From NCBI GenBank assembly GCA_964019135.1, contig OZ025264.1, positions 1,116,001-1,180,000 on the forward strand: DNA of 64,000 nt. The letters run 5' to 3'. Below the pieces are notes generated by a model that did not search any database, had not been told where the DNA came from, and was given only the letters and a program-made list of their open reading frames with translations. A program made the translations under genes and the position numbers. The stretch's first letter is position 1, and every line of letters begins with the position of its first letter. Shown here piece after piece: positions 1-64,000 of this stretch. The stretch comes from Arenicola marina. Lineage: Eukaryota; Annelida; Polychaeta; Arenicolidae.

Positions 1-91
1 GGGTATTTTGTCCGTTGACCCGCTTTATGTCGCAGTTCCATGCCGATCTCTTCGGTCCATTATTTTTTCCTATATATCCTATAGACCGTTC

Positions 92-366
92 TGTTGTAGC
101 CTGGCCCGGATACGTGTCAATGAGACGAGCGAGATATCAGGTAGATTCCATTGAGGTTTTATTTCACCTTGTTACATTCGTACATCACGACTGCCAAGTA
201 CCGATGTTAAGAGACGACTGGCATGTGACGACTGCCCGTCGCACACAGTGACCGCGAGTGTACAGTTCCGAAAATATGGCCACTGCTCAAACTACTACTC
301 ATAGCACGGTGCTCATTGTGGTTCTACCTAATGGTTAACACTGGGTCGGGATCCAAATCTATGACA
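92..366 (-). repeat. 3' LTR of the gypsy element
   Basis: Direct repeat of 4733-5006, about 275 bp, starting TGTCATAG and ending CTACAACA on the minus strand. It is the 3' LTR because the element reads on the minus strand. Confidence 0.95.
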
Positions 367-377
367 TCCCCCTTCTT
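367..377 (-). other. Polypurine tract of the gypsy element
   Basis: On the minus strand a purine run (AAGAAGGGGGA) ends directly at the first base of the 3' LTR. This is the expected place for the plus-strand primer. Confidence 0.8.
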
Positions 378-558
378 GTAAAAAAAAGTTATACACTTTA
401 GTCAACAGCTTTGAAGTTAACTAGCATTAATGCAGGACTCGGAGTATGACACAAATTAAGCGGTATGAGTCTGTGTTCGATGATATATCCTGTCAATAAT
501 GGCAAACTATATATATATATCCAATATTCAAAATAATTTCAACATTAGAGTCAATGAG

Positions 559-3500
559 TCACTTGGATATATTATGTCCATAACGGTTGGTTGGGCGCAC
601 AACTCGACCAGAGCGAGTTTGGTAGGTCGGTGTCTCCGTACTGTCAGACGTCTCAGGTAGCTTGAACGTGACAGTCTTCCTGGGGCTGACTGGTGGTGTC
701 TCTGTTGTTGACGATGTAGATGGGATGTCGGTGACTGACGTAGGTTTCAACGCTTGTTCTGCAGCTTGTAGTGGTAAGGCGTCGTCTGTGTTGGGAATAT
801 CCATAAGGTGACGACGGTTGCGACGATATCGTCCTCCGTTGGGGGTCTCAACGACGTACGATCTGGGTTCGTCGGAGTTTCCAACGACACGTGCTGGGAC
901 GCAGCCTCCGGATGGGTCCTGCAGACGGACTTGCTGACCAGAAAGTAGGGTTGTCAAGGGTTGCGCATGTTCATCATATTTCGCTTTCTGAACTGCTTGG
1001 CGTTGAACCATGCGTTGTCTCACGTCGTCCTGAAACGAAGCGCGAATCCTCACGGGCAAGTTGGTTCGGATTCGCCGTCCCAGTAGGAGTTCCGCTGGGG
1101 ATGGGATGGTGTCGTCGACTGGTGTTGAACGTAGACACAGCAAACCTAGGTATGGATCATCTCGAGATCTGTAGCTCTTCTCTAAGGAACGGTTAACTGA
1201 GCGAACAGCTCGTTCCGCCATTCCGTTTGACTGCGCATACCCGGGTGAGCTAGTAACGTGGTCAATCATCCATTCTTTTGCGAATTGTTCATATGGTGCA
1301 CCAGCGAACTGTGGTCCATTATCTGAGATTATCTTTACGGGGACCCCATGTTCAGAGAAGATCTGTTTCGAGAGCTTGACTATTTGACTGCTTGTGGCGG
1401 ATCCCGAAATTCTGCGTACAAAAGGAAACTTGCTGAAATAGTCCACTATCAGTAAATATTCAGATCCATTCCAGTGGAACAAGTCTGTACCGACGACCTG
1501 CCATGGACGGGTAGGGATTTCATGTGACAAGAGGGGTTCCCTTTTTTGTCGTGGCTGGAGTTCTTGGCACACTCCACACCTGGACACAACGTTCACAATG
1601 TCCTTATTGATGCAAGGCCAATAAACACAAGTCTTTGCTCGTAGCTTGGTTTTCGTCTCGCCCAAGTGTCCTTCGTGTAATCGTCGAAGAACATCGGATC
1701 GTAGGGATTCTGGTATCACAACTCTGTCCCCCATCATCACCATGCCATCCTCGATGCTCAGCTGGTCTCGTATTGACCAGTATGGTCGCAATGAGGACGA
1801 TAATTCTTTCATCCGTTCCGGCCATCCAGCAATGATGATGTCACATAACCCACATAAGATGTGATCCTTGGCGGTTTCGCGCTGAAGTTCCTCGATCTTG
1901 TTATGACTGAACTGGACCAAGTCGACACGTATGTCCAGTTGGATCTGATGACGGTCTACCCCGGGAAGACGTGATAAGGCATCAGGTAAAATCATTTCGT
2001 TACCAGGGCGGTATGACAGTGTGAGGTTGTATCCCTGTAGTCGTAACAACATTCGTTGCAGTCTCGGAGGAGCTGCTGTGAGATTCTTCACGTGTATCAT
2101 ACTGAGTGGACGATGGTCGCTCTCCACCGTGAAATCCATGCCATACAAGTATGTATGAAAACACTCACACGCGTACACAACGGCGAAAAGTTCCCGCTCG
2201 ATATTGGCATATCGCTTTTCGGCTTCTGTCAAAGCCTTTGATGCGTAAATGACGGGTCGGCCCTCTTGCAGTAGCACTGCGGCGAGTCCCTGCTGGCTCG
2301 CATCCACTTGAACAACGATGCGTTTCGAGGGGTCGAAATATCGCAGTGTTGTGTCGTCTACTATGCTCTGTTTTAGGCTTGCGAAATCTGCATCGTGGCT
2401 CGGAGTCCAGTTGAAATCGATGTCTTTCTTCAGGAGTTCTCTCAGGTTAGCTGATCGCTGAGAATGATGGGGTATGTATGGGCTGAGATAGTTCACAAGT
2501 CCCATAAAATGCTGTAACTCCTTAGCGCTACTTGGAGCTGGAAGGTCATGGATGGCCTTCACCTTGGCTGGATCCGGATGAGCTCCATTGCAGTCGTAGA
2601 TTGTGCCGAAGAACTTAATCTGCGGAACACCAATGATGCATTTGGTGCTATTGAACACCAACCCTTCGCGACGTGCTATATCCATCAGATTCAATAGGTT
2701 CTGTTGGTGGTCAGCCTCATCTCTGCCGTAAACGATGACATCATCCGCGATGCTTACTGTACCACGACACTGTTCCAATATCATGTCCATACGTTGTTGG
2801 AACACATCCTGTGACATGATTAGTCCAAAAGGCATTCGGGTGAAACAGTATCTCCCGAAAGGGGGAGTTGAACGTGGTCAAGAGTTGGCTTTCTTCATCA
2901 AGTTTGACACTCCAGTATCCATTCTTTGCGTCCAACTTGGAAAAAACCGTTGCTCCATTTAGTTCGTGTATAATCTCTTCCACTGTCGGCGTCTTATGAT
3001 GTGTGCGCATAATCGCCTTATTGAGATCTTTTGGATCCAAACAGATTCTGATCTGGCCTGATTCTTTCCGTGGAAATGTTATACTGGAAACCCACGGAGT
3101 CGGCTGAACAACTTTGCGAATGACACCCAATGTCTCCATTTCTGTCAGCTCCTTCTCTATCTCGTCCTTCAACTTGATGGGGCACTTCCTCACAGCATGT
3201 ACGACTGGTGGTACATGTGGATTTGTTGTGATGTGATAAGCTTCTTTGAATTCTCCAATGGTGTCGAACTGATCAGGATAGATTGCTTTCAAGTCCTCGA
3301 TCGTGGATATCTTCTTTTGGTTTGCTTCCATTTCCAGCGCACAGTGAAGTGTTAACATGCGAAGATCTCGACAGCTAGGTAATCCTAAGATGGCTGGACC
3401 GTGAGCTTCGGCGACATGGAACACACAGTCGTTCCAAACGGTGTCCTGAAATTGACATTTCATCGTGATGGTTCCATAGTTCTTGATCACGGTGCCGTTA

Positions 3501-4612
3501 TATGCTGTAAGCTGTGTCTTCCGGCTTTGATCAGTCATGTCTGGCAAGGGAAATCCTTCTCCGTCGAGCCATTTTGGAAACATCCGTCGAAATAGACGTA
3601 GGGGCAGCACGTTGCCTTGTGCGCCCGTGTCAACCTTGACACGAAGATCCGAAGGTAAAGTAGGACGATCCGGAAGCTGGATGTTGATTCTGGTGAAAAC
3701 TTCATCCCTTGAATCCGTTCGATCAACTGCGCTAATGTTGACATTGACAGGGTCGAAAGACCAATTTTCGAAGGCATCTTCGACAGATCTGGTGTTCGAT
3801 GCATCTACGGAATTTACATCTGTCTTATTTCTCGACCATGATGTTGAACGACGTCGTCTTCTGTCGACTGGACTGTCGACTTGTGTACGACCGCGACTAT
3901 TACCCCGCTTCTTCGCGCGACAAACATTCTGCCAATGTCCTTTTCTGTTGCACCAATGGCAGATGGCATTCCGTGCTGGACATGATTCTTTGGCATGATA
4001 TTCACGCCCACAAAATGTACAATCCACACTTTTCCTTTTGACGGTATGAACGTCAGCGTTGTATGTCTGGCCTTGTACACTGTTGAACTGTGTCATATGC
4101 TTCATACTGGCCTCATGATTTTGACCAGTGGTGATTGCTGCATCCAATGTCAATGTCTTGTCTTTTCCAAGAAGTTCTTTCTGGATCTCCGGATATCGTA
4201 TTCCTGCAATTATCTGCTCTATGATCCGGTCTTCAATTTCAGCAGCATCTCGAAATTCTGCTTTCGCTGCCTGTAGTCTGCAGCGGGTGACGAAATCGTC
4301 GACACTCTCATTGGTGTGTTGCCTATACCGTTGTAGGCACAGACGGGCGAGTCGGAAATTGGACTTTGGTTCGATGTGCTGTTCAAATTTTCGCCAGATT
4401 GTATCTGCACTCGTGCGTTCATCAGCGGTTAGTGATGTCCAGGAGTTGAAAATGCGCAGACCTTCTTCACCGACAGCCAGTAGGATATGATCCACCTGTT
4501 CGTCCGCCGTCACTTTCTTGACCCGAAAGAATAACTGGGAGCGTTGCTTGAAGATCTGGAAAGCACCGATCAAGTCTGTCGCAGACCAGTCTATATGCGG
4601 CGCTCCGTTCAT
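559..4612 (-). pseudogene. gag-pol coding region of the gypsy element
   Basis: Reading down from 4612, the parts are: a gag region; two CCHC zinc knuckles (C-x2-C-x4-H-x4-C, around 4020-3900); an aspartic protease with [12 protein letters not shown] (around 3640); reverse transcriptase with the palm ADDV motif (around 2740); RNase H (around 2320-2000); an integrase with an H2C2 zinc finger (around 1690-1560) and a DDE-type core (around 1500-1150); and a C-terminal tail. Domain order is the standard Ty3/gypsy one (PR-RT-RH-IN). The region is nearly intact, with about one interruption. It is a mobile-element gene, not a host gene. Confidence 0.9.
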
Positions 4613-4719
4613 GGCGATTAGCAGTTTAGGCAGGCGGTAAGTTGTATGATTGTTTCACACATTCACCTTTGCAAGCACTAACGAATTGTCCATTTGCTAC
4701 ATATTATGCGGTTCGCTTT

Positions 4720-4732
4720 ACCGCTGCCACCA
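4720..4732 (-). other. Primer binding site (tRNA-Leu type)
   Basis: Directly after the 5' LTR, the minus strand reads TGGTGGCAGCGGT. This complements a tRNA 3' end ACCGCTGCCACCA, as found in tRNA-Leu (AAG/TAG class). The match is from memory of metazoan tRNA-Leu sequences. Confidence 0.75.
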
Positions 4733-5006
4733 TGTTGTAGCCTGGCCCGGATACGTGTCAATGAGACGAGCGAGATATCAGGTAGATTCCATTGAGGTTT
4801 TATTTCACCTTGTTACATTCGTACATTACGACTGCCAAGTACCGATGTTAAGAGACGACTGGCAAGTGACGACTGCCCGTCGCACACAGTGACCGCGAGT
4901 GTACAGTTCCGAAAATAGGCCACTGCTCAAACTACTACTCATAGCACGGTGCTCATTGTGGTTCTACCTAATGGTTAACACTGGGTCGGGATCCAAATCT
5001 ATGACA
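4733..5006 (-). repeat. 5' LTR of the gypsy element
   Basis: Direct repeat of 92-366, one base shorter, with three visible differences in all. It is followed outward by the CGTTC target duplication. Confidence 0.95.
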
Positions 5007-6258
5007 CGTTCCAGATACCCCAGGCGACATCTATCGTCAAAAAATGTACACTGCGTGTTACGGGTTAGGAAGCAGATTCTCGCATGCGTTTACCATGCAT
5101 GCATGTGGAGTTAGTTAGTTCAGGTGCCCGGCTTCAACGTTCTTTTGTCAGGGGAAGGTTTGTTCTATGGCATTGTTATTCACAGAACAAACACACAAGA
5201 TATCTCCATAAACTTTCCTATAAGTATTATATTATATAATGGAATCACAGCTTATATTTCACTAGATTAAGAACAGTTTAACAGTCCTATATATCTGCTT
5301 GGCTCCCCGTTCGACATTCCTGGTTGCTACGCAACAAGGCCACTTCAGTGTACTCGGATGACAGTGAGTGTATGTACCGGTCCATATAATCGCTGTATAA
5401 CAAGTTAAAATGGGTACACATCTGGAACCAAGTTATGTATTCTGTACCACATATATCTCTGAATGAGATTTGTAATATATCTAGACAAAATAGACGCCAA
5501 TACGATCATTATTTCCGCACTGAAGAACAGCAGCAAACCGGGAATATGGCCGCTCACCTGCCACGCGCAGCGTTGTGACAATCATTACGTTCGCCGGTTG
5601 GCATTTATATCCGCTGTTCTCTCGGCTTTCGTGCCTCCATCTCGTTCTTAAAACGGTATTATATGATAGTCAAGATATTTATCTGTACAAAGTGGCTTTT
5701 TAATTTTTTGTTGATCTATGAAAAACTGTTGAAAATTATGCAGGTATAAATCAGTACTTGCCTTTGGCATGTTATGCAGCACAAAGCGAGCTAGAGCTAC
5801 CCGAAAAACGCGCTTGCCAGAATTTCCCCTGGAACGGTCTGTTACTTGAAGATGCTGAAAACGGTAAAAACAACTGGATTTCCATGGTCCACGATACACT
5901 GTTTTCTCTGGGCTTGAGGGACATATGGCTGTGACAGAGCGTAGCTGATCAGATTTGCTTTATTTCGATTTCCAAGCAACGCATCTATCACAGTTTCTTC
6001 CAAACTAAGTTAGCCGGACTAGCCTTGTTATCTCGCGGGTCTAAATATATTGAATACAGCAGTTTATTGTGCCAGGCAGACTATCTTGACAAAGGCAACG
6101 AGGCAAATCGTTTTATGTACATGCACTAACGAAGCTGCGCGCTTTTAGTCATCGACTGAAGATAGAAACGGGAAGGGGAATGTCATTTTTTGTTAGTGTG
6201 TCCGCTGTATAGCAAATGAAGACGCACCATCTTACCAAAATATTACTGGCAAAGACCT
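5007..6258. other. Intergenic, no gene seen
   Basis: Unique-looking, moderately AT-rich DNA. The open frames are short, and none has recognisable motifs or a convincing splice partner. Confidence 0.5.
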
Positions 6259-6367
6259 GGGCCCGTAAGTTCGAAAGGACCGGGGCCAAATATTTCGCCA
6301 CGCTCCATGCTAATGTCCTATTCTAGGGCGAAATATTTGGCCCCCGCCGTTTCGAACTTAAGGGCCC
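6259..6367. mobile_element. Short palindromic MITE
   Basis: The ends are inverted copies over about 40 bp: GGGCCCGTAAGTTCGAAAGG at the left and the complement of TTTCGAACTTAAGGGCCC at the right, each continuing into AAATATTTCGCC / GGCGAAATATTT. Only about 25 bp lies between the arms. A diverged relative lies at 19053-19135. Confidence 0.75.
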
Positions 6368-6708
6368 TGATCATGCGAAATATATAGTCCTGATGACGAC
6401 GACAAATTCAACAGTATTAAATAAGCTAACAGAATTCGTATACTGGGCGTTTGAACTATTAAGAGATTGAACTTCAAATAAGACTGTATTGCGTGCTATG
6501 CATGTTATCTGTCAACACGAGGGCCCCGGGCCTATTGTTGAATTGAAATAAACCATTTATTAATTTTCACAGTCCCCCACCCGCCCCCGGTGGCATCCGC
6601 TCGATAGGGGTATCTTTTTCATCGCAACTGTCCGCTTGACGTCAAGAGGCACACGCGGAACCCCCCACCAGATGTGTAAAATAGTGCTCGCTCCGCAGGA
6701 CAATGAGG

Positions 6709-6925
6709 TCCCCCCCCCCCCCCACGGAGTGTGGTGGTCCGGAGTTGGGGTTTGACCGGTGTGGATTGTCGGGGGGGGGGGGGGCGTCTCCATTTGAGGC
6801 GATGTGGGTGTCCGGCAAATTATCTCGGAGGGGGGGGGGGTGTCCATGGAGGGATTTCCGGGTGGGGGGGGGAGGGTTGTCCGAGGGGACATTGTCCGGG
6901 GGGGGGGTGACTTGTCCTAGGGGGG
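6709..6925. repeat. C/G-homopolymer-rich degenerate minisatellite
   Basis: A C-run of about 15 is followed by six or more G-runs of 7-14, separated by related linkers containing TTGTCCG/TGTCCGG. The spacing of the G-runs would allow G-quadruplexes on the plus strand. Overlapping open frames here are compositional. Confidence 0.8.
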
Positions 6926-7044
6926 AGGGGGGACTGACCGCAGAGGACACACGTTTTCCACCCTAACTTTAAAATTTGGGCTTAGAGAGCTGCTTTTCGG
7001 TTCAGAGTAACTTACGTCAGTAACATTGGTCAGAGAAAGCCGTA

Positions 7045-7215
7045 GGGCCACAGAGGCCTGTTTTCGATACGGCGATGTTTAAAATCGACAACGCGACATT
7101 GGGGCTGCCTTAAAATCGACATGCGACACAAGACATGGACCTCTTCTCAAAATCGACACGAGACTTCGACCTCTTCTTAAAATCGACATGCGACATGGAT
7201 TTCTTAAAATCGACA
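7045..7215 (+). mobile_element. Truncated MITE with AAAATCGACATG subrepeats
   Basis: Starts at TA-GGGCCACAGAGGCC and contains four to five degenerate subrepeats of the type TTAAAATCGACATGCGACA. The reverse complement of 28708-28934 matches it through the terminus and the subrepeats. The second terminus is absent here, so this is a truncated copy. Confidence 0.7.
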
Positions 7216-9406
7216 ATGTACGTGGTACATATTACTCCCGGAGTGCACTCCCCACCCAGAGGAGGATCACGTAGATTTCCAAAATGGCGTCCAGGCCCAA
7301 AAATACGTAATATATATATAAAGTAGTATTTTGGCCTGAACAAAATCTGTAAATAATATTATAAGAACTAGAATTTAAAAAAAAATAACACAACACGTAC
7401 CCGTTGATTTATTTTATGGTACTGTTTAACGATCTTCAGGATTTGTGCAGTTCAGCAAGTGCAAGATTCACGCGGACCGCGGATTTTGCGTTTGGTTTAT
7501 CTTGATCTTCACATGAACGGAAAGTATGAGTGCGCATGCTCCAAATATCTAAGAGTGCCGCCTTAGTTTGTTCCCGATGCAAATTTTAGTGTCGTTAAAA
7601 TTGTAAAACTGTGCCTACATAAATGCAGGTCTAGATGACCTACACACTGTGCAACATGCATCAATGTTAGTTCACATATGATTGAATTGTAACATTTTCA
7701 TTACTTACTTCGTTAAATCGATTTTACTTTTCGTATCGCGTGTTCATTTGGCTGCCGCCATTCACTTCACAGATCTTGTCACTCAGCGCTCACCGCGGTG
7801 TCTGCGCGAAATATTTACATTGTAACTATATAGTTCAAACAAACCAACTGAAATTAATGGCTATAGAAATAAATCCTGTGAGCTCCAACTATAGATCTCT
7901 TATCTTTTTAAAGTCACAACATGGACCTTTTCCCCCTAGATATAAATTTAGGTTGGTCATTAGGCTCATAAGATTTACCGTGCCTGATGTCGGCAAACAG
8001 GGTATGCTGTAGTACCATGCAGGTGGCAAACTCGGACAGGGCCCGCCCATCTTACAGCCATAGAACCAGGGCTAGAACTAATGCCATATCATATCATCTC
8101 GCACTCGAGGCAATGCCAAATGCTTATCATCTCGCACTCGAGGCAAGCATATCCTCTTGCTTGGCCCTCTACACAAATCATAGATTGGTCTCTGCATTTG
8201 AACAAGGGTGCACGTAGCCCTGACGCATGGGCCTCGCGACCTCAACCTTAGCCGCTGGTCAGAAGGGTAAAGTTTACTGGGCTATGGTGCACACATATGT
8301 GTGTGTGGGGGGGGGGGGGGAGGGGGGGGCTACACTGAGAACGGATTATGTAGTGGCCTTATCCCCGAAGATTAACAGTCTATTTTGGGTAAAAACGACC
8401 CGACCCCGCCCCGGACCGAGGCGGTTGTCAGTTTTTGAAACGAGCTCCATGTGCAGGACACTCCTGGCTCGGCCCGAGAGATTGATGCTAGAGAGATCAA
8501 CACCGACAGAGCCCGATATCTGGCACTTGATCTACACGCCACCAAAGCATCCGTATCGAGCTCAGTACGTTGGGGACGCAGTCAAATGAATCAATGTGTC
8601 AGTGTTCCATATGGACCCCATTTAGAATGCAGAACAATCTGCACGAATTCAGCCTATGTTTTTTTTCGGGAGGGGGGGAGGGGCGGGGGCAGGGGTGCAA
8701 GATTTGATCTGAAAATTTGAGAGTAGAACCAATCAAAAGGGTGGATTGGCCAGTTGTCTCCCCCCCCCCCCTTTCTCATGGGTATAGGGAAGAAACCTCA
8801 CCTGCACCCGTACCTGAACCAGGACCAAAGATGCGCACTGAAACATCCGCACCTGGACTGTAGTGAAGACACTCCAGATATCTGACTGGCTGCAATATGG
8901 CCGCAGTTGTAATTGTGGACTGTAAACCGTCATGTGGCGGAGACAACCACAGCGACACGGTAAGATAATGAATTGAAAGGAAGAAAAAACGTCGCAATTG
9001 GTTTAATACGAAATCTAAACAGAAATGTCATATATAAATATCAAACGAGGTAGACTTGGACGATGATTGCCTTTGGCTAGTGAACATGTGGGAATGGCAA
9101 GACATTATACGTACGTTGTCAGGGGCACCTACGTCAACTGCCATTAACTGACCCTACACTGTTCAGAAATCATATCTAGACCATAGCCAGGGAGACAGTA
9201 TGGCAAATTAAATCAGCCTGGTCCACTTCCAATAATTTCTTGCAGCTTCCTGCAGGCCCACTGTGAGCTTTTTGTACAGCTTTGCGTCGGAGCTTTTTCT
9301 CTGAGTTGCATAATCTGTTGGGACTTTCATTCAGTCATTCATGTGATTTTCTGTTGAGCCAAAGTGACTTTTCCACAAGACTTTCTCTTTGGCCGCCGAA
9401 AGCGTT
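7216..9406. other. Intergenic, with the ACADM 3' UTR expected at its right edge
   Basis: Contains G/C tracts (8309-8330, 8670-8695, 8761-8771) and a 30-bp duplication around 8090-8145. No gene is recognised. The 3' UTR of ACADM should occupy the bases just below 9407, but no clear AATAAA was identified on the minus strand. Confidence 0.5.
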
Positions 9407-9484
9407 TCAAATTCTCTGTTGAGCCCTTCCTATCCATTCTCTGGCAATTATCAGTCGCTGAATCTGTGACGTTCCTTCGAATAT
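9407..9484 (-). CDS. ACADM: ACADM exon 13 (catalytic Glu and stop)
   Basis: Encodes residues 397-421, [20 protein letters not shown] then AQQRI and TGA. Acceptor CTTTGTAG. Glu399 corresponds to the catalytic base (Glu401 of the human precursor). It is separated from exon 12 by the 5-kb 22-bp array. Confidence 0.93.
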   Translation of the reverse strand: MFEGTSQIQRLIIAREWIGRAQQRI

Positions 9485-12400
9485 CTACAAAGAAATGAAT
9501 CATTTTGTGGCTGAGTGTATCACTTCACGGCAAATCCTATGTTTGTTTTGAGCATGTACAATGACGCAAATTAATGTATTCCGCAGATACATATACATAT
9601 GTATATGGTCTGCTACATCAATGAAATGACTTACTCTGTCACTGTTACTGCGCATCTCTATCACTATTACTGCCCATCTCTATCGCTGTTACTGCGCATC
9701 TCTATCACTGTTACTGCGCATCTCTATCACTATTACTGCGCATCTCTATCACTGTTACTGCGCATCTCTATCACTATTACTGCGCATCTCTATCACTGTT
9801 ACTGCGCATCTCTATCACTGTTACTGCGCATCTCTATCACTGTTACTGCGCATCTCTATCACTATTACTGCGCATCTCTATCACTGTTACTGCGCATCTC
9901 TATCACTGTTACTGCGCATCTCTATCGCTGTTACTGCGCATCTCTATCACTGTTACTGCGCATCTCTATCACTATTACTGCGCATCTCTATCACTGTTAC
10001 TGCGCATCTCTATCGCTGTTACTGCGCATCTCTATCACTGTTAATGCGCATCTCTATCACTGTTACTGCGCATCTCTATCACTGTTACTGCGCATCTCTA
10101 TCACTATTACTGCGTATCTCTATCATTATTACTGCCCATCTCTATCACTGTTACTGCGCATCTCTATCACTGTTACTGCGCATCTCTATCACTATTACTG
10201 CGCATCTCTATCACTGTTACTGCGTATCTCTATCACTATTACTGCGTATCTCTATCATTATTACTGCCCATCTCTATCACTGTTACTGCGCATCTCTATC
10301 ACTGTTACTGCGTATCTCTATCACTATTACTGCGTATCTCTATCATTATTACTGCCCATCTCTATCACTGTTACTGCGCATCTCTATCACTGTTACTGCG
10401 CATCTCTATCACTGTTACTGCGCATCTCTATCACTATTACTGCGTATCTCTATCATTATTACTGCCCATCTCTATCACTGTTACTGCGCATCTCTATCAC
10501 TGTTACTGCGCATCTCTATCACTATTACTGCGCATCTCTATCACTGTTACTGCGCATCTCTATCACTGTTACTGCGTATCTCTATCACTATTACTGCGTA
10601 TCTCTATCATTATTACTGCCCATCTCTATCACTGTTACTGCGCATCTCTATCACTGTTACTGCGTATCTCTATCACTATTACTGCGTATCTCTATCATTA
10701 TTACTGCGCATCTCTATCACTATTACTGCGCATCTCTATCACTGTTACTGCGCATCTCTATCACTGTTACTGCGCATCTCTATCACTGTTACTGCGCATC
10801 TCTATCGCTGTTACTGCGCATCTCTATCGCTGTTACTGCGCATCTCTATCGATGTTACTGCGCATCTCTATCACTGTTACTGCGCATCTCTATCACTGTT
10901 AATGCGCATCTCTATCACTGTTACTGCGCATCTCTATCACTGTTACTGCGCATCTCTATCACTATTACTGCGCATCTCTATCATTATTACTGCCCATCTC
11001 TATCACTGTTACTGCGCATCTCTATCGCTGTTACTGCGCATCTCTATCACTGTTACTGCGCATCTCTATCACTGTTACTGCGCATCTCTATCACTATTAC
11101 TGCGTATCTCTATCATTATTACTGCCCATCTCTATCACTGTTACTGCGCATCTCTATCACTGTTACTGCGCATCTCTATCGCTGTTACTGCGCATCTCTA
11201 TCATGGTTACTGCGCATCTCTATCGCTGTTACTGCGCATCTCTATCACTGTTACTGCGCATCTCTATCACTGTTACTGCGCATCTCTATCACTGTTACTG
11301 CGCATCTCTATCACTATTACGGCGCATCTCTATCACTGTTACTGCGCATCTCTATCGCTGTTACTGCGCATCTCTATCACTGTTACTGCGCATCTCTATC
11401 ACTGTTACTGCGCATCTCTATCACTGTTACTGCGCATCTCTATCACTATTACGGCGCATCTCTATCACTGTTACTGCGCATCTCTATCGCTGTTACTGCG
11501 CATCTCTTCGCTGTTACTGCGCATCTCTATCACTGTTACTGCGCATCTCTATCACTGTTACTGCGCATCTCTATCACTGTTACTGCGCATCTCTATCACT
11601 GTTACTGCGCATCTCTATCACTGTTACTGCGCATCTCTATCACTGTTACTGCGCATCTCTATCGCTGTTACTGCGCATCTCTATCACTGTTGCTGCGCAT
11701 CTCTATCACTATTACTGCGCATCTCTATCACTGTTACTGCGCATCTCTATCGCTGTTACTGCGCATCTCTATCACTGTTAATGCGCATCTCTATCACTGT
11801 TACTGCGCATCTCTATCACTTTTACTGCGCATCTCTATCACTATTACTGCGCATCTCTATCATTATTACTGCCTATCTCTATCACTGTTACTGCGCATCT
11901 CTATCGCTGTTACTGCGCATCTCTATCACTGTTACTGCGCATCTCTATCACTGTTACTGCGCATCTCTATCACTATTACTGCGCATCTCTATCACTGTTA
12001 CTGCGCATCTCTATCACTGTTACTGCGCATCTCTATCACTATTACTGCGCATCTCTATCACTGTTACTGCGCATCTCTATCACTGTTACTGCGCATCTCA
12101 ATCGCTGTTACTGCGCATCTCTATCACTATTACTGCGCATCTCTATCACTGTTACTGCGCATCTATCACTGTTACTGCGCATCTCTATCACTGTTACTGC
12201 GCATCTCTATCGCTGTTACTGCGCATCTCTATCGCTGTTACTGCGCATCTCTATCGCTGTTACTGCGCATCTCTATCACTGTTACTGCGCATCTCTATCA
12301 CTGTTACTGCGCATCTCTATCACTGTTACTGCGCATCTCTATCACTATTACTGCGCATCTCTATCACTGTTACTGCGCATCTCTATCACTGTTACTGCGC

Positions 12401-15400
12401 ATCTCTATCACTGTTACTGCGCATCTCTATCGCTGTTACTGCGCATCTCTATCGCTGTTACTGCGCATCTCTATCACTGTTACTGCGCATCTCTATCACT
12501 GTTACTGCGCATCGCTATCACTGTTACTGCGCATCTCTATCACTGTTACTGCGCATCTCTATCGCTGTTACTGCGCATCTCTATCACTGTTACTGCGCAT
12601 CTCAATCGCTGTTACTGCGCATCTCTATCACTATTACTGCGCATCTCTATCACTGTTACTGCGCATCTCTATCACTGTTACTGCGCATCTCTATCACTGC
12701 GCATCTCTATCGCTGTTACTGCGCATCTCTATCACTATTACTGCGCATCTCTATCACTGTTACTGCGCATCTCTATCACTATTACTGCGCATCTCTATCA
12801 CTATTACTGCGCATCTCTATCACTGTTACTGCGCATCTCTATCACTATTACTGCGCATCTCTATCACTGTTACTGCGCATCTCTATCACTGTTACTGCGC
12901 ATCTCTATCACTATTACTGCGCATCTCTATCACTGTTACTGCGCATCTCTATCGCTGTTACTGCGCATCTCTATCGCTGTTACTGCGCATCTCTATCGAT
13001 GTTACTGCGCATCTCTATCACTGTTACTGCGCATCTCTATCACTGTTACTGCGCATCTCTATCACTGTTACTGCGCATCTCTATCACTGTTACTGCGCAT
13101 CTCTATCACTGTTACTGCGCATCTCTATCACTGTTACTGCGCATCTCTATCACTGTTACTGCGCATCTCTATCACTAATACTGCGCATCTCTATCGCTGT
13201 TACTGCGCATCTCTATCGCTGTTACTGCTTATCTCTATCACTGTTACTGCGCATCTCTATCACTGTTACTGCGCATCTCTATCACTGCTACTGCGCATCT
13301 CTATCACTATTACTGCGCATCTCTATCGCTGTTACTGCGCATCTCTATCAATGTTACTGCGCATCTCTATCACTGTTACTGCGCATCTCTATCGCTGTTA
13401 CTGCGCATCTCTATCACTGTTACTGCGCATCTCTATCACTGTTACTGCGCATCTCTATCACTGTTACTGCGCATCTCTATCACTGCTACTGCGCATCTCT
13501 ATCACTGCTACGGCGCATCTCTATCACTGTTACTGCGCATCTCTATCACTGTTACTGCGCATCTCTATCACTGTTACTGCGCATCTCTATCGCTGTTACT
13601 GCGCATCTCTATCGCTGTTACTGCGCATCTCTATCGCTGTTACTGCGCATCTCTATCACTGTTACTGCGCATCTCTATTACTGTTACTGCGCATCTCTAT
13701 CACTGTTACTGCGCATCTCTATCACTGTTACTGCGCATCTCTATCACTATTACTGCGCATCTCTATCGCTGTTACTGCGCATCTCTATCCCTGTTACTGC
13801 GCATATCTATCGCTGTTACTGCGCATCTCTATCACTGTTACTGCGCATATATATCACTGTTACTGCGCATCTCTATCACTATTACTGCGCATCTCTATCA
13901 CTGTTACTGCGCATCTCTATCACTGTTACTGCGCATCTCTATCACTGTTACTGCGCATCTCTATCGCTGTTACTGCGCATCTCTATCACTGTTACTGCGC
14001 ATCTCTATCACTGTTACTGCGCATATCTATCACTGTTACTGCGCATCTCTATCACTATTACTGCGCATCTCTATCACTGTTACTCCGCATCTCTATCACT
14101 GTTACTGCGCATCTCTATCACTGTTACTGCGCATCTCTATCACTGTTACTGCGCATCTCTATCACTGTTACTGCGCATCTCTATCACTGCGCATCTCTAT
14201 CGCTGTTACTGCGCATCTCTATCACTATTACTGCGCATCTCTATCACTGTTACTGCGCATCTCTATCACTGTTACTGCGCATCTCTATCACTGCGCATCT
14301 CTATCGCTGTTACTGCGCATCTCTATCACTATTACTGCGCATCTCTATCACTGTTACTGCGCATCTCTATCACTATTACTGCGCATCTCTATCACTGTTA
14401 CTGCGCATCTCTATCACTGTTACTGCGCATCTCTATCACTGTTACTGCGCATCTCTATCACTGCGCATCTCTATCGCTGTTACTGCGCATCTCTATCACT
14501 ATTACTGCGCATCTCTATCACTGTTACTGCGCATCTCTATCACTGTTACTGCGCATCTCTATCACTGCGCATCTCTATCGCTGTTACTGCGCATCTCTAT
14601 CACTATTACTGCGCATGTCTATCACTGTTACTGCGCATATCTATCACTGTTACTGCGCATCTCTTATCACTTCGCTTCAACATGAGACCCTCAAGTAAAT
14701 CTCCTTCAGTACATCATATACAGACTGAAACTAGGCTGACGTCGCTCAACGTTAACTTGCATTTATACGTTGACCATGACATACATTAATATCTGGACCA
14801 TGAACTATATATTTATATCTTCACCATGAATAACATCTTGACTATGACAACATCACGCAATTTTCTGTTCCCTACTTCAAAAACTAAAAGCTGTACCTGA
14901 AAAATCTTTGCGTCTCTCATCAGCTTCTCTGCTGGGTATTCTGTGTTGAAGCCGTTCCCTCCGAATATCTGCATAACAATGATAGTATGGACCACGTCAC
15001 ACATTACTACACCCAAATAGTCTGAAATTGCGCGACAAATACATCTGTGTTAGTCATACATATCAAGGGGAATCTAACATGCCCCCAGGTATTTAATCTA
15101 CCTGAAGTATTTCCAGATATTTCCCTTCTTTTTTAAATGTTTAGTAGTTAAATCTTTTTGAACGCAAGTTTGTGAATTTGTAAATACTAACTCATGTGAA
15201 CAATTACGCATAACAAACGTCGATGTCTTTGTTCATAATAAGAAAGTACGACAAGTTTATGTAATAAGCTCATATTAATATACGCGAATCGGCATATTTA
15301 TACTAAGAAAAATATAATGATATCCCGCGTCCCTCTAAACAAAGTTTAGAATGTGAAAAATACAGAATGATATTAAATGGCCACCACTCTGACTTTAACG

Positions 15401-18400
15401 ATATATTTCAGCATTTTTATTTGTTATATAAATGATTTCATGTATAAATATAGGTGACTATCATATGTATAGCGAATGCATGTGACCAGTGTTGTATCAA
15501 TGCATAATTGTGCTGTACCAAATTAATTAACTTCAGTAAATAATAAAAATAAAAAACGTGTTTGTCCTAAATCGTTATTCAAGCAAAATAGGAGATTAAT
15601 CACTAGCCAAAAAACTGTAGAGTTTGTGGGGATAAAATCTAGTACGCATAGTTTTGGCATTTTTAAACGGTCATTTGTATCGACTTAGTCTTCACCTATG
15701 GTATTACATGTACATGTGTCAGTTGAATGACCATACCTTTATTAACTGTGTAAACACAAAACCTGTATGAGAAGTGGTGCGTTTCTTCTGTCCATGAGTG
15801 TAGATATACATAGCTTGATTGGGGAATTATATTTTTACACTTCCACAAAAGTTGTTTCACAGAGCCTAATACGCTAACCACCAGACAATTGGAGTGGCCC
15901 ACCGCCGGTTGCCATCGATACTTCTGGCCGTCAGTGATACAACCGGTGGGTAGTGTCCCGGTGGCTTGTATTTACACCGCGACTCACGGCAGTGAGTCAC
16001 ACATTGCCTGGTAGCCTCGGCTAGACACATCACCCCGCGAAGTTCTCTCACAGGGGACCAAACCGGTCCCGCCGTTACACAATGAAGATATGGAGCTGGC
16101 GGTGAGACAAACAGACTTACCTGGACACAGTCGGCGGCTGCCTTGTTAGCCATGTCGGCGGCGAAGGCCTTGGCGATGGACGCTCGGTAGGTGTTGGACA
16201 GTCCCTTGTCGGCTTCCCACGCCGAGCACAACGTCATCAGCCGGGAGAGCTCCACGTTCATGGCCATCTCCGCCAGCATGAAGGACACGGCTTGGTGCTG
16301 CGAACGAGAGAGAAGCAGGGTGAGATATAGGTAACATGTACTGATCTTTCCCTGACTCGAGAGATGCGGCTTGGTGTTGTGGACAAGAGAGGGCGGGGGA
16401 GATTTAGGTAAAACATACGGATCTTCCCCTTACAAGAGACATGCGGCTTGATGCTGTGGACAGTGGAGGGCGGGGGAGACATACTAACGGGTAAAATGTC
16501 CTGATCTTCCCCTTACACCAGATATGCGGATTGGTGCTTGTTGTAGCCTGGCCCGGATACATATCAATGAGACGAGTCAGATAACAGGTAGATTCAAGTA
16601 AGGTTTTATTTCAAAACAGTCGTACATCACGACTGCCGAGTACCGATGTAAAAGACGACAATAAGGCATCAGACGATCAGTCATTTCTTTGCCAGGGCGG
16701 TATGACAGTGTGAGGTTGAATCCCTGCAGGCGTAATAACATTCGTTCCAGTCTCGGAGGAGCTGCTGTGAGATTCTGCGCGTGTATCACACTGAGCGGAC
16801 GATGGTCGCTCTCCACCGTGCAATCCACGCCATACAATAATGCATGGAAACGCTCACACGCGAACACTAAGGCCAAAAGTTCCCGCTCGATATTGTCATA
16901 TCGCTTTTAGGCGTCCGTCAAAGCCTTTGGTGCATATATGACGGGTCGGCCCTCTTGCAGTAGCACTACTTGGAGCTGGAAGTTCATGTATGGTCTTCAC
17001 CTTGGCTGGACCCGGATGAGCTCCATTACAGTCGTAGATTGTGCCGAAGAACTTAATCTGCGGGACACCAATCATGCATTTGGTGCTATTGAACACCAAC
17101 TCTTCGCGACGTGCTATGTACATCAGATTCAGTAGGTTCCGTGGGTGGTCAGCCTCATCTCTGCCGTAAAAAATGACATAATCCACGATGCTTACTGTGC
17201 CACGCGTTGTTGGAACACTTACTGAGACATGACTGGTCCAAAAGGCAGTAAAAAACAGTATCTCCCGAAATGAGAGTTGAACGTGGTCAAAAGTTTGATT
17301 ACTTCATCAAGACACTCCAGTATCCATTCATTGCGTCCAACATGGAAACGAACGTTGCTCCATTGAGTTTGTTTATCATTTCTTCTACTGTCAGCGTCTT
17401 ATTATATGTGCGCATAATTGCATTGTTGAGATCTTTCGGATCCAGACAGGTTCTGATCTGGCCTGATTCTTTCCGGGGAATGTGATACTTGAAACCCACA
17501 CAGTTGGTTCAACAACCTTGCGAATGACACCCAAAGTCTCCATTTTTGTCCCTTCCTTCTCTATCTCGTCCTCGTCTCGTTACAGCAGGTACGAATGGTG
17601 ATACATGTGGATGTACTAGTTAAAGAACGAGCTGGAGTGCATTCGCCAAAATAAAGCACGAGACGCGATAGCGTCGAGTGGTTTATTTGGGGAATGCACG
17701 ACAGCGAGTTCTTTAACGTACTTATAAAATTGTTATAACAAGGCATGACATGTGGCCATGTTTGGACACAGGAATTGACTATTGTGTCAATTGCACTGCC
17801 CAACGAATACATGAGGCACATTGTGGAAACAACGGTTCGTCATTGTGAAGCCCCAGGGGGGAGGGTAGGGGTGGGAAGGCGTGGATGAAGTAGACATTTT
17901 GGAAGTCATAGCTTCTTAGTTTCGTAAAAAACATCGCCCCCTGAAAAGCGATATGACGGATATAATGAGAAATCGATAACTGTGGAATTTCCATATATTT
18001 TGAGATTTCTGATCTAACCCCCGCCCCTTTGGTGCTTAACATTGACTTATGCATTCCATTGTTTGTCTTGAAATTGGTAAGTTCTGTCAACACCAGCCAA
18101 CTCGGCTCCGCTCAGCTCAGCTCGACTGATTATAACCGTGACACTTGACGAGTCAATATTAACAACTGTTCTTTATCTAGATAATGCACAGTTTTTCCGG
18201 TTCATTATTAAAATAAAGCACTGTTTTACCGTTCTTTATTTGAATAACGCACACTTACGTTAATACAACACGGCTAGGTCTGTTTTTCGATCCATTCTTC
18301 AAGATAATGAACACTTAAGACATAGGCGTGACGTCACAATTTTTTTAAATTCTGGTGATATGGTTAGCTTCCCTGAATTCCCCAATGGTGTCGAACTGAT

Positions 18401-21400
18401 CAGGATTTGTTGCTTTCAAGTCTTCCATCGTGGATATCTTCGTTTGATTTGTTTCCATTTCCAGCGCACAGTGAAGTGTTAACATGCGAAGATCTCGACA
18501 GCTAGGTAATCGTAAGATGGCTGGACCGTGAGCTTCGGCGACATGGAACACACAATCGTTCCAACTGGTGTCCTGAAATTGACATCTCAGAAATCCTTCT
18601 CCATCCAGCCACTTGGGAAACATCTGTCGAAACACACATAGGGGCAGCACGTTGCCTTGTGCGCCCGTGTCAACCTTGACATGAAGATCCCAAGGTGAGG
18701 TGGGACGATACGGAAGTTGGATGTTGATTCTGGTGAAAAGTTAATCCCTTGAATCCGTTCGATCAAACGAGCTAATTTTAACATTGAGGAGGGGCGGCAG
18801 GGGGCCGGCACAGAGGGCCGGGGGGTCAGAGGGCCGGGGTAGCGCGTAAGACGCCGGCGTCGCTTCCCGAGGACTGACCTGAGCAATGACGGTGCCGAAC
18901 GTCTTTCTCTCCATTGCGTACTTGGTCGCCTCGTCCAGCGCCCTCTGTGCCAGGCCCACAGCACCTGCTGCCACCTGGCGGAGAAAAATGGATAGCTATA
19001 TTAGAGACTGACGAGACTGACGAAGCTCAATATTTCATTGCCATTGTCCTAGTCGAGGGCGAAATATTCCGCCAGCTTCATGCTACTGTCCTATTCGAGG
19101 GCTTAATATGCGGCCGTTTCAAACTTTCAGACCCAGGTGCGAGGGGACATACCACAGGCATTCAGGGGTATGAACAGTAACATTGTATGCAATGTCGTGA
19201 TGTATTGATGGTGATACGGTCATGCTACAATGCTAAGGGATGGTGCTGTAACGTTACAATGCTATTGTGTAATTCTTCGGCAAGACAGTGTAATGCACAT
19301 GTACAATGCACATGGTATTGTATTTTTCCGTACAGCTTAGGCCATGGGCCCATGGTACAACACATTTACACATTATTTGGCAATAGTGCACAGCCATCTA
19401 TAATCTTAAAACAGTGATACGTGTATGCTGCCAAGTTACATAGCATCTTGGCATTTTTAGTCTTCATTATTGTGTGGAAGTTAGCTCTGGTAACATCTTT
19501 GTCAGGAATACAAATTTTATATTTTGTTCATATATCACAGAATTGCGGACATTCTGTGACAAAGTGAAGCTCATCTCCTAGCACCTTTACATTCTGATTA
19601 AGACAATAATTGCAATATCTTTCCTCTCTGGAAACACGACCGCGGAGCTTTTCTATGGGTAACTTATGGCTAGAATATCTTTGTTTGGCAAGTGCAGTCT
19701 CGTGTTTGTATATTGTGCAACATTGCAGATAAGATAACTCTAAGCGACACTTAAACTGTTGATAATGATCACGCTTTGAAAGACTGTCAACGTTATCGGA
19801 CCATTCTTGTAATGATATATCAGATAAGCGCGGTTTAAAGTCAGATAAAAATCAATTAACTTTTCCCACACATGGACGGGATAGGTTTCCCCGACTTGCC
19901 CATAACTTTTCCCACACCAAATATCAGTTTGTGTTTAATGCTACGGCCTCTGATTTTTCACTGGCCGTCCAATTTTCCCACGTAGTGGGTCCAAGACTGC
20001 CACAGCGAAATGAAGTATTGATCACGAGATTCTTTCCCTCCTAACCTAAATTCTATTTTTTTCCGACTGCTCCCTGGCCACAAAAAAAAATACTCATTTT
20101 TCTAGCTTGGAACCCTGTTTTCAAGATATAAGATGGCGGGCGCTTACACTGGGTCGTGTCAAGTCAAAGGCACCCATTGCAACCCTGAAGCCAGCTCCTT
20201 CTGCCTTCAACACGTTCTACAATATAAACACAATGATAAAGTGAATGCACAAATAATTGCAGGTCACGATGTTCAATAGCAAAATAGGTCTATTAGTAAA
20301 CGACCAGAGAGACAAGAAATTAGCCGACCTTATTTATATGCAAGGCCCACATTAGTGAGTTACTGGAATGAAAATGGCTTTCTTGTGGTGTTTCTACTTC
20401 GTTGGGCACGCCGAACGTTTAATTAGGAGAATGCGTGTCTCTCTCCGTGGACACAACCAACGTTTAACCTGATGACGAGTGTCTCTACCTCTTTGGGGAC
20501 GACGACATCCTCGAAGGTGATCCCTCTCGTGTCGCTGGCTCTCTGACCCATGTTGATCTCCTGCAGAGGAGCCACAACATGCAATAGAATCCAGATTACC
20601 CAACGGCGAAGTGTATAACTGAACACAAACAGTATACTCCATCGCCGTTACTTTAAATGCGCAATAAAGCAGAAAATCACTTTGTTGGAGCACAGAAGTA
20701 TTGTCTATAATATTTTTGCTATATAAGCCTGATTAAGAGCGTATTTGGAGTATTCTCGTGACATACAGCTTGATCATCTGCCTGATCAATCCATCTAACA
20801 TCTCTTGCTGTTGAAAGATATCTTGATGCCAACGAACACTCTTGTGGCCGGGGTGTCGCTATGACGTCACGTGACCTACCTTCCTGCCGGGGGTCACGCC
20901 GGGGGTGTCGGCGTCGACGATGAACCCGGTGAAGGCCTTCCCGGCGGGCGCCTTGGGGTCAGCCTCGGTCCTCGCCAACACGAAGTACCAGTTGGCCACC
21001 CCGCCGTTGGTGATCCACATCTTCTGGCCGTTGAGGACGTAGCTGTCTCCTTTCTTCTCGGCCCTGGTCCTCACGCCGGCCACGTCCGAGCCAGCCCCAG
21101 GCTCCGTCACACAGTACGCCTAGGACACCATGCAGATAACACGAGAAAGCTGAGGGAAGATGATGACCATGTACGTACTTCTATATATACATAGAGACAC
21201 GTTACATTATTTGAATATTTTTTACCGTATATTCCTGCATAAAAGCTTTCGGCGTAAGGAATAAAAACGCCAGAGCTTTGATTCCAGAAAATACGGTAAT
21301 TACAGGCCTGTGATTGACCCCTCAGGAAAAAAATTGGGATAAAGTAGGGCTACCTGAGCCACAAAAGTAGGGGCAAAGGTCGGGAAAGGTAGGGACTCCA

Positions 21401-24400
21401 GGAAAAAAAGTAGGGCATTCTGATGAAAATTAGCTACGCCTTTTCTGCATATTTACTTTCCGAGATGACTTTTACTATTACCACAGGATAAAGCACTTAT
21501 CACTTTGAGACCAGGCCAGATAACATGCATTGCGGTACCACAGATAACATGCATTGCGGTACCACAGATAACATGCATTGCGGTACCACAGATAACATGC
21601 ATTGCGGTACCACAGAGAATGTATTATACACTTTACTGCTCTATAATACCTACTCCCTGTGCCAGTGGTCAGTATCATAGGTCATCGGGCATCAATCTTA
21701 CACTTGTGGCGTGATCCTGAAGTACCCAGATTTCCTTCAAACAATGAGTGCCTTGCATGCCATTTGTTTAAATCTTAAACATTTCCAAAAAAGTAGGGAC
21801 AAGATACAAAAGTATATAAAAAAAGTAGGAAAGTATGGAGAACGTAAAAAAAAGTGGTGAAAAAGTAAGAAAAGTCGAGATCATTCACAGTCCTATCATT
21901 ACATGTGCCCAGTATCACTTTTCACAGTAAAAGTGGCCGCGACAAATTTGGCACCGCAGAAATGAGGCTTTAGAAGTCTTGCGCCAGAATCTCGGACACC
22001 TCGCTACTGAAGCGTGTGGCAAAGTCTTCCTCCTTTAACTCAATGACTCACGCAGTACAGCGGCTCCTCAACCATCCGACCCAAATATTTCTTCTTTTGC
22101 TCTTCATTTCCTGCTAGAATCACCGGCATTTCCTGGTGGATGACAAGAAAGGATCATAATGCAATTATAACTATACTCCACCAGGTTACATATATATCTC
22201 ACAGGGCGAGAAATTAGATGTTCGCAAGTTACCAGATTATACAAACTACGATAAACCGTGCAGGGACACAAATGATGTGGCAGTTCCCACGACAAGAAGC
22301 TGCACAAACACGCCCAGAGTACTCACAGCTAGACCGTTTGCCAGTATAGCGACCATGATACCGCTGCAGCCATAAGCCAGCTCCTCGCCAACCAGGGTAC
22401 CAGTCAGCATGGACATCTCGACGCCGCCTGCAACGAAAAGACACATCACGTCGTTCTTAAGGGACTCCTCTCACCTTTCACACATAAATACTACAGGTTC
22501 TATCAGCGGGGTATTATTCTTAATGTGGTTTTCTAAAAAGCTGAAGTACGATTTTATGCTGTTGTGGTAAATGAATGTTATGCATGAGTAATACGTGAGT
22601 TAGAATGACATTGTGTGCCACGGTGTAACGACCGTAGCGTGGTAGAACCGATTGTGTGCCACGGTGTTACGACCGTAGCGTGGTAGGACCGATTGTGTGC
22701 CACGGTGTAACGACCGTAGCGTGGTAGGACCGATTGTGTGCCACGGTGTAACGACTGTAGCGTGGTAGGACCGATTGTGTGCCACGGTGTAACGACCGTA
22801 GCGTGGTATGACCGATTGTGTGCCACGGTGTAACGACCGTAGCGTGGTAGAACCGATTGTGTGCCACGGTGTAACGACCGTAGCGTGGTAGGACCGATTG
22901 TGTGCCACGGTGTAACGACCGTAGCGTGGTAGGACCGATTGTGTGCCACGGTGTAACGACCGTAGCGTGGTAGGACCGATTGTGTGCCACGGTGTAACGA
23001 CCGTAGCGTGGTAGGACCGATTGTGTGCCACGGTGTAACGACCGTAGCGTGGTAGGACCGATTGTGTGCCACGGTGTAACGACCGTAGCGTGGTAGGACC
23101 GATTGTGTGCCACGGTGTAACGACCGTAGCGTGGTAGAACCGATTGTGTGCCACGGTGTAACGACCGTAGCGTGGTAGGACCGATTGTGTGCCACGGTGT
23201 AACGACCGTAGCGTGGTAGAACCGATTGTGTGCCACGGTGTAACGACCGTAGCGTGGTAGGACCGATTGTGTGCCACGGTGTAACGACCGTAGCGTGGTA
23301 GGACCGATTGTGTGCCACGGTGTAACGACCGTAGCGTGGTAGGACCGATTGTGTGCCACGGTGTAACGACCGTAGCGTGGTAGGACCGATTGTGTGCCAC
23401 GGTGTAACGACCGTAGCGTGGTAGGACCGATTGTGTGCCACGGTGTAACGACCGTAGCGTGGTAGAACCGATTGTGTGCCACGGTGTAACGACCGTAGCG
23501 TGGTAGGACCGAGAAACGATTCATCATGAGTAATACGTGAGTTAGAATGACATTGTGTGCCACGGTGTAAGGACCGTAGCGTGGTAGGACCGATTGTGTG
23601 CCACGGTGTAACGACCGTAGCGTGGTAGGACCGATTGTGTGCCACGGTGTAACGACCGTAGCGTGGTAGGACCGATTGTGTGCCACGGTGTAACGACCGT
23701 AGCGTGGTAGGACCGATTGTGTGCCACGGTGTAACGACCGTAGCGTGGTAGGACCGATTGTGTGCCACGGTGTAACGACCGTAGCGTGGTAGGACCGATT
23801 GTGTGCCACGGTGTAACGACCGTAGCGTGGTAGGACCGATTGTGTGCCACGGTGTAACGACCGTAGCGTGGTAGGACCGATTGTGTGCCACGGTGTAACG
23901 ACCGTAGCGTGGTAGAACCGATTGTGTGCCACGGTGTAACGACCGTAGCGTGGTAGGACCGAGAAACGATTCATCATGAGTAATACGTGAGTTAGAATGA
24001 CATTGTGTGCCACGGTGTAACGACCGTAGCGTGGTAGGACCGATTGTGTGCCACGGTGTAACGACCGTAGCGTGGTAGGACCGATTGTGTGCCACGGTGT
24101 AACGACCGTAGCGTGGTAGGACCGATTGTGTGCCACGGTGTAACGACCGTAGCGTGGTAGGACCGATTGTGTGCCACGGTGTAACGACCGTAGCGTGGTA
24201 GGACCGATTGTGTGCCACGGTGTAACGACCGTAGCGTGGTAGGACCGATTGTGTGCCACGGTGTAACGACCGTAGCGTGGTAGGACCGATTGTGTGCCAC
24301 GGTGTAACGACCGTAGCGTGGTAGAACCGATTGTGTGCCACGGTGTAACGACCGTAGCGTGGTAGAACCGATTGTGTGCCACGGTGTAACGACCATAGCG

Positions 24401-27400
24401 TGGTAGGACCGATTGTGTGCCACGGTGTAACGACCGTAGCGTGGTAGGACCGATTGTGTGCCACGGTGTAACGACCGTAGCGTGGTAGGACCGATTGTGT
24501 GCCACGGTGTAACGACCGTAGCGTGGTAGGACCGATTGTGTGCCACGGTGTAACGACCGTAGCGTGGTAGGACCGATTGTGTGCCACGGTGTAACGACCG
24601 TAGCGTGGTAGAACCGATTGTGTGCCACGGTGTAACGACCGTAGCGTGGTAGGACCGATTGTGTGCCACGGTGTAACGACCGTAGCGTGGTAGGACCGAT
24701 TGTGTGCCACGGTGTAACGACCGTAGCGTGGTAGGACCGATTGTGTGCCACGGTGTAACGACCGTAGCGTGGTAGAACCGATTGTGTGCCACGGTGTAAC
24801 GACCGTAGCGTGGTAGGACCGATTGTGTGCCACGGTGTAACGACCGTAGCGTGGTAGGACCGATTGTGTGCCACGGTGTAACGACCGTAGCGTGGTAGGA
24901 CCGATTGTGTGCCACGGTGTAACGACCGTAGCGTGGTAGGACCGATTGTGTGCCACGGTGTAACGACCGTAGCGTGGTAGGACCGATTGTGTGCCACGGT
25001 GTAACGACCGTAGCGTGGTAGGACCGATTGTGTGCCACGGTGTAACGACCGTAGCGTGGTAGGACCGATTGTGTGCCACGGTGTAACGACCGTAGCGTGG
25101 TAGGACCGATTGTGTGCCACGGTGTAACGACCGTAGCGTGGTAGGACCGATTGTGTGCCACGGTGTAACGACCGTAGCGTGGTAGGACCGATTGTGTGCC
25201 ACGGTGTAACGACCGTAGCGTGGTAGGACCGATTGTGTGCCACGGTGTAACGACCGTAGCGTGGTAGGACCGATTGTGTGCCACGGTGTAACGACCGTAG
25301 CGTGGTAGGACCGATTGTGTGCCACGGTGTAACGACCGTAGCGTGGTAGGACCGATTGTGTGCCACGGTGTAACGACCGTAGCGTGGTAGAACCGAGAAA
25401 CCATTCATGACATTGTGTGCCACGGTGTAACGACCGTAGCGTGGTAGAACCGAGAAACCATTCATGACATTGTGTGCCACGGTGTAACGACCGTAGCGTG
25501 GTAGAACCGAGAAACCATTCATGACATTGTGTGCCACGGTGTAACGACCGTAGCGTGGTAGAACCGAGAAACCATTCATGACATTGTGTGCCACGGTGTA
25601 ACGACCGTAGCGTGGTAGGACCGAGAAACGATTCATCTTGCGGTCCGTGATGCAAAGCGCGAAGGATGACCACGAAGTGAGTTTTCAGGGATTTCTGAAA
25701 GATCTACCCCACTAGCGTAAGCCTGAAGCTTTAAAAGCAATGTGATCGGCCAAAACAAATCTGGAAGTATAGTTTTCATGTATCATGCAATGTTCGGGAA
25801 ACTGTTTCTGGGACTTTGTTTCTCAAATCATATCAAACGCCGGGAAACAAGTTCCAGAAAGTTAATTTCTATAACTTAATTTCTGGAACTTAGGCGAATG
25901 CACCCCAAACGCCAACAACTTCACCTTTGCACCGGGACGGTGCAGAGATGGTTTAGAGAGATACGTGCTCAATATGGCTTATTGTAACAAATTATTTGAA
26001 GTGTGTAAGGAGACTTGCAGTGCATGAAATGTTGGGGTTTTAGGCCACTTTTGAGCACTCCGTGGTCCAACCGGGCCAAGAAACTTTCCGAGACAATGAA
26101 ATGGGGTTAGATAAAACATGCCTCGGATGCAGATGCCAGTGGATGACCATGATCGCTACATCTGCAGAGTAACTGAGCCTGTTTACCAACTGAGCTACGG
26201 AGGCTCCACCTAGTGAGTCATATTGAAACAGTGAAAAAGCGATCGAAGTTTCAAAGCCTATTCGTGCTTACACTTATCTCCACCTACCATATTTTTCAGG
26301 AATGTTTCCATTCACTAAGCCAAGGGCGTGCGCCTTCTTAAATATGTCGTGTGGGTACTACAAAGAGACAAAACATTACTGTTACTACCATATAATAATA
26401 ATTGACTTGCAGCAGCATCTGATTGGTCAGGCATGTTGCTACAATTACACATAGCGAAATGTATTCTTTCGATGATTCCGCCGCTTCCTAGCTGTCCACG
26501 TGGTTCACAAACCTCCCCTGTCCTGTTATGTGATGGATTAACCCACGATTTCTAGCTGTCACATGGTCCACAAATCTCCCCTGTCCTGTTATGTGATGGA
26601 TTAACCCACGATTTCTAGTTGTCACATGGTCTACAAATCTCCCCTGTCCTGTTATGTGATGGATTAACCCACGATTCCCAGCTGTCACGTGGTCCACGTA
26701 CCGCCCCTGTCCGGTCGAGCTCGGCTGCTACAGGGAGAATCTCCTCTCGTGCAAACTTCCGCGCCAAGTTCTGGATTTCTTTGTCCTCTGACGAGAGTTC
26801 TGCGGAGAGAAGTTGTAAGTTACAAATTACCGCTGCAACCAGAAAAAAAATCCTGTCTTCATATCTAATGTAAGTGTGTCTGTATATTTCCTACGGGGTG
26901 TTTGCGTTTATGTATGTTTTACATCAATCACTGAGCAACTAGCCTTTCGTTTCAATTTATATCTGTGCGAGTATATTTACCAGATAAATATTTGTTTCAA
27001 CGCAATTTGTGTAAGCTATGATTTACTATCCATTTAAACATATTGCATACTTCATATACTTATTATAACCTATGCAACATACCCTTCATCTATCGAGCAG
27101 AATTGTTCCATTGCTTATATATTTTATGGCTTATATATTATTGGGAGGGTTGATAAAAGAGGAACCATGCTCAATTTAGTTTTAAAGGTTGCGACGCGGA
27201 AAGGACAAATCTGACCAAACAATGTAGTTTCGCATTAATCTGAGGACTTACCAAAGTTTAAGCCAGCAGAGGGTGTGCCATCAGCGACTGTTGATCTGTG
27301 TCTCATTGGTCCCCAACTGACCAATCGGCTGCAGCCACGCACATGCTACATAAAAACATAACATATTACCACTATGTATAATATAGATAGCAGGCTATAT

Positions 27401-29975
27401 AATATATAATATACTACATAACATAGATAGCAGGCTATACAATATATAATATACTACATAATATAGATAGCAGGCTATATAATATATAATATACTACATA
27501 ACATAGATAGCAGGCTATACAATATATAATATACTACATAATATAGATATCAGATAGCAGTGTATTGTTATTGCCTGTTCAAGTATTCATATGTCTGGAG
27601 TAATAATGTATAAAATATGAATGACATATATATATGAATGATATCATAAACTGCCTATTTGAAGCCACATACATATTAGAAGCCACACCCCAACTTTCAC
27701 CTCAAAACTGGATTGGCAGGCACCCAGAACCATTTCTGGAAAACTACATATTATAAGCTGCACCCAGACTTTGGCCTATGAATGATACCGTAAACTGCCC
27801 ATTTGAAGCTGCATACATATTAGAAGCCACACCCCAACTTTGGCCTCAAAACTAGATTGGCAGGCACCCAGAACCATTTCCGGAAAATTACATATTATAA
27901 GTAGTAGAATACAGTTGAAACAACACATTATGAAGTATGTGAATGTGTGAATGGTCTTCACTGTCGGCGGATGTTGATTACAATGATTTCATCTTAACCA
28001 TACTGCTATAATAAATGTCTCTGGCATTATTAGGTAGGGGCACAGAGTGGGCGACCGTGGCACTCCAAGCGGTGAGCATGTAGTCAGACAGAATAATGGC
28101 ACCATCTGAAGAATCCAGGCCTTGCTACCCATGGCTGAGAGGAAGCAATGCTTGAATTTATCTTTCCAGGCTAGTTGTAGTGCCATCTCTTTTGGAGATG
28201 CAACTAAGCTAATTGTAGCCTAGATATCACAACTGTTAATTCACTACCCTTCTTATGTCTATGGCTGTTTAACAGGATTCCCTAGATATTGTATGTGTAA
28301 AAATACCAATGAAAGTCCCACCAAGCAATGCCTTACACCTCCAGTGCTGCAGACTAAAAATAAGATATTACAGCTACAGACACGTAAGACAAGTTAACTG
28401 TCTTATGATATATGATTTATGATATACAAAGATCCATAAAGAGAACCAAGATTGATCAATTAGCTGGTTTAGTTGCAGGGATACCTACTGAAACTGGCAA
28501 TTAAGTAACTACCACTGAAGCTATTTCAGATATTTTACTATGGAAAAATGGCTGTAAGCATGAGCACCTTTAAAGATAATGTCATTAAATTAAATATATA
28601 AGTAAAGAAATAAGCTTTAAGTAAGCCTCTAAATCAAATTCCAAATGAACTATGGCCTACTATAATTCAGTTAAGACTGCATTGCATCCTTATACATGCC
28701 ATTATTAGGGCCCCTAAGGGGGGGTAGCCATGTCGCGTGTCGATTTTAAGAAAAGGTCCATGTAGTATGTTGATTTTAATAAATGGTCCATGTCGCGTGT
28801 CGATTTAAAAAAAAGTTCCATGTCGCTTATCGCTAAGTCTTATGTCGCATGTCAATTCTAAGACAACCCCAATATCGCGTTGTTGATTTTAAAAATCGCC
28901 ATGTCGCTGTGTCGAAAAAGCCCCTCTGGGGCCCTATTATTATACATAGACCACTTGGCAGACATTGGATATACTAAATTGGTAGATGCAGAATGGAGGC
29001 AAGTATGGGCTGGGCTCGCGTTAGCATTAGCCAATAGCCATTTGGCGAGAAAATTCGGGATTTGGCGATAAGAACTTCCTGGACACTCGCCAAAATGGCG
29101 AATATAAAATTTCAACTATAAATACATATTTATTCATGTTTTTTTCAACAAATGGAACCAGAAAATCCTCGAACAAATATTGGCTAATGTTTTTCCACGG
29201 AATCAGCCAAATTGGCTAATGAAAAAAATATCCTAGCGCGAGCCCAGATGGGGTGGGTATAGGGAGGGGGTCGATACACAGAAGGAGCGAGCCTACTTGT
29301 GAAATTGTATCACTGTTTGTACTCAGGATCAGTAAAGAAACAGTAGCAAAGCTAATGGAAAGGGATGTCTACGGAGTAGCTTTATGCACGTCCATAAATC
29401 ATCAGGGCCTAGGATGCCGTTAGGTAAGGGTTCCACCCGACCCAGCACTGTATATCAATGCCAATGGGGGGGGTACCCCTATAAACACATGGAGCAGCAT
29501 GTAAATACCCCCCCTGCGCCTGTGGCAGGGACAGATAGACTGCGTTATACTACTTCTGTATCTGTCGAATGATTATGGTCTGTGCAACTGAACTTAGTTT
29601 ACTTAGTTTCAGCTACTTTCAGTCACAGGCACCATCAACAGAGAGGGGCAAGAAACGGTAAGGAACAAGACTAAACTTCTTAAGTCAAGAGTAGGACCCT
29701 ACTAGCCCTGGTACATGCCTCTCTTACCACGAGAGGCCTACCAGGGCTATCTTGCCGTAAGCTGAGTAACGTCTTTTCAGGCTAGGCTAGGACCCTACTA
29801 GCCCCAGTTCTGTGGCTGTAGACGGGCCCTGTCAGATTTTTGCCCGTCCTACAGCCACAGAACTGGGGCTAGGACCCTACATGCCCTACCACCCCGCTGA
29901 TAGATTTACGGCGCCTGTGTTTTCTGTTACTTGTCCACGTTATTTTGACAATCTTACCTTTAACAAGGACGCCAT
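9407..29975 (-). CDS. ACADM: Medium-chain acyl-CoA dehydrogenase, mitochondrial (13 coding exons)
   Basis: FAD flavoprotein of the mitochondrial matrix. It catalyses the first step of fatty-acid beta-oxidation on C4-C12 acyl-CoAs and passes electrons to ETF. I joined 13 GT-AG exons in phase: 29975-29958, 27345-27252, 26799-26702, 26357-26288, 22427-22327, 22132-22052, 21119-20880, 20560-20489, 20216-20148, 18974-18879, 16297-16121, 14968-14897 and 9484-9407. They total 1266 nt, giving 421 residues plus a stop, equal in length to human ACADM. Seen: an Arg-rich presequence (1-25), TEPGAGSD (159-166), [19 protein letters not shown] (235-247), [20 protein letters not shown] (282-301, typical of MCAD rather than SCAD), [25 protein letters not shown], and catalytic Glu399 in [10 protein letters not shown]. 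No broken exon is seen. Introns are swollen by tandem arrays and transposons. Confidence 0.95.
9633..14673. repeat. 5.0-kb tandem array, 22-bp unit (last ACADM intron)
   Basis: About 230 copies of a unit close to TCTATCACTGTTACTGCGCATC. Recurrent variants are ATT for GTT, GCT for ACT, GTAT for GCAT and CCCAT for GCGCAT. A few copies are shortened by deletion (around 12165, 12700, 14190 and 14290). Because the unit is not a multiple of three and has no stop in any plus frame, it creates very long open frames that are not genes. In ACADM sense the strand has stops in every frame, as suits intron. Confidence 0.98.
14897..14968 (-). CDS. ACADM: ACADM exon 12
   Basis: Encodes residues 373-396, [20 protein letters not shown] then KIFQ. 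Acceptor TGTTATGCAG, donor CAG|GTACAG. Confidence 0.96.
14969..16120. other. ACADM intron 11, AT-rich
   Basis: No repeat, SINE or gene recognised in this AT-rich intron. Confidence 0.6.
16121..16297 (-). CDS. ACADM: ACADM exon 11
   Basis: Encodes residues 314-372, starting [20 protein letters not shown] and ending [15 protein letters not shown] (C-terminal helical domain). Acceptor TCGTTCGCAG, donor CAG|GTAAGT. The acceptor edge is tandemly repeated upstream (16288-16538). Confidence 0.96.
16288..16538. repeat. Minisatellite (about 77-83 bp) including the exon 11 splice edge
   Basis: Three units begin at 16288, 16367 and 16444, with a partial fourth at 16527. The unit contains the first bases of exon 11 plus its acceptor region (CGGCTTGGTGYTG on the plus strand). 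The first unit holds the real acceptor. The copy at 16444 still reads CCACAG|CATCAAGCC on the minus strand and could act as a decoy acceptor; the copy at 16367 has lost the AG. Confidence 0.8.
16539..18786 (-). mobile_element. Degraded gypsy relative of the 92-5006 element, in ACADM intron 10
   Basis: Starts with an LTR portion (16539 to about 16660, TGTTGTAGCCTGG) and continues with RNase H/RT-derived sequence (to about 17613). After an unrelated insertion it resumes with protease/gag-side sequence (18351-18786). It is colinear with the young element but has lost large parts, including most of gag and all of integrase. Many breaks; an old insertion. Confidence 0.9.
17614..18350. mobile_element. 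Insertion splitting the gypsy fossil, with a 100-bp palindrome
   Basis: Homology to the young gypsy element stops at about 17613 and resumes at about 18351. Near the left edge is an imperfect hairpin (about 17621-17720) running from GTTAAAGAAC to GTTCTTTAAC, with GTGCATTC/GAATGCAC inside it. Near the right edge TTCTTTAT...AATGCACA motifs recur (18170-18260). Probably a non-autonomous DNA element; the family is not recognised. Confidence 0.55.
18787..18850. repeat. GC-rich short tandem repeat
   Basis: Three degenerate copies of CAGAGGGCCGGGG between the gypsy fossil and the exon 10 donor. Confidence 0.7.
18879..18974 (-). CDS. ACADM: ACADM exon 10
   Basis: Encodes residues 282-313, [20 protein letters not shown] then [12 protein letters not shown]. 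Acceptor TCTCCGCCAG, donor CAG|GTCAGT. A gypsy fossil ends about 90 bp downstream of its donor. Confidence 0.96.
19053..19135. mobile_element. Diverged relative of the 6259-6367 MITE
   Basis: Shares GGGCGAAATATT...CATGCTA.TGTCCTATTC.AGGGC and GCCGTTTC.AACTT with the element at 6259-6367, at clearly lower identity. Confidence 0.6.
19528..19809 (-). pseudogene. LINE fragment, C-terminal end of the RT protein
   Basis: A minus-strand frame begins [19 protein letters not shown] and includes [19 protein letters not shown], then YCNYCLNQ and DELHFVTEC before a TGA. The pattern 'HKLPIE+GR...R.C..C....GDE.H....C' is the conserved tail of many non-LTR retrotransposon ORF2 proteins. It lies in ACADM intron 9 on the same strand. 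It has no start and no RT core, so it is a 5'-truncated remnant. Confidence 0.8.
20148..20216 (-). CDS. ACADM: ACADM exon 9
   Basis: Encodes residues 259-281, [20 protein letters not shown] then RPS. Acceptor TATATTGTAG, donor AGT|GTAAGC. Too short to stand out as an open frame; recognised by alignment to human [20 protein letters not shown]. Confidence 0.93.
20489..20560 (-). CDS. ACADM: ACADM exon 8
   Basis: Encodes residues 235-258, [20 protein letters not shown] then VPKE. Acceptor CTCCTCTGCAG, donor GAG|GTAGAG. Confidence 0.95.
20880..21119 (-). CDS. ACADM: ACADM exon 7 (FAD-site exon)
   Basis: Encodes residues 155-234. It begins [15 protein letters not shown] and ends GVTPGRK, covering the middle beta domain and the flavin-contacting WITNGG. 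Acceptor GTGTCCTAG, donor AAG|GTAGGT. It is distinctly GC-richer than its introns. Confidence 0.96.
21302..21894. mobile_element. Candidate MITE with AAAAAAGTAGGGA subrepeats
   Basis: The ends look inverted (GGCCTGTGATTGA at 21305 and the complement of TCATTCACAGTCC at about 21881-21893). The interior carries degenerate AAAAGTAGGG repeats on both sides (21330-21425, 21785-21885) around a 24-bp tandem repeat. The family is not named. Confidence 0.5.
21514..21616. repeat. 24-bp tandem repeat, four copies
   Basis: Four near-perfect copies of GATAACATGCATTGCGGTAC plus CACA. Confidence 0.9.
22052..22132 (-). CDS. ACADM: ACADM exon 6
   Basis: Encodes residues 128-154, [20 protein letters not shown] then VEEPLYC. 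Acceptor ATCCACCAG, donor TGC|GTGAGT, phase 0 at both ends. Confidence 0.93.
22327..22427 (-). CDS. ACADM: ACADM exon 5
   Basis: Encodes residues 94-127, [20 protein letters not shown] then [14 protein letters not shown]. Acceptor TTCGTTGCAG, donor GCT|GTGAGT. The intron between exons 4 and 5 carries the 41-bp array. Confidence 0.92.
22607..25640. repeat. 3.0-kb tandem array, 41-bp unit (ACADM intron 4)
   Basis: About 70 copies of a 41-bp unit (GATTGTGTGCCACGGTGTAA then CGACCGTAGCGTGGTAGGACC). The unit has nested inverted repeats, CCACG...CGTGG and ACGGT...ACCGT. A longer linker with GAGAAACGATTCATCATGAG interrupts the array at about 23511 and 23962. The right end (25390-25640) switches to a 57-bp composite unit with GAGAAACCATTCATGACA. 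Long minus-strand frames here are artefacts of the repeat. Confidence 0.98.
26020..26212 (-). mobile_element. tRNA-derived SINE
   Basis: The minus strand begins GCCTCCGTAGCTCAGTTGGT (A-box-like) and ends AAGTGGCCTAAAACCCCAAC. The same tail is found in the SINE at 40107-40292. The tRNA part is diverged and has no good B box. It lies in ACADM intron 4. Confidence 0.75.
26288..26357 (-). CDS. ACADM: ACADM exon 4
   Basis: Encodes residues 71-93 plus one base: [20 protein letters not shown] then EKY. Acceptor CTTTGTAG, donor TATG|GTAGGT. Aligns with human [20 protein letters not shown]. Confidence 0.9.
26507..26703. repeat. 63-bp minisatellite reaching the exon 3 donor
   Basis: TCCCCTGTCC recurs at 26514, 26577 and 26640, and its counterpart GCCCCTGTCC is at 26703, an exact 63-bp spacing. 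The last unit contains the exon 3 donor (GCG|GTACGTGG on the minus strand). The other copies read GATTTGTGG there and lack the GT. Confidence 0.85.
26702..26799 (-). CDS. ACADM: ACADM exon 3
   Basis: Encodes residues 38-70, [20 protein letters not shown] and [13 protein letters not shown], the start of the N-terminal helical domain. Acceptor CTCTCCGCAG; donor GCG|GTACGT. The donor is the last repeat copy of an adjoining 63-bp minisatellite. Confidence 0.92.
27252..27345 (-). CDS. ACADM: ACADM exon 2 (mitochondrial presequence)
   Basis: Acceptor TTTTTATGTAG, donor TTTG|GTAAGT. Encodes [31 protein letters not shown]. It is rich in Arg and Ser with no acidic residue before Asp28, as expected of a matrix-targeting peptide. 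Ends with one base of the Glu38 codon. Confidence 0.85.
27371..27545. repeat. 40-bp AT-rich tandem repeat
   Basis: About 4.5 copies of a unit containing ATAGATAGCAGGCTATAYAA and TATATAATATACTACATAAY, in ACADM intron 1. Confidence 0.9.
27645..27905. repeat. Tandem duplication, about 130 bp
   Basis: Two copies beginning ACTGCCYATTTGAAGC and ending ACTACATATTATAAG / ATTACATATTATAAG, about 90% alike. Both contain CATACATATTAGAAGCCACA. Confidence 0.8.
27906..28707. other. ACADM intron 1, no feature recognised
   Basis: AT-rich DNA with short open frames and no motif I can name. Confidence 0.5.
28708..28934 (-). mobile_element. MITE with GGGCCCC ends and TA target duplication
   Basis: Bounded by TA|GGGCCCCT...TGGGGCCC|TA. 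The interior has degenerate subrepeats of the type CATGTCGCGTGTCGATTTTAA. It is the complete relative, inverted, of the truncated copy at 7045-7215. Confidence 0.75.
29010..29247. mobile_element. MITE with CTGGGCTCGCG ends and 5-bp target duplication
   Basis: Terminal inverted repeats CTGGGCTCGCGTTAG / CTAGCGCGAGCCCAG, with a further ATTAGCCAAT / ATTGGCTAAT pair inside. Flanked by ATGGG at 29005-29009 and 29248-29252. About 238 bp; no coding capacity. Confidence 0.85.
29703..29749. repeat. Hairpin 1 of a pair
   Basis: TAGCCCTGGTACATGCCTCTC pairs with GAGAGGCCTACCAGGGCTA across a 7-base loop, with a small bulge. Preceded by TAGGACCCTAC. Confidence 0.8.
29799..29871. repeat. Hairpin 2 of a pair
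   Basis: TAGCCCCAGTTCTGTGGCTG continuing TAGACGGGC is mirrored by GCCCGTCCTA and CAGCCACAGAACTGGGGCTA, with a loop of about 14 bases. Flanked on both sides by GGACCCTAC. It sits about 90 bp downstream of the ACADM exon 1 donor, in intron 1. Confidence 0.85.
29958..29975 (-). CDS. ACADM: ACADM exon 1 (start, MASLLK)
   Basis: ATG in a strong context (AAGATGGCG), six codons, then donor AAG|GTAAGATT in phase 0, matching the phase-0 start of exon 2. Chosen because it brings the protein to exactly 421 residues and starts a basic presequence. The 14-kb-distant array and intervening MITEs do not affect it. Human exon 1 is similarly tiny. Confidence 0.8.
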
Positions 29976-30110
29976 CTTGAATGACCGTGCAGTCGGCTTT
30001 CAGGCGACTTTAACCGGGAGACTTTGGTCGCCGTTTCCACATTGGTATGCCTGCGTCCGGAGCCGTGGACTTGTGGGTCCACAACCTGTGAAACGTCGCA
30101 TACGACTAAA
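29976..30110 (-). promoter_or_regulatory. ACADM: Presumed ACADM 5' UTR and promoter
   Basis: Directly upstream of the ACADM ATG. GC-rich, with no TATA box seen. It contains a quasi-palindrome GTGGACTTGTGGGTCCAC (30064-30081) within a block that reappears inverted at about 50900-50945. The promoter is therefore squeezed between the start codon and the satellite arm. Function inferred from position only. Confidence 0.45.
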
Positions 30111-30149
30111 AATAGACTAATTAAAGAAAACAGCAATGTATGCCACGAA

Positions 30150-33100
30150 TCACACAAGCCCACACCACAACGGGCTCCGGGCTGTAGTTTCTTTATTAAT
30201 TCACATATTATATCAAATGAGGTGTCAGACTAAAGGTCTACATCCCGACAAGACCAGTACATGTTTTAAAATATAAGGAGACATCATTTACATGGCTAAA
30301 TTAGTTGGCGAAGTGGGTCCCTGTCGGGCACTGGCCTGAAATATACGGCCCCAAGCCCACGCCGTGACGCTCAGCTAAGGCTTGTGGTCCCAATGTCCAC
30401 AACGGGCTCCGGGCTGTGGTTTCTTTATTAATTCACATATTATATCAAATGAGGTGTCAGACTAAAGGTCTACATCCCGACAAGACCAGTACATCTTTTA
30501 AAATATAAGGAGACATCATTTACATGGCTAAATTAGTTGGCGAAGTGGGTCCCTGTCGGGCACTGGCCTGAAATATACGGTATCTAGTCAACTCGACCCA
30601 AAACCAACTCGACCCACGACATGCTCGACCCATCACCGTTCCAAGCCCACGCAGTGACACTCATTTTAGGCTTGTGGATCCAATGTCCACAACGGGCTCC
30701 GGGCTGTAGTTTCGTTATTAATTCACATATTATATCAAATGAGGTGTCAGACGAAAGGTCTACATCCCGACAAGACCAGTACATCTTTTAAAATATAAGG
30801 AGACATCATTTACATGGCTAAATTACATGGCGAAGTGGGTCCCTGTCGGGCACTGGCCTGAAATATACGGCCCCAAGCCCACGCCGTGACGCTTAGCTAA
30901 GCCTTGTGGACCCAATGTCCACAATGGGCTCCGGGCTGTAGTTTCGTTATTAATTCACATATTATATCAAATGAGGTGTCAGACGAAAGGTCTACATCCC
31001 GACAAGACCAGTACATCTTTTAAAATATAAGGAGACATCATTTACATGGCTAAATTACATGGCGAAGTGGGTCCCTGTCGGGCACTGGCCTGAAATATAC
31101 GGCCCCAAGCCCATGCCGTGACGCTCAGCTAAGGCTTGTGGCCCCAATGTCCACAACGGGCTCCGGGCTGTGGTTTCTTTATTAATTCACATATTATATC
31201 AAATGAGGTGTCAGACTAAAGGTCTACATCCCGACAAGACCAGTACATCTTTTAAAATATAAGGAGACATCATTTACATGGATAAATTAGTTGGCGAAGT
31301 GGGTCCCTGTCGGGCACTGGCCTGAAATATACGGCCCCAAGCCCATGCCGTGACGCTCAGCTAAGGCTTGTGGACCCAATGTCCACAACGGGCTCCGGGC
31401 TGTGGTTTCTTTATTAATTCACATATTATATCAAATGACGTGTCAGACTAAAGGTCTACATCCCGACAAGACCAGTACATCTTTTAAAATATAAGGAGAC
31501 ATCATTTACATGGCTAAATTAGTTGGCGAAGTGGGTCCCTGTCGGGCACTGGCCTGAAATATACGGCCCCAAGCCCATGCCGTGACGCTCAGCTAAGGCT
31601 TGTGGACCCAATGTCCACAACGGGCTCCGGGCTGTGGTTTCTTTATTAATTCACATATTATATCAAATGAGGTGTCAGACTAAAGGTCTACATCCCGACA
31701 AGACCAGTACATCTTTTAAAATATAAGGAGACATCATTTACATGGATAAATTAGTTGGCGAAGTGGGTCCCTGTCGGGCACTGGCCTGAAATATACGGCC
31801 CCAAGCCCATGCCGTGACGCTCAGCTAAGGCTTGTGGACCCAATGTCCACAACGGGCTCCGGGCTGTGGTTTCTTTATTAATTCACATATTATATCAAAT
31901 GAGGTGTCAGACGAAAGGTCTACATCCCGACAAGACCAGTACATGTTTTAAAATATAAGGAGACATCATTTACATGGCTAAATTAGTTGGCGAAGTGGGT
32001 CCCTGTCGGGCACTGGCCTGAAATATACGGTATCTAGTCAACTCGACCCAAAACCAACTCGACCCACGACATGCTCGACCCATCACCGTTCCAAGCCCAC
32101 GCAGTGACACTCATTTTAGGCTTGTGGATCCAATGTCCACAACGGGCTCCGGGCTGTAGTTTCGTTATTAATTCACATATTATATCAAATGAGGTGTCAG
32201 ACGAAAGGTCTACATCCCGACAAGACCAGTACATCTTTTAAAATATAAGGAGACATCGTTTACATGGCTAAATTACATGGCGAAGTGGGGTCCCTGTCGG
32301 GCACTGGCCTGAAATATACGGCCCCAAGCCCACGCCGTGACGCTCAGCTAAGGCTTGTGGACCCAATGTCCACAACGGGCTCCGGGCTGTAGTTTCGTTA
32401 TTAATTCACATATTATATCAAATGAGGTGTCAGACGAAAGGTCTACATCCCGACAAGACCAGTACATGTTTTAAAATATAAGGAGACATCATTTACATGG
32501 CTAAATTACATGGCGAAGTGGGTCCCTGTCGGGCACTGGCCTGAAATATACGGCCCCAAGCCCATGCCGTGACGCTCAGCTAAGGCTTGTGGACCCCATG
32601 TCCACAACGGGCTCCGGGCTGTGGTTTCTTTATTAATTCACATATTATATCAAATGAGGTGTCAGATTAAAGGTCTACATCCCGACAAGACCAGTACATC
32701 TTTTAAAATATAAGGAGACATCATTTACATGGATAAATTAGTTGGCGAAGTGGGTCCCTGTCGGGCACTGGCCTGAAATATACGGCCCCAAGCCCATGCC
32801 GTGACGCTCAGCTAAGGCTTGTGGACCCAATGTCCACAACGGGCTCCGGGCTGTGGTTTCTTTATTAATTCACATATTATATCAAATGAGGTGTCAGACT
32901 AAAGGTCTACATCCCGACAAGACCAGTACATCTTTTAAAATATAAGGAGACATCATTTACATGGCTAAATTACATGGCGAAGTGGGTCCCTGTCGGGCAC
33001 TGGCCTGAAATATACGGCCCCAAGCCCACGCCGTGACGCTTAGCTAAGCCTTGTGGACCCAATGTCCACAATGGGCTCCGGGCTGTAGTTTCGTTATTAA

Positions 33101-36020
33101 TTCACATATTATATCAAATGAGGTGTCAGACGAAAGGTCTACATCCCGACAAGACCAGTACATCTTTTAAAATATAAGGAGACATCATTTACATGGCTAA
33201 ATTACATGGCGAAGTGGGTCCCTGTCGGGCACTGGCCTGAAATATACGGCCCCAAGCCCATGCCGTGACGCTCAGCTAAGGCTTGTGGCCCCAATGTCCA
33301 CAACGGGCTCCGGGCTGTGGTTTCTTTATTAATTCACATATTATATCAAATGAGGTGTCAGACTAAAGGTCTACATCCCGACAAGACCAGTACATCTTTT
33401 AAAATATAAGGAGACATCATTTACATGGATAAATTAGTTGGCGAAGTGGGTCCCTGTCGGGCACTGGCCTGAAATATACGGCCCCAAGCCCATGCCGTGA
33501 CGCTCAGCTAAGGCTTGTGGACCCAATGTCCACAACGGGCTCCGGGCTGTGGTTTCTTTATTAATTCACATATTATATCAAATGACGTGTCAGACTAAAG
33601 GTCTACATCCCGACAAGACCAGTACATCTTTTAAAATATAAGGAGACATCATTTACATGGCTAAATTAGTTGGCGAAGTGGGTCCCTGTCGGGCACTGGC
33701 CTGAAATATACGGCCCCAAGCCCATGCCGTGACGCTCAGCTAAGGCTTGTGGACCCAATGTCCACAACGGGCTCCGGGCTGTGGTTTCTTTATTAATTCA
33801 CATATTATATCAAATGAGGTGTCAGACTAAAGGTCTACATCCCGACAAGACCAGTACATCTTTTAAAATATAAGGAGACATCATTTACATGGATAAATTA
33901 GTTGGCGAACTGGGTCCCTGTCGGGCACTGGCCTGAAATATACGGCCCCAAGCCCATGCCGTGACGCTCAGCTAAGGCTTGTGGACCCAATGTCCACAAC
34001 GGGCTCCGGGCTGTGGTTTCTTTATTAATTCACATATTATATCAAATGAGGTGTCAGACGAAAGGTCTACATCCCGACAAGACCAGTACATGTTTTAAAA
34101 TATAAGGAGACATCATTTACATGGCTAAATTAGTTGGCGAAGTGGGTCCCTGTCGGGCACTGGCCTGAAATATACGGTATCTAGTCAACTCGACCCAAAA
34201 CCAACTCGACCCACGACATGCTCGACCCATCACCGTTCCAAGCCCACGCAGTGACACTCATTTTAGGCTTGTGGATCCAATGTCCACAACGGGCTCCGGG
34301 CTGTAGTTTCGTTATTAATTCACATATTATATCAAATGAGGTGTCAGACGAAAGGTCTACATCCCGACAAGACCAGTACATCTTTTAAAATATAAGGAGA
34401 CATCATTTACATGGCTAAATTACATGGCGAAGTGGGTCCTTGTCGGGCACTGGCCTGAAATATACGGCCCCAAGCCCACGCCGTGACGCTCAGCTAAGGC
34501 TTGTGGACCCAATGTCCACAACGGGCTCCGGGCTGTAGTTTCGTTATTAATTCACATATTATATCAAATGAGGTGTCAGACGAAAGGTCTACATCCCGAC
34601 AAGACCAGTACATGTTTTAAAATATAAGGAGACATCATTTACATGGCTAAATTACATGGCGAAGTGGGTCCCTGTCGGGCACTGGCCTGAAATATACGGC
34701 CCCAAGCCCATGCCGTGACGCTCAGCTAAGGCTTGTGGACCCCATGTCCACATGGGCTCCGGGCTGTGGTTTCTTTATTAATTCACATATTATATCAAAT
34801 GAGGTGTCAGACTAAAGGTCTACATCCCGACAAGACCAGTACATCTTTTAAAATATAAGGAGACATCATTTACATGGATAAATTAGTTGGCGAAGTGGGT
34901 CCCTGTCGGGCACTGGCCTGAAATATACGGCCCCAAGCCCATGCCGTGACGCTCAGCTAAGGCTTGTGGACCCAATGTCCACAACGGGCTCCGGGCTGTG
35001 GTTTCTTTATTAATTCACATATTATATCAAATGAGGTGTCAGACTAAAGGTCTACATCCCGACAAGACCAGTACATCTTTTAAAATATAAGGAGACATCA
35101 TTTACATGGCTAAATTAGTTGGCGAAGTGGGTCCCTGTCGGGCACTGGCCTGAAATATACGGTATCTAGTCAACTCGACCCAAAACCAACTCGACCCACG
35201 ACATGCTCGACCCATCACCGTTCCAAGCCCACGCAGTGACACTCATTTTAGACTTGTGGACCCAATGTCCACAACGGGCTCCGGGCTGGGATTTCTTTAT
35301 TAATTCACATATTATATCAAATGAGGTGTCAGACGAAAGGTCTACATCCCGACAAGACCAGTACATCTTTTAAAATATAAGGAGACATCATTTACATGGC
35401 TAAATTAGTTGGCGAAGTGGGTCCCTGTCGGGCACAGGCCTGAAATATACGGCCCCAAGCCCACGCCGTGACGCTCAGCTAAGGCTTGTGGACCCAATGT
35501 CCACAACGGGCTCCGGGCTGTGGTTTCTTTATTAATTCACATATTGTATCAAATGAGGTGTCAGACGAAAGGTCTACATCCCGACAAGACCAGTACATCT
35601 TTTAAAATATAAGGAGACATCATTTACATGCCAGATTAGTTGGAGAAATGGGGCCCTGTCGGGCGCTGGCCTGAAATATACGGTATCTAGTCAACTCGAC
35701 CCAAAACCAACTCGACCCACGACATGCTCGACCCATCACCGTTCCAAGCCCACGCAGTGACACTCAGTTTAGGCTTGTGGACCCAATGTCCACAACGGGC
35801 TCCGGGCTGTGGTTTCTTTATTAATTCACATATTATATCACATGAGGTGTCATACGAAAGGTCTACGTACCGACAAGAGAGTTACATCTTTAAAGACATA
35901 AGGAGACATCGTTTACATGGCCAAATTAGTTCGCGAAGTGGGTCCCTGTCGGGCACTGGCCTGAAATATACGGCCCCAAGCCCACGTCGTGATACTCAGC
36001 TCAGGCTTGTGGACCCAATG
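30150..36020 (+). repeat. Left-arm satellite array, units of about 232 and 290 bp
   Basis: About 25 units marked by CCACAACGGGCTCCGGGCTG. Most are 231-232 bp. Five (near 30584, 32034, 34181, 35166 and 35690) are about 290 bp because of an extra roughly 58-bp cassette with three CTCGACCCA motifs. Each unit has a perfect hairpin TTGTGGAC-CCAAT-GTCCACAA. The 66-codon frames on the minus strand recur only because the unit does. The inverted counterpart is 47270-50760. Confidence 0.97.
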
Positions 36021-36021
36021 T

Positions 36022-36165
36022 CCACAACGGGCACACTAGTATGCCATGTCTTCCTAAAGATACCCAATCGCACACACTAGTATGCCATGTCTTCTTAAAG
36101 ATACCCATAAGCACACACTAGTATGTAATGTCTTCATAAAGTTAGCCATACGCACATATTAGTAT
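36022..36165. repeat. About 52-bp tandem repeat
   Basis: Three to four copies of CACACTAGTATGCCATGTCT followed by TCYTAAAGATACCCATA. Related motifs recur at 36720-36890. Confidence 0.8.
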
Positions 36166-36464
36166 GCCAGTTTGTTCTACTAGGCCAGCCAAATCAGGCG
36201 GTGCGTGGTGCGAATCCCGCCTGTGAATATTTCAATGTGTGTGTTTAGTATAATACGTTCCTATGCGTTTCTTCGAAAACACTATGGCGTCATGCAGAAG
36301 AGCCAGCCATATCTCCTCTTTTCCATCCAGTACTCAAATTCCTTTTAAAGGTTGCCATATACACATTTAGGATGACATCTGTCCGACGGTGAGACTAGAT
36401 TTCAGCTTTGTTTTGGTTTAAGTTCTAAGGTGTGTTTTGCGGCGTTTGCGCTTAATTATGAGAG

Positions 36465-37395
36465 AATAAGCCTGTCACCGACAGAGCTTACCGCGGTCGT
36501 CGCATCGATGACTTTTCGTTAGGGTTTGGTTTGTTCTCACTGTACACCGATAGACTATGGATTGGCGTTTTAAGTCCAGTTTCTCAAACCAGAGACCGTC
36601 ATGGTTGGCCATTCCATGACGCACAACACGTGCCAACCCCTCTTTTGGGATGCTAGATCCTCACAAGAATTCGAATCGTTGTCGAAAGCCTTGCAAACCT
36701 TGTCATGCTTGCAAACATACACACATACTAGTACGCAGTCTTGCTGCGTGTAGCCATGCACACACTTATACTCAAAGTATTCCTGCTTGTAGTCATACAC
36801 ACACACTAATACTCAAAATCCACACACACTAATACTCAAAGTCTTCCTGCATGTAGCCATACACACACGGGGGTACGCAAACTCCTCATAAAGGTAGCCA
36901 TGAAATGTGCATCTCTAGGGGATTGTGGTCTGCATTAAAGCGCGGACTGTGCATCTCGGGAGGGTTGTGGTCGGCATTAGACACGGGCTGTGCATCTGTG
37001 GAGGTTTGCGGTCTGCACTAGACACAAAATATGTACCGCATGGCAGGCGTGGGGTGATTACATTGCAAATATAATCAATTACGATTATAAGAAATACAAA
37101 AGTAATCGATAACGATTTCGATGACATTGAGTGTAAACACGATTACACTCATGTTTGCAAGCGTGGCATGATCGAGGACTTTCGGCATCGATTCGGATTC
37201 TTGGGAGGCTCTGCATGGCATCCCGGGTGAGGGGGTGGGCACGTATCGTGTGTGAAGGAATGGCCCACCACGACGGGCTCTGGTTTGAGAAACTGGACTT
37301 GAAACGCCAACCTAGGCACCCACCGGAGACTACAAACCAATCCCTAACGACAAGTCACCGATGCGACGACTTCTGGTAAGCTTTGTCGGTCACAT
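36465..37395. mobile_element. Foldback-like element with arms of about 240 bp
   Basis: 36465-36716 and the reverse complement of 37150-37395 are strongly alike: GTCACCGACARAGCTTACC at the ends, TTTCTCAAACCAGAG and TTGGCCATTCC inside. The spacer (36717-37149) holds CACACACTAATACTCAAA repeats, a 46-bp tandem repeat (36905-37025) and an AT-rich GTAATCG stretch. The long arms and lack of coding suggest a non-autonomous TIR or foldback transposon. It abuts the LTR at 37396. Confidence 0.75.
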
Positions 37396-38238
37396 TGTCA
37401 CGTTCGTCTAGGGGTAATTTATTACGTATAAATAAAACAATGGACAAAATGAGGACGAAAGAAGGCAAAAAATTCTTCTTTCTTTTCCCCTCTTTCTTTC
37501 TCTTTCTCGTCATACATGGCAGCTAGTATTCTTTCGTAAAAGTCCCGCTTCTCTCAGCATTCACAGCTATAATTAAACAATATGAACAAGCCATAATCAT
37601 TGGTCAAGGTATATGCACATACATTGGTGGCAATACATGTTTGAACTTATGAAATATAAACAAATAAGTACTCTTAAGACACTTACGTGAACATTCACCA
37701 TTTCCGTTACCATATCTGGCTTCCAGCACACATCATCTTCTAGCAGCACGACAGCTTGTCACCTTGGCACACAGCCGCACAATATACAAAACCTGGCACA
37801 CAGCCTCACAATATCATGGCACACAGCCTCACAATATCATGGCACACAGCCTAACAATATCATGGCACACAGCCTCACAATATCATGGCGCACAGCAGCG
37901 TGATATAATGGCACACAGCCTAACAAAGCGCTGGCACACAGCGTAACAACGCGCTGACACACAGCCTCACCACAGTAACCTCATCTCTCATCTGTTTATC
38001 TCTTTACTGCGGTTCAATATATACCGGCTACTGCCACTCCCATCTCTACTACAATTAACCAAGGACACTAAAATTAACTCGTACACAGTCACGCAATTAG
38101 ACCTTCCCAGATGCTGACATCTAGAACGCTGAGACAACTTGATTACTTGGCCAACTTTGGCACTCCTTCACACAGATGAAACTGACATAGACATCGATAA
38201 CTCAAAACCCTAAATCGAAAAACCCTGAATCCGTGACA
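37396..38238 (-). repeat. 3' LTR of a Gmr1-like gypsy element
   Basis: About 843 bp, reading TGTCACGGATTC...GAACGTGACA on the minus strand, next to a polypurine tract (CTTAAGAGGGGAGTAT, 38239-38254). It contains an internal 21-23-bp tandem repeat (CACACAGCCTCACAATATCATGG, 37783-37975). Confidence 0.85.
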
Positions 38239-40106
38239 ATACTCCCCTCTTAAGAAAATATCACTGCATATTTTACCAACAACGGGTTTCCAAAACTATG
38301 TACAAATATTACGCACACAAGACACATCTATTCATGCATACGACTAAGATAATCAGCGATAACATTGTCTTTGCCCTTAATGGCACGAATCTGATCTTTG
38401 TAGTTCTGGAAAAACATCGGCCATCTCCTAATACGACTATTAGAGACTTTGCATTTGTCAATGTACACTAAGGGTTGACGATCAGTTTCTAAGACGAACT
38501 CCTTTCCATATAGGTAAGTTTGAAAACGTTTAATGGCCCAAACTAAGGCCAAACATTTGCGTTCTATGACTGAATAAAAAAATTTTCGGGCAATGAGTTT
38601 AAACCATTTGACAATTTCCTCACTAATCTGTTAAAGGATGCAGTTGCATTGATCATTCCAAATGACATCTTACAAAACTGGTACAAGCCATCTGATGTAA
38701 CAAAAGCTGTCATTTGCTTCGAACCTTCTTCCATAGGAATCTTTTCTTTGTTTATCAGTCAAATCAGGATTTATTACCACATCTCTATAAGTCTATTTTC
38801 CTTTTACATCCGGTAAGTCTACGAGATTATCATCTTTAACATCTTCACCACATTCAATTATCGCGGTAGCAGCAAACTCTGTTGTAGTTACATCAGATGG
38901 TTTGTTATACAGTCTCAACATATTCGCATGAAACGTCTTCGTTTTATCATTGATTCTGATTTGATAGTCATTCAGAGCTACACATCGCTCTACCAAATAT
39001 GGTCCTTTCCACTGAAGTAACAACTTATTGTTTGAAGTTGGCAGCAATACTAAAACATGATCACCTATTTTGAAGGGTTTTTTCTTTGCTCCACGATCGT
39101 ATTGTCGTTTTTGTCGCACTCTGGCTTCAGTCAACTCGCGATGAGCTAGTTTACATGTATCTTCAAGTCGAGTTTTCAGATCTAGGACATACTAATAAGT
39201 AGTTTTCACATCGTCACATTCAACATCTTTAGTCCACAGTTGTTTTAATATCTGCATAGGGCCACGCACAGTTCAGTCATACAACATTTCAAATGGGGAA
39301 AATCCTAGGCTTTCCTGAGTAGCTTCACGATAAGCAAACGAGAACGTCAAGCGTAGAAGGAGACGAAAATCTGGGGATAAGTGCAATTGGAATATATATA
39401 GCGAGTGCCGACTATGTACATGCATTGCTGACAGAGTATATGCCGAAATGCCCGCGCGCCGTGAGTCATTTGGCGTATCGAAGCTTTATAATGGGATCGG
39501 CCATGTTAAATGTCTTTGTTTTTTTGCGTGCAAAGCACTGGTCTGATTTGAATGGTATTTGGCACACATGATGTCAGTAATATTGGTACCTATTCCACGA
39601 CATACGGGAAGTCTATCTGCATATATGTAGGCACAGCGATTTTTCTCCATTTTTATTCGGGTCAAATTTAACCATCCAATAGCTCAAAAGCTATAAATGT
39701 GAGGTGAAATCTGGGACACATTTCTTTCGTGCCTCTCTCAGAAGAATACTTTGAGAGAAACCGCGGATCTCTAGAGCCGATATTAACGGAGCTACAAAGA
39801 AAAACATGATTCGTGACCTTGACCTTATTGTGACCTTGACCTTGGAAGCGTGACCTTGATCAATATAGTGCTTTGGCCCAAATACTAATGTCATGTCTCA
39901 CGCAAAGTGTCGGTTGTCTGACATGTTCCCTTCATGGAGAAATTGGGGAGGCCATTTTCCCGCCAAAATGCTCCCGTAGGGTCCCATGTTAAACTTTGGG
40001 AATTTTTAGCGGGAAAACTATTTGGGCGATTTGCATAAATGAAAGACCATATAGAAGGTACTAATGGGCTCAATACGAGAAATAATTTGCAGCGTGATTA
40101 AATGGA

Positions 40107-40292
40107 ATGGAATGTTGGTGTTTTAGGCCACTTTTGTGTACATACAGGCTAAATTGGGCCAAGGAACCTCCCGAGACGATGAAGGATGAAGGAATGAAAC
40201 ATGCCCCAGATTAGGTGCCCGAGCCCGGATTCGAACCCAGGACCTATTGATCTGCGGTCTAGTGCGCTAACCACTACACCAGGGAGGCCCCC
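40107..40292 (-). mobile_element. tRNA-derived SINE with 12-bp target duplication
   Basis: The minus-strand head GGTGTAGTGGTTAGCGC (A box) and GGTTCGAATCC (B box), then a body ending AAAAGTGGCCTAAAACACCA. Flanked by TGATTAAATGGA at 40095-40106 and 40293-40304. Confidence 0.92.
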
Positions 40293-40766
40293 TGATTAAA
40301 TGGAAACTGCGAACGTTACAGCGATTCCGTTTTTTGGTCCTATCTTTCAATGGTTAAGAGAAGTTTGAAAAATTCCTGTGACCTTGACCTTTGACCTACA
40401 TTGCCCATCTACAAATTTAGCCTGACGGTGGGCCGTGGCATTGTCTGTGCAGAAGGCGGAGTCGATATCTCAAACTTTATAAAAAAAAAAAAAAATCTAA
40501 CATTTTCAATTTTCAAGAGGCTGTGGCGCGAAAACTGTTTATCCTATGTCAAAATGGCAATATTAAGAGAGCTAGAGCGGAAAATGTGTTTTGGACGTAT
40601 CATCGTGACCTTGACCTTTGAGTTATATTGCCCATTCACGAACTTGACCTGTCGATTGGCTGTCGGAATGTTTTGGTAAAAGAAGAGAACGATATCTTTA
40701 GGCATTTGACAGATAATGCGTCTACAGACAGACAGACAGACAGACAAACCGAACACACCGACATTA

Positions 40767-40838
40767 AAAATCTACGATTTTCGTCTTAACAAACCGAACA
40801 CACCGACATAAGACGAAAATCGTAGATTTTCGTCTTAA
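40767..40838. repeat. Nested palindrome
   Basis: AAATCTACGATTTTCGTCTTA is mirrored by TAAGACGAAAATCGTAGATTT. The second half is itself a palindrome (AAGACGAAAATC-GTA-GATTTTCGTCTT). Confidence 0.9.
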
Positions 40839-43699
40839 CAAAACTGCTGGCAATTATCTGTCCCAATCCTTGGGTTTTTCGTTACAAAGACGCTTTAAAA
40901 TCTGCTTCATGGTACCGTTAAATCTTTCAATCAATCCATTACAAATGGGATGGTAAGAAGTTGTAGTAAGCTGTTTGATAGAGACTAATCTGCAAATTTC
41001 TCTCATCAAGTCTGATGTAAACTGAGAACCTAAGTCACTGAGCACTTCGTCAGGAAAACCAACTCTGCTGTATATCCTCAAAAGTGCCTCGGCAACAGTC
41101 TCCGTATCAATTTTCTTCAAGAGAACAGATTCAGGGTACCTGGTGGCATAATCTATGACAGTCAAGGTATATCGGTGACCTCTGTCAGATGAAGGTTAAA
41201 TAGGACCAACAAAGTCGACAGCACCACGTTTGAATGGTCTGTCAATCAATGGAAGTTGAACCAGAGAAGCTTTACCAGATTTGCCTTTGGGAATAGTGCA
41301 TTGACAAATGTCGCAGGATCGACAGAATCGCGTGACGTCACCATGTACATTTGGCCAGTAGAATTGAGTTAATATCTTATCACTGGTCTTCCTGATGCCT
41401 AAATGACCACCAATGAGTGATTCATGAGCCAAAGCGAGAACCTGAGGACGATACGAACTGGGAACTACCAACTGTCTTATCGCGTCGCGACCTGGTTCAA
41501 TGACCTTGTAAAGAAGGCCCTTCCGAATTTTAAAGGCAGAAGTATTCGAGTTGTTAATTTTGGGTGGATCGTCGGCGTGAGCCATTAACCACAATTTAGA
41601 AAGAGACTTCAGAGGGCATCAATCAGAGATTCAACAGTGACGTTGTCGCCTACACCGTCAGGAACACGTAATGGTTGCGGTACGTCACATTGTCGTTTTG
41701 TCTGACTCCTAGTTACAATGGTATTAGCAATTTTTGCTGGATTTTGATTTTGCACCATCAATATTTCCAATAATTAGATCATAGATTGGGTTCTGCGTGC
41801 ACAAAGCTTCATCTTCTCCAGAGTAGAATGGGGTATTTACTTGAACCTTAGCAACTGGGTATTTTCGCATAGTGCCGTCAATTAGTAAACACATGTGATC
41901 CTTGCCCGTAAGCTGCTCTGGTTTCACTAAGCTGGAGCGTACAGCAACTCCGCTACATCCTGTGTCACGCAAGGTATTTACTAAAGTGCCACCAATCAGA
42001 CCCTTTCTAACAGGCATTCCCATGGAATCAGCGCTTGTTTCTGAACAATCTCCACTTACAATTGGGAGATATTTGCCATTAGCTACTTTTCAACTCAGAT
42101 ACTCTCATTACGCAACAACCAGCGGTTTCTACGTTAGCATTCTCAAGGGCATTATCTGACATCGACAAGTCAGCACCACTAGTGTCTACGGTATTCGTCA
42201 ACATCATTGCACCCGCTCTTTGTTTAACATCTGGAGTTTTGGAGTTGCGACATTATCTTGCTATATGACCTGTTTTGTCACAAAGGAAACATCGTCGTCT
42301 ATCAATAGGGGAGGGAGCAAAGTTATTTGTCTGTTTCCGATCTTCATATATAGTTACATTACTGCGACATCGGTCTGCGACATGTCCGATTCGCTTGCAC
42401 TTATAACAACATTTGTCTGTCCCGTTATTCTGCATGTCTCTGTCACGGGTCACCACGCGCGTTTTCTTACCGTCTAATGTACAACCGTGAATATACAAGT
42501 AGCGCTCAGCATATTCTTCGACAGAGTCACTAGAATGAGGATCTTTCTCACGAATGTATGTGCGCAAATCAAGACTGCAACATCGAAGAAATTGTTCTCT
42601 ACTGAAGAGATCACTCAGTTCGTGGTACGTCATCTTAATATCTGATAACCCACCTGGTCGAATTACTGCGGAGTCGAGCCATCTGTTCACTCGGTGTCAG
42701 TCCTGGTTCAACATTAGTGTCAAAAAACTTTCTTCTTTCTTTTGTTCTGTACCCGTCTTTGGTCAACAGATATCTGTGTAGTAAAGCGCTTTAACTTTAT
42801 CATAATCGCTGGCGTCTTCTATTGACATCCTGAAGTAGGTTTCCAAAGCCCGTCCAGTAAGTAGTGCACTAAGAGCAGTTGCCCAGTCGTCCGTATGCCA
42901 TTCCTGAGAATTAGCAAACCTTTCAAATCGATTCCATTATGCGTCAATATTGTCTTTACCGTCTTGAAATGTTGGTAACTTAGGGACCGGAACATGTGAT
43001 GAGTTGTACTATCTTTACAAATACTTTCTGTTTCGGCGTCTTTCTTAACCTTTTCTAATTCAGTCTCTTTTTCGAGTTTAGTTACTTCAAACTCTCGTTT
43101 CATACGCCTCTCATCTCGTTCTATCTCCAAGTCCCATCTACGAGTTTCCAACCTTTCTTTCTTTTCATTTTCCACGAAGTCTTTTACCTCTTAATCGGCA
43201 TAACCTAAGTCATTGCCAAGCCCCATTAACTCTTTCAACTCTACGTTATCCATTTCCACAACTTGACAAATAAGAATCTATGAATGAATAATTAACATTA
43301 TCACGTGAACTGGTGTCGGGGTGTCGTTTGAGGGAATAAACTGGATTATCGATCTCAGTCAAAGACATTATGTAGATTTCACTCACCCAACAAGATATAT
43401 AAAGACCACCTGCTTCGGTCCACTGCTTGATATTCCACAACACGCCTCCAATCTGACAACATGACAAGGACACTCCACGTGTGGTTCCGTATATAAATTA
43501 TTGACACTCCAAGTGATAAGCAGCTGAAACATCTGAGCACAAGTTTAAACATAAATCGACCATGGTGGTACAATTGACACGTTTGACGTAAATTATTGGC
43601 TTAGTATAATCATACGGGAAAAATAAGCCAACCGCAATACATATGCGCAAGGAAGGAGTTATACAATCAGCTACACATTTTAGATATATCCCGGACGAG

Positions 43700-44309
43700 C
43701 CCCGACTTTTTCGAGTTATGGTTTTGAGTTATCGATGTCTATGTCAGTTTCATCTGTGTGAAGGAGTGCCAAAATTGGCCAAGTTGTGTGAGCGTTCTAG
43801 ATGTCAGCATCTGGGAAGGTCTAATTGCGTGACTGTGTACGAGTTAATTTTAGTGTCTGGTTAATTGCAGTAGAGATGGGAGTGGCAGTAGTCGTGTGCC
43901 ATGATATTGTGAGGCTGTGTGCCATGATATTGTGAGGCTCTGTGCCACGATATTGTGAGGCTGTGTGCCATGATATTGTGAGGCTATGTGTCATGATATT
44001 GTGAGGCTGTGTGCCATGATATTGTGAGGCTGTGTGCCATTATAAGTTCAAACATGTATTGCCACCAATGTATGTGTGTATACCTTGACCAATAATTATG
44101 ACTTGTTTATATTGTTTAATTATAGCTGTGAATGCTGAGAGAAGCGGACTTTTACGAAAGAATAATAGCTGCCATGTATGATGAGAACGAGAAAGAAAGA
44201 GGGGGAAAGAAAGAAGAATTTTATTGTATTATGTAAACACAATATTTCGCCCTCATTTTGCCCATTGTTTTATTTATACGTTTTCAATTAGTCCTAGACG
44301 AACGTGACA
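43700..44309 (+). repeat. LTR of the Gmr1-like family, inverted relative to 37396-38238
   Basis: The plus strand here (GTTTTGAGTTATCGATGTC ... GACGAACGTGACA) matches the minus strand of 37396-38238. It includes the internal 23-bp repeat (GTGTGCCATGATATTGTGAGGCT, about seven copies, 43893-44043). The outer end is intact; the inner end is truncated. Confidence 0.85.
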
Positions 44310-47269
44310 GATAGGCGAGACTTATTTAGTCATAAGCGCAAATACCGCGACGCAAATCGTATCACTTAAACCAAACAAAGCTGCAAATCCATCATCTTTC
44401 GCAGACGGACGGATGCTAATCATATTTCCCATGGTTTAAACCTTAAAGTAACTATTTCAACAACAAGTTAATATTGGACGAATTTGGCGAGAACGGTATC
44501 ATGAGTTCAGAAGCAAGCGATTCCAGTACCAGCAGTTTGTATGAAGCCTGGGTAAAAGCCGATTTCTGATCGTAATGTTATGCGTTCAATTCCTGAGGGG
44601 CAAAGGATGTTATGGCATTTACTGATGGCTGCAACCCTTCTTCAGGCTGAAGACTGTGTCTTCTCCACGGTACTCATTTTGTGAAGAGAATTCCGCGGTC
44701 GTGATCAAATATGCAAATTATGATTAGATAGTTATAAAATAAACTCTACCTGGTTCAAGAGTAGGGTGCGGCAACGTATGGTATATCCATACAGTCATGT
44801 AGCATTGCCTCTTTCTTTATTACCAATCATTTAACATAGAGGCCATAAGTGACTATTGCCCACCACTCCGCCCTCTCTGACATGACGATAATGCTAAATG
44901 CAGCGTATTAATTTGTATTATAAGGATATTTGTGTATTTTATGTTAAACCATTTAAACAATATGTAAACCAGCAAACTGGCGGGGTCGCCAGGGGTCGCC
45001 TGAACTAATCTATACTAATAATCCATAATATGGGGAAGACGCATTTTCAGCCATCAGTAAATGTAAAAAAAAAACAATCGGGGGTAATGCACAACCCCGC
45101 GATGAGAAATCCGCCGCTCTCCAGGCTAAGCTTCATACAGACAGCTGATATTTGAATGTATCACAGGGTGAAAATACAAAGAAATTATAACCCGAATAAA
45201 TAAGGTTTCATTCATTAGCTGCCTTCTATATGCATTGTGAGGCCAGTAAGTCGGTGCTGTCAGGTTTAAACATGCCTGCCACAACCTAGTGGGCAGTGAA
45301 ATGCGTGCTTGCAGTTTCGAATACTATATTTTATGTATGACGGCTGGCTGGGTGAACTGCCCACGATAGAAATGGGTCTATGTGTAGTATTTCTGGTCCC
45401 AGGCCCGAATGGACGCCGGTTCTACCCTAGAAAGTTCTAGACGGGTTTCGAACCGGCGACCCATCGCATCCCGAGCGAACACCTTACACGTTAGGCCAAA
45501 GGGAAATTCCCATTTGGCCCGAGGCGCTTGGTGTCTTTTATCCACCGGGCCTGGGCCGAGATATCACATATGCTCGTCTAGCTCCGGATGACCGGCGCCC
45601 AGCATATAAACAGGGCGGGTGGCTTGAGACACACTCAGACACACACAGATGGAGAGACACAACTTGCAGACTTATCCACACCACAGCCCGTGTCTGCTGG
45701 AGTCTGGACACTGGGATAGGACTCATTCACCGACCATGGCCAACATCGCATGCCCCATGTGTTGATGAAAGGATAAACGGAAACTGCTGGCAAAAGCAGC
45801 TGCGTTATGATCTGTTGACTGTCTAACCTCTAAACAAGGCCGGTTATAAATCGCCCGGCTTCTGAAATTATTGATTAAAATCGAATTTATTTATTTAGAT
45901 TATCCGTATAATAATATAATCATGATTGTAATTGTGACTACTTTCAAAATAATAGTAGGCGGCCTATGTAATTGCAATCTATTAAGATATTCGTAATGAA
46001 TCGATTACTTCTATTTGCCTGTAATCGTAATCGTAATTATGAAATTTCCAAGTAATTAATCGCATCGCATTCGATTACATTTACAATGTAGGCTATATCA
46101 CCCCATACCTCCCGCTCACTCTTCACTGTCCTGGGGTGCTAATTATTGTGGATATACATTAGTAGAAGTGTAAGTGGGTATTAGTTGGTTGCTTATCAAA
46201 AAAATTTAGTAGTGGCGGCTGGGGATAACACAAAGCAATGATGCATAAATAGGCCTACAGCCAGCTTTGTGGGCTTTTCTCATCGCTCTCCACCTCCTCC
46301 CCGTCACCCCGATGGTGTCGTACTATTTTACACCATTGGTGACAGCTTTATCTTCTTTAGTTTCATCGGCATGCAGGGCGCGAGACGAACCCGGAGTATC
46401 CCGCCCTCTCCCCATCCCAGATACCAACCTGCGGCCACCCGGTTTTTCGTTGAATGCCAGGCGCGATTTCAAGGCCAATATTTGAATCGCGCGCCCAATT
46501 TCCTGCAGGGATCCTTGTTACGAAAGTAGCCCAGGGAATGAATACCGGGGTGCAGTGCGACAAACTTGTGACATTAAGCCATGGATAGATAGCTCCACCT
46601 CAGACCAGGGTGCTCCCGGAGCATGGGAAGGGGCGGTGCGTGCGCTAACCGCTTGTGAGGGGAACCCAACATACGGGAGGCATGCCGAGCAAAGGCCCAG
46701 AGCAAAGATACTGTCACCTTTGACCGCGATACGTCGCGCAACTGCACAACTGCTGGTGAACGCTGAAATTGGCGGCCACGACTTGGCGCAGGAAGTCCCG
46801 GGCGGGAATCTGCCGTGCTCGGCCCGAGATATCCAGTAGATACCAAGGATCGTGTAAAACTATCCTTGTTGATACCAAACTATCGGTGCAATGTGACGGG
46901 ACGCCTGCTGGGCGTGCGCTTGTCACCAACTTAACTAGGAAGGGGGGGGGGGGGTGTAGGGGTCGGGCAAGGGGTATTTCCGTTCCTCGGAAATGCGCTT
47001 TTCATTTCACCGTGAACTGGAAATGCAGAAAATAATTGTTCGTGAACCGGGAATGGGATATTATCCGATCATCATGGATTTTCATTAATCGTGAACTGAG
47101 ATTCTCAAGGATAAATAGCCGTGAATTGGAAAATCGCCAATTTATATCATGTATCCACCCTTCACATAATATGCCGGCAGTTTTTCATTTAATTCACCGT
47201 GGTCTGGGAATAAAGGAATTAATTTTTCGCAATCTGGGAAGACTTTTCATCTGACACCTCGTTTGATAT
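44310..47269. other. Right-arm segment, no gene seen
   Basis: The first 110 bp (44310-44420) match the reverse complement of about 36370-36470 in the left arm. The rest has no left-arm counterpart except a GTAATCG-rich stretch (45900-46100, compare 37040-37140). Overlapping short frames at 46270-47035 look compositional. 47000-47230 holds degenerate CGTGAACTGGGAA repeats. Confidence 0.6.
45430..45505 (-). mobile_element. tRNA-like SINE head fragment
   Basis: The minus strand reads TTGGCCTAACGTGTAAGG ... GGTTCGAAACCCGTC, an A-box-like and a good B-box motif at tRNA spacing. No tRNA cloverleaf could be completed. Confidence 0.5.
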
Positions 47270-50200
47270 AATATGTGAAATAATAAAGAAATCACAGCCC
47301 GGAGCCCGCTGTGGACATTGGACATTGAGTCCACAAGGCTAGGCTGAACGTCACGCTGTGGGCTTGGGATCTTATATTGAAAGCCAGTGCCTGGACCGGG
47401 ACCCTGTTCGCCAACTTACTAGACCATGTGAATGAGGTTTCATTTCATTTTTAAAGATGTATATGTCTTGTCGAGACGTAGATCTTTCGTGTGATACCTC
47501 CTTTCATACAATATGGGAATTAATAAAGAAACTACAGCCCGGAGCCCGTTGTGGACATTGGGTCCACAAGCCTTAGCTGAGCGTCACGTCGTGGGCTTGG
47601 GGCCGTATATTTCAGGCCAGTGCCCGACAGGGACCCACTTCGCCAACTAATTTAGCCATGTAAATGATGTCTCCTTATATTTTAAAAGATGTACTGGTCT
47701 TGTCGGGATGTAGACCTTTCGTCTGACACCTCATTTGATATAATATGTGAATTAATAAAGAAACCACAGCCCGGAGCCCGTTGTGGACATTGGGTCCACA
47801 AGCCTTAGCTGAGCGTCACGGCGTGGGCTTAGGGCCGTATATTTCAGGCCAGTGCCCGACAGGGACCCACTTCGATAACTAATTTAGCCATGTAAATGAT
47901 GTCTCCTTATATTTTAAAAGATCTACCTGTCTTGTCGGGATGTAGACCTTTCGTATGACACCTCATGTGATATAATATGTGAATTAATAAAGAAACCACA
48001 GCCCGGAGCCCGTTGTGGACATTGGGTCCACAAGCCTTAGCTGAGCGTTACGGCGTGGGCTTGGGGCCGTATATTTCAGGCCAGTGCCCGACAGGGACCC
48101 ATTTCGCCAACTAATTTTGCCATGTAAATGATGTCTCCTTATATTTTAAAAGATCTACCTGTCTTATCGGGATGTAGACCTTTCGTATGACACCTCATGT
48201 GATATAATATGTGAATTAATAAAGAAACCACAGCCCGGAGCCCGTTGTGGATATTGGGTCCACAAGCCTTAGCTGAGCGTTACGGCGTGGGCTTGGGGCC
48301 GTATATTTCAGGCCAGTGCCCGACAGGGACCCATTTCGCCAACTAATTTTGCCATGTAAATGATGTCTCCTTATATTTTAAAAGATCTACCTGTCTTATC
48401 GGGATGTAGACCTTTCGTATGACACCTCATGTGATATAATATGTGAATTAATAAAGAAACCACAGCCCGGAGGCCGTTGTGGACATTGGGTCCACAAGCC
48501 TTAGCTGAGCGTTACGGCGTGGGCTTGGGGCCGTATATTTCAGGCCAGTGCCCGACAGGGACCCACTTCGCCAACTAATTTAGCCATGTAAATGATGTCT
48601 CCTTATATTTTAAAAGATTTACCTGTCTTGTCGGGATGTAGACCTTTCGTATGACAGCTCATGTGATATAACATGTGAATTAATAAAGAAACCACAGCCC
48701 GGAGCCCGTTGTGGACATTGGGTCCACAAGCCTAAAATGACTGTCACTGCGTGGGCTTGGAACGGTGATGGGTCGAGCATGTCGTGGGTCGAGTTGGTTT
48801 TGGGTCGAGTTGACTAGATACCGTATATTTCAGGCCGGTGCCCGACAGGGACCCACTTCGCCAACTAATTTAGCCATGTAAATGATGTCTCCTTATATAT
48901 TAAAAGATGTACTGGTCTTGTCGGGATGTAGACCTTTCGTATGACACCTCATGTGATATAACATGTGAATTAATAAAGAAACCACAGCCCGGAGCCCGTT
49001 GTGGATATTGGGTCCGCAAGCCTTAGCTGAGCGTTACGGCGTGGGCTTGGGGCCGTATATTTCAGGCCAGTGCCCGACAGGAACACATTTCGCCAACTAA
49101 TTTAGCCATGTAAATGATGTCTCCTTATATTTTAAAAGATGTACTGGTCTTGTCGGGATGTAGACCTTTCGTCTGACACCTCATTTGATATAATATGTGA
49201 ATTAATAAAGAAACCACAGCCCGGAGCCCGTTGTGGACATTGGGTCCACAAGCCTTAGCTGAGCGTTACGGCGTGGGCTTGGGGCCGTATATTTCAGGCC
49301 AGTGCCCGACAGGGACCCATTTCGCCAACTAATTTTGCCATGTAAATGATGTCTCCTTATATTTTAAAAGATCTACCTGTCTTATCGGGATGTAGACCTT
49401 TCGTATGACACCTCATGTGATATAATATGTGAATTAATAAAGAAACCACAGCCCGGAGGCCGTTGTGGACATTGGGTCCACAAGCCTTAGCTGAGCGTTA
49501 CGGCGTGGGCTTGGGGCCGTATATTTCAGGCCAGTGCCCGACAGGGACCCACTTCGCCAACTAATTTAGCCATGTAAATGATGTCTCCTTATATTTTAAA
49601 AGATTTACCTGTCTTGTCGGGATGTAGACCTTTCGTATGACAGCTCATGTGATATAACATGTGAATTAATAAAGAAACCACAGCCCGGAGCCCGTTGTGG
49701 ACATTGGGTCCACAAGCCTAAAATGAGTGTCACTGCGTGGGCTTGGAACGGTGATGGGTCGAGCATGTCGTGGGTCGAGTTGGTTTTGGGTCGAGTTGAC
49801 TAGATACCGTATATTTCAGGCCAGTGCCCGACAGGGACCCACTTCGCCAACTAATTTAGCCATGTAAATGATGTCTCCTTATATTTTAAAAGATGTACTG
49901 GTCTTGTCGGGATGTAGACCTTTCGTATGACACCTCATTTGATATAATATGTGAATTAATAAAGAAACCACAGCCCGGAGCCCGTTGTGGACATTGGGTC
50001 CACAAGCCTTAGCTGAGCGTCACGGCGTGGGCTTTGGGCCGTATATTTCAGGCCAGTGCCCGACAGGGACCCACTTCGATAACTAATTTAGCCATGTAAA
50101 TGATGTCTCCTTATATTTTAAAAGATCTACCTGTCTTGTCGGGATGTAGACCTTTCGTATGACACCTCATGTGATATAAGATGTGAATTAATAAAGAAAC

Positions 50201-50760
50201 CACAGCCCGGAGCCCGTTGTGGACATTGGGTCCACAAGCCTTAGCTGAGCGTCACGGCGTGGGCTTTGGGCCGCATATTTCAAGCCAGTGCCCGACAGGG
50301 ACCCACTTCGCCAACTAATTTAGCCATGTAAATGATGTCTCCTTATATTTTAAAAGATGTACTGGTCTTGTCGGGATGTAGACCTTTCGTATGACACCTC
50401 ATGTGATATAAGATGTGAATTAATAAAGAAACCACAGCCCGGAGCCCGTTGTGGACATTGGGTCCACAAGCCTTAGCTGAGCGTCACGGCGTGGGCTTTG
50501 GGCCGTATATTTCAGGCCAGTGCCCGACAGGGACCCACTTCGCCAATTAATTTTGCCATGTAAATGATGTCTCCTTATATTGTAAAAGATCTACCTGTCT
50601 TGTCGTGATGTAGACCTTTCGTAGGACACCTCATGTGATATAATATGTGAATTAATAAAGAAACCACAGCCCGGAGGCCGTTGTGGACATTGGGTCCACA
50701 AGCCTTAGCTGAGCGTCACGGCGTGGGCTTGGGGCCGTATATTACAGGCCAGTGCCTGAT
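47270..50760 (-). repeat. Right-arm satellite array, inverted
   Basis: About 15 units of the same satellite as 30150-36020, in opposite orientation (CAGCCCGGAGCCCGTTGTGG). Two units (around 48730-48830 and 49715-49810) carry the same cassette with TGGGTCGAG motifs. The unit hairpin is conserved. Confidence 0.97.
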
Positions 50761-52544
50761 AGTCTCCCCCCCCCCCCCCCCCCCAACTGATATACTGTGC
50801 CTGTGGTTGCCCGTCCCTGCATCAAACAGCGGAAAAATGTTTCCGGTGTTAAGTCACAGTTGGTCGTGTGCGACGTTTAGGGGCGCCCCCTGCCGTCGGA
50901 GACTGCTTGTGGACCCACAAGTCCACGGCTCCGGACGCAGTATTACCCAGCTCGCCGTTTCAGTCACCAAGACGTCAGCACTCCAGTTAGTATATATAAC
51001 AGGAACACGGTCTAAGCACCGTGGTTAGCACCGGCGCTGTGCGCATGCTCCGTCGCACGTTCCCTGCTGCCTGGCTGCTGCCTGGCTCCCTGTTAGAGCC
51101 AAGTGCACACATTTTCTGCTGTTGTATGTAATCACATGCCAGTTTCATAGATTAATCATCCCTTTTTGGGCGGTAAATCGTGAATCGTGTCTGTTTATCA
51201 AGCTCATATGTATTGAGGTCGATGACCATGGCATGGGGCGGCCAAATTAATTGGCATTTTGAAGGTGGGGGGGGGGGGGGGGGGCGGCGGTCATGATCCA
51301 GTGAATGTACATTTTCCTTAAAAAGAAGAATTTTTTTTGAGATTTGTAAGCCCATATAAATCATAATGCCGTTAGCTACCATTGAAAATGTAAAATTTTA
51401 ATGTCTGAGAAAGGGATTTTTAAATACTAGAGGCTACTATAAATAAGGCACTGCTGTATCAGCGGTGATAAAGCAAACCGTCAAATGTGTCCTTTATATT
51501 CTGGGACACCATTGAACTTCAGCGCAAGTGCCCCCAGTATTTGGTAGGGTCTAGGAAAAAGTCAGATGCTCCAACATTTGTTTGCAAAAATATGACTGCA
51601 ACAATCTAGTGTTGACACACTTTCTTGACATCAGAAGATAGAACAAGGTATATAGAATACGTAAGTACTATTATTGTACGCACCCACATTATAATAAAAG
51701 CTACAGTTGATTCCCTACTAACGTCGAAGGATTTTAACATTGTTACCATTGTGTCCCTAGAGAAGCGGGCTTGCCTGGGGGCACTTGCGCCAACATTGAA
51801 CTCTGTCACAGCACTGCTATATACTTATAAGTATTATTACAAGTATCGCAAAGTGCAAGAACTGATGACTTTTAACATTAAGTTGAAAACCTGTAGTTAA
51901 TTGGTATCACAGGCAATGTTAAGATACTCCATTTGGCAGTATGGCATGCATGGAATATGGACAAAAGACATTATTTATATTATTTATGATTTATGAAAAA
52001 ATATCAATAATTCTTCTGAAAATGGGATGTTCACCACCGAGCATGGGTTGACATGTATATGTTCTCTGAAAAAAAGGATGATTGATGACTTTATGGGGTA
52101 CTGACCATAGAATATCCAGTATTTTTTCTTGCAGCTTACAGATGATGCATAAAACACAATACAGCAAGTTGGATACGAAATACAAAGCAGATCTGGAGAA
52201 GATTTTTACATTAATTTTTATGACACAGTTGATTTACAAAGTTTCAATTTTTAGTGTGCAGTAGACATGTGATCAATGAGATATGAATAAGAGCTGATTT
52301 TGTATCATTGTCATGCATAATAGAATAAAAACATTACAAACATGGGAAATGCTTTGTCACTTTTTTTGTAGAAGTCCTGCAAATAAAGTTTCTTTTGGCC
52401 TAGCCTAGCACATCGCATTGTTTGATAATAAATATTTAATTTGCTACAATTAATCTACACACTACCGACATAAAACAGTTTTGACTGAATTGGGTGCTTT
52501 CTGATTTAAAAAAAAATGGCTGTATATAAAATTGGTGTAATTTG
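50761..52544. other. Outer edge of right arm, then unannotated DNA
   Basis: 50870-50945 carries the quasi-palindromic block (TGTGGACCCACAAGTCCAC, GGCTCCGGACGCAG) shared inverted with 30045-30100. A C-run (50766-50783) and a G-run (51267-51285) follow. GCGCAAGTGCCCCCAG at 51521 is repeated inverted at 51775. A possible acceptor and short frame at 52134-52263 are not convincing. Confidence 0.5.
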
Positions 52545-55500
52545 ATGCTACAAGGCTAGCACTGGGCTTGATTTGATGCTAAAAGCCTAGCACCAGACAT
52601 GGTTGGATACTAAAAGCCTAGCACCAGGCTTGATTTGATGCTACAAGACTAGCACCGGGAGTGGTTTGATGCTAAAAGCCTAGCACCAGACATGGTCGCA
52701 TACTAAAAGCCTAGCATCAGGCATGGTTTGATGCTAAAAGCCTAGCACCAGGCGTGGTTGCAAGCTACAATGCTAGCACCGGGCATGGTTTGATGCTAAA
52801 AGCCTAGCACCGGGCGTGGTTTGACGCTAAAAGCCTAGCACCGGGCGTGGTTTGATGCTAAAAGCCTATAGCACCGGGCATGACTTAATGCTACGAGGCT
52901 AGCACCGGGCGTGGTTTGACGCTAAAAGGCTAGCACCGGGCATGATTTAATGCTATGAGCCTAGCACCGGGCGTGGTTTGACGATAAAAGCCTAGCACCG
53001 GGCGTGGTTTGATGCTAAAAGCCTAGCACCGGGCATGATTTAATGCTACGAGGCTAGCAGCGGGCGTGGTTGGATACTGAAAGCCTAGCACCTGGCGTGG
53101 TTTCATGCTAAAAGCCTAGCACCGGGCGTGGTTTGACTAAAAGGCTAGCACCGGGCGTGGTTTGACTCTAAAAGGCTAGCACCGGGCGTGGTTGGGAACT
53201 AAAAGCCTGGCACCGGGCGTGGTTGGGAACTAAAAGCCTGGCACCGGGCGTGGTTTGATACTAAAAGCCTAGCACCGGGCATGGTTTGATGCTACGAGGC
53301 TAGCACCGGGCGTGGTTTGACGCTAAAAGGCTAGCACCGGGCATGATTTAATGCTATGAGCCTAGCACCGGGCGTGGTTTGACGATAAAAGCCTAGCACC
53401 GGGCGTGGTTTGATGCTAAAAGCCTAGCACCGGGCATGATTTAATGCTACGAGGCTAGCAGCGGGCGTGGTTGGATACTGAAAGCCTAGCACCTGGCGTG
53501 GTTTCATGCTAAAAGCCTAGCACCGGGCGTGGTTTGACTAAAAGGCTAGCACCGGGCGTGGTTTGACTCTAAAAGGCTAGCACCGGGCGTGGTTGGGAAC
53601 TAAAAGCCTGGCACCGGGCGTGGTTGGGAACTAAAAGCCTGGCACCGGGCGTGGTTTGATACTAAAAGCCTAGCACCGGGCATGGTTTGATGCTACGAGG
53701 CTAGCACCGGGCGTGGTTTGACGCTAAAAGGCTAGCACCGGGCATGATTTAATGCTATGAGCCTAGCACCGGGCGTGGTTTGACGATAAAAGCCTAGCAC
53801 CGGGCGTGGTTTGACGCTAAAAGCCTAGCACCGGGCATGATTTAATGCTACGAGGCTAGCAGCGGGCGTGGTTGGATACTGAAAGCCTAGCACCTGGCGT
53901 GGTTTCATGCTAAAAGCCTAGCACCGGGCGTGGTTTGACTAAAAGGCTAGCACCGGGCGTGGTTTGACTCTAAAAGGCTAGCACCGGGCGTGGTTTGATG
54001 CTAAAAGCCTAGCACCGGGCATGATTTAATGCTACGAGCCTAGCACCGGGCGTGCTTTGATACTAAAAGCCTAGAACCGGGCGTGGTTTGATACTAAAAG
54101 CCTAGCACCGGGCGTTGTTTGACGCTAAAAGCCTAGCACCGGGCATGGTTTGATACTAAAAGCCTAGCGCCGGGCGTGGTTTGACGCTAAAAGGCTAGCA
54201 CCGGGCGTGGTTTGATGCTAAAAGCCTAGCACCGGGCGTTGTTTGATACTAAAAGCCTACCACCGGGCATGGTTTGATGCTAAAAGCCTAGCACCGGGCG
54301 TGGTTTGACGATAAAAGCCTAGCACCGGGCGTGGTTTGACGATAAACGGCTAGCACCGGGCGTGGTTTGACGCTAAAAGCCTAGCACCGGGCATGGTTTG
54401 ATACTAAAAGCCTAGCACCGGGCGTGGTTTGACGCTAAAAGGCTAGCACCGGGCGTGGTTTGATGCTAAAAGCCTAGCACCGGGCGTGGTTTGATACTAA
54501 AAGCCTAGCACCGGGCATGGTTTGATGCTAAAAGCCTAGCACCGGGCGTGGTTTGACGATAAAAGCCTAGCACCGGGCGTGGTTTGATGCTAAAAGGCTA
54601 GCACCGGGCATGATTTAATGCTACGAGCCTAGCACCGGGCGTGGTTTGACGCTAAAAGGCTAGCACCGGGCGTGGTTTGACGCTAAAAGCCTAGAACCGG
54701 GCGTGCTTTGATACTAAAAACCTAGAACCGGGCGTGGTTTGACGCTAAAAGGCTAGCACCGGGCGTGGTTTGACGCTAAAAGGCTAGCACCGGGCGTGGT
54801 TTGACGATAAAAGCCTAGCACCGGGCGTGGTTTGATGCTAAAAGCCTAGCACCGGGCGTGGTTTGATGCTAAAAGCCTAGCACCGGGCATGGTTTGACGA
54901 TAAAAGCCTAGCACCGGGCGTGGTTTGATGCTAAAAGCCTAGCACCGGGCATGATTTAATGCTACGAGGCTAGCACCGGGCGTGGTTTGATACTAAAAGC
55001 ATAGCACCGGGCGTGGTTTGATGCTAAAAGGCTAGCACCGGCGTGGTTTGATGCTAAAAGGCTAGCACCGGGCGTGGTTTCATGCTAAAAGCCTAGCACC
55101 GGGCGTGGTTTGATACTAAAAGCCTAGCACCGGGCGTGGTTTGATACTAAAAGCCTAGAACCGGGCGTGGTTTGATACTAAAAGCCTAACACCGGGCGTG
55201 GTTTGACGCTAAAAGGCTAGCACCGGGCGTGGTTTGACGCTAAAAGCCTAGCACCGGGCATGGTTTGATACTAAAAGCCTAGCACCGGGCGTGGTTTGAC
55301 GCTAAAAGGCTAGCACCGGGCGTGGTTTGATGCTAAAAGCCTAGCACCGGGCGTGGTTTGATACTAAAAGCCTAGCACCGGGCATGGTTTGATGCTAAAA
55401 GCCTAGCACCGGGCGTGGTTTGACGATAAAAGCCTAGCACCGGGCGTGGTTTGATGCTAAAAGCCTAGCACCGGGCTTGATTTAATGCTACCAGCCTAGC

Positions 55501-56370
55501 ACCGGGCGTGGTTTGACGCTAAAAGGCTAGCACCGCGCGTGGTTTGACGCTAAAAGCCTAGAACCGGGCGTGCTTTGATACTAAAAGCCTAGAACCGGGC
55601 GTGGTTTGACGCTAAAGGCTAGCACCGGGCGTGGTTTGATGCTAAAAGCCTAGCACCGGGCGTGGTTTGATACTAAAAGCCTAGCACCGGGCATGGTTTG
55701 ATGCTAAAAGCCTAGCACCGGGCGTGGTTTGACGATAAAAGGCTAGCACCGGGCGTGGTTTGACGCTAAAAGCCTAGAACCGGGCGTGTTTTGATACTAA
55801 AAGCCTAGAACCGGGCGTGGTTTGACGCTAAAAGGCTAGCACCGGGCGTGGTTTGACGCTAAAAGCCTAGCACCGGGCGTGGTTTGACGATAAAAGCCTA
55901 GCACCGGGCGTGGTTTGATGCTAAAAGCCTAGCACCGGGCATGGTTTGATGCTAAAAGGCTAGCACCGGGCGTGGTTTGATGCTGAAAGCCGAGAACCGG
56001 GCGTGCTTTGATACTAAAAACCTAGAACCGGGCGTGGTTTGACGCTAAAAGGCTAGCACCGGGCATGGTTTGATACTAAAAGCCTAGCACCGGGCATGGT
56101 TTGATACTAAAAGCCTAGCACCGGGCATGGTTTGACGATAAAAGCCTAGCACCGGGCGTGGTTTGATGCTAAAAGCCTAGCACCGGGCATGATTTAATGC
56201 TACGAGGCTAGCAGCGGGCGTGGTTGGATACTGAAAGCCTGGCACCGGGCGTGGTTTGACTCTAAAAGCCTAGAACCGGGCGTGGTTTGACGCTAAAAGC
56301 CTAGCACCGGGCGTGGTTTGATGCTAAAAGCCTAGCACCGGGCGTTATTGGATGCTAAAAGCCTGGCGAC
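52545..56370. repeat. 3.8-kb tandem array A, 31-bp unit
   Basis: About 120 copies of GCACCGGGCGTGGTTTGATG followed by CTAAAAGCCTA, with many point variants (CATGATTTAATG, GACGATAAAAG). A higher-order block of about 405 bp, marked by GGTTGGATACTGAAAGCC, recurs at about 53065, 53470 and 53875, and again near 56225. Confidence 0.97.
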
Positions 56371-56599
56371 TAGAAACTCCACACTAGCGCCCCCTAATGA
56401 GAGCGTGTCGTTTTTCCGCTTTGTGTGATGCAACACTTTGTTAAACACGTGGTCAACCCACAGCGACAAATTCCACTGGAACAGGTCTGAGGTATTACTA
56501 TTTAATATTTAAATTGACATTGAAATTGGAACTCCTCGCTAACGTCGCTAGCATCGGGGTAGGCTATATGGTCCACGTACATCGCCAGCTTCGGGCTCT

Positions 56600-58160
56600 A
56601 TACACTGGTCCTCCACATGGCTAGCACCGGGACCTATTCAGTTCCACCTAGCACCGGGGTATATCAAGCTTCATAGGTTTGCACCGGGATATATCAGGCT
56701 CCATAGGTCTAGAACCGGGGTATATATCAGGCTCCATTGTTCTAGAACCGGGGTATATCAGGCTCCATAGTTCTAGAACCGGGGTATATATCAGGCTCCA
56801 TTGTTTTAGAACCGGGGTATATCAGGCTCCATAGGTCTAGAACCGGGGTATATATCAGGCTCCATTGTTCTAGAACCGGGGTATATCAGGCTCCATAGTT
56901 CTAGAACCGCGGTATATCATGCTCTATAGGTCTAGGACAGGGGCATATATCAGGCCCCATAGGTCTAGAACCGGTGTGTATCAGGCTCCATTGATCTGGA
57001 ACCGGGGTATATCAGGCTCCATAGGTCTAGAACCGCGGTATATCATGCTCTATAGGTCTAGGACAGGGGCATATATCAGGCCCCATAGGTCTAGAACCGG
57101 TGTGTATCAGGCTCCATTGATCTGGAACAGGGGTATATCAGGATCCATAGGTCTAGAACCGCGGTATATCATGCTCTATAGGTCTAGGACAGGGGCATAT
57201 ATCAGGCCCCATAGTTCTAGAACCGGGGTATATCAGGCTCCATAGTTCTAGAACCGGGGTATATCAGGCTTCTTAGATTTGCACCAGGGTATATCAGGCT
57301 CCTTAGGTCTATAACCGGGGTATATCAGGCTCCATAGTTCTAAAACCGGGGTATATGAGGCTCCATAGGTCTAGAACCGGGGTATATCAAGGTCCATAGG
57401 TCTAGAACAGGGGCATATCAGGCTCCATAGGTCTAGAACCGCGGTATATCATGGTCTATAGGTCTAGAACAGGGGCATATATCAGGCCCCATAGGTCTAG
57501 AATCGGTGTGTATCAGGCTCCATTGATCTGCAACCGGGGTATATGACGCTCTATAGGTCTAGAACCGCGGTATATCAGGCTCTAAAGGTCTAGAACAGGG
57601 GCATATATCAGGCCCCGTAGGTCTAGAACCGGTGTGTATCAGGCTCCAATGATCTGGAACCGGGGTTTATGACGCTCCAATGATCTGGAACCGGGGTTTA
57701 TGACGCTCCATAGGTCTAGAACCGCGGTATATCAGGCTCTAAAGGTCTAGAACAGAGACATATATCAGGCCCCGTAGGTCTAGAACCGGTGTGTATCAGG
57801 CTCCATTGATCTGGAACCGGGGTATATCAGGCTCCATAGGTCTAGAACCGCGGTATATCATGCTCTGTAGGTCTAGGACAGGGGCATATATCAGGCCCCA
57901 TAGGTCTAGAACCGGTGTGTATCAGGCTCCATTGATCTGGAACCGGGGTATACCAGGCTCCATAGGTCTAGAACCGCGGTACATCATGCTCGATAGGTCT
58001 AGAACAGGGGCATATATCAGGCCCCATAGGTCTAGAACCGGTGTGTATCAGGCTCCATTGAATTGATCTGGAATCGGGGTATATCACGCTCCATAGGTCT
58101 AGCACCGGGGTATATATCAGGGTCCACATGGCTTGCACTGGAGCATATCAGGGTTCACAT
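56600..58160. repeat. 1.5-kb tandem array B, 31-bp unit related to array A
   Basis: About 45 copies of CTAGAACCGGGGTATATCAG followed by GCTCCATAGGT. Variants are ATATATCAGG, CGGTATATCATGCTC and GGTGTGTATCAG. It keeps the CTAG(C/A)ACCGGG core and period of array A, and transitional units lie at 56615-56700. The 91-108-codon frames here are repeat artefacts. Confidence 0.95.
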
Positions 58161-58335
58161 GACTAGCACCGGGCTCTACTGATAAAAGTACACATCGCTG
58201 GCGCCGGGGTCGTAAAGGATAAGCTTATGAGGTTGTTACAGTATACCTTGCATATACTGTATGCCGTATTGAATATATTGTATGCCTTGAAGCAAATGTT
58301 TTTTAATGCTGGACAAAATGTTCTTCCTTTTGCAG

Positions 58336-58363
58336 ATTCATCAAATGAAAATGCCATCGGTCG
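58336..58363 (+). CDS. C48 peptidase gene, exon a
   Basis: Acceptor TTCCTTTTGCAG, donor GTCG|GTAAGT. Encodes IHQMKMPSV plus one base; may be preceded by further exons. Confidence 0.6.
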
Positions 58364-61300
58364 GTAAGTTTTTTTTTCATTTAAGAATATTCGACCTTAT
58401 GCATATCATCCTTGAAATATAAAATTTTGGTTTACAGAAAATGGTTATATACAGTTAAAGCTAGAAGAGTTTCACATTTTGGTCAAGTGTACTTTTTACT
58501 TTCTTATATACGAAGGACCTCAAATACGCAACCTTAATTGTAGATTTTGGCAAATTACTGTTTTCTAATGATAAAGAGAAACTTAAAATAGAAATATTTT
58601 TTAAACATTAAAATGTTTCTATTGTGTACTATGGGCCTGGTGTCTAGAGTGGAAAATAAACTCCCCTTACTGGGCCCTATATACATATGCTGTTGTACGT
58701 GATATCCTACACAACTGAAACTGATAATATTCACATTGCAGGTAAAACTGCCAAGGTCGATAAAGACACGTGGCTCAGCGTTCAAAAAAAGGTAAATCCT
58801 AAACTTGAATTTTCCATATATACCTACCCTTGTCCGTCACATAAAACAAGTGCGGGCCTCCGTGGCCCAGTATAGCCTGGTTAGCGTACTGGGCTTCAGA
58901 TAAATAATAGCTCCCGGGTTCTATCCCAGTCCGCGGGCACGTAGACGGACACTTGCTCATCCATCGTCTTCAGTCTACCCATGCAGCTAGGGAGGCTCGC
59001 TCTCTTGCCGAGTTTCCCCAGATGTAGAAAAGTGGCGTAAAATAATCATGCGCATAGAGAACAGTGGCTGCTTTGCAAAAACTAAAGTAAACTTATAAAT
59101 TAAGTGTTCTGTTTTCTTTCTCCTTTGGTTTGTTACACCTCTTTCTCATGACGTTGTCTATTCCGACAAAATAAGGTGAATGCATGGACCAATAAGACCG
59201 GGGCTTCGGCGCTGTTAATATATGTCCCAAAACCGACGAAGGCAAACCCGGTCCCGACGGTACAATATGAAGGTAATTGGACCTGATATTACCTTACTTT
59301 ACCTAAATTGTAGGCTTATTAATTGAAGCTCGATTTAATCATATTGCATGCAATTAGCACAGAACTATTTGGTCTGCAATAACATTTTATTTCCAGAAGT
59401 ATTCACAAAGTTACCAGTTGATTATATTGAATGCAATCGAAAGTGGCTTTCCATCTTTTAGGGTCGAAGAAACTAAAGGCATTCCTAGAAACTGACTCCG
59501 TAAGGCAGCTCCTGTATGATACCTGCGTGTCCTCCGGCATTGCACAGGCAACGCCATCCATACGAGAAGGTATAACGATGATTTGGAAGCAATTTTATTC
59601 TCCAACTAAATTAAGTCGAATGTCAACGAAAATGCAATCATTCCGCCATTTATTCAGCCCGCTTCTTGTCGGTCCCTTTGACTAGATCTTAGTAAATACA
59701 TCAGCTCCAGCGAAACGACCACCCGCTGATTCGTTATTAAGCCCATCATGGCTAAATAATACGGCCACCTTATACAGTATCATTTGGTTTGTCAGTGTCA
59801 AAATGTTTAAATTTATTTAAATATTTTGGAGATACTGATGCAATCGATATACTATGGTGTGAATTCCCACTGTCTGAACAGTTATGGAGCCACTCAAAAT
59901 ACAGAACTGGTCCATGGATGCGAAACGGGCCATCGTCAGCCACTTAGTCCGCCAATATGGTAGGTTAAATTTGTGACAATTCTCGGGATGCTACTGTTAG
60001 TTGTATATAGAACCATCAACGTTAATTATGTAGCTATTCTCCGGATACAAATGCTATGAATATCTCTCTATATATATGTTCTCGTTTAATCATCCGAAGG
60101 CTTTATTTTTGTGGAAGACAGTGCCTTATTAAATACAATGCACTTGATTGTGCAATTATTTTCCAGCGCGTATAAAGTACAAAATGCGCAGAGATATTTG
60201 GCGTCATAACGGCTTGACGCCAGAGTGGTGGCCAAGGGACGTCCCGTTTATCTCCCCAAACGAAAGGAGAAATGTTGGTATGTAAAATATTGATAAGCCG
60301 CTTTGAATATGCATATTTGTCAATGCATATAATATCTTGTACGAACAGTAAACGAGACACTTTATGCCGGATATAATGGATAAAGGAACGCTTCAATTTT
60401 GCAATGAATCAATCAAATATGAACAGCCACATTTTGTTCACTCGATACAATAGAGGTCCTCCTTAGGTAAGTATAGTTACATGTACTTGCTTGAATAATA
60501 TTTTTAGAGCAGTCCTTGTCCATAAAAGACATGGACCAAGTTCTTGCGGGTTATGTGTCTTGGAAGGTAAAGTAAAGTTTTAGGGCGGTGTTCTATGTTA
60601 CTATCTGTTGCTGTTGTATTTTACTTATCATACTTTAGTAGATGCCTTAAGGTTTCCCTTGATATATTCTCACTGTTTTGATTACCAGAGGCCACTGGAC
60701 AAGTGCGCTGCTTAGCGACATAAATATTACCGGTATTTGATGGGGTGGGATTTGGGGTTTAGGCTTTTTTTATTGGTGCCTGCTGTTGACTAAGCTGATC
60801 CAACTTGGACAATCAATTGGTGGCATGTGGGACGAGTTGGTCTTGGAACAAGTTGACAATAATCATTCCTGAGGTACTCATAGGATTACTACTGTTAATT
60901 TCTTAGAATGTCTGAAAAACTATAGAATTACTACAGCAACAATAGTTACACAACACATACTGATACTAACTACATGGTATTACTATAAGATAACTATGGC
61001 AAATATAGTAATTTTGTATTATATACATCGCAAGTATGTTGTTAGTAATCTTACAGTATAACCATTGCATATATTATAATCCTATAGTATAAGCATTTTA
61101 TGTTTTATTTATTTGTCAATTGTGTTACAATTTGGTGTTGTGATATCGTGTGGTCATCGTTTTGTCGCTGAATTAACTTGAATTTATTAATCATTATAAT
61201 TGAGGTGGTCTGTTAAGTGAGTGTCAGGCCCCATACACCTTAACTCTAATGTGAGTTGGTCCGATGGTGAGGTTTCACAGACGAGGATATTTTTTCATGA

Positions 61301-63884
61301 GGGATAATACACCGCTATTTCCGTTTTTTATGATACCATTATAGAGATCCAATATATAGCGCTTATAGCTTGTGGTAAAGGGTATAGTATTAGTGTAGGT
61401 ATAGCTTATTAAACTACATCTTTATAGCTTATGAAATTATATTTTATATTAATATAGACGTAGGTCAGCAACACAGGATGAGATTGCTCATTAATTATAG
61501 CTACAAGTCGTAAGTGTTGTAATTTCATTGCAGAACGATGATCTCGACCATAACGACGACGACGCCGACAACCACCTTGACGACGACGGTGACAACCAAC
61601 TTGACGACGACAACCACGTTGACGACGACGCCGACAACCACCTTGACGACGACGTTGCCAACCACGTTGACGGTGACAACCACGTTGACTACGAACGTGA
61701 CAACCACGTTGACGACAACGGTGACAACGACGACGACGGTGACAACAACGGCGGTGACAACCCCGTTGACGACGGTGACAACCCCGTTGACGACGGTGAC
61801 AACCACGTTGATGATGACGGTGACGGTGACAACGACGACGGTGACCACGGTGACGGTGACAACGACGGCGGTGACCACGACGGTGACGGTGACAACGACG
61901 GTAACGGTGACAACGACGGCGGTGACCACGTTGACGTGTACGACGGTGACAACGACGATGGTGACAACCCTGTTGACGACGGTGACAACCACGTTGATGA
62001 CGACGGTGACGGTGACAACGACGACGGTGACCACGTTGACGACGACGGTGACCACGTCGACGACGACGGTGACAACGACGGCGGTGACCACGTTGACGAC
62101 GACGGTGACGGCAGGGACGACGTGATGAGGCCGGACTTCGATACATCGCCAAAAGCTTGGACACAGGCTATGATAAGGAATTGTAAGTGTGCATTATGGT
62201 ACAAACCCTTCGAGGCTCTTTGTTAATCATATATAGTGACAGGTTTTTGGGCGCACGACCGATTATTAACACGATTTACATCTATACATTTATCTTTACT
62301 CAGAAAATCCATAAGATAATTCTGGGCAAGCTAGATCGAACTCTTAAACCTTTAAATAACGTCGAACAAATTCTCGCCCCTCAGAAATGTTTTTTTTTTC
62401 ATATTTCCCGTCAAATAATAACAGACATCAATCAAGTTTGGTCGAATGGTGACCAGCAAAATGTTTTGCTTTCCACTATTGGTCCAGCAAACATTTTCAC
62501 GGAGTCGGTGGTGGCCACAAATAGTTTGATCCCGGACGAGGTAAGAAATGATTATAGATTAGATTAGAATAGAGATCAGAAACATGCAGGCCGCTCATCA
62601 TATCGTACATTACGCAGAAAACAAAGGGCTCTCAAGAATACTATTTAGTCGCGGGTATTTTATAAAAATGTAACATATAATATCGTTTGAGATGAGGGTA
62701 AACTGTGTTGGGGGTTGTCATTTTATGGATGCACCATCAAATAATATGTTGCGTAATTCATTGTAGGTCATCGATGCATACCTATCGGTTCTTGTGGCTG
62801 ATTATCCAGTAAGATATCAACAGTTAAAGCTAGATACCGCACGCAAGCAGTATATAGTCTCACGTGGCGATACGAGTTTATCTCAGGTTGAAAATTGTTT
62901 TGTGTAAACAATATTTATTGATTATTGGTAAACAGTACATACTACTTATATAGTACATAATACTATTAAAAAATTGAAAATTTGTTGCTGCTCTGTCTAA
63001 AAATATGGTCGTAGTCGTATCTACTAAAGATAGGCTTTAGAACTGTGGCAATTACATAATGCCCAAAATGCTTACACGATATTTACTATATACCATGCTC
63101 TGCTAGTGGTACGATTTTTGTTTGGGAGTACCAATACAATCTTTGCAAATTATTATATTGCGGTTTTATTTTTCTTGTAGGATATTGAATATATACCTTG
63201 CTCCGTCACTGCAATGGTTTTCAGACGGAAGCCTCAGTCCAGCATTCGCAACGTAAGAATTTGGCTCTTTTATCAGCTCAAACAAAAGGCATGCACAATA
63301 TAGTTACATGGAGGCTGGTTAATGCTGGAAATATCACCAGATTATATAGCCGACGTACGTCATCATCACACGGTCATAAAGCAAAGAGTAACAAGTGTCA
63401 CATGCAGTTCTGAGCCACACACTTCTTTACGATATACATCTTTAATTTTATGACATTTGTTATCGTTCAACTATATTTATATACTATATATTATCGTTCA
63501 ACCAAGTCTTATCCTTGAACAGAATATATTGATTCTCATTCACAGATCTCCACCAGTGCCACGAAACAAATCTGTGTATTAAATACACATGGACATTGGA
63601 TATTCTTGGTAAATTTGGCCTGGATATTATTATTAGCGATGCTACGATAGAAGATATTTGTCCAAAATTTCACCATGCTTGAGTTTTGTAAGATAAAACA
63701 ATCCAGTTATGTCTACAGGAATCCTATATATCTTCGCAATTCCGCTATATATATATATACATTAAGTTGAATGGTCCGTGTTTTGTATCATCCAGGGCAT
63801 TGACATGCAGAGACAAATCATGACAATCATGGATCCACTAGGGAAGCGAGAACATCAATGTCGCGAGATCTTGGAGATCTGGAA
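58336..63884 (+). CDS. C48 (Ulp1/SENP-like) cysteine peptidase gene, partial, at least 13 coding exons
   Basis: Thirteen exons join in phase: 58336-58363, 58742-58791, 59176-59272, 59462-59569, 59882-59959, 60167-60277, 60508-60566, 61534-62182, 62425-62540, 62767-62808, 63181-63252, 63546-63608 and 63796-63884. The last four or five give the N-terminal part of a Ulp1 fold: SLIPDEVIDAYLSVL, then GHWIFL, then GIDMQRQIMTIMDPLGKR. The His of HW and the Asp of MDPLG are 17 residues apart, the spacing of the SENP1 His533/Asp550 pair. The Gln and Cys of the site should lie past 64000. Upstream are an unfamiliar N-terminal region and a long Asp-rich repeat. SUMO/NEDD8-type isopeptidase activity is inferred from family only. 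The 5' end is not located; array B lies directly upstream. Confidence 0.8.
58742..58791 (+). CDS. C48 peptidase gene, exon b
   Basis: Encodes GKTAKVDKDTWLSVQKK. Acceptor CACATTGCAG, donor AAG|GTAAAT. Phase fits exon a. Confidence 0.7.
58853..59052 (+). mobile_element. tRNA-derived SINE in an intron
   Basis: Head GGGCCTCCGTGGCCCAG, a diverged B-box region GGTTCTATCCC, and a body ending AAAAGTGGCGTAAAAT, similar to the tails of the SINEs at 26020 and 40107. Confidence 0.75.
59176..59272 (+). CDS. C48 peptidase gene, exon c
   Basis: Encodes VNAWTNKTGASALLIYVPKP then TKANPVPTVQYE. The acceptor (AAAATAAG) has a weak pyrimidine tract; donor GAAG|GTAATT. Confidence 0.65.
59462..59569 (+). CDS. C48 peptidase gene, exon d
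   Basis: Encodes GSKKLKAFLETDSVRQLLYD then TCVSSGIAQATPSIRE. Acceptor CCATCTTTTAG, donor GAAG|GTATAA. Confidence 0.75.
59882..59959 (+). CDS. C48 peptidase gene, exon e
   Basis: Encodes MEPLKIQNWSMDAKRAIVSH then LVRQY. Acceptor CTGAACAG, donor TATG|GTAGGT. Confidence 0.8.
60167..60277 (+). CDS. C48 peptidase gene, exon f
   Basis: Encodes RIKYKMRRDIWRHNGLTPEW then WPRDVPFISPNERRNV, a basic segment with a WWPRDVPFISPN motif. Acceptor TTATTTTCCAG, donor GTTG|GTATGT. Confidence 0.85.
60508..60566 (+). CDS. C48 peptidase gene, exon g
   Basis: Encodes EQSLSIKDMDQVLAGYVSWK. Acceptor ATATTTTTAG, donor AAG|GTAAAG, ending in phase 0. Confidence 0.8.
60567..61533. other. Intron between exons g and h
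   Basis: AT-rich, no repeat family recognised. Confidence 0.6.
61534..62182 (+). CDS. C48 peptidase gene, exon h: Asp-rich coding minisatellite
   Basis: A 649-bp exon. About 190 of its 216 codons form a degenerate repeat of D, N, G, H and V (for example DNHVDDDGDGDNDDGDH), built from GACGACGGTGACAACCACGT-type units. The tail DVMRPDFDTSPKAWTQAMIR is non-repetitive. Acceptor TTTCATTGCAG, donor AATT|GTAAGT. All three plus frames are open, but only this one joins exons g and i in phase. The strong acidity is unlike the basic segment in exon f. Confidence 0.8.
62425..62540 (+). CDS. C48 peptidase gene, exon i
   Basis: Encodes INQVWSNGDQQNVLLSTIGP then ANIFTESVVATNSLIPDE. A long T-rich tract precedes AATAACAG; donor GAG|GTAAGA. 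It starts the Ulp1-like region. Confidence 0.8.
62767..62808 (+). CDS. C48 peptidase gene, exon j
   Basis: Encodes VIDAYLSVLVADYP, matching the Ulp1 family 'L.DEVI+.YL..L' helix. Acceptor TTCATTGTAG, donor CCA|GTAAGA. Confidence 0.85.
63181..63252 (+). CDS. C48 peptidase gene, exon k
   Basis: Encodes DIEYIPCSVTAMVFRRKPQS then SIRN. Acceptor TTTCTTGTAG, donor AAC|GTAAGA. Confidence 0.75.
63546..63608 (+). CDS. C48 peptidase gene, exon l (catalytic His)
   Basis: Encodes ISTSATKQICVLNTHGHWIF then L. The His-Trp pair fits the Ulp1 catalytic 'HW.L' motif. Acceptor CATTCACAG, donor TTG|GTAAAT. Confidence 0.85.
63796..63884 (+). CDS. C48 peptidase gene, exon m (catalytic Asp)
   Basis: Encodes GIDMQRQIMTIMDPLGKREH then QCREILEIW plus two bases. 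Acceptor GTATCATCCAG, probable donor GGAA|GTAGGC. If that donor is not used, a TAG follows at once, which would truncate the fold before the Cys. Confidence 0.8.
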
Positions 63885-64000
63885 GTAGGCCTTCACGTGT
63901 CGATGCTGATGGGCATATGATCGCCTAGTAATAAGTTGACACCTATCTTTAAAGATCACGGATATTTTTATTTCAACAATGCATATACATGGCATCTAGC

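Follow-up and report, generated by a model that had tools for sequence, protein, structure and literature searches.

The analysed stretch of Arenicola marina DNA (64,000 nt of contig OZ025264.1; hereafter, the window) contains a 20.9 kb structure with borders at positions 30038 and 50953, each flanked by a copy of GCCGTTTC (30030–30037 on the left, 50954–50961 on the right). The left outer block (30038–30164, + strand) begins with the tip CACATTGGTATGC (30038–30050), followed by a 34-bp core (30051–30084) and then by unique sequence. The right outer block (50763–50953, − strand) has the tip GAGCTGGGTAATA (50953–50941), a core identical to that of the left block (50940–50907) and a G/C run at its end. 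The outermost 13 bases differ between the two ends, an unusual feature in a TIR element that counts against this assignment; the terminal dinucleotide is CA at one end and GA at the other. Folded alone, the core gave hairpin predictions no better than those of shuffled sequences.

Inside the outer blocks lie two arrays of the same satellite, with a period of 232 bp. The left array (30165–36031, + strand) contains 24 units, counted with a 34-base probe allowing ≤3 mismatches, while the right array (47240–50762, − strand) is inverted and contains 12 units, also counted with a 34-base probe. The arms were 88–96% identical in the strongest inverted alignments. The core resembled the satellite unit in inverted orientation, with scores of 34 and 37 versus maxima of 29 and 25 for shuffled sequences (500 mononucleotide shuffles for each comparison). 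The left arm also includes a 41-bp tandem repeat (36032–36169) and a nested insert with inverted ends (36462–37395, approximate borders; the ends, 36473–36718 and 37151–37394, are 78% identical). Two inner segments, one flanking an LTR (36398–36454, + strand) and the other at 44333–44389 (− strand), form an inverted repeat with 79% identity over 58 positions. The segment at 44390–47239 is found on the right side only and is conserved between copies. The sequence-only reading had described four features in mirror order (an edge block, a satellite, a short unique segment and an LTR); inverted alignments and the core match recovered all four, at essentially the same positions.

The inner LTRs had been assigned to one family. 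The pair was confirmed (37396–38222 versus 44309–43707, inverted, 77–78% identical), but its origin is different: it is part of a broken gypsy-type retrotransposon whose gene order is Gmr1-like and which travels in the element as a passenger. The 3′ LTR (37396–38238, − strand), recognised partly by eye, has TGTCAC...GTGACA ends and adjoins a purine tract; an inverted LTR copy (43707–44309, + strand) occupies the position expected for the 5′ LTR. The − strand between them contains a gag remnant with a zinc knuckle (42256–42696), a protease-like piece (41727–42089; seen by eye only, with no Pfam hit), a broken integrase remnant with an H2C2 zinc finger and an rve core (40857–41618), and RNase H and reverse transcriptase remnants (38331–38758). 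The RVT_1 piece of the window copy scored below the Pfam cut-off; the RNase H and reverse transcriptase frames are fuller in copy L032. The frames of the window copy are broken, and ∼1.7 kb separates the integrase core from the next pol frame; parts of the intervening stretch (39454–40792) recur in copy L050 with 70–91% identity. The integrase lies upstream of the reverse transcriptase, an order that characterizes the Gmr1 clade of gypsy retrotransposons (PMC8220671). The passenger resembles this clade in gene order and in its zinc-knuckle gag, and differs in its broken frames and inverted upstream LTR.

A genome-wide search for opposed ends with a fixed target duplication, as the sequence-only reading had proposed, showed the structure to be one of many. 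The family has ends of the type CACATTGG...CCCAGCTC with the 34-bp core, which gave 51 matches in the 867-Mb genome versus none in the control. Neighbouring cores no more than 30 kb apart were convergent in all 16 cases, with spacings of 10.0–28.5 kb; random placement would give ∼0.09 core pairs within 30 kb. These numbers exclude chance. Ten further copies were fetched and compared with the window copy (the right tip of L037 was taken from separate data). All ten showed the same layout, in which two outer blocks enclose two mutually inverted arrays of the 232-bp satellite, with the interior between these, and the long inverted arms with tandem repeats that distinguish foldback elements were present in 11/11 copies. 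The 8-bp target duplication was exact in seven of the eleven, the window copy among them; in one it had a single mismatch, in another it was displaced by 3 bases, and L033 and L041 showed no matching flanks. The best of 110 cross-copy controls still had two mismatches. A paralogous empty site (C19:1005280–1005671) corresponded to the joined flanks over 391 bp with 100% identity (positions 50–440 of the 440-nt query), and a second one (C19:1302336–1302528) matched positions 50–242 of joined flanks with 99% identity. Divergence between copies was about 1–2% on average (segment means 0.85–1.86%).

Opposed end pairs in many places, an 8-bp target duplication and an empty site indicate one giant TIR element, the first of the possibilities raised from the sequence. 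The segment 30038–50953 is very probably a single complete copy of a cut-and-paste DNA transposon that is giant, non-autonomous and of the foldback type, and the family is one of dispersed, recently active, very large foldback-type TIR transposons. The mirrored parts do resemble two half-elements, and the arms differ in length and content, as if a smaller composite (an LTR element plus adjoining satellite) had by chance come to lie head to head with a second, opposed copy of itself. However, the target duplication brackets the entire 20.9 kb, the empty site lacks the whole element, and the identical pairing, with the same interior, is seen in the ten other fetched copies, making such a coincidence extremely improbable. 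An old inverted duplication, also proposed earlier, or an assembly palindrome, which had been rejected, would account for inverted arms of 3.5–5.9 kb with 88–96% identity without invoking a mobile element. The copies are, however, dispersed over many contigs in distinct flanking sequence, and together with the 8-bp duplications and empty sites this leaves these explanations with hardly any probability.

The satellite appears to have spread largely by transposition, since among the matches listed for the satellite probe (962 matches in all) 100/100 positions lay inside mapped elements. Across 264 units, mean identity was 93.5% within the same arm, 92.2% between opposite arms and 92.9% between different copies. 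Opposite arms of one copy are thus no more alike than units of different copies, and these 264 units show no sign of ongoing arm-to-arm conversion or homogenisation within copies.

None of the interior pieces scanned contained a recognisable transposase; the giant TIR element is therefore probably moved in trans. The H2C2/rve integrase was the sole DNA-integrating enzyme recognised in those pieces, and an integrase match was present within 22 of 24 tallied intervals, which might suggest that the gypsy-type integrase encoded in the middle of the element drives its movement, making it a Ginger-like or retro-derived DNA transposon. However, the broken frames of the window copy, with the integrase core ∼1.7 kb from the next pol frame, argue against this, and the neighbouring reverse transcriptase, RNase H, LTR and purine tract are those of an ordinary retrotransposon. 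Of the 41 rows checked, 11 showed integrase relatives with 85–94% identity at a distance from any known end, indicating that the retrotransposon family also exists independently. Further, the ends of the element are not LTR-like, and gypsy-type integrases usually generate target duplications of 4–6 bp, shorter than the 8 bp observed. Movement by its own integrase is accordingly very unlikely.

As to the superfamily of a transposase acting in trans, the 8-bp duplication agrees with that of hAT elements, length alone being compared. By row position, none of 43 PF21787 (P-type) rows lay inside the 24 tallied intervals; the four PF12017 rows, on C3 and C8, were also outside. For PF10551 (MULE transposase), 150 of 197 candidates were scored, and all 103 rows lay outside the intervals. 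On C6, a THAP exon lies ∼5 kb inside the left member of a divergent pair of ends separated by 58.6 kb. This lead was dropped as evidence for a P-element relationship because the exon belongs to a dispersed repeat (150 of 2391 first-look candidates were scored); by eye, the pair has no matching flanking 8-mers, and its interior is mostly unlike the family in the two pieces read. Helitrons, which have neither target-site duplications nor TIRs, are ruled out by the 8-bp duplication and the paired opposed ends. Polinton/Maverick elements generate 6-bp duplications and encode their own DNA polymerase B; here the duplication is 8 bp, and a scan of 14 distinct interior pieces, covering part of their frames, found no DNA polymerase B domain. 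The whole is not an LTR retrotransposon, its borders being opposed outer blocks instead of direct LTRs. Merlin was rejected since the ends begin with CA and GA, while Merlin elements have terminal 5′-GG with an 8–9 bp duplication (PMC8101967). The window had no Rfam match at the gathering threshold.

In the proposed mechanism, a transposase supplied in trans would act on the outer blocks. Because an inverted relative of the core motif is present in every satellite unit, the arrays probably arose by duplication of part of the outer block, and they may act as additional, putative transposase binding sites. Unequal exchange would lengthen and shorten them, accounting for the differences in arm length. 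The gypsy-type retrotransposon, with its Gmr1-like gene order, would have entered an ancestor of the family and travelled with it ever since as a broken passenger. Its upstream LTR and adjoining flank would have been replaced by an inverted version of the opposite side, for which conversion or hairpin-templated repair between the arms is the simplest route. It is conceivable, though rather unlikely, that the ends are recognised in a manner unlike that of described TIR superfamilies, with unlike 13-base tips, a subterminal 34-bp core and arms that are selected binding-site arrays. In that case the satellite would be expanding and spreading because it is a functional component of a mobile element, and would be no by-product.

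The statement that no described element has this layout was too strong, since Foldback, Galileo and Tetris have related ones. The element is not categorically new; it is an unusually large, young form among foldback elements, which are a structural group and not one lineage. Target duplications in this group measure 8–10 bp, with which the 8 bp found here agrees, and foldback arms anneal on themselves when denatured, as the inverted arms of this family would be expected to do. Drosophila Foldback (FB) and sea-urchin TU have inverted arms of tandem repeats around a variable middle; they are alike in this respect and differ in unit lengths and sizes. The mitochondrial COX1 of the present genome, read with the standard code, shows only 72% identity to an echinoid COX1, so that a sea-urchin host is improbable. 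In structure the element comes closest to foldback elements, and especially to Tetris of Drosophila virilis. The TIRs of Tetris (up to 1,735 bp) have an outer flanking domain, then tandem repeats of ∼220 bp, then an inner domain, and they enclose a variable middle without coding capacity; a 37-bp stretch is common to the outer domain and the tandem unit, the duplication is 8–10 bp, and the element is apparently non-autonomous, its transposase not having been found (PMC4079207). Compared by description, both have an outer domain and tandem-repeat arms, a variable middle, a duplication in the 8–10 bp range, apparent non-autonomy and a motif common to the outer block and the tandem unit. In contrast to Tetris, the present arms measure ∼3.5–6 kb (in the window) and the elements mostly 16–28 kb, the middle contains a retrotransposon, and the common motif is inverted. 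Galileo (P superfamily, Drosophila) has long, internally repetitive TIRs (∼1.2 kb) that vary between ends, ∼210-bp tandem units in one subfamily, repeats holding secondary transposase binding sites, a 7-bp duplication, chimeric copies without it, and fuller copies encoding a P-type transposase (PMC3573991). It is alike in its long repetitive arms and in some copies lacking a duplication, and different in that the duplication here is 8 bp and the 24 tallied intervals contain no P-type domain row. Among the titles and abstract openings searched, none describes an equally large element that has satellite arms and carries a retrotransposon.

The target duplications and empty site show that the whole 21 kb, long inverted satellite arrays included, transposes as a unit, and has done so recently. 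The family provides a second, larger system for testing the idea, put forward for Tetris, that foldback arms seed satellite DNA, and for asking whether a transposase binds the tandem repeats of the arms. Such opposed arms are also candidates for causing inversions. Judged from match positions, the integrase ran against the sense of the left end in 19 of the 22 intervals containing it and shared that sense in two (C1:76.03 and C1:11.74–11.79 Mb); the remaining interval had left-type matches at both ends.

Self-comparison of the window confirmed the four mirrored features described in the sequence-only reading. A 34-bp core was identical in the two opposed edge blocks (30051-30084 and 50940-50907), and arrays of a 232-bp satellite unit ran in opposite orientations from 30165 to about 36031 and from 47240 to 50762. 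Further inside, two more features were inverted: a short segment (36398-36454 against 44389-44333, 79% identity) and a stretch resembling an LTR (37396-38222 and 44309-43707, 77-78%). The left end reads 5'-CACATTGGTATGC and the right end 5'-GAGCTGGGTAATA, each followed by the common core; the outermost 13 bases are unlike between the two ends.

The window corresponds to C19:1116001-1180000. The genome (867 Mb, 762 contigs, designated C1, C19, etc.) contained at least 41 matches to each edge query (40 candidates scored for each), many of the strong ones pairing as opposed ends. Allowing up to three mismatches, the core was found 51 times (27 forward, 24 reverse; none for the reversed control). 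Neighbouring cores no more than 30 kb apart formed 16 pairs, spaced 10.0-28.5 kb, where about 0.09 would be expected at random. All 16 faced each other, as anticipated for edge sequences acting as opposed ends elsewhere. Raising the limit to 70 kb gave two more pairs, of which only the one spaced 40.6 kb converged. For 16 of the 51 cores there was no other core within 70 kb; at least five of these had a more degenerate partner among the right-edge matches (C8:44.06, C9:2.98, C11:27.56, C1:11.74 and C12:35.40 Mb). The window element (30038-50953) is a member of a dispersed family with opposed ends. In the 40.6-kb interval C20:25250994-25291627, a left-type block was matched at both ends.

The 8-mers flanking the element were identical in seven of the 11 copies read, as a target duplication, for which the sequence-only reading had proposed to look, would give. 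Copy L029 differed by one base, and in L039 a match was present but shifted by 3 bases (noted on visual inspection of the flanks); L033 and L041 showed no match (3 and 5 mismatches). The fewest mismatches among 110 cross-copy controls was 2. When the window flanks were joined with one GCCGTTTC, a continuous match was obtained at C19:1005280-1005671 (query 50-440 of 440, 100% after rounding), one base longer than the matched part of the query. A second match, C19:1302336-1302528 (99%), covered query 50-242, reaching 22 bases beyond the junction. We read both as paralogous empty sites, the flank having been duplicated locally. An unmerged haplotype would give the same picture, and under either reading the site exists without the element. 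The target duplications and the element-free site bracket the whole 20.9 kb, which indicates that it was inserted as a single unit, recently, as one giant TIR element. Segment 29818-29873 is widespread (the joined-flank query gave 1065 first-look candidates, about 40 scored) and thus a dispersed short repeat; a short palindrome (29798-29872) lies immediately outside the left end.

Ten of the 23 other intervals tallied for the family were fetched. All had the order outer block, satellite array, interior, inverted satellite array, outer block (the right tip of L037 was taken from the right-edge match and flank comparison, not from whole-copy alignment). Interior pieces (window 36032-47240) mostly aligned at 95-99%, a few at 92-95%, and some copies had stretches extra, missing or duplicated. 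Mean divergence over six interior segments was 0.85-1.86%, with a maximum of 4.1% (n=11 in five segments, n=9 in one, two copies with <85% coverage being excluded). A 34-base satellite probe counted 9-24 units in the left arm and 4-12 in the right, the left being larger in all 11 copies; with a second probe the arms of L031 were equal (8 and 8). No wrong-way units were found among those probed in the 11 copies.

Aligned in inverted orientation, the core and the satellite unit scored 34 and 37, above the maxima of 29 and 25 from 500 mononucleotide shuffles each; the direct scores (18 and 19) fell inside the shuffle range. The satellite unit and outer block therefore probably share an origin, as proposed for the tandem unit and outer domain of Tetris (PMC4079207). 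The satellite probe had 962 matches genome-wide (control, 0), 258 of them inside the 11 copies. At about 23 per copy, the full 962 would correspond to some 40 copies. The 100 positions listed of the 962 all lay inside tallied intervals, with no sign among them of large free arrays.

The middle of the element carries, on the minus strand, broken gypsy-type pieces in the order zinc-knuckle gag, protease-like piece (recognised by eye, with no Pfam match), H2C2 and rve integrase, then RT and RNase H; copy L031/L032 has more complete frames for the last two, in unchanged order. Integrase ahead of RT is the hallmark of the Gmr1 clade (PMC8220671). Of 41 integrase matches checked from about 150 listed, 23 lay inside 22 of the 24 tallied intervals (window copy included), six were no more than 27 kb from an unpaired end and one was 30 kb from an end. 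The other 11, with 85-94% identity and frames of 205-1033 aa (three containing internal stops), were near no known end, so the retrotransposon is also an independent family, here a passenger. The inner LTR pair is present and inverted as first read (77-78%), but belongs to this passenger.

Its 3' LTR has a normal form, bounded by TGTCAC...GTGACA and adjoined by a purine tract. At the upstream side the LTR lies inverted, and past it comes a short segment that repeats the left flank in inverted orientation. Such an arrangement is not an ordinary product of reverse transcription; copying from arm to arm, running from the flank into the LTR, would produce it. By match positions, integrase sense was opposite to that of the left end in 19 of 22 intervals, ambiguous in one and the same in two (C1:76031612-76060193 and C1:11738857-11789436); the latter could reflect arm-to-arm inversion. 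The stretch at 39454-40427, which lies between the integrase core and the pol frame after it, has two further copies on C6 (L050:538-2577, 77-91%) and is therefore itself a dispersed insert.

No transposase was recognised in 14 distinct interior pieces (16 queries, covering some of the frames). Genome-wide the search was for P-type and MULE domains, and none of the 43 and 103 matches listed fell within the 24 intervals. Most likely, the element was mobilised in trans by a cut-and-paste transposase with an 8-bp stagger. A more novel reading is kept alive mainly because the outer 13 bases differ between the ends, which is odd for a TIR element.

By structure the element is foldback-type, nearest to Tetris and Galileo. 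Tetris has an outer domain, about 220-bp tandem repeats, an inner domain, a middle and an 8-10 bp TSD, and is apparently non-autonomous (PMC4079207); Galileo has repeat-bearing arms, secondary binding sites and chimeric copies without TSD (PMC3573991). The window family shares with Tetris the outer domain, tandem-repeat arms around a middle and a TSD length (8 bp) within the Tetris range, and with Galileo the repeat-bearing arms. It far exceeds the TIR sizes reported in those papers, and differs in its long satellite-array arms and the retrotransposon aboard.

Several variants were observed. In L052:301-984 (C5:13583711-13584394), a right-type outer block abuts a left-type one in identical direction (92.5% and 90% to the window), a fused or recombined product. 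L051 (C4:46230573-46233700) spans about 3 kb; its outer blocks are degenerate and it has scant satellite, so it is possibly a deletion derivative. In a subgroup of about 10 kb (C1:33501861-33512545, C11:27782684-27792704 and C11:27740213), the integrase shows just 82-84% identity, and in two of the three members the right core carries three identical changes, which suggests an older split with the passenger already aboard. C6:3024846-3083473 (L049, L050) has divergent ends (71-82%) 58.6 kb apart and a mostly different interior; a THAP exon there, which belongs to a dispersed repeat (2391 first-look candidates genome-wide), was rejected as evidence for the superfamily.

Elsewhere in the window, a minus-strand gypsy-type element (92-5006; frames of 772 and 637 aa) has direct repeats at 92-366/4733-5006 (98.9% identical), and a decayed relative lies 12-15 kb further on (16539-18787). 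Tandem arrays near the element occupy 9634-14671 (22-bp unit), 22610-25636 (41/57-bp), 52541-56364 (31-bp) and 56648-58115 (31/126-bp). A CACAGGCACAGTATATCAGT-like motif, in several cases with a G run, occurs inside the right outer block (50763-50810) and beside several ends (flanks of L033 and L041; ends of L050 and L051).
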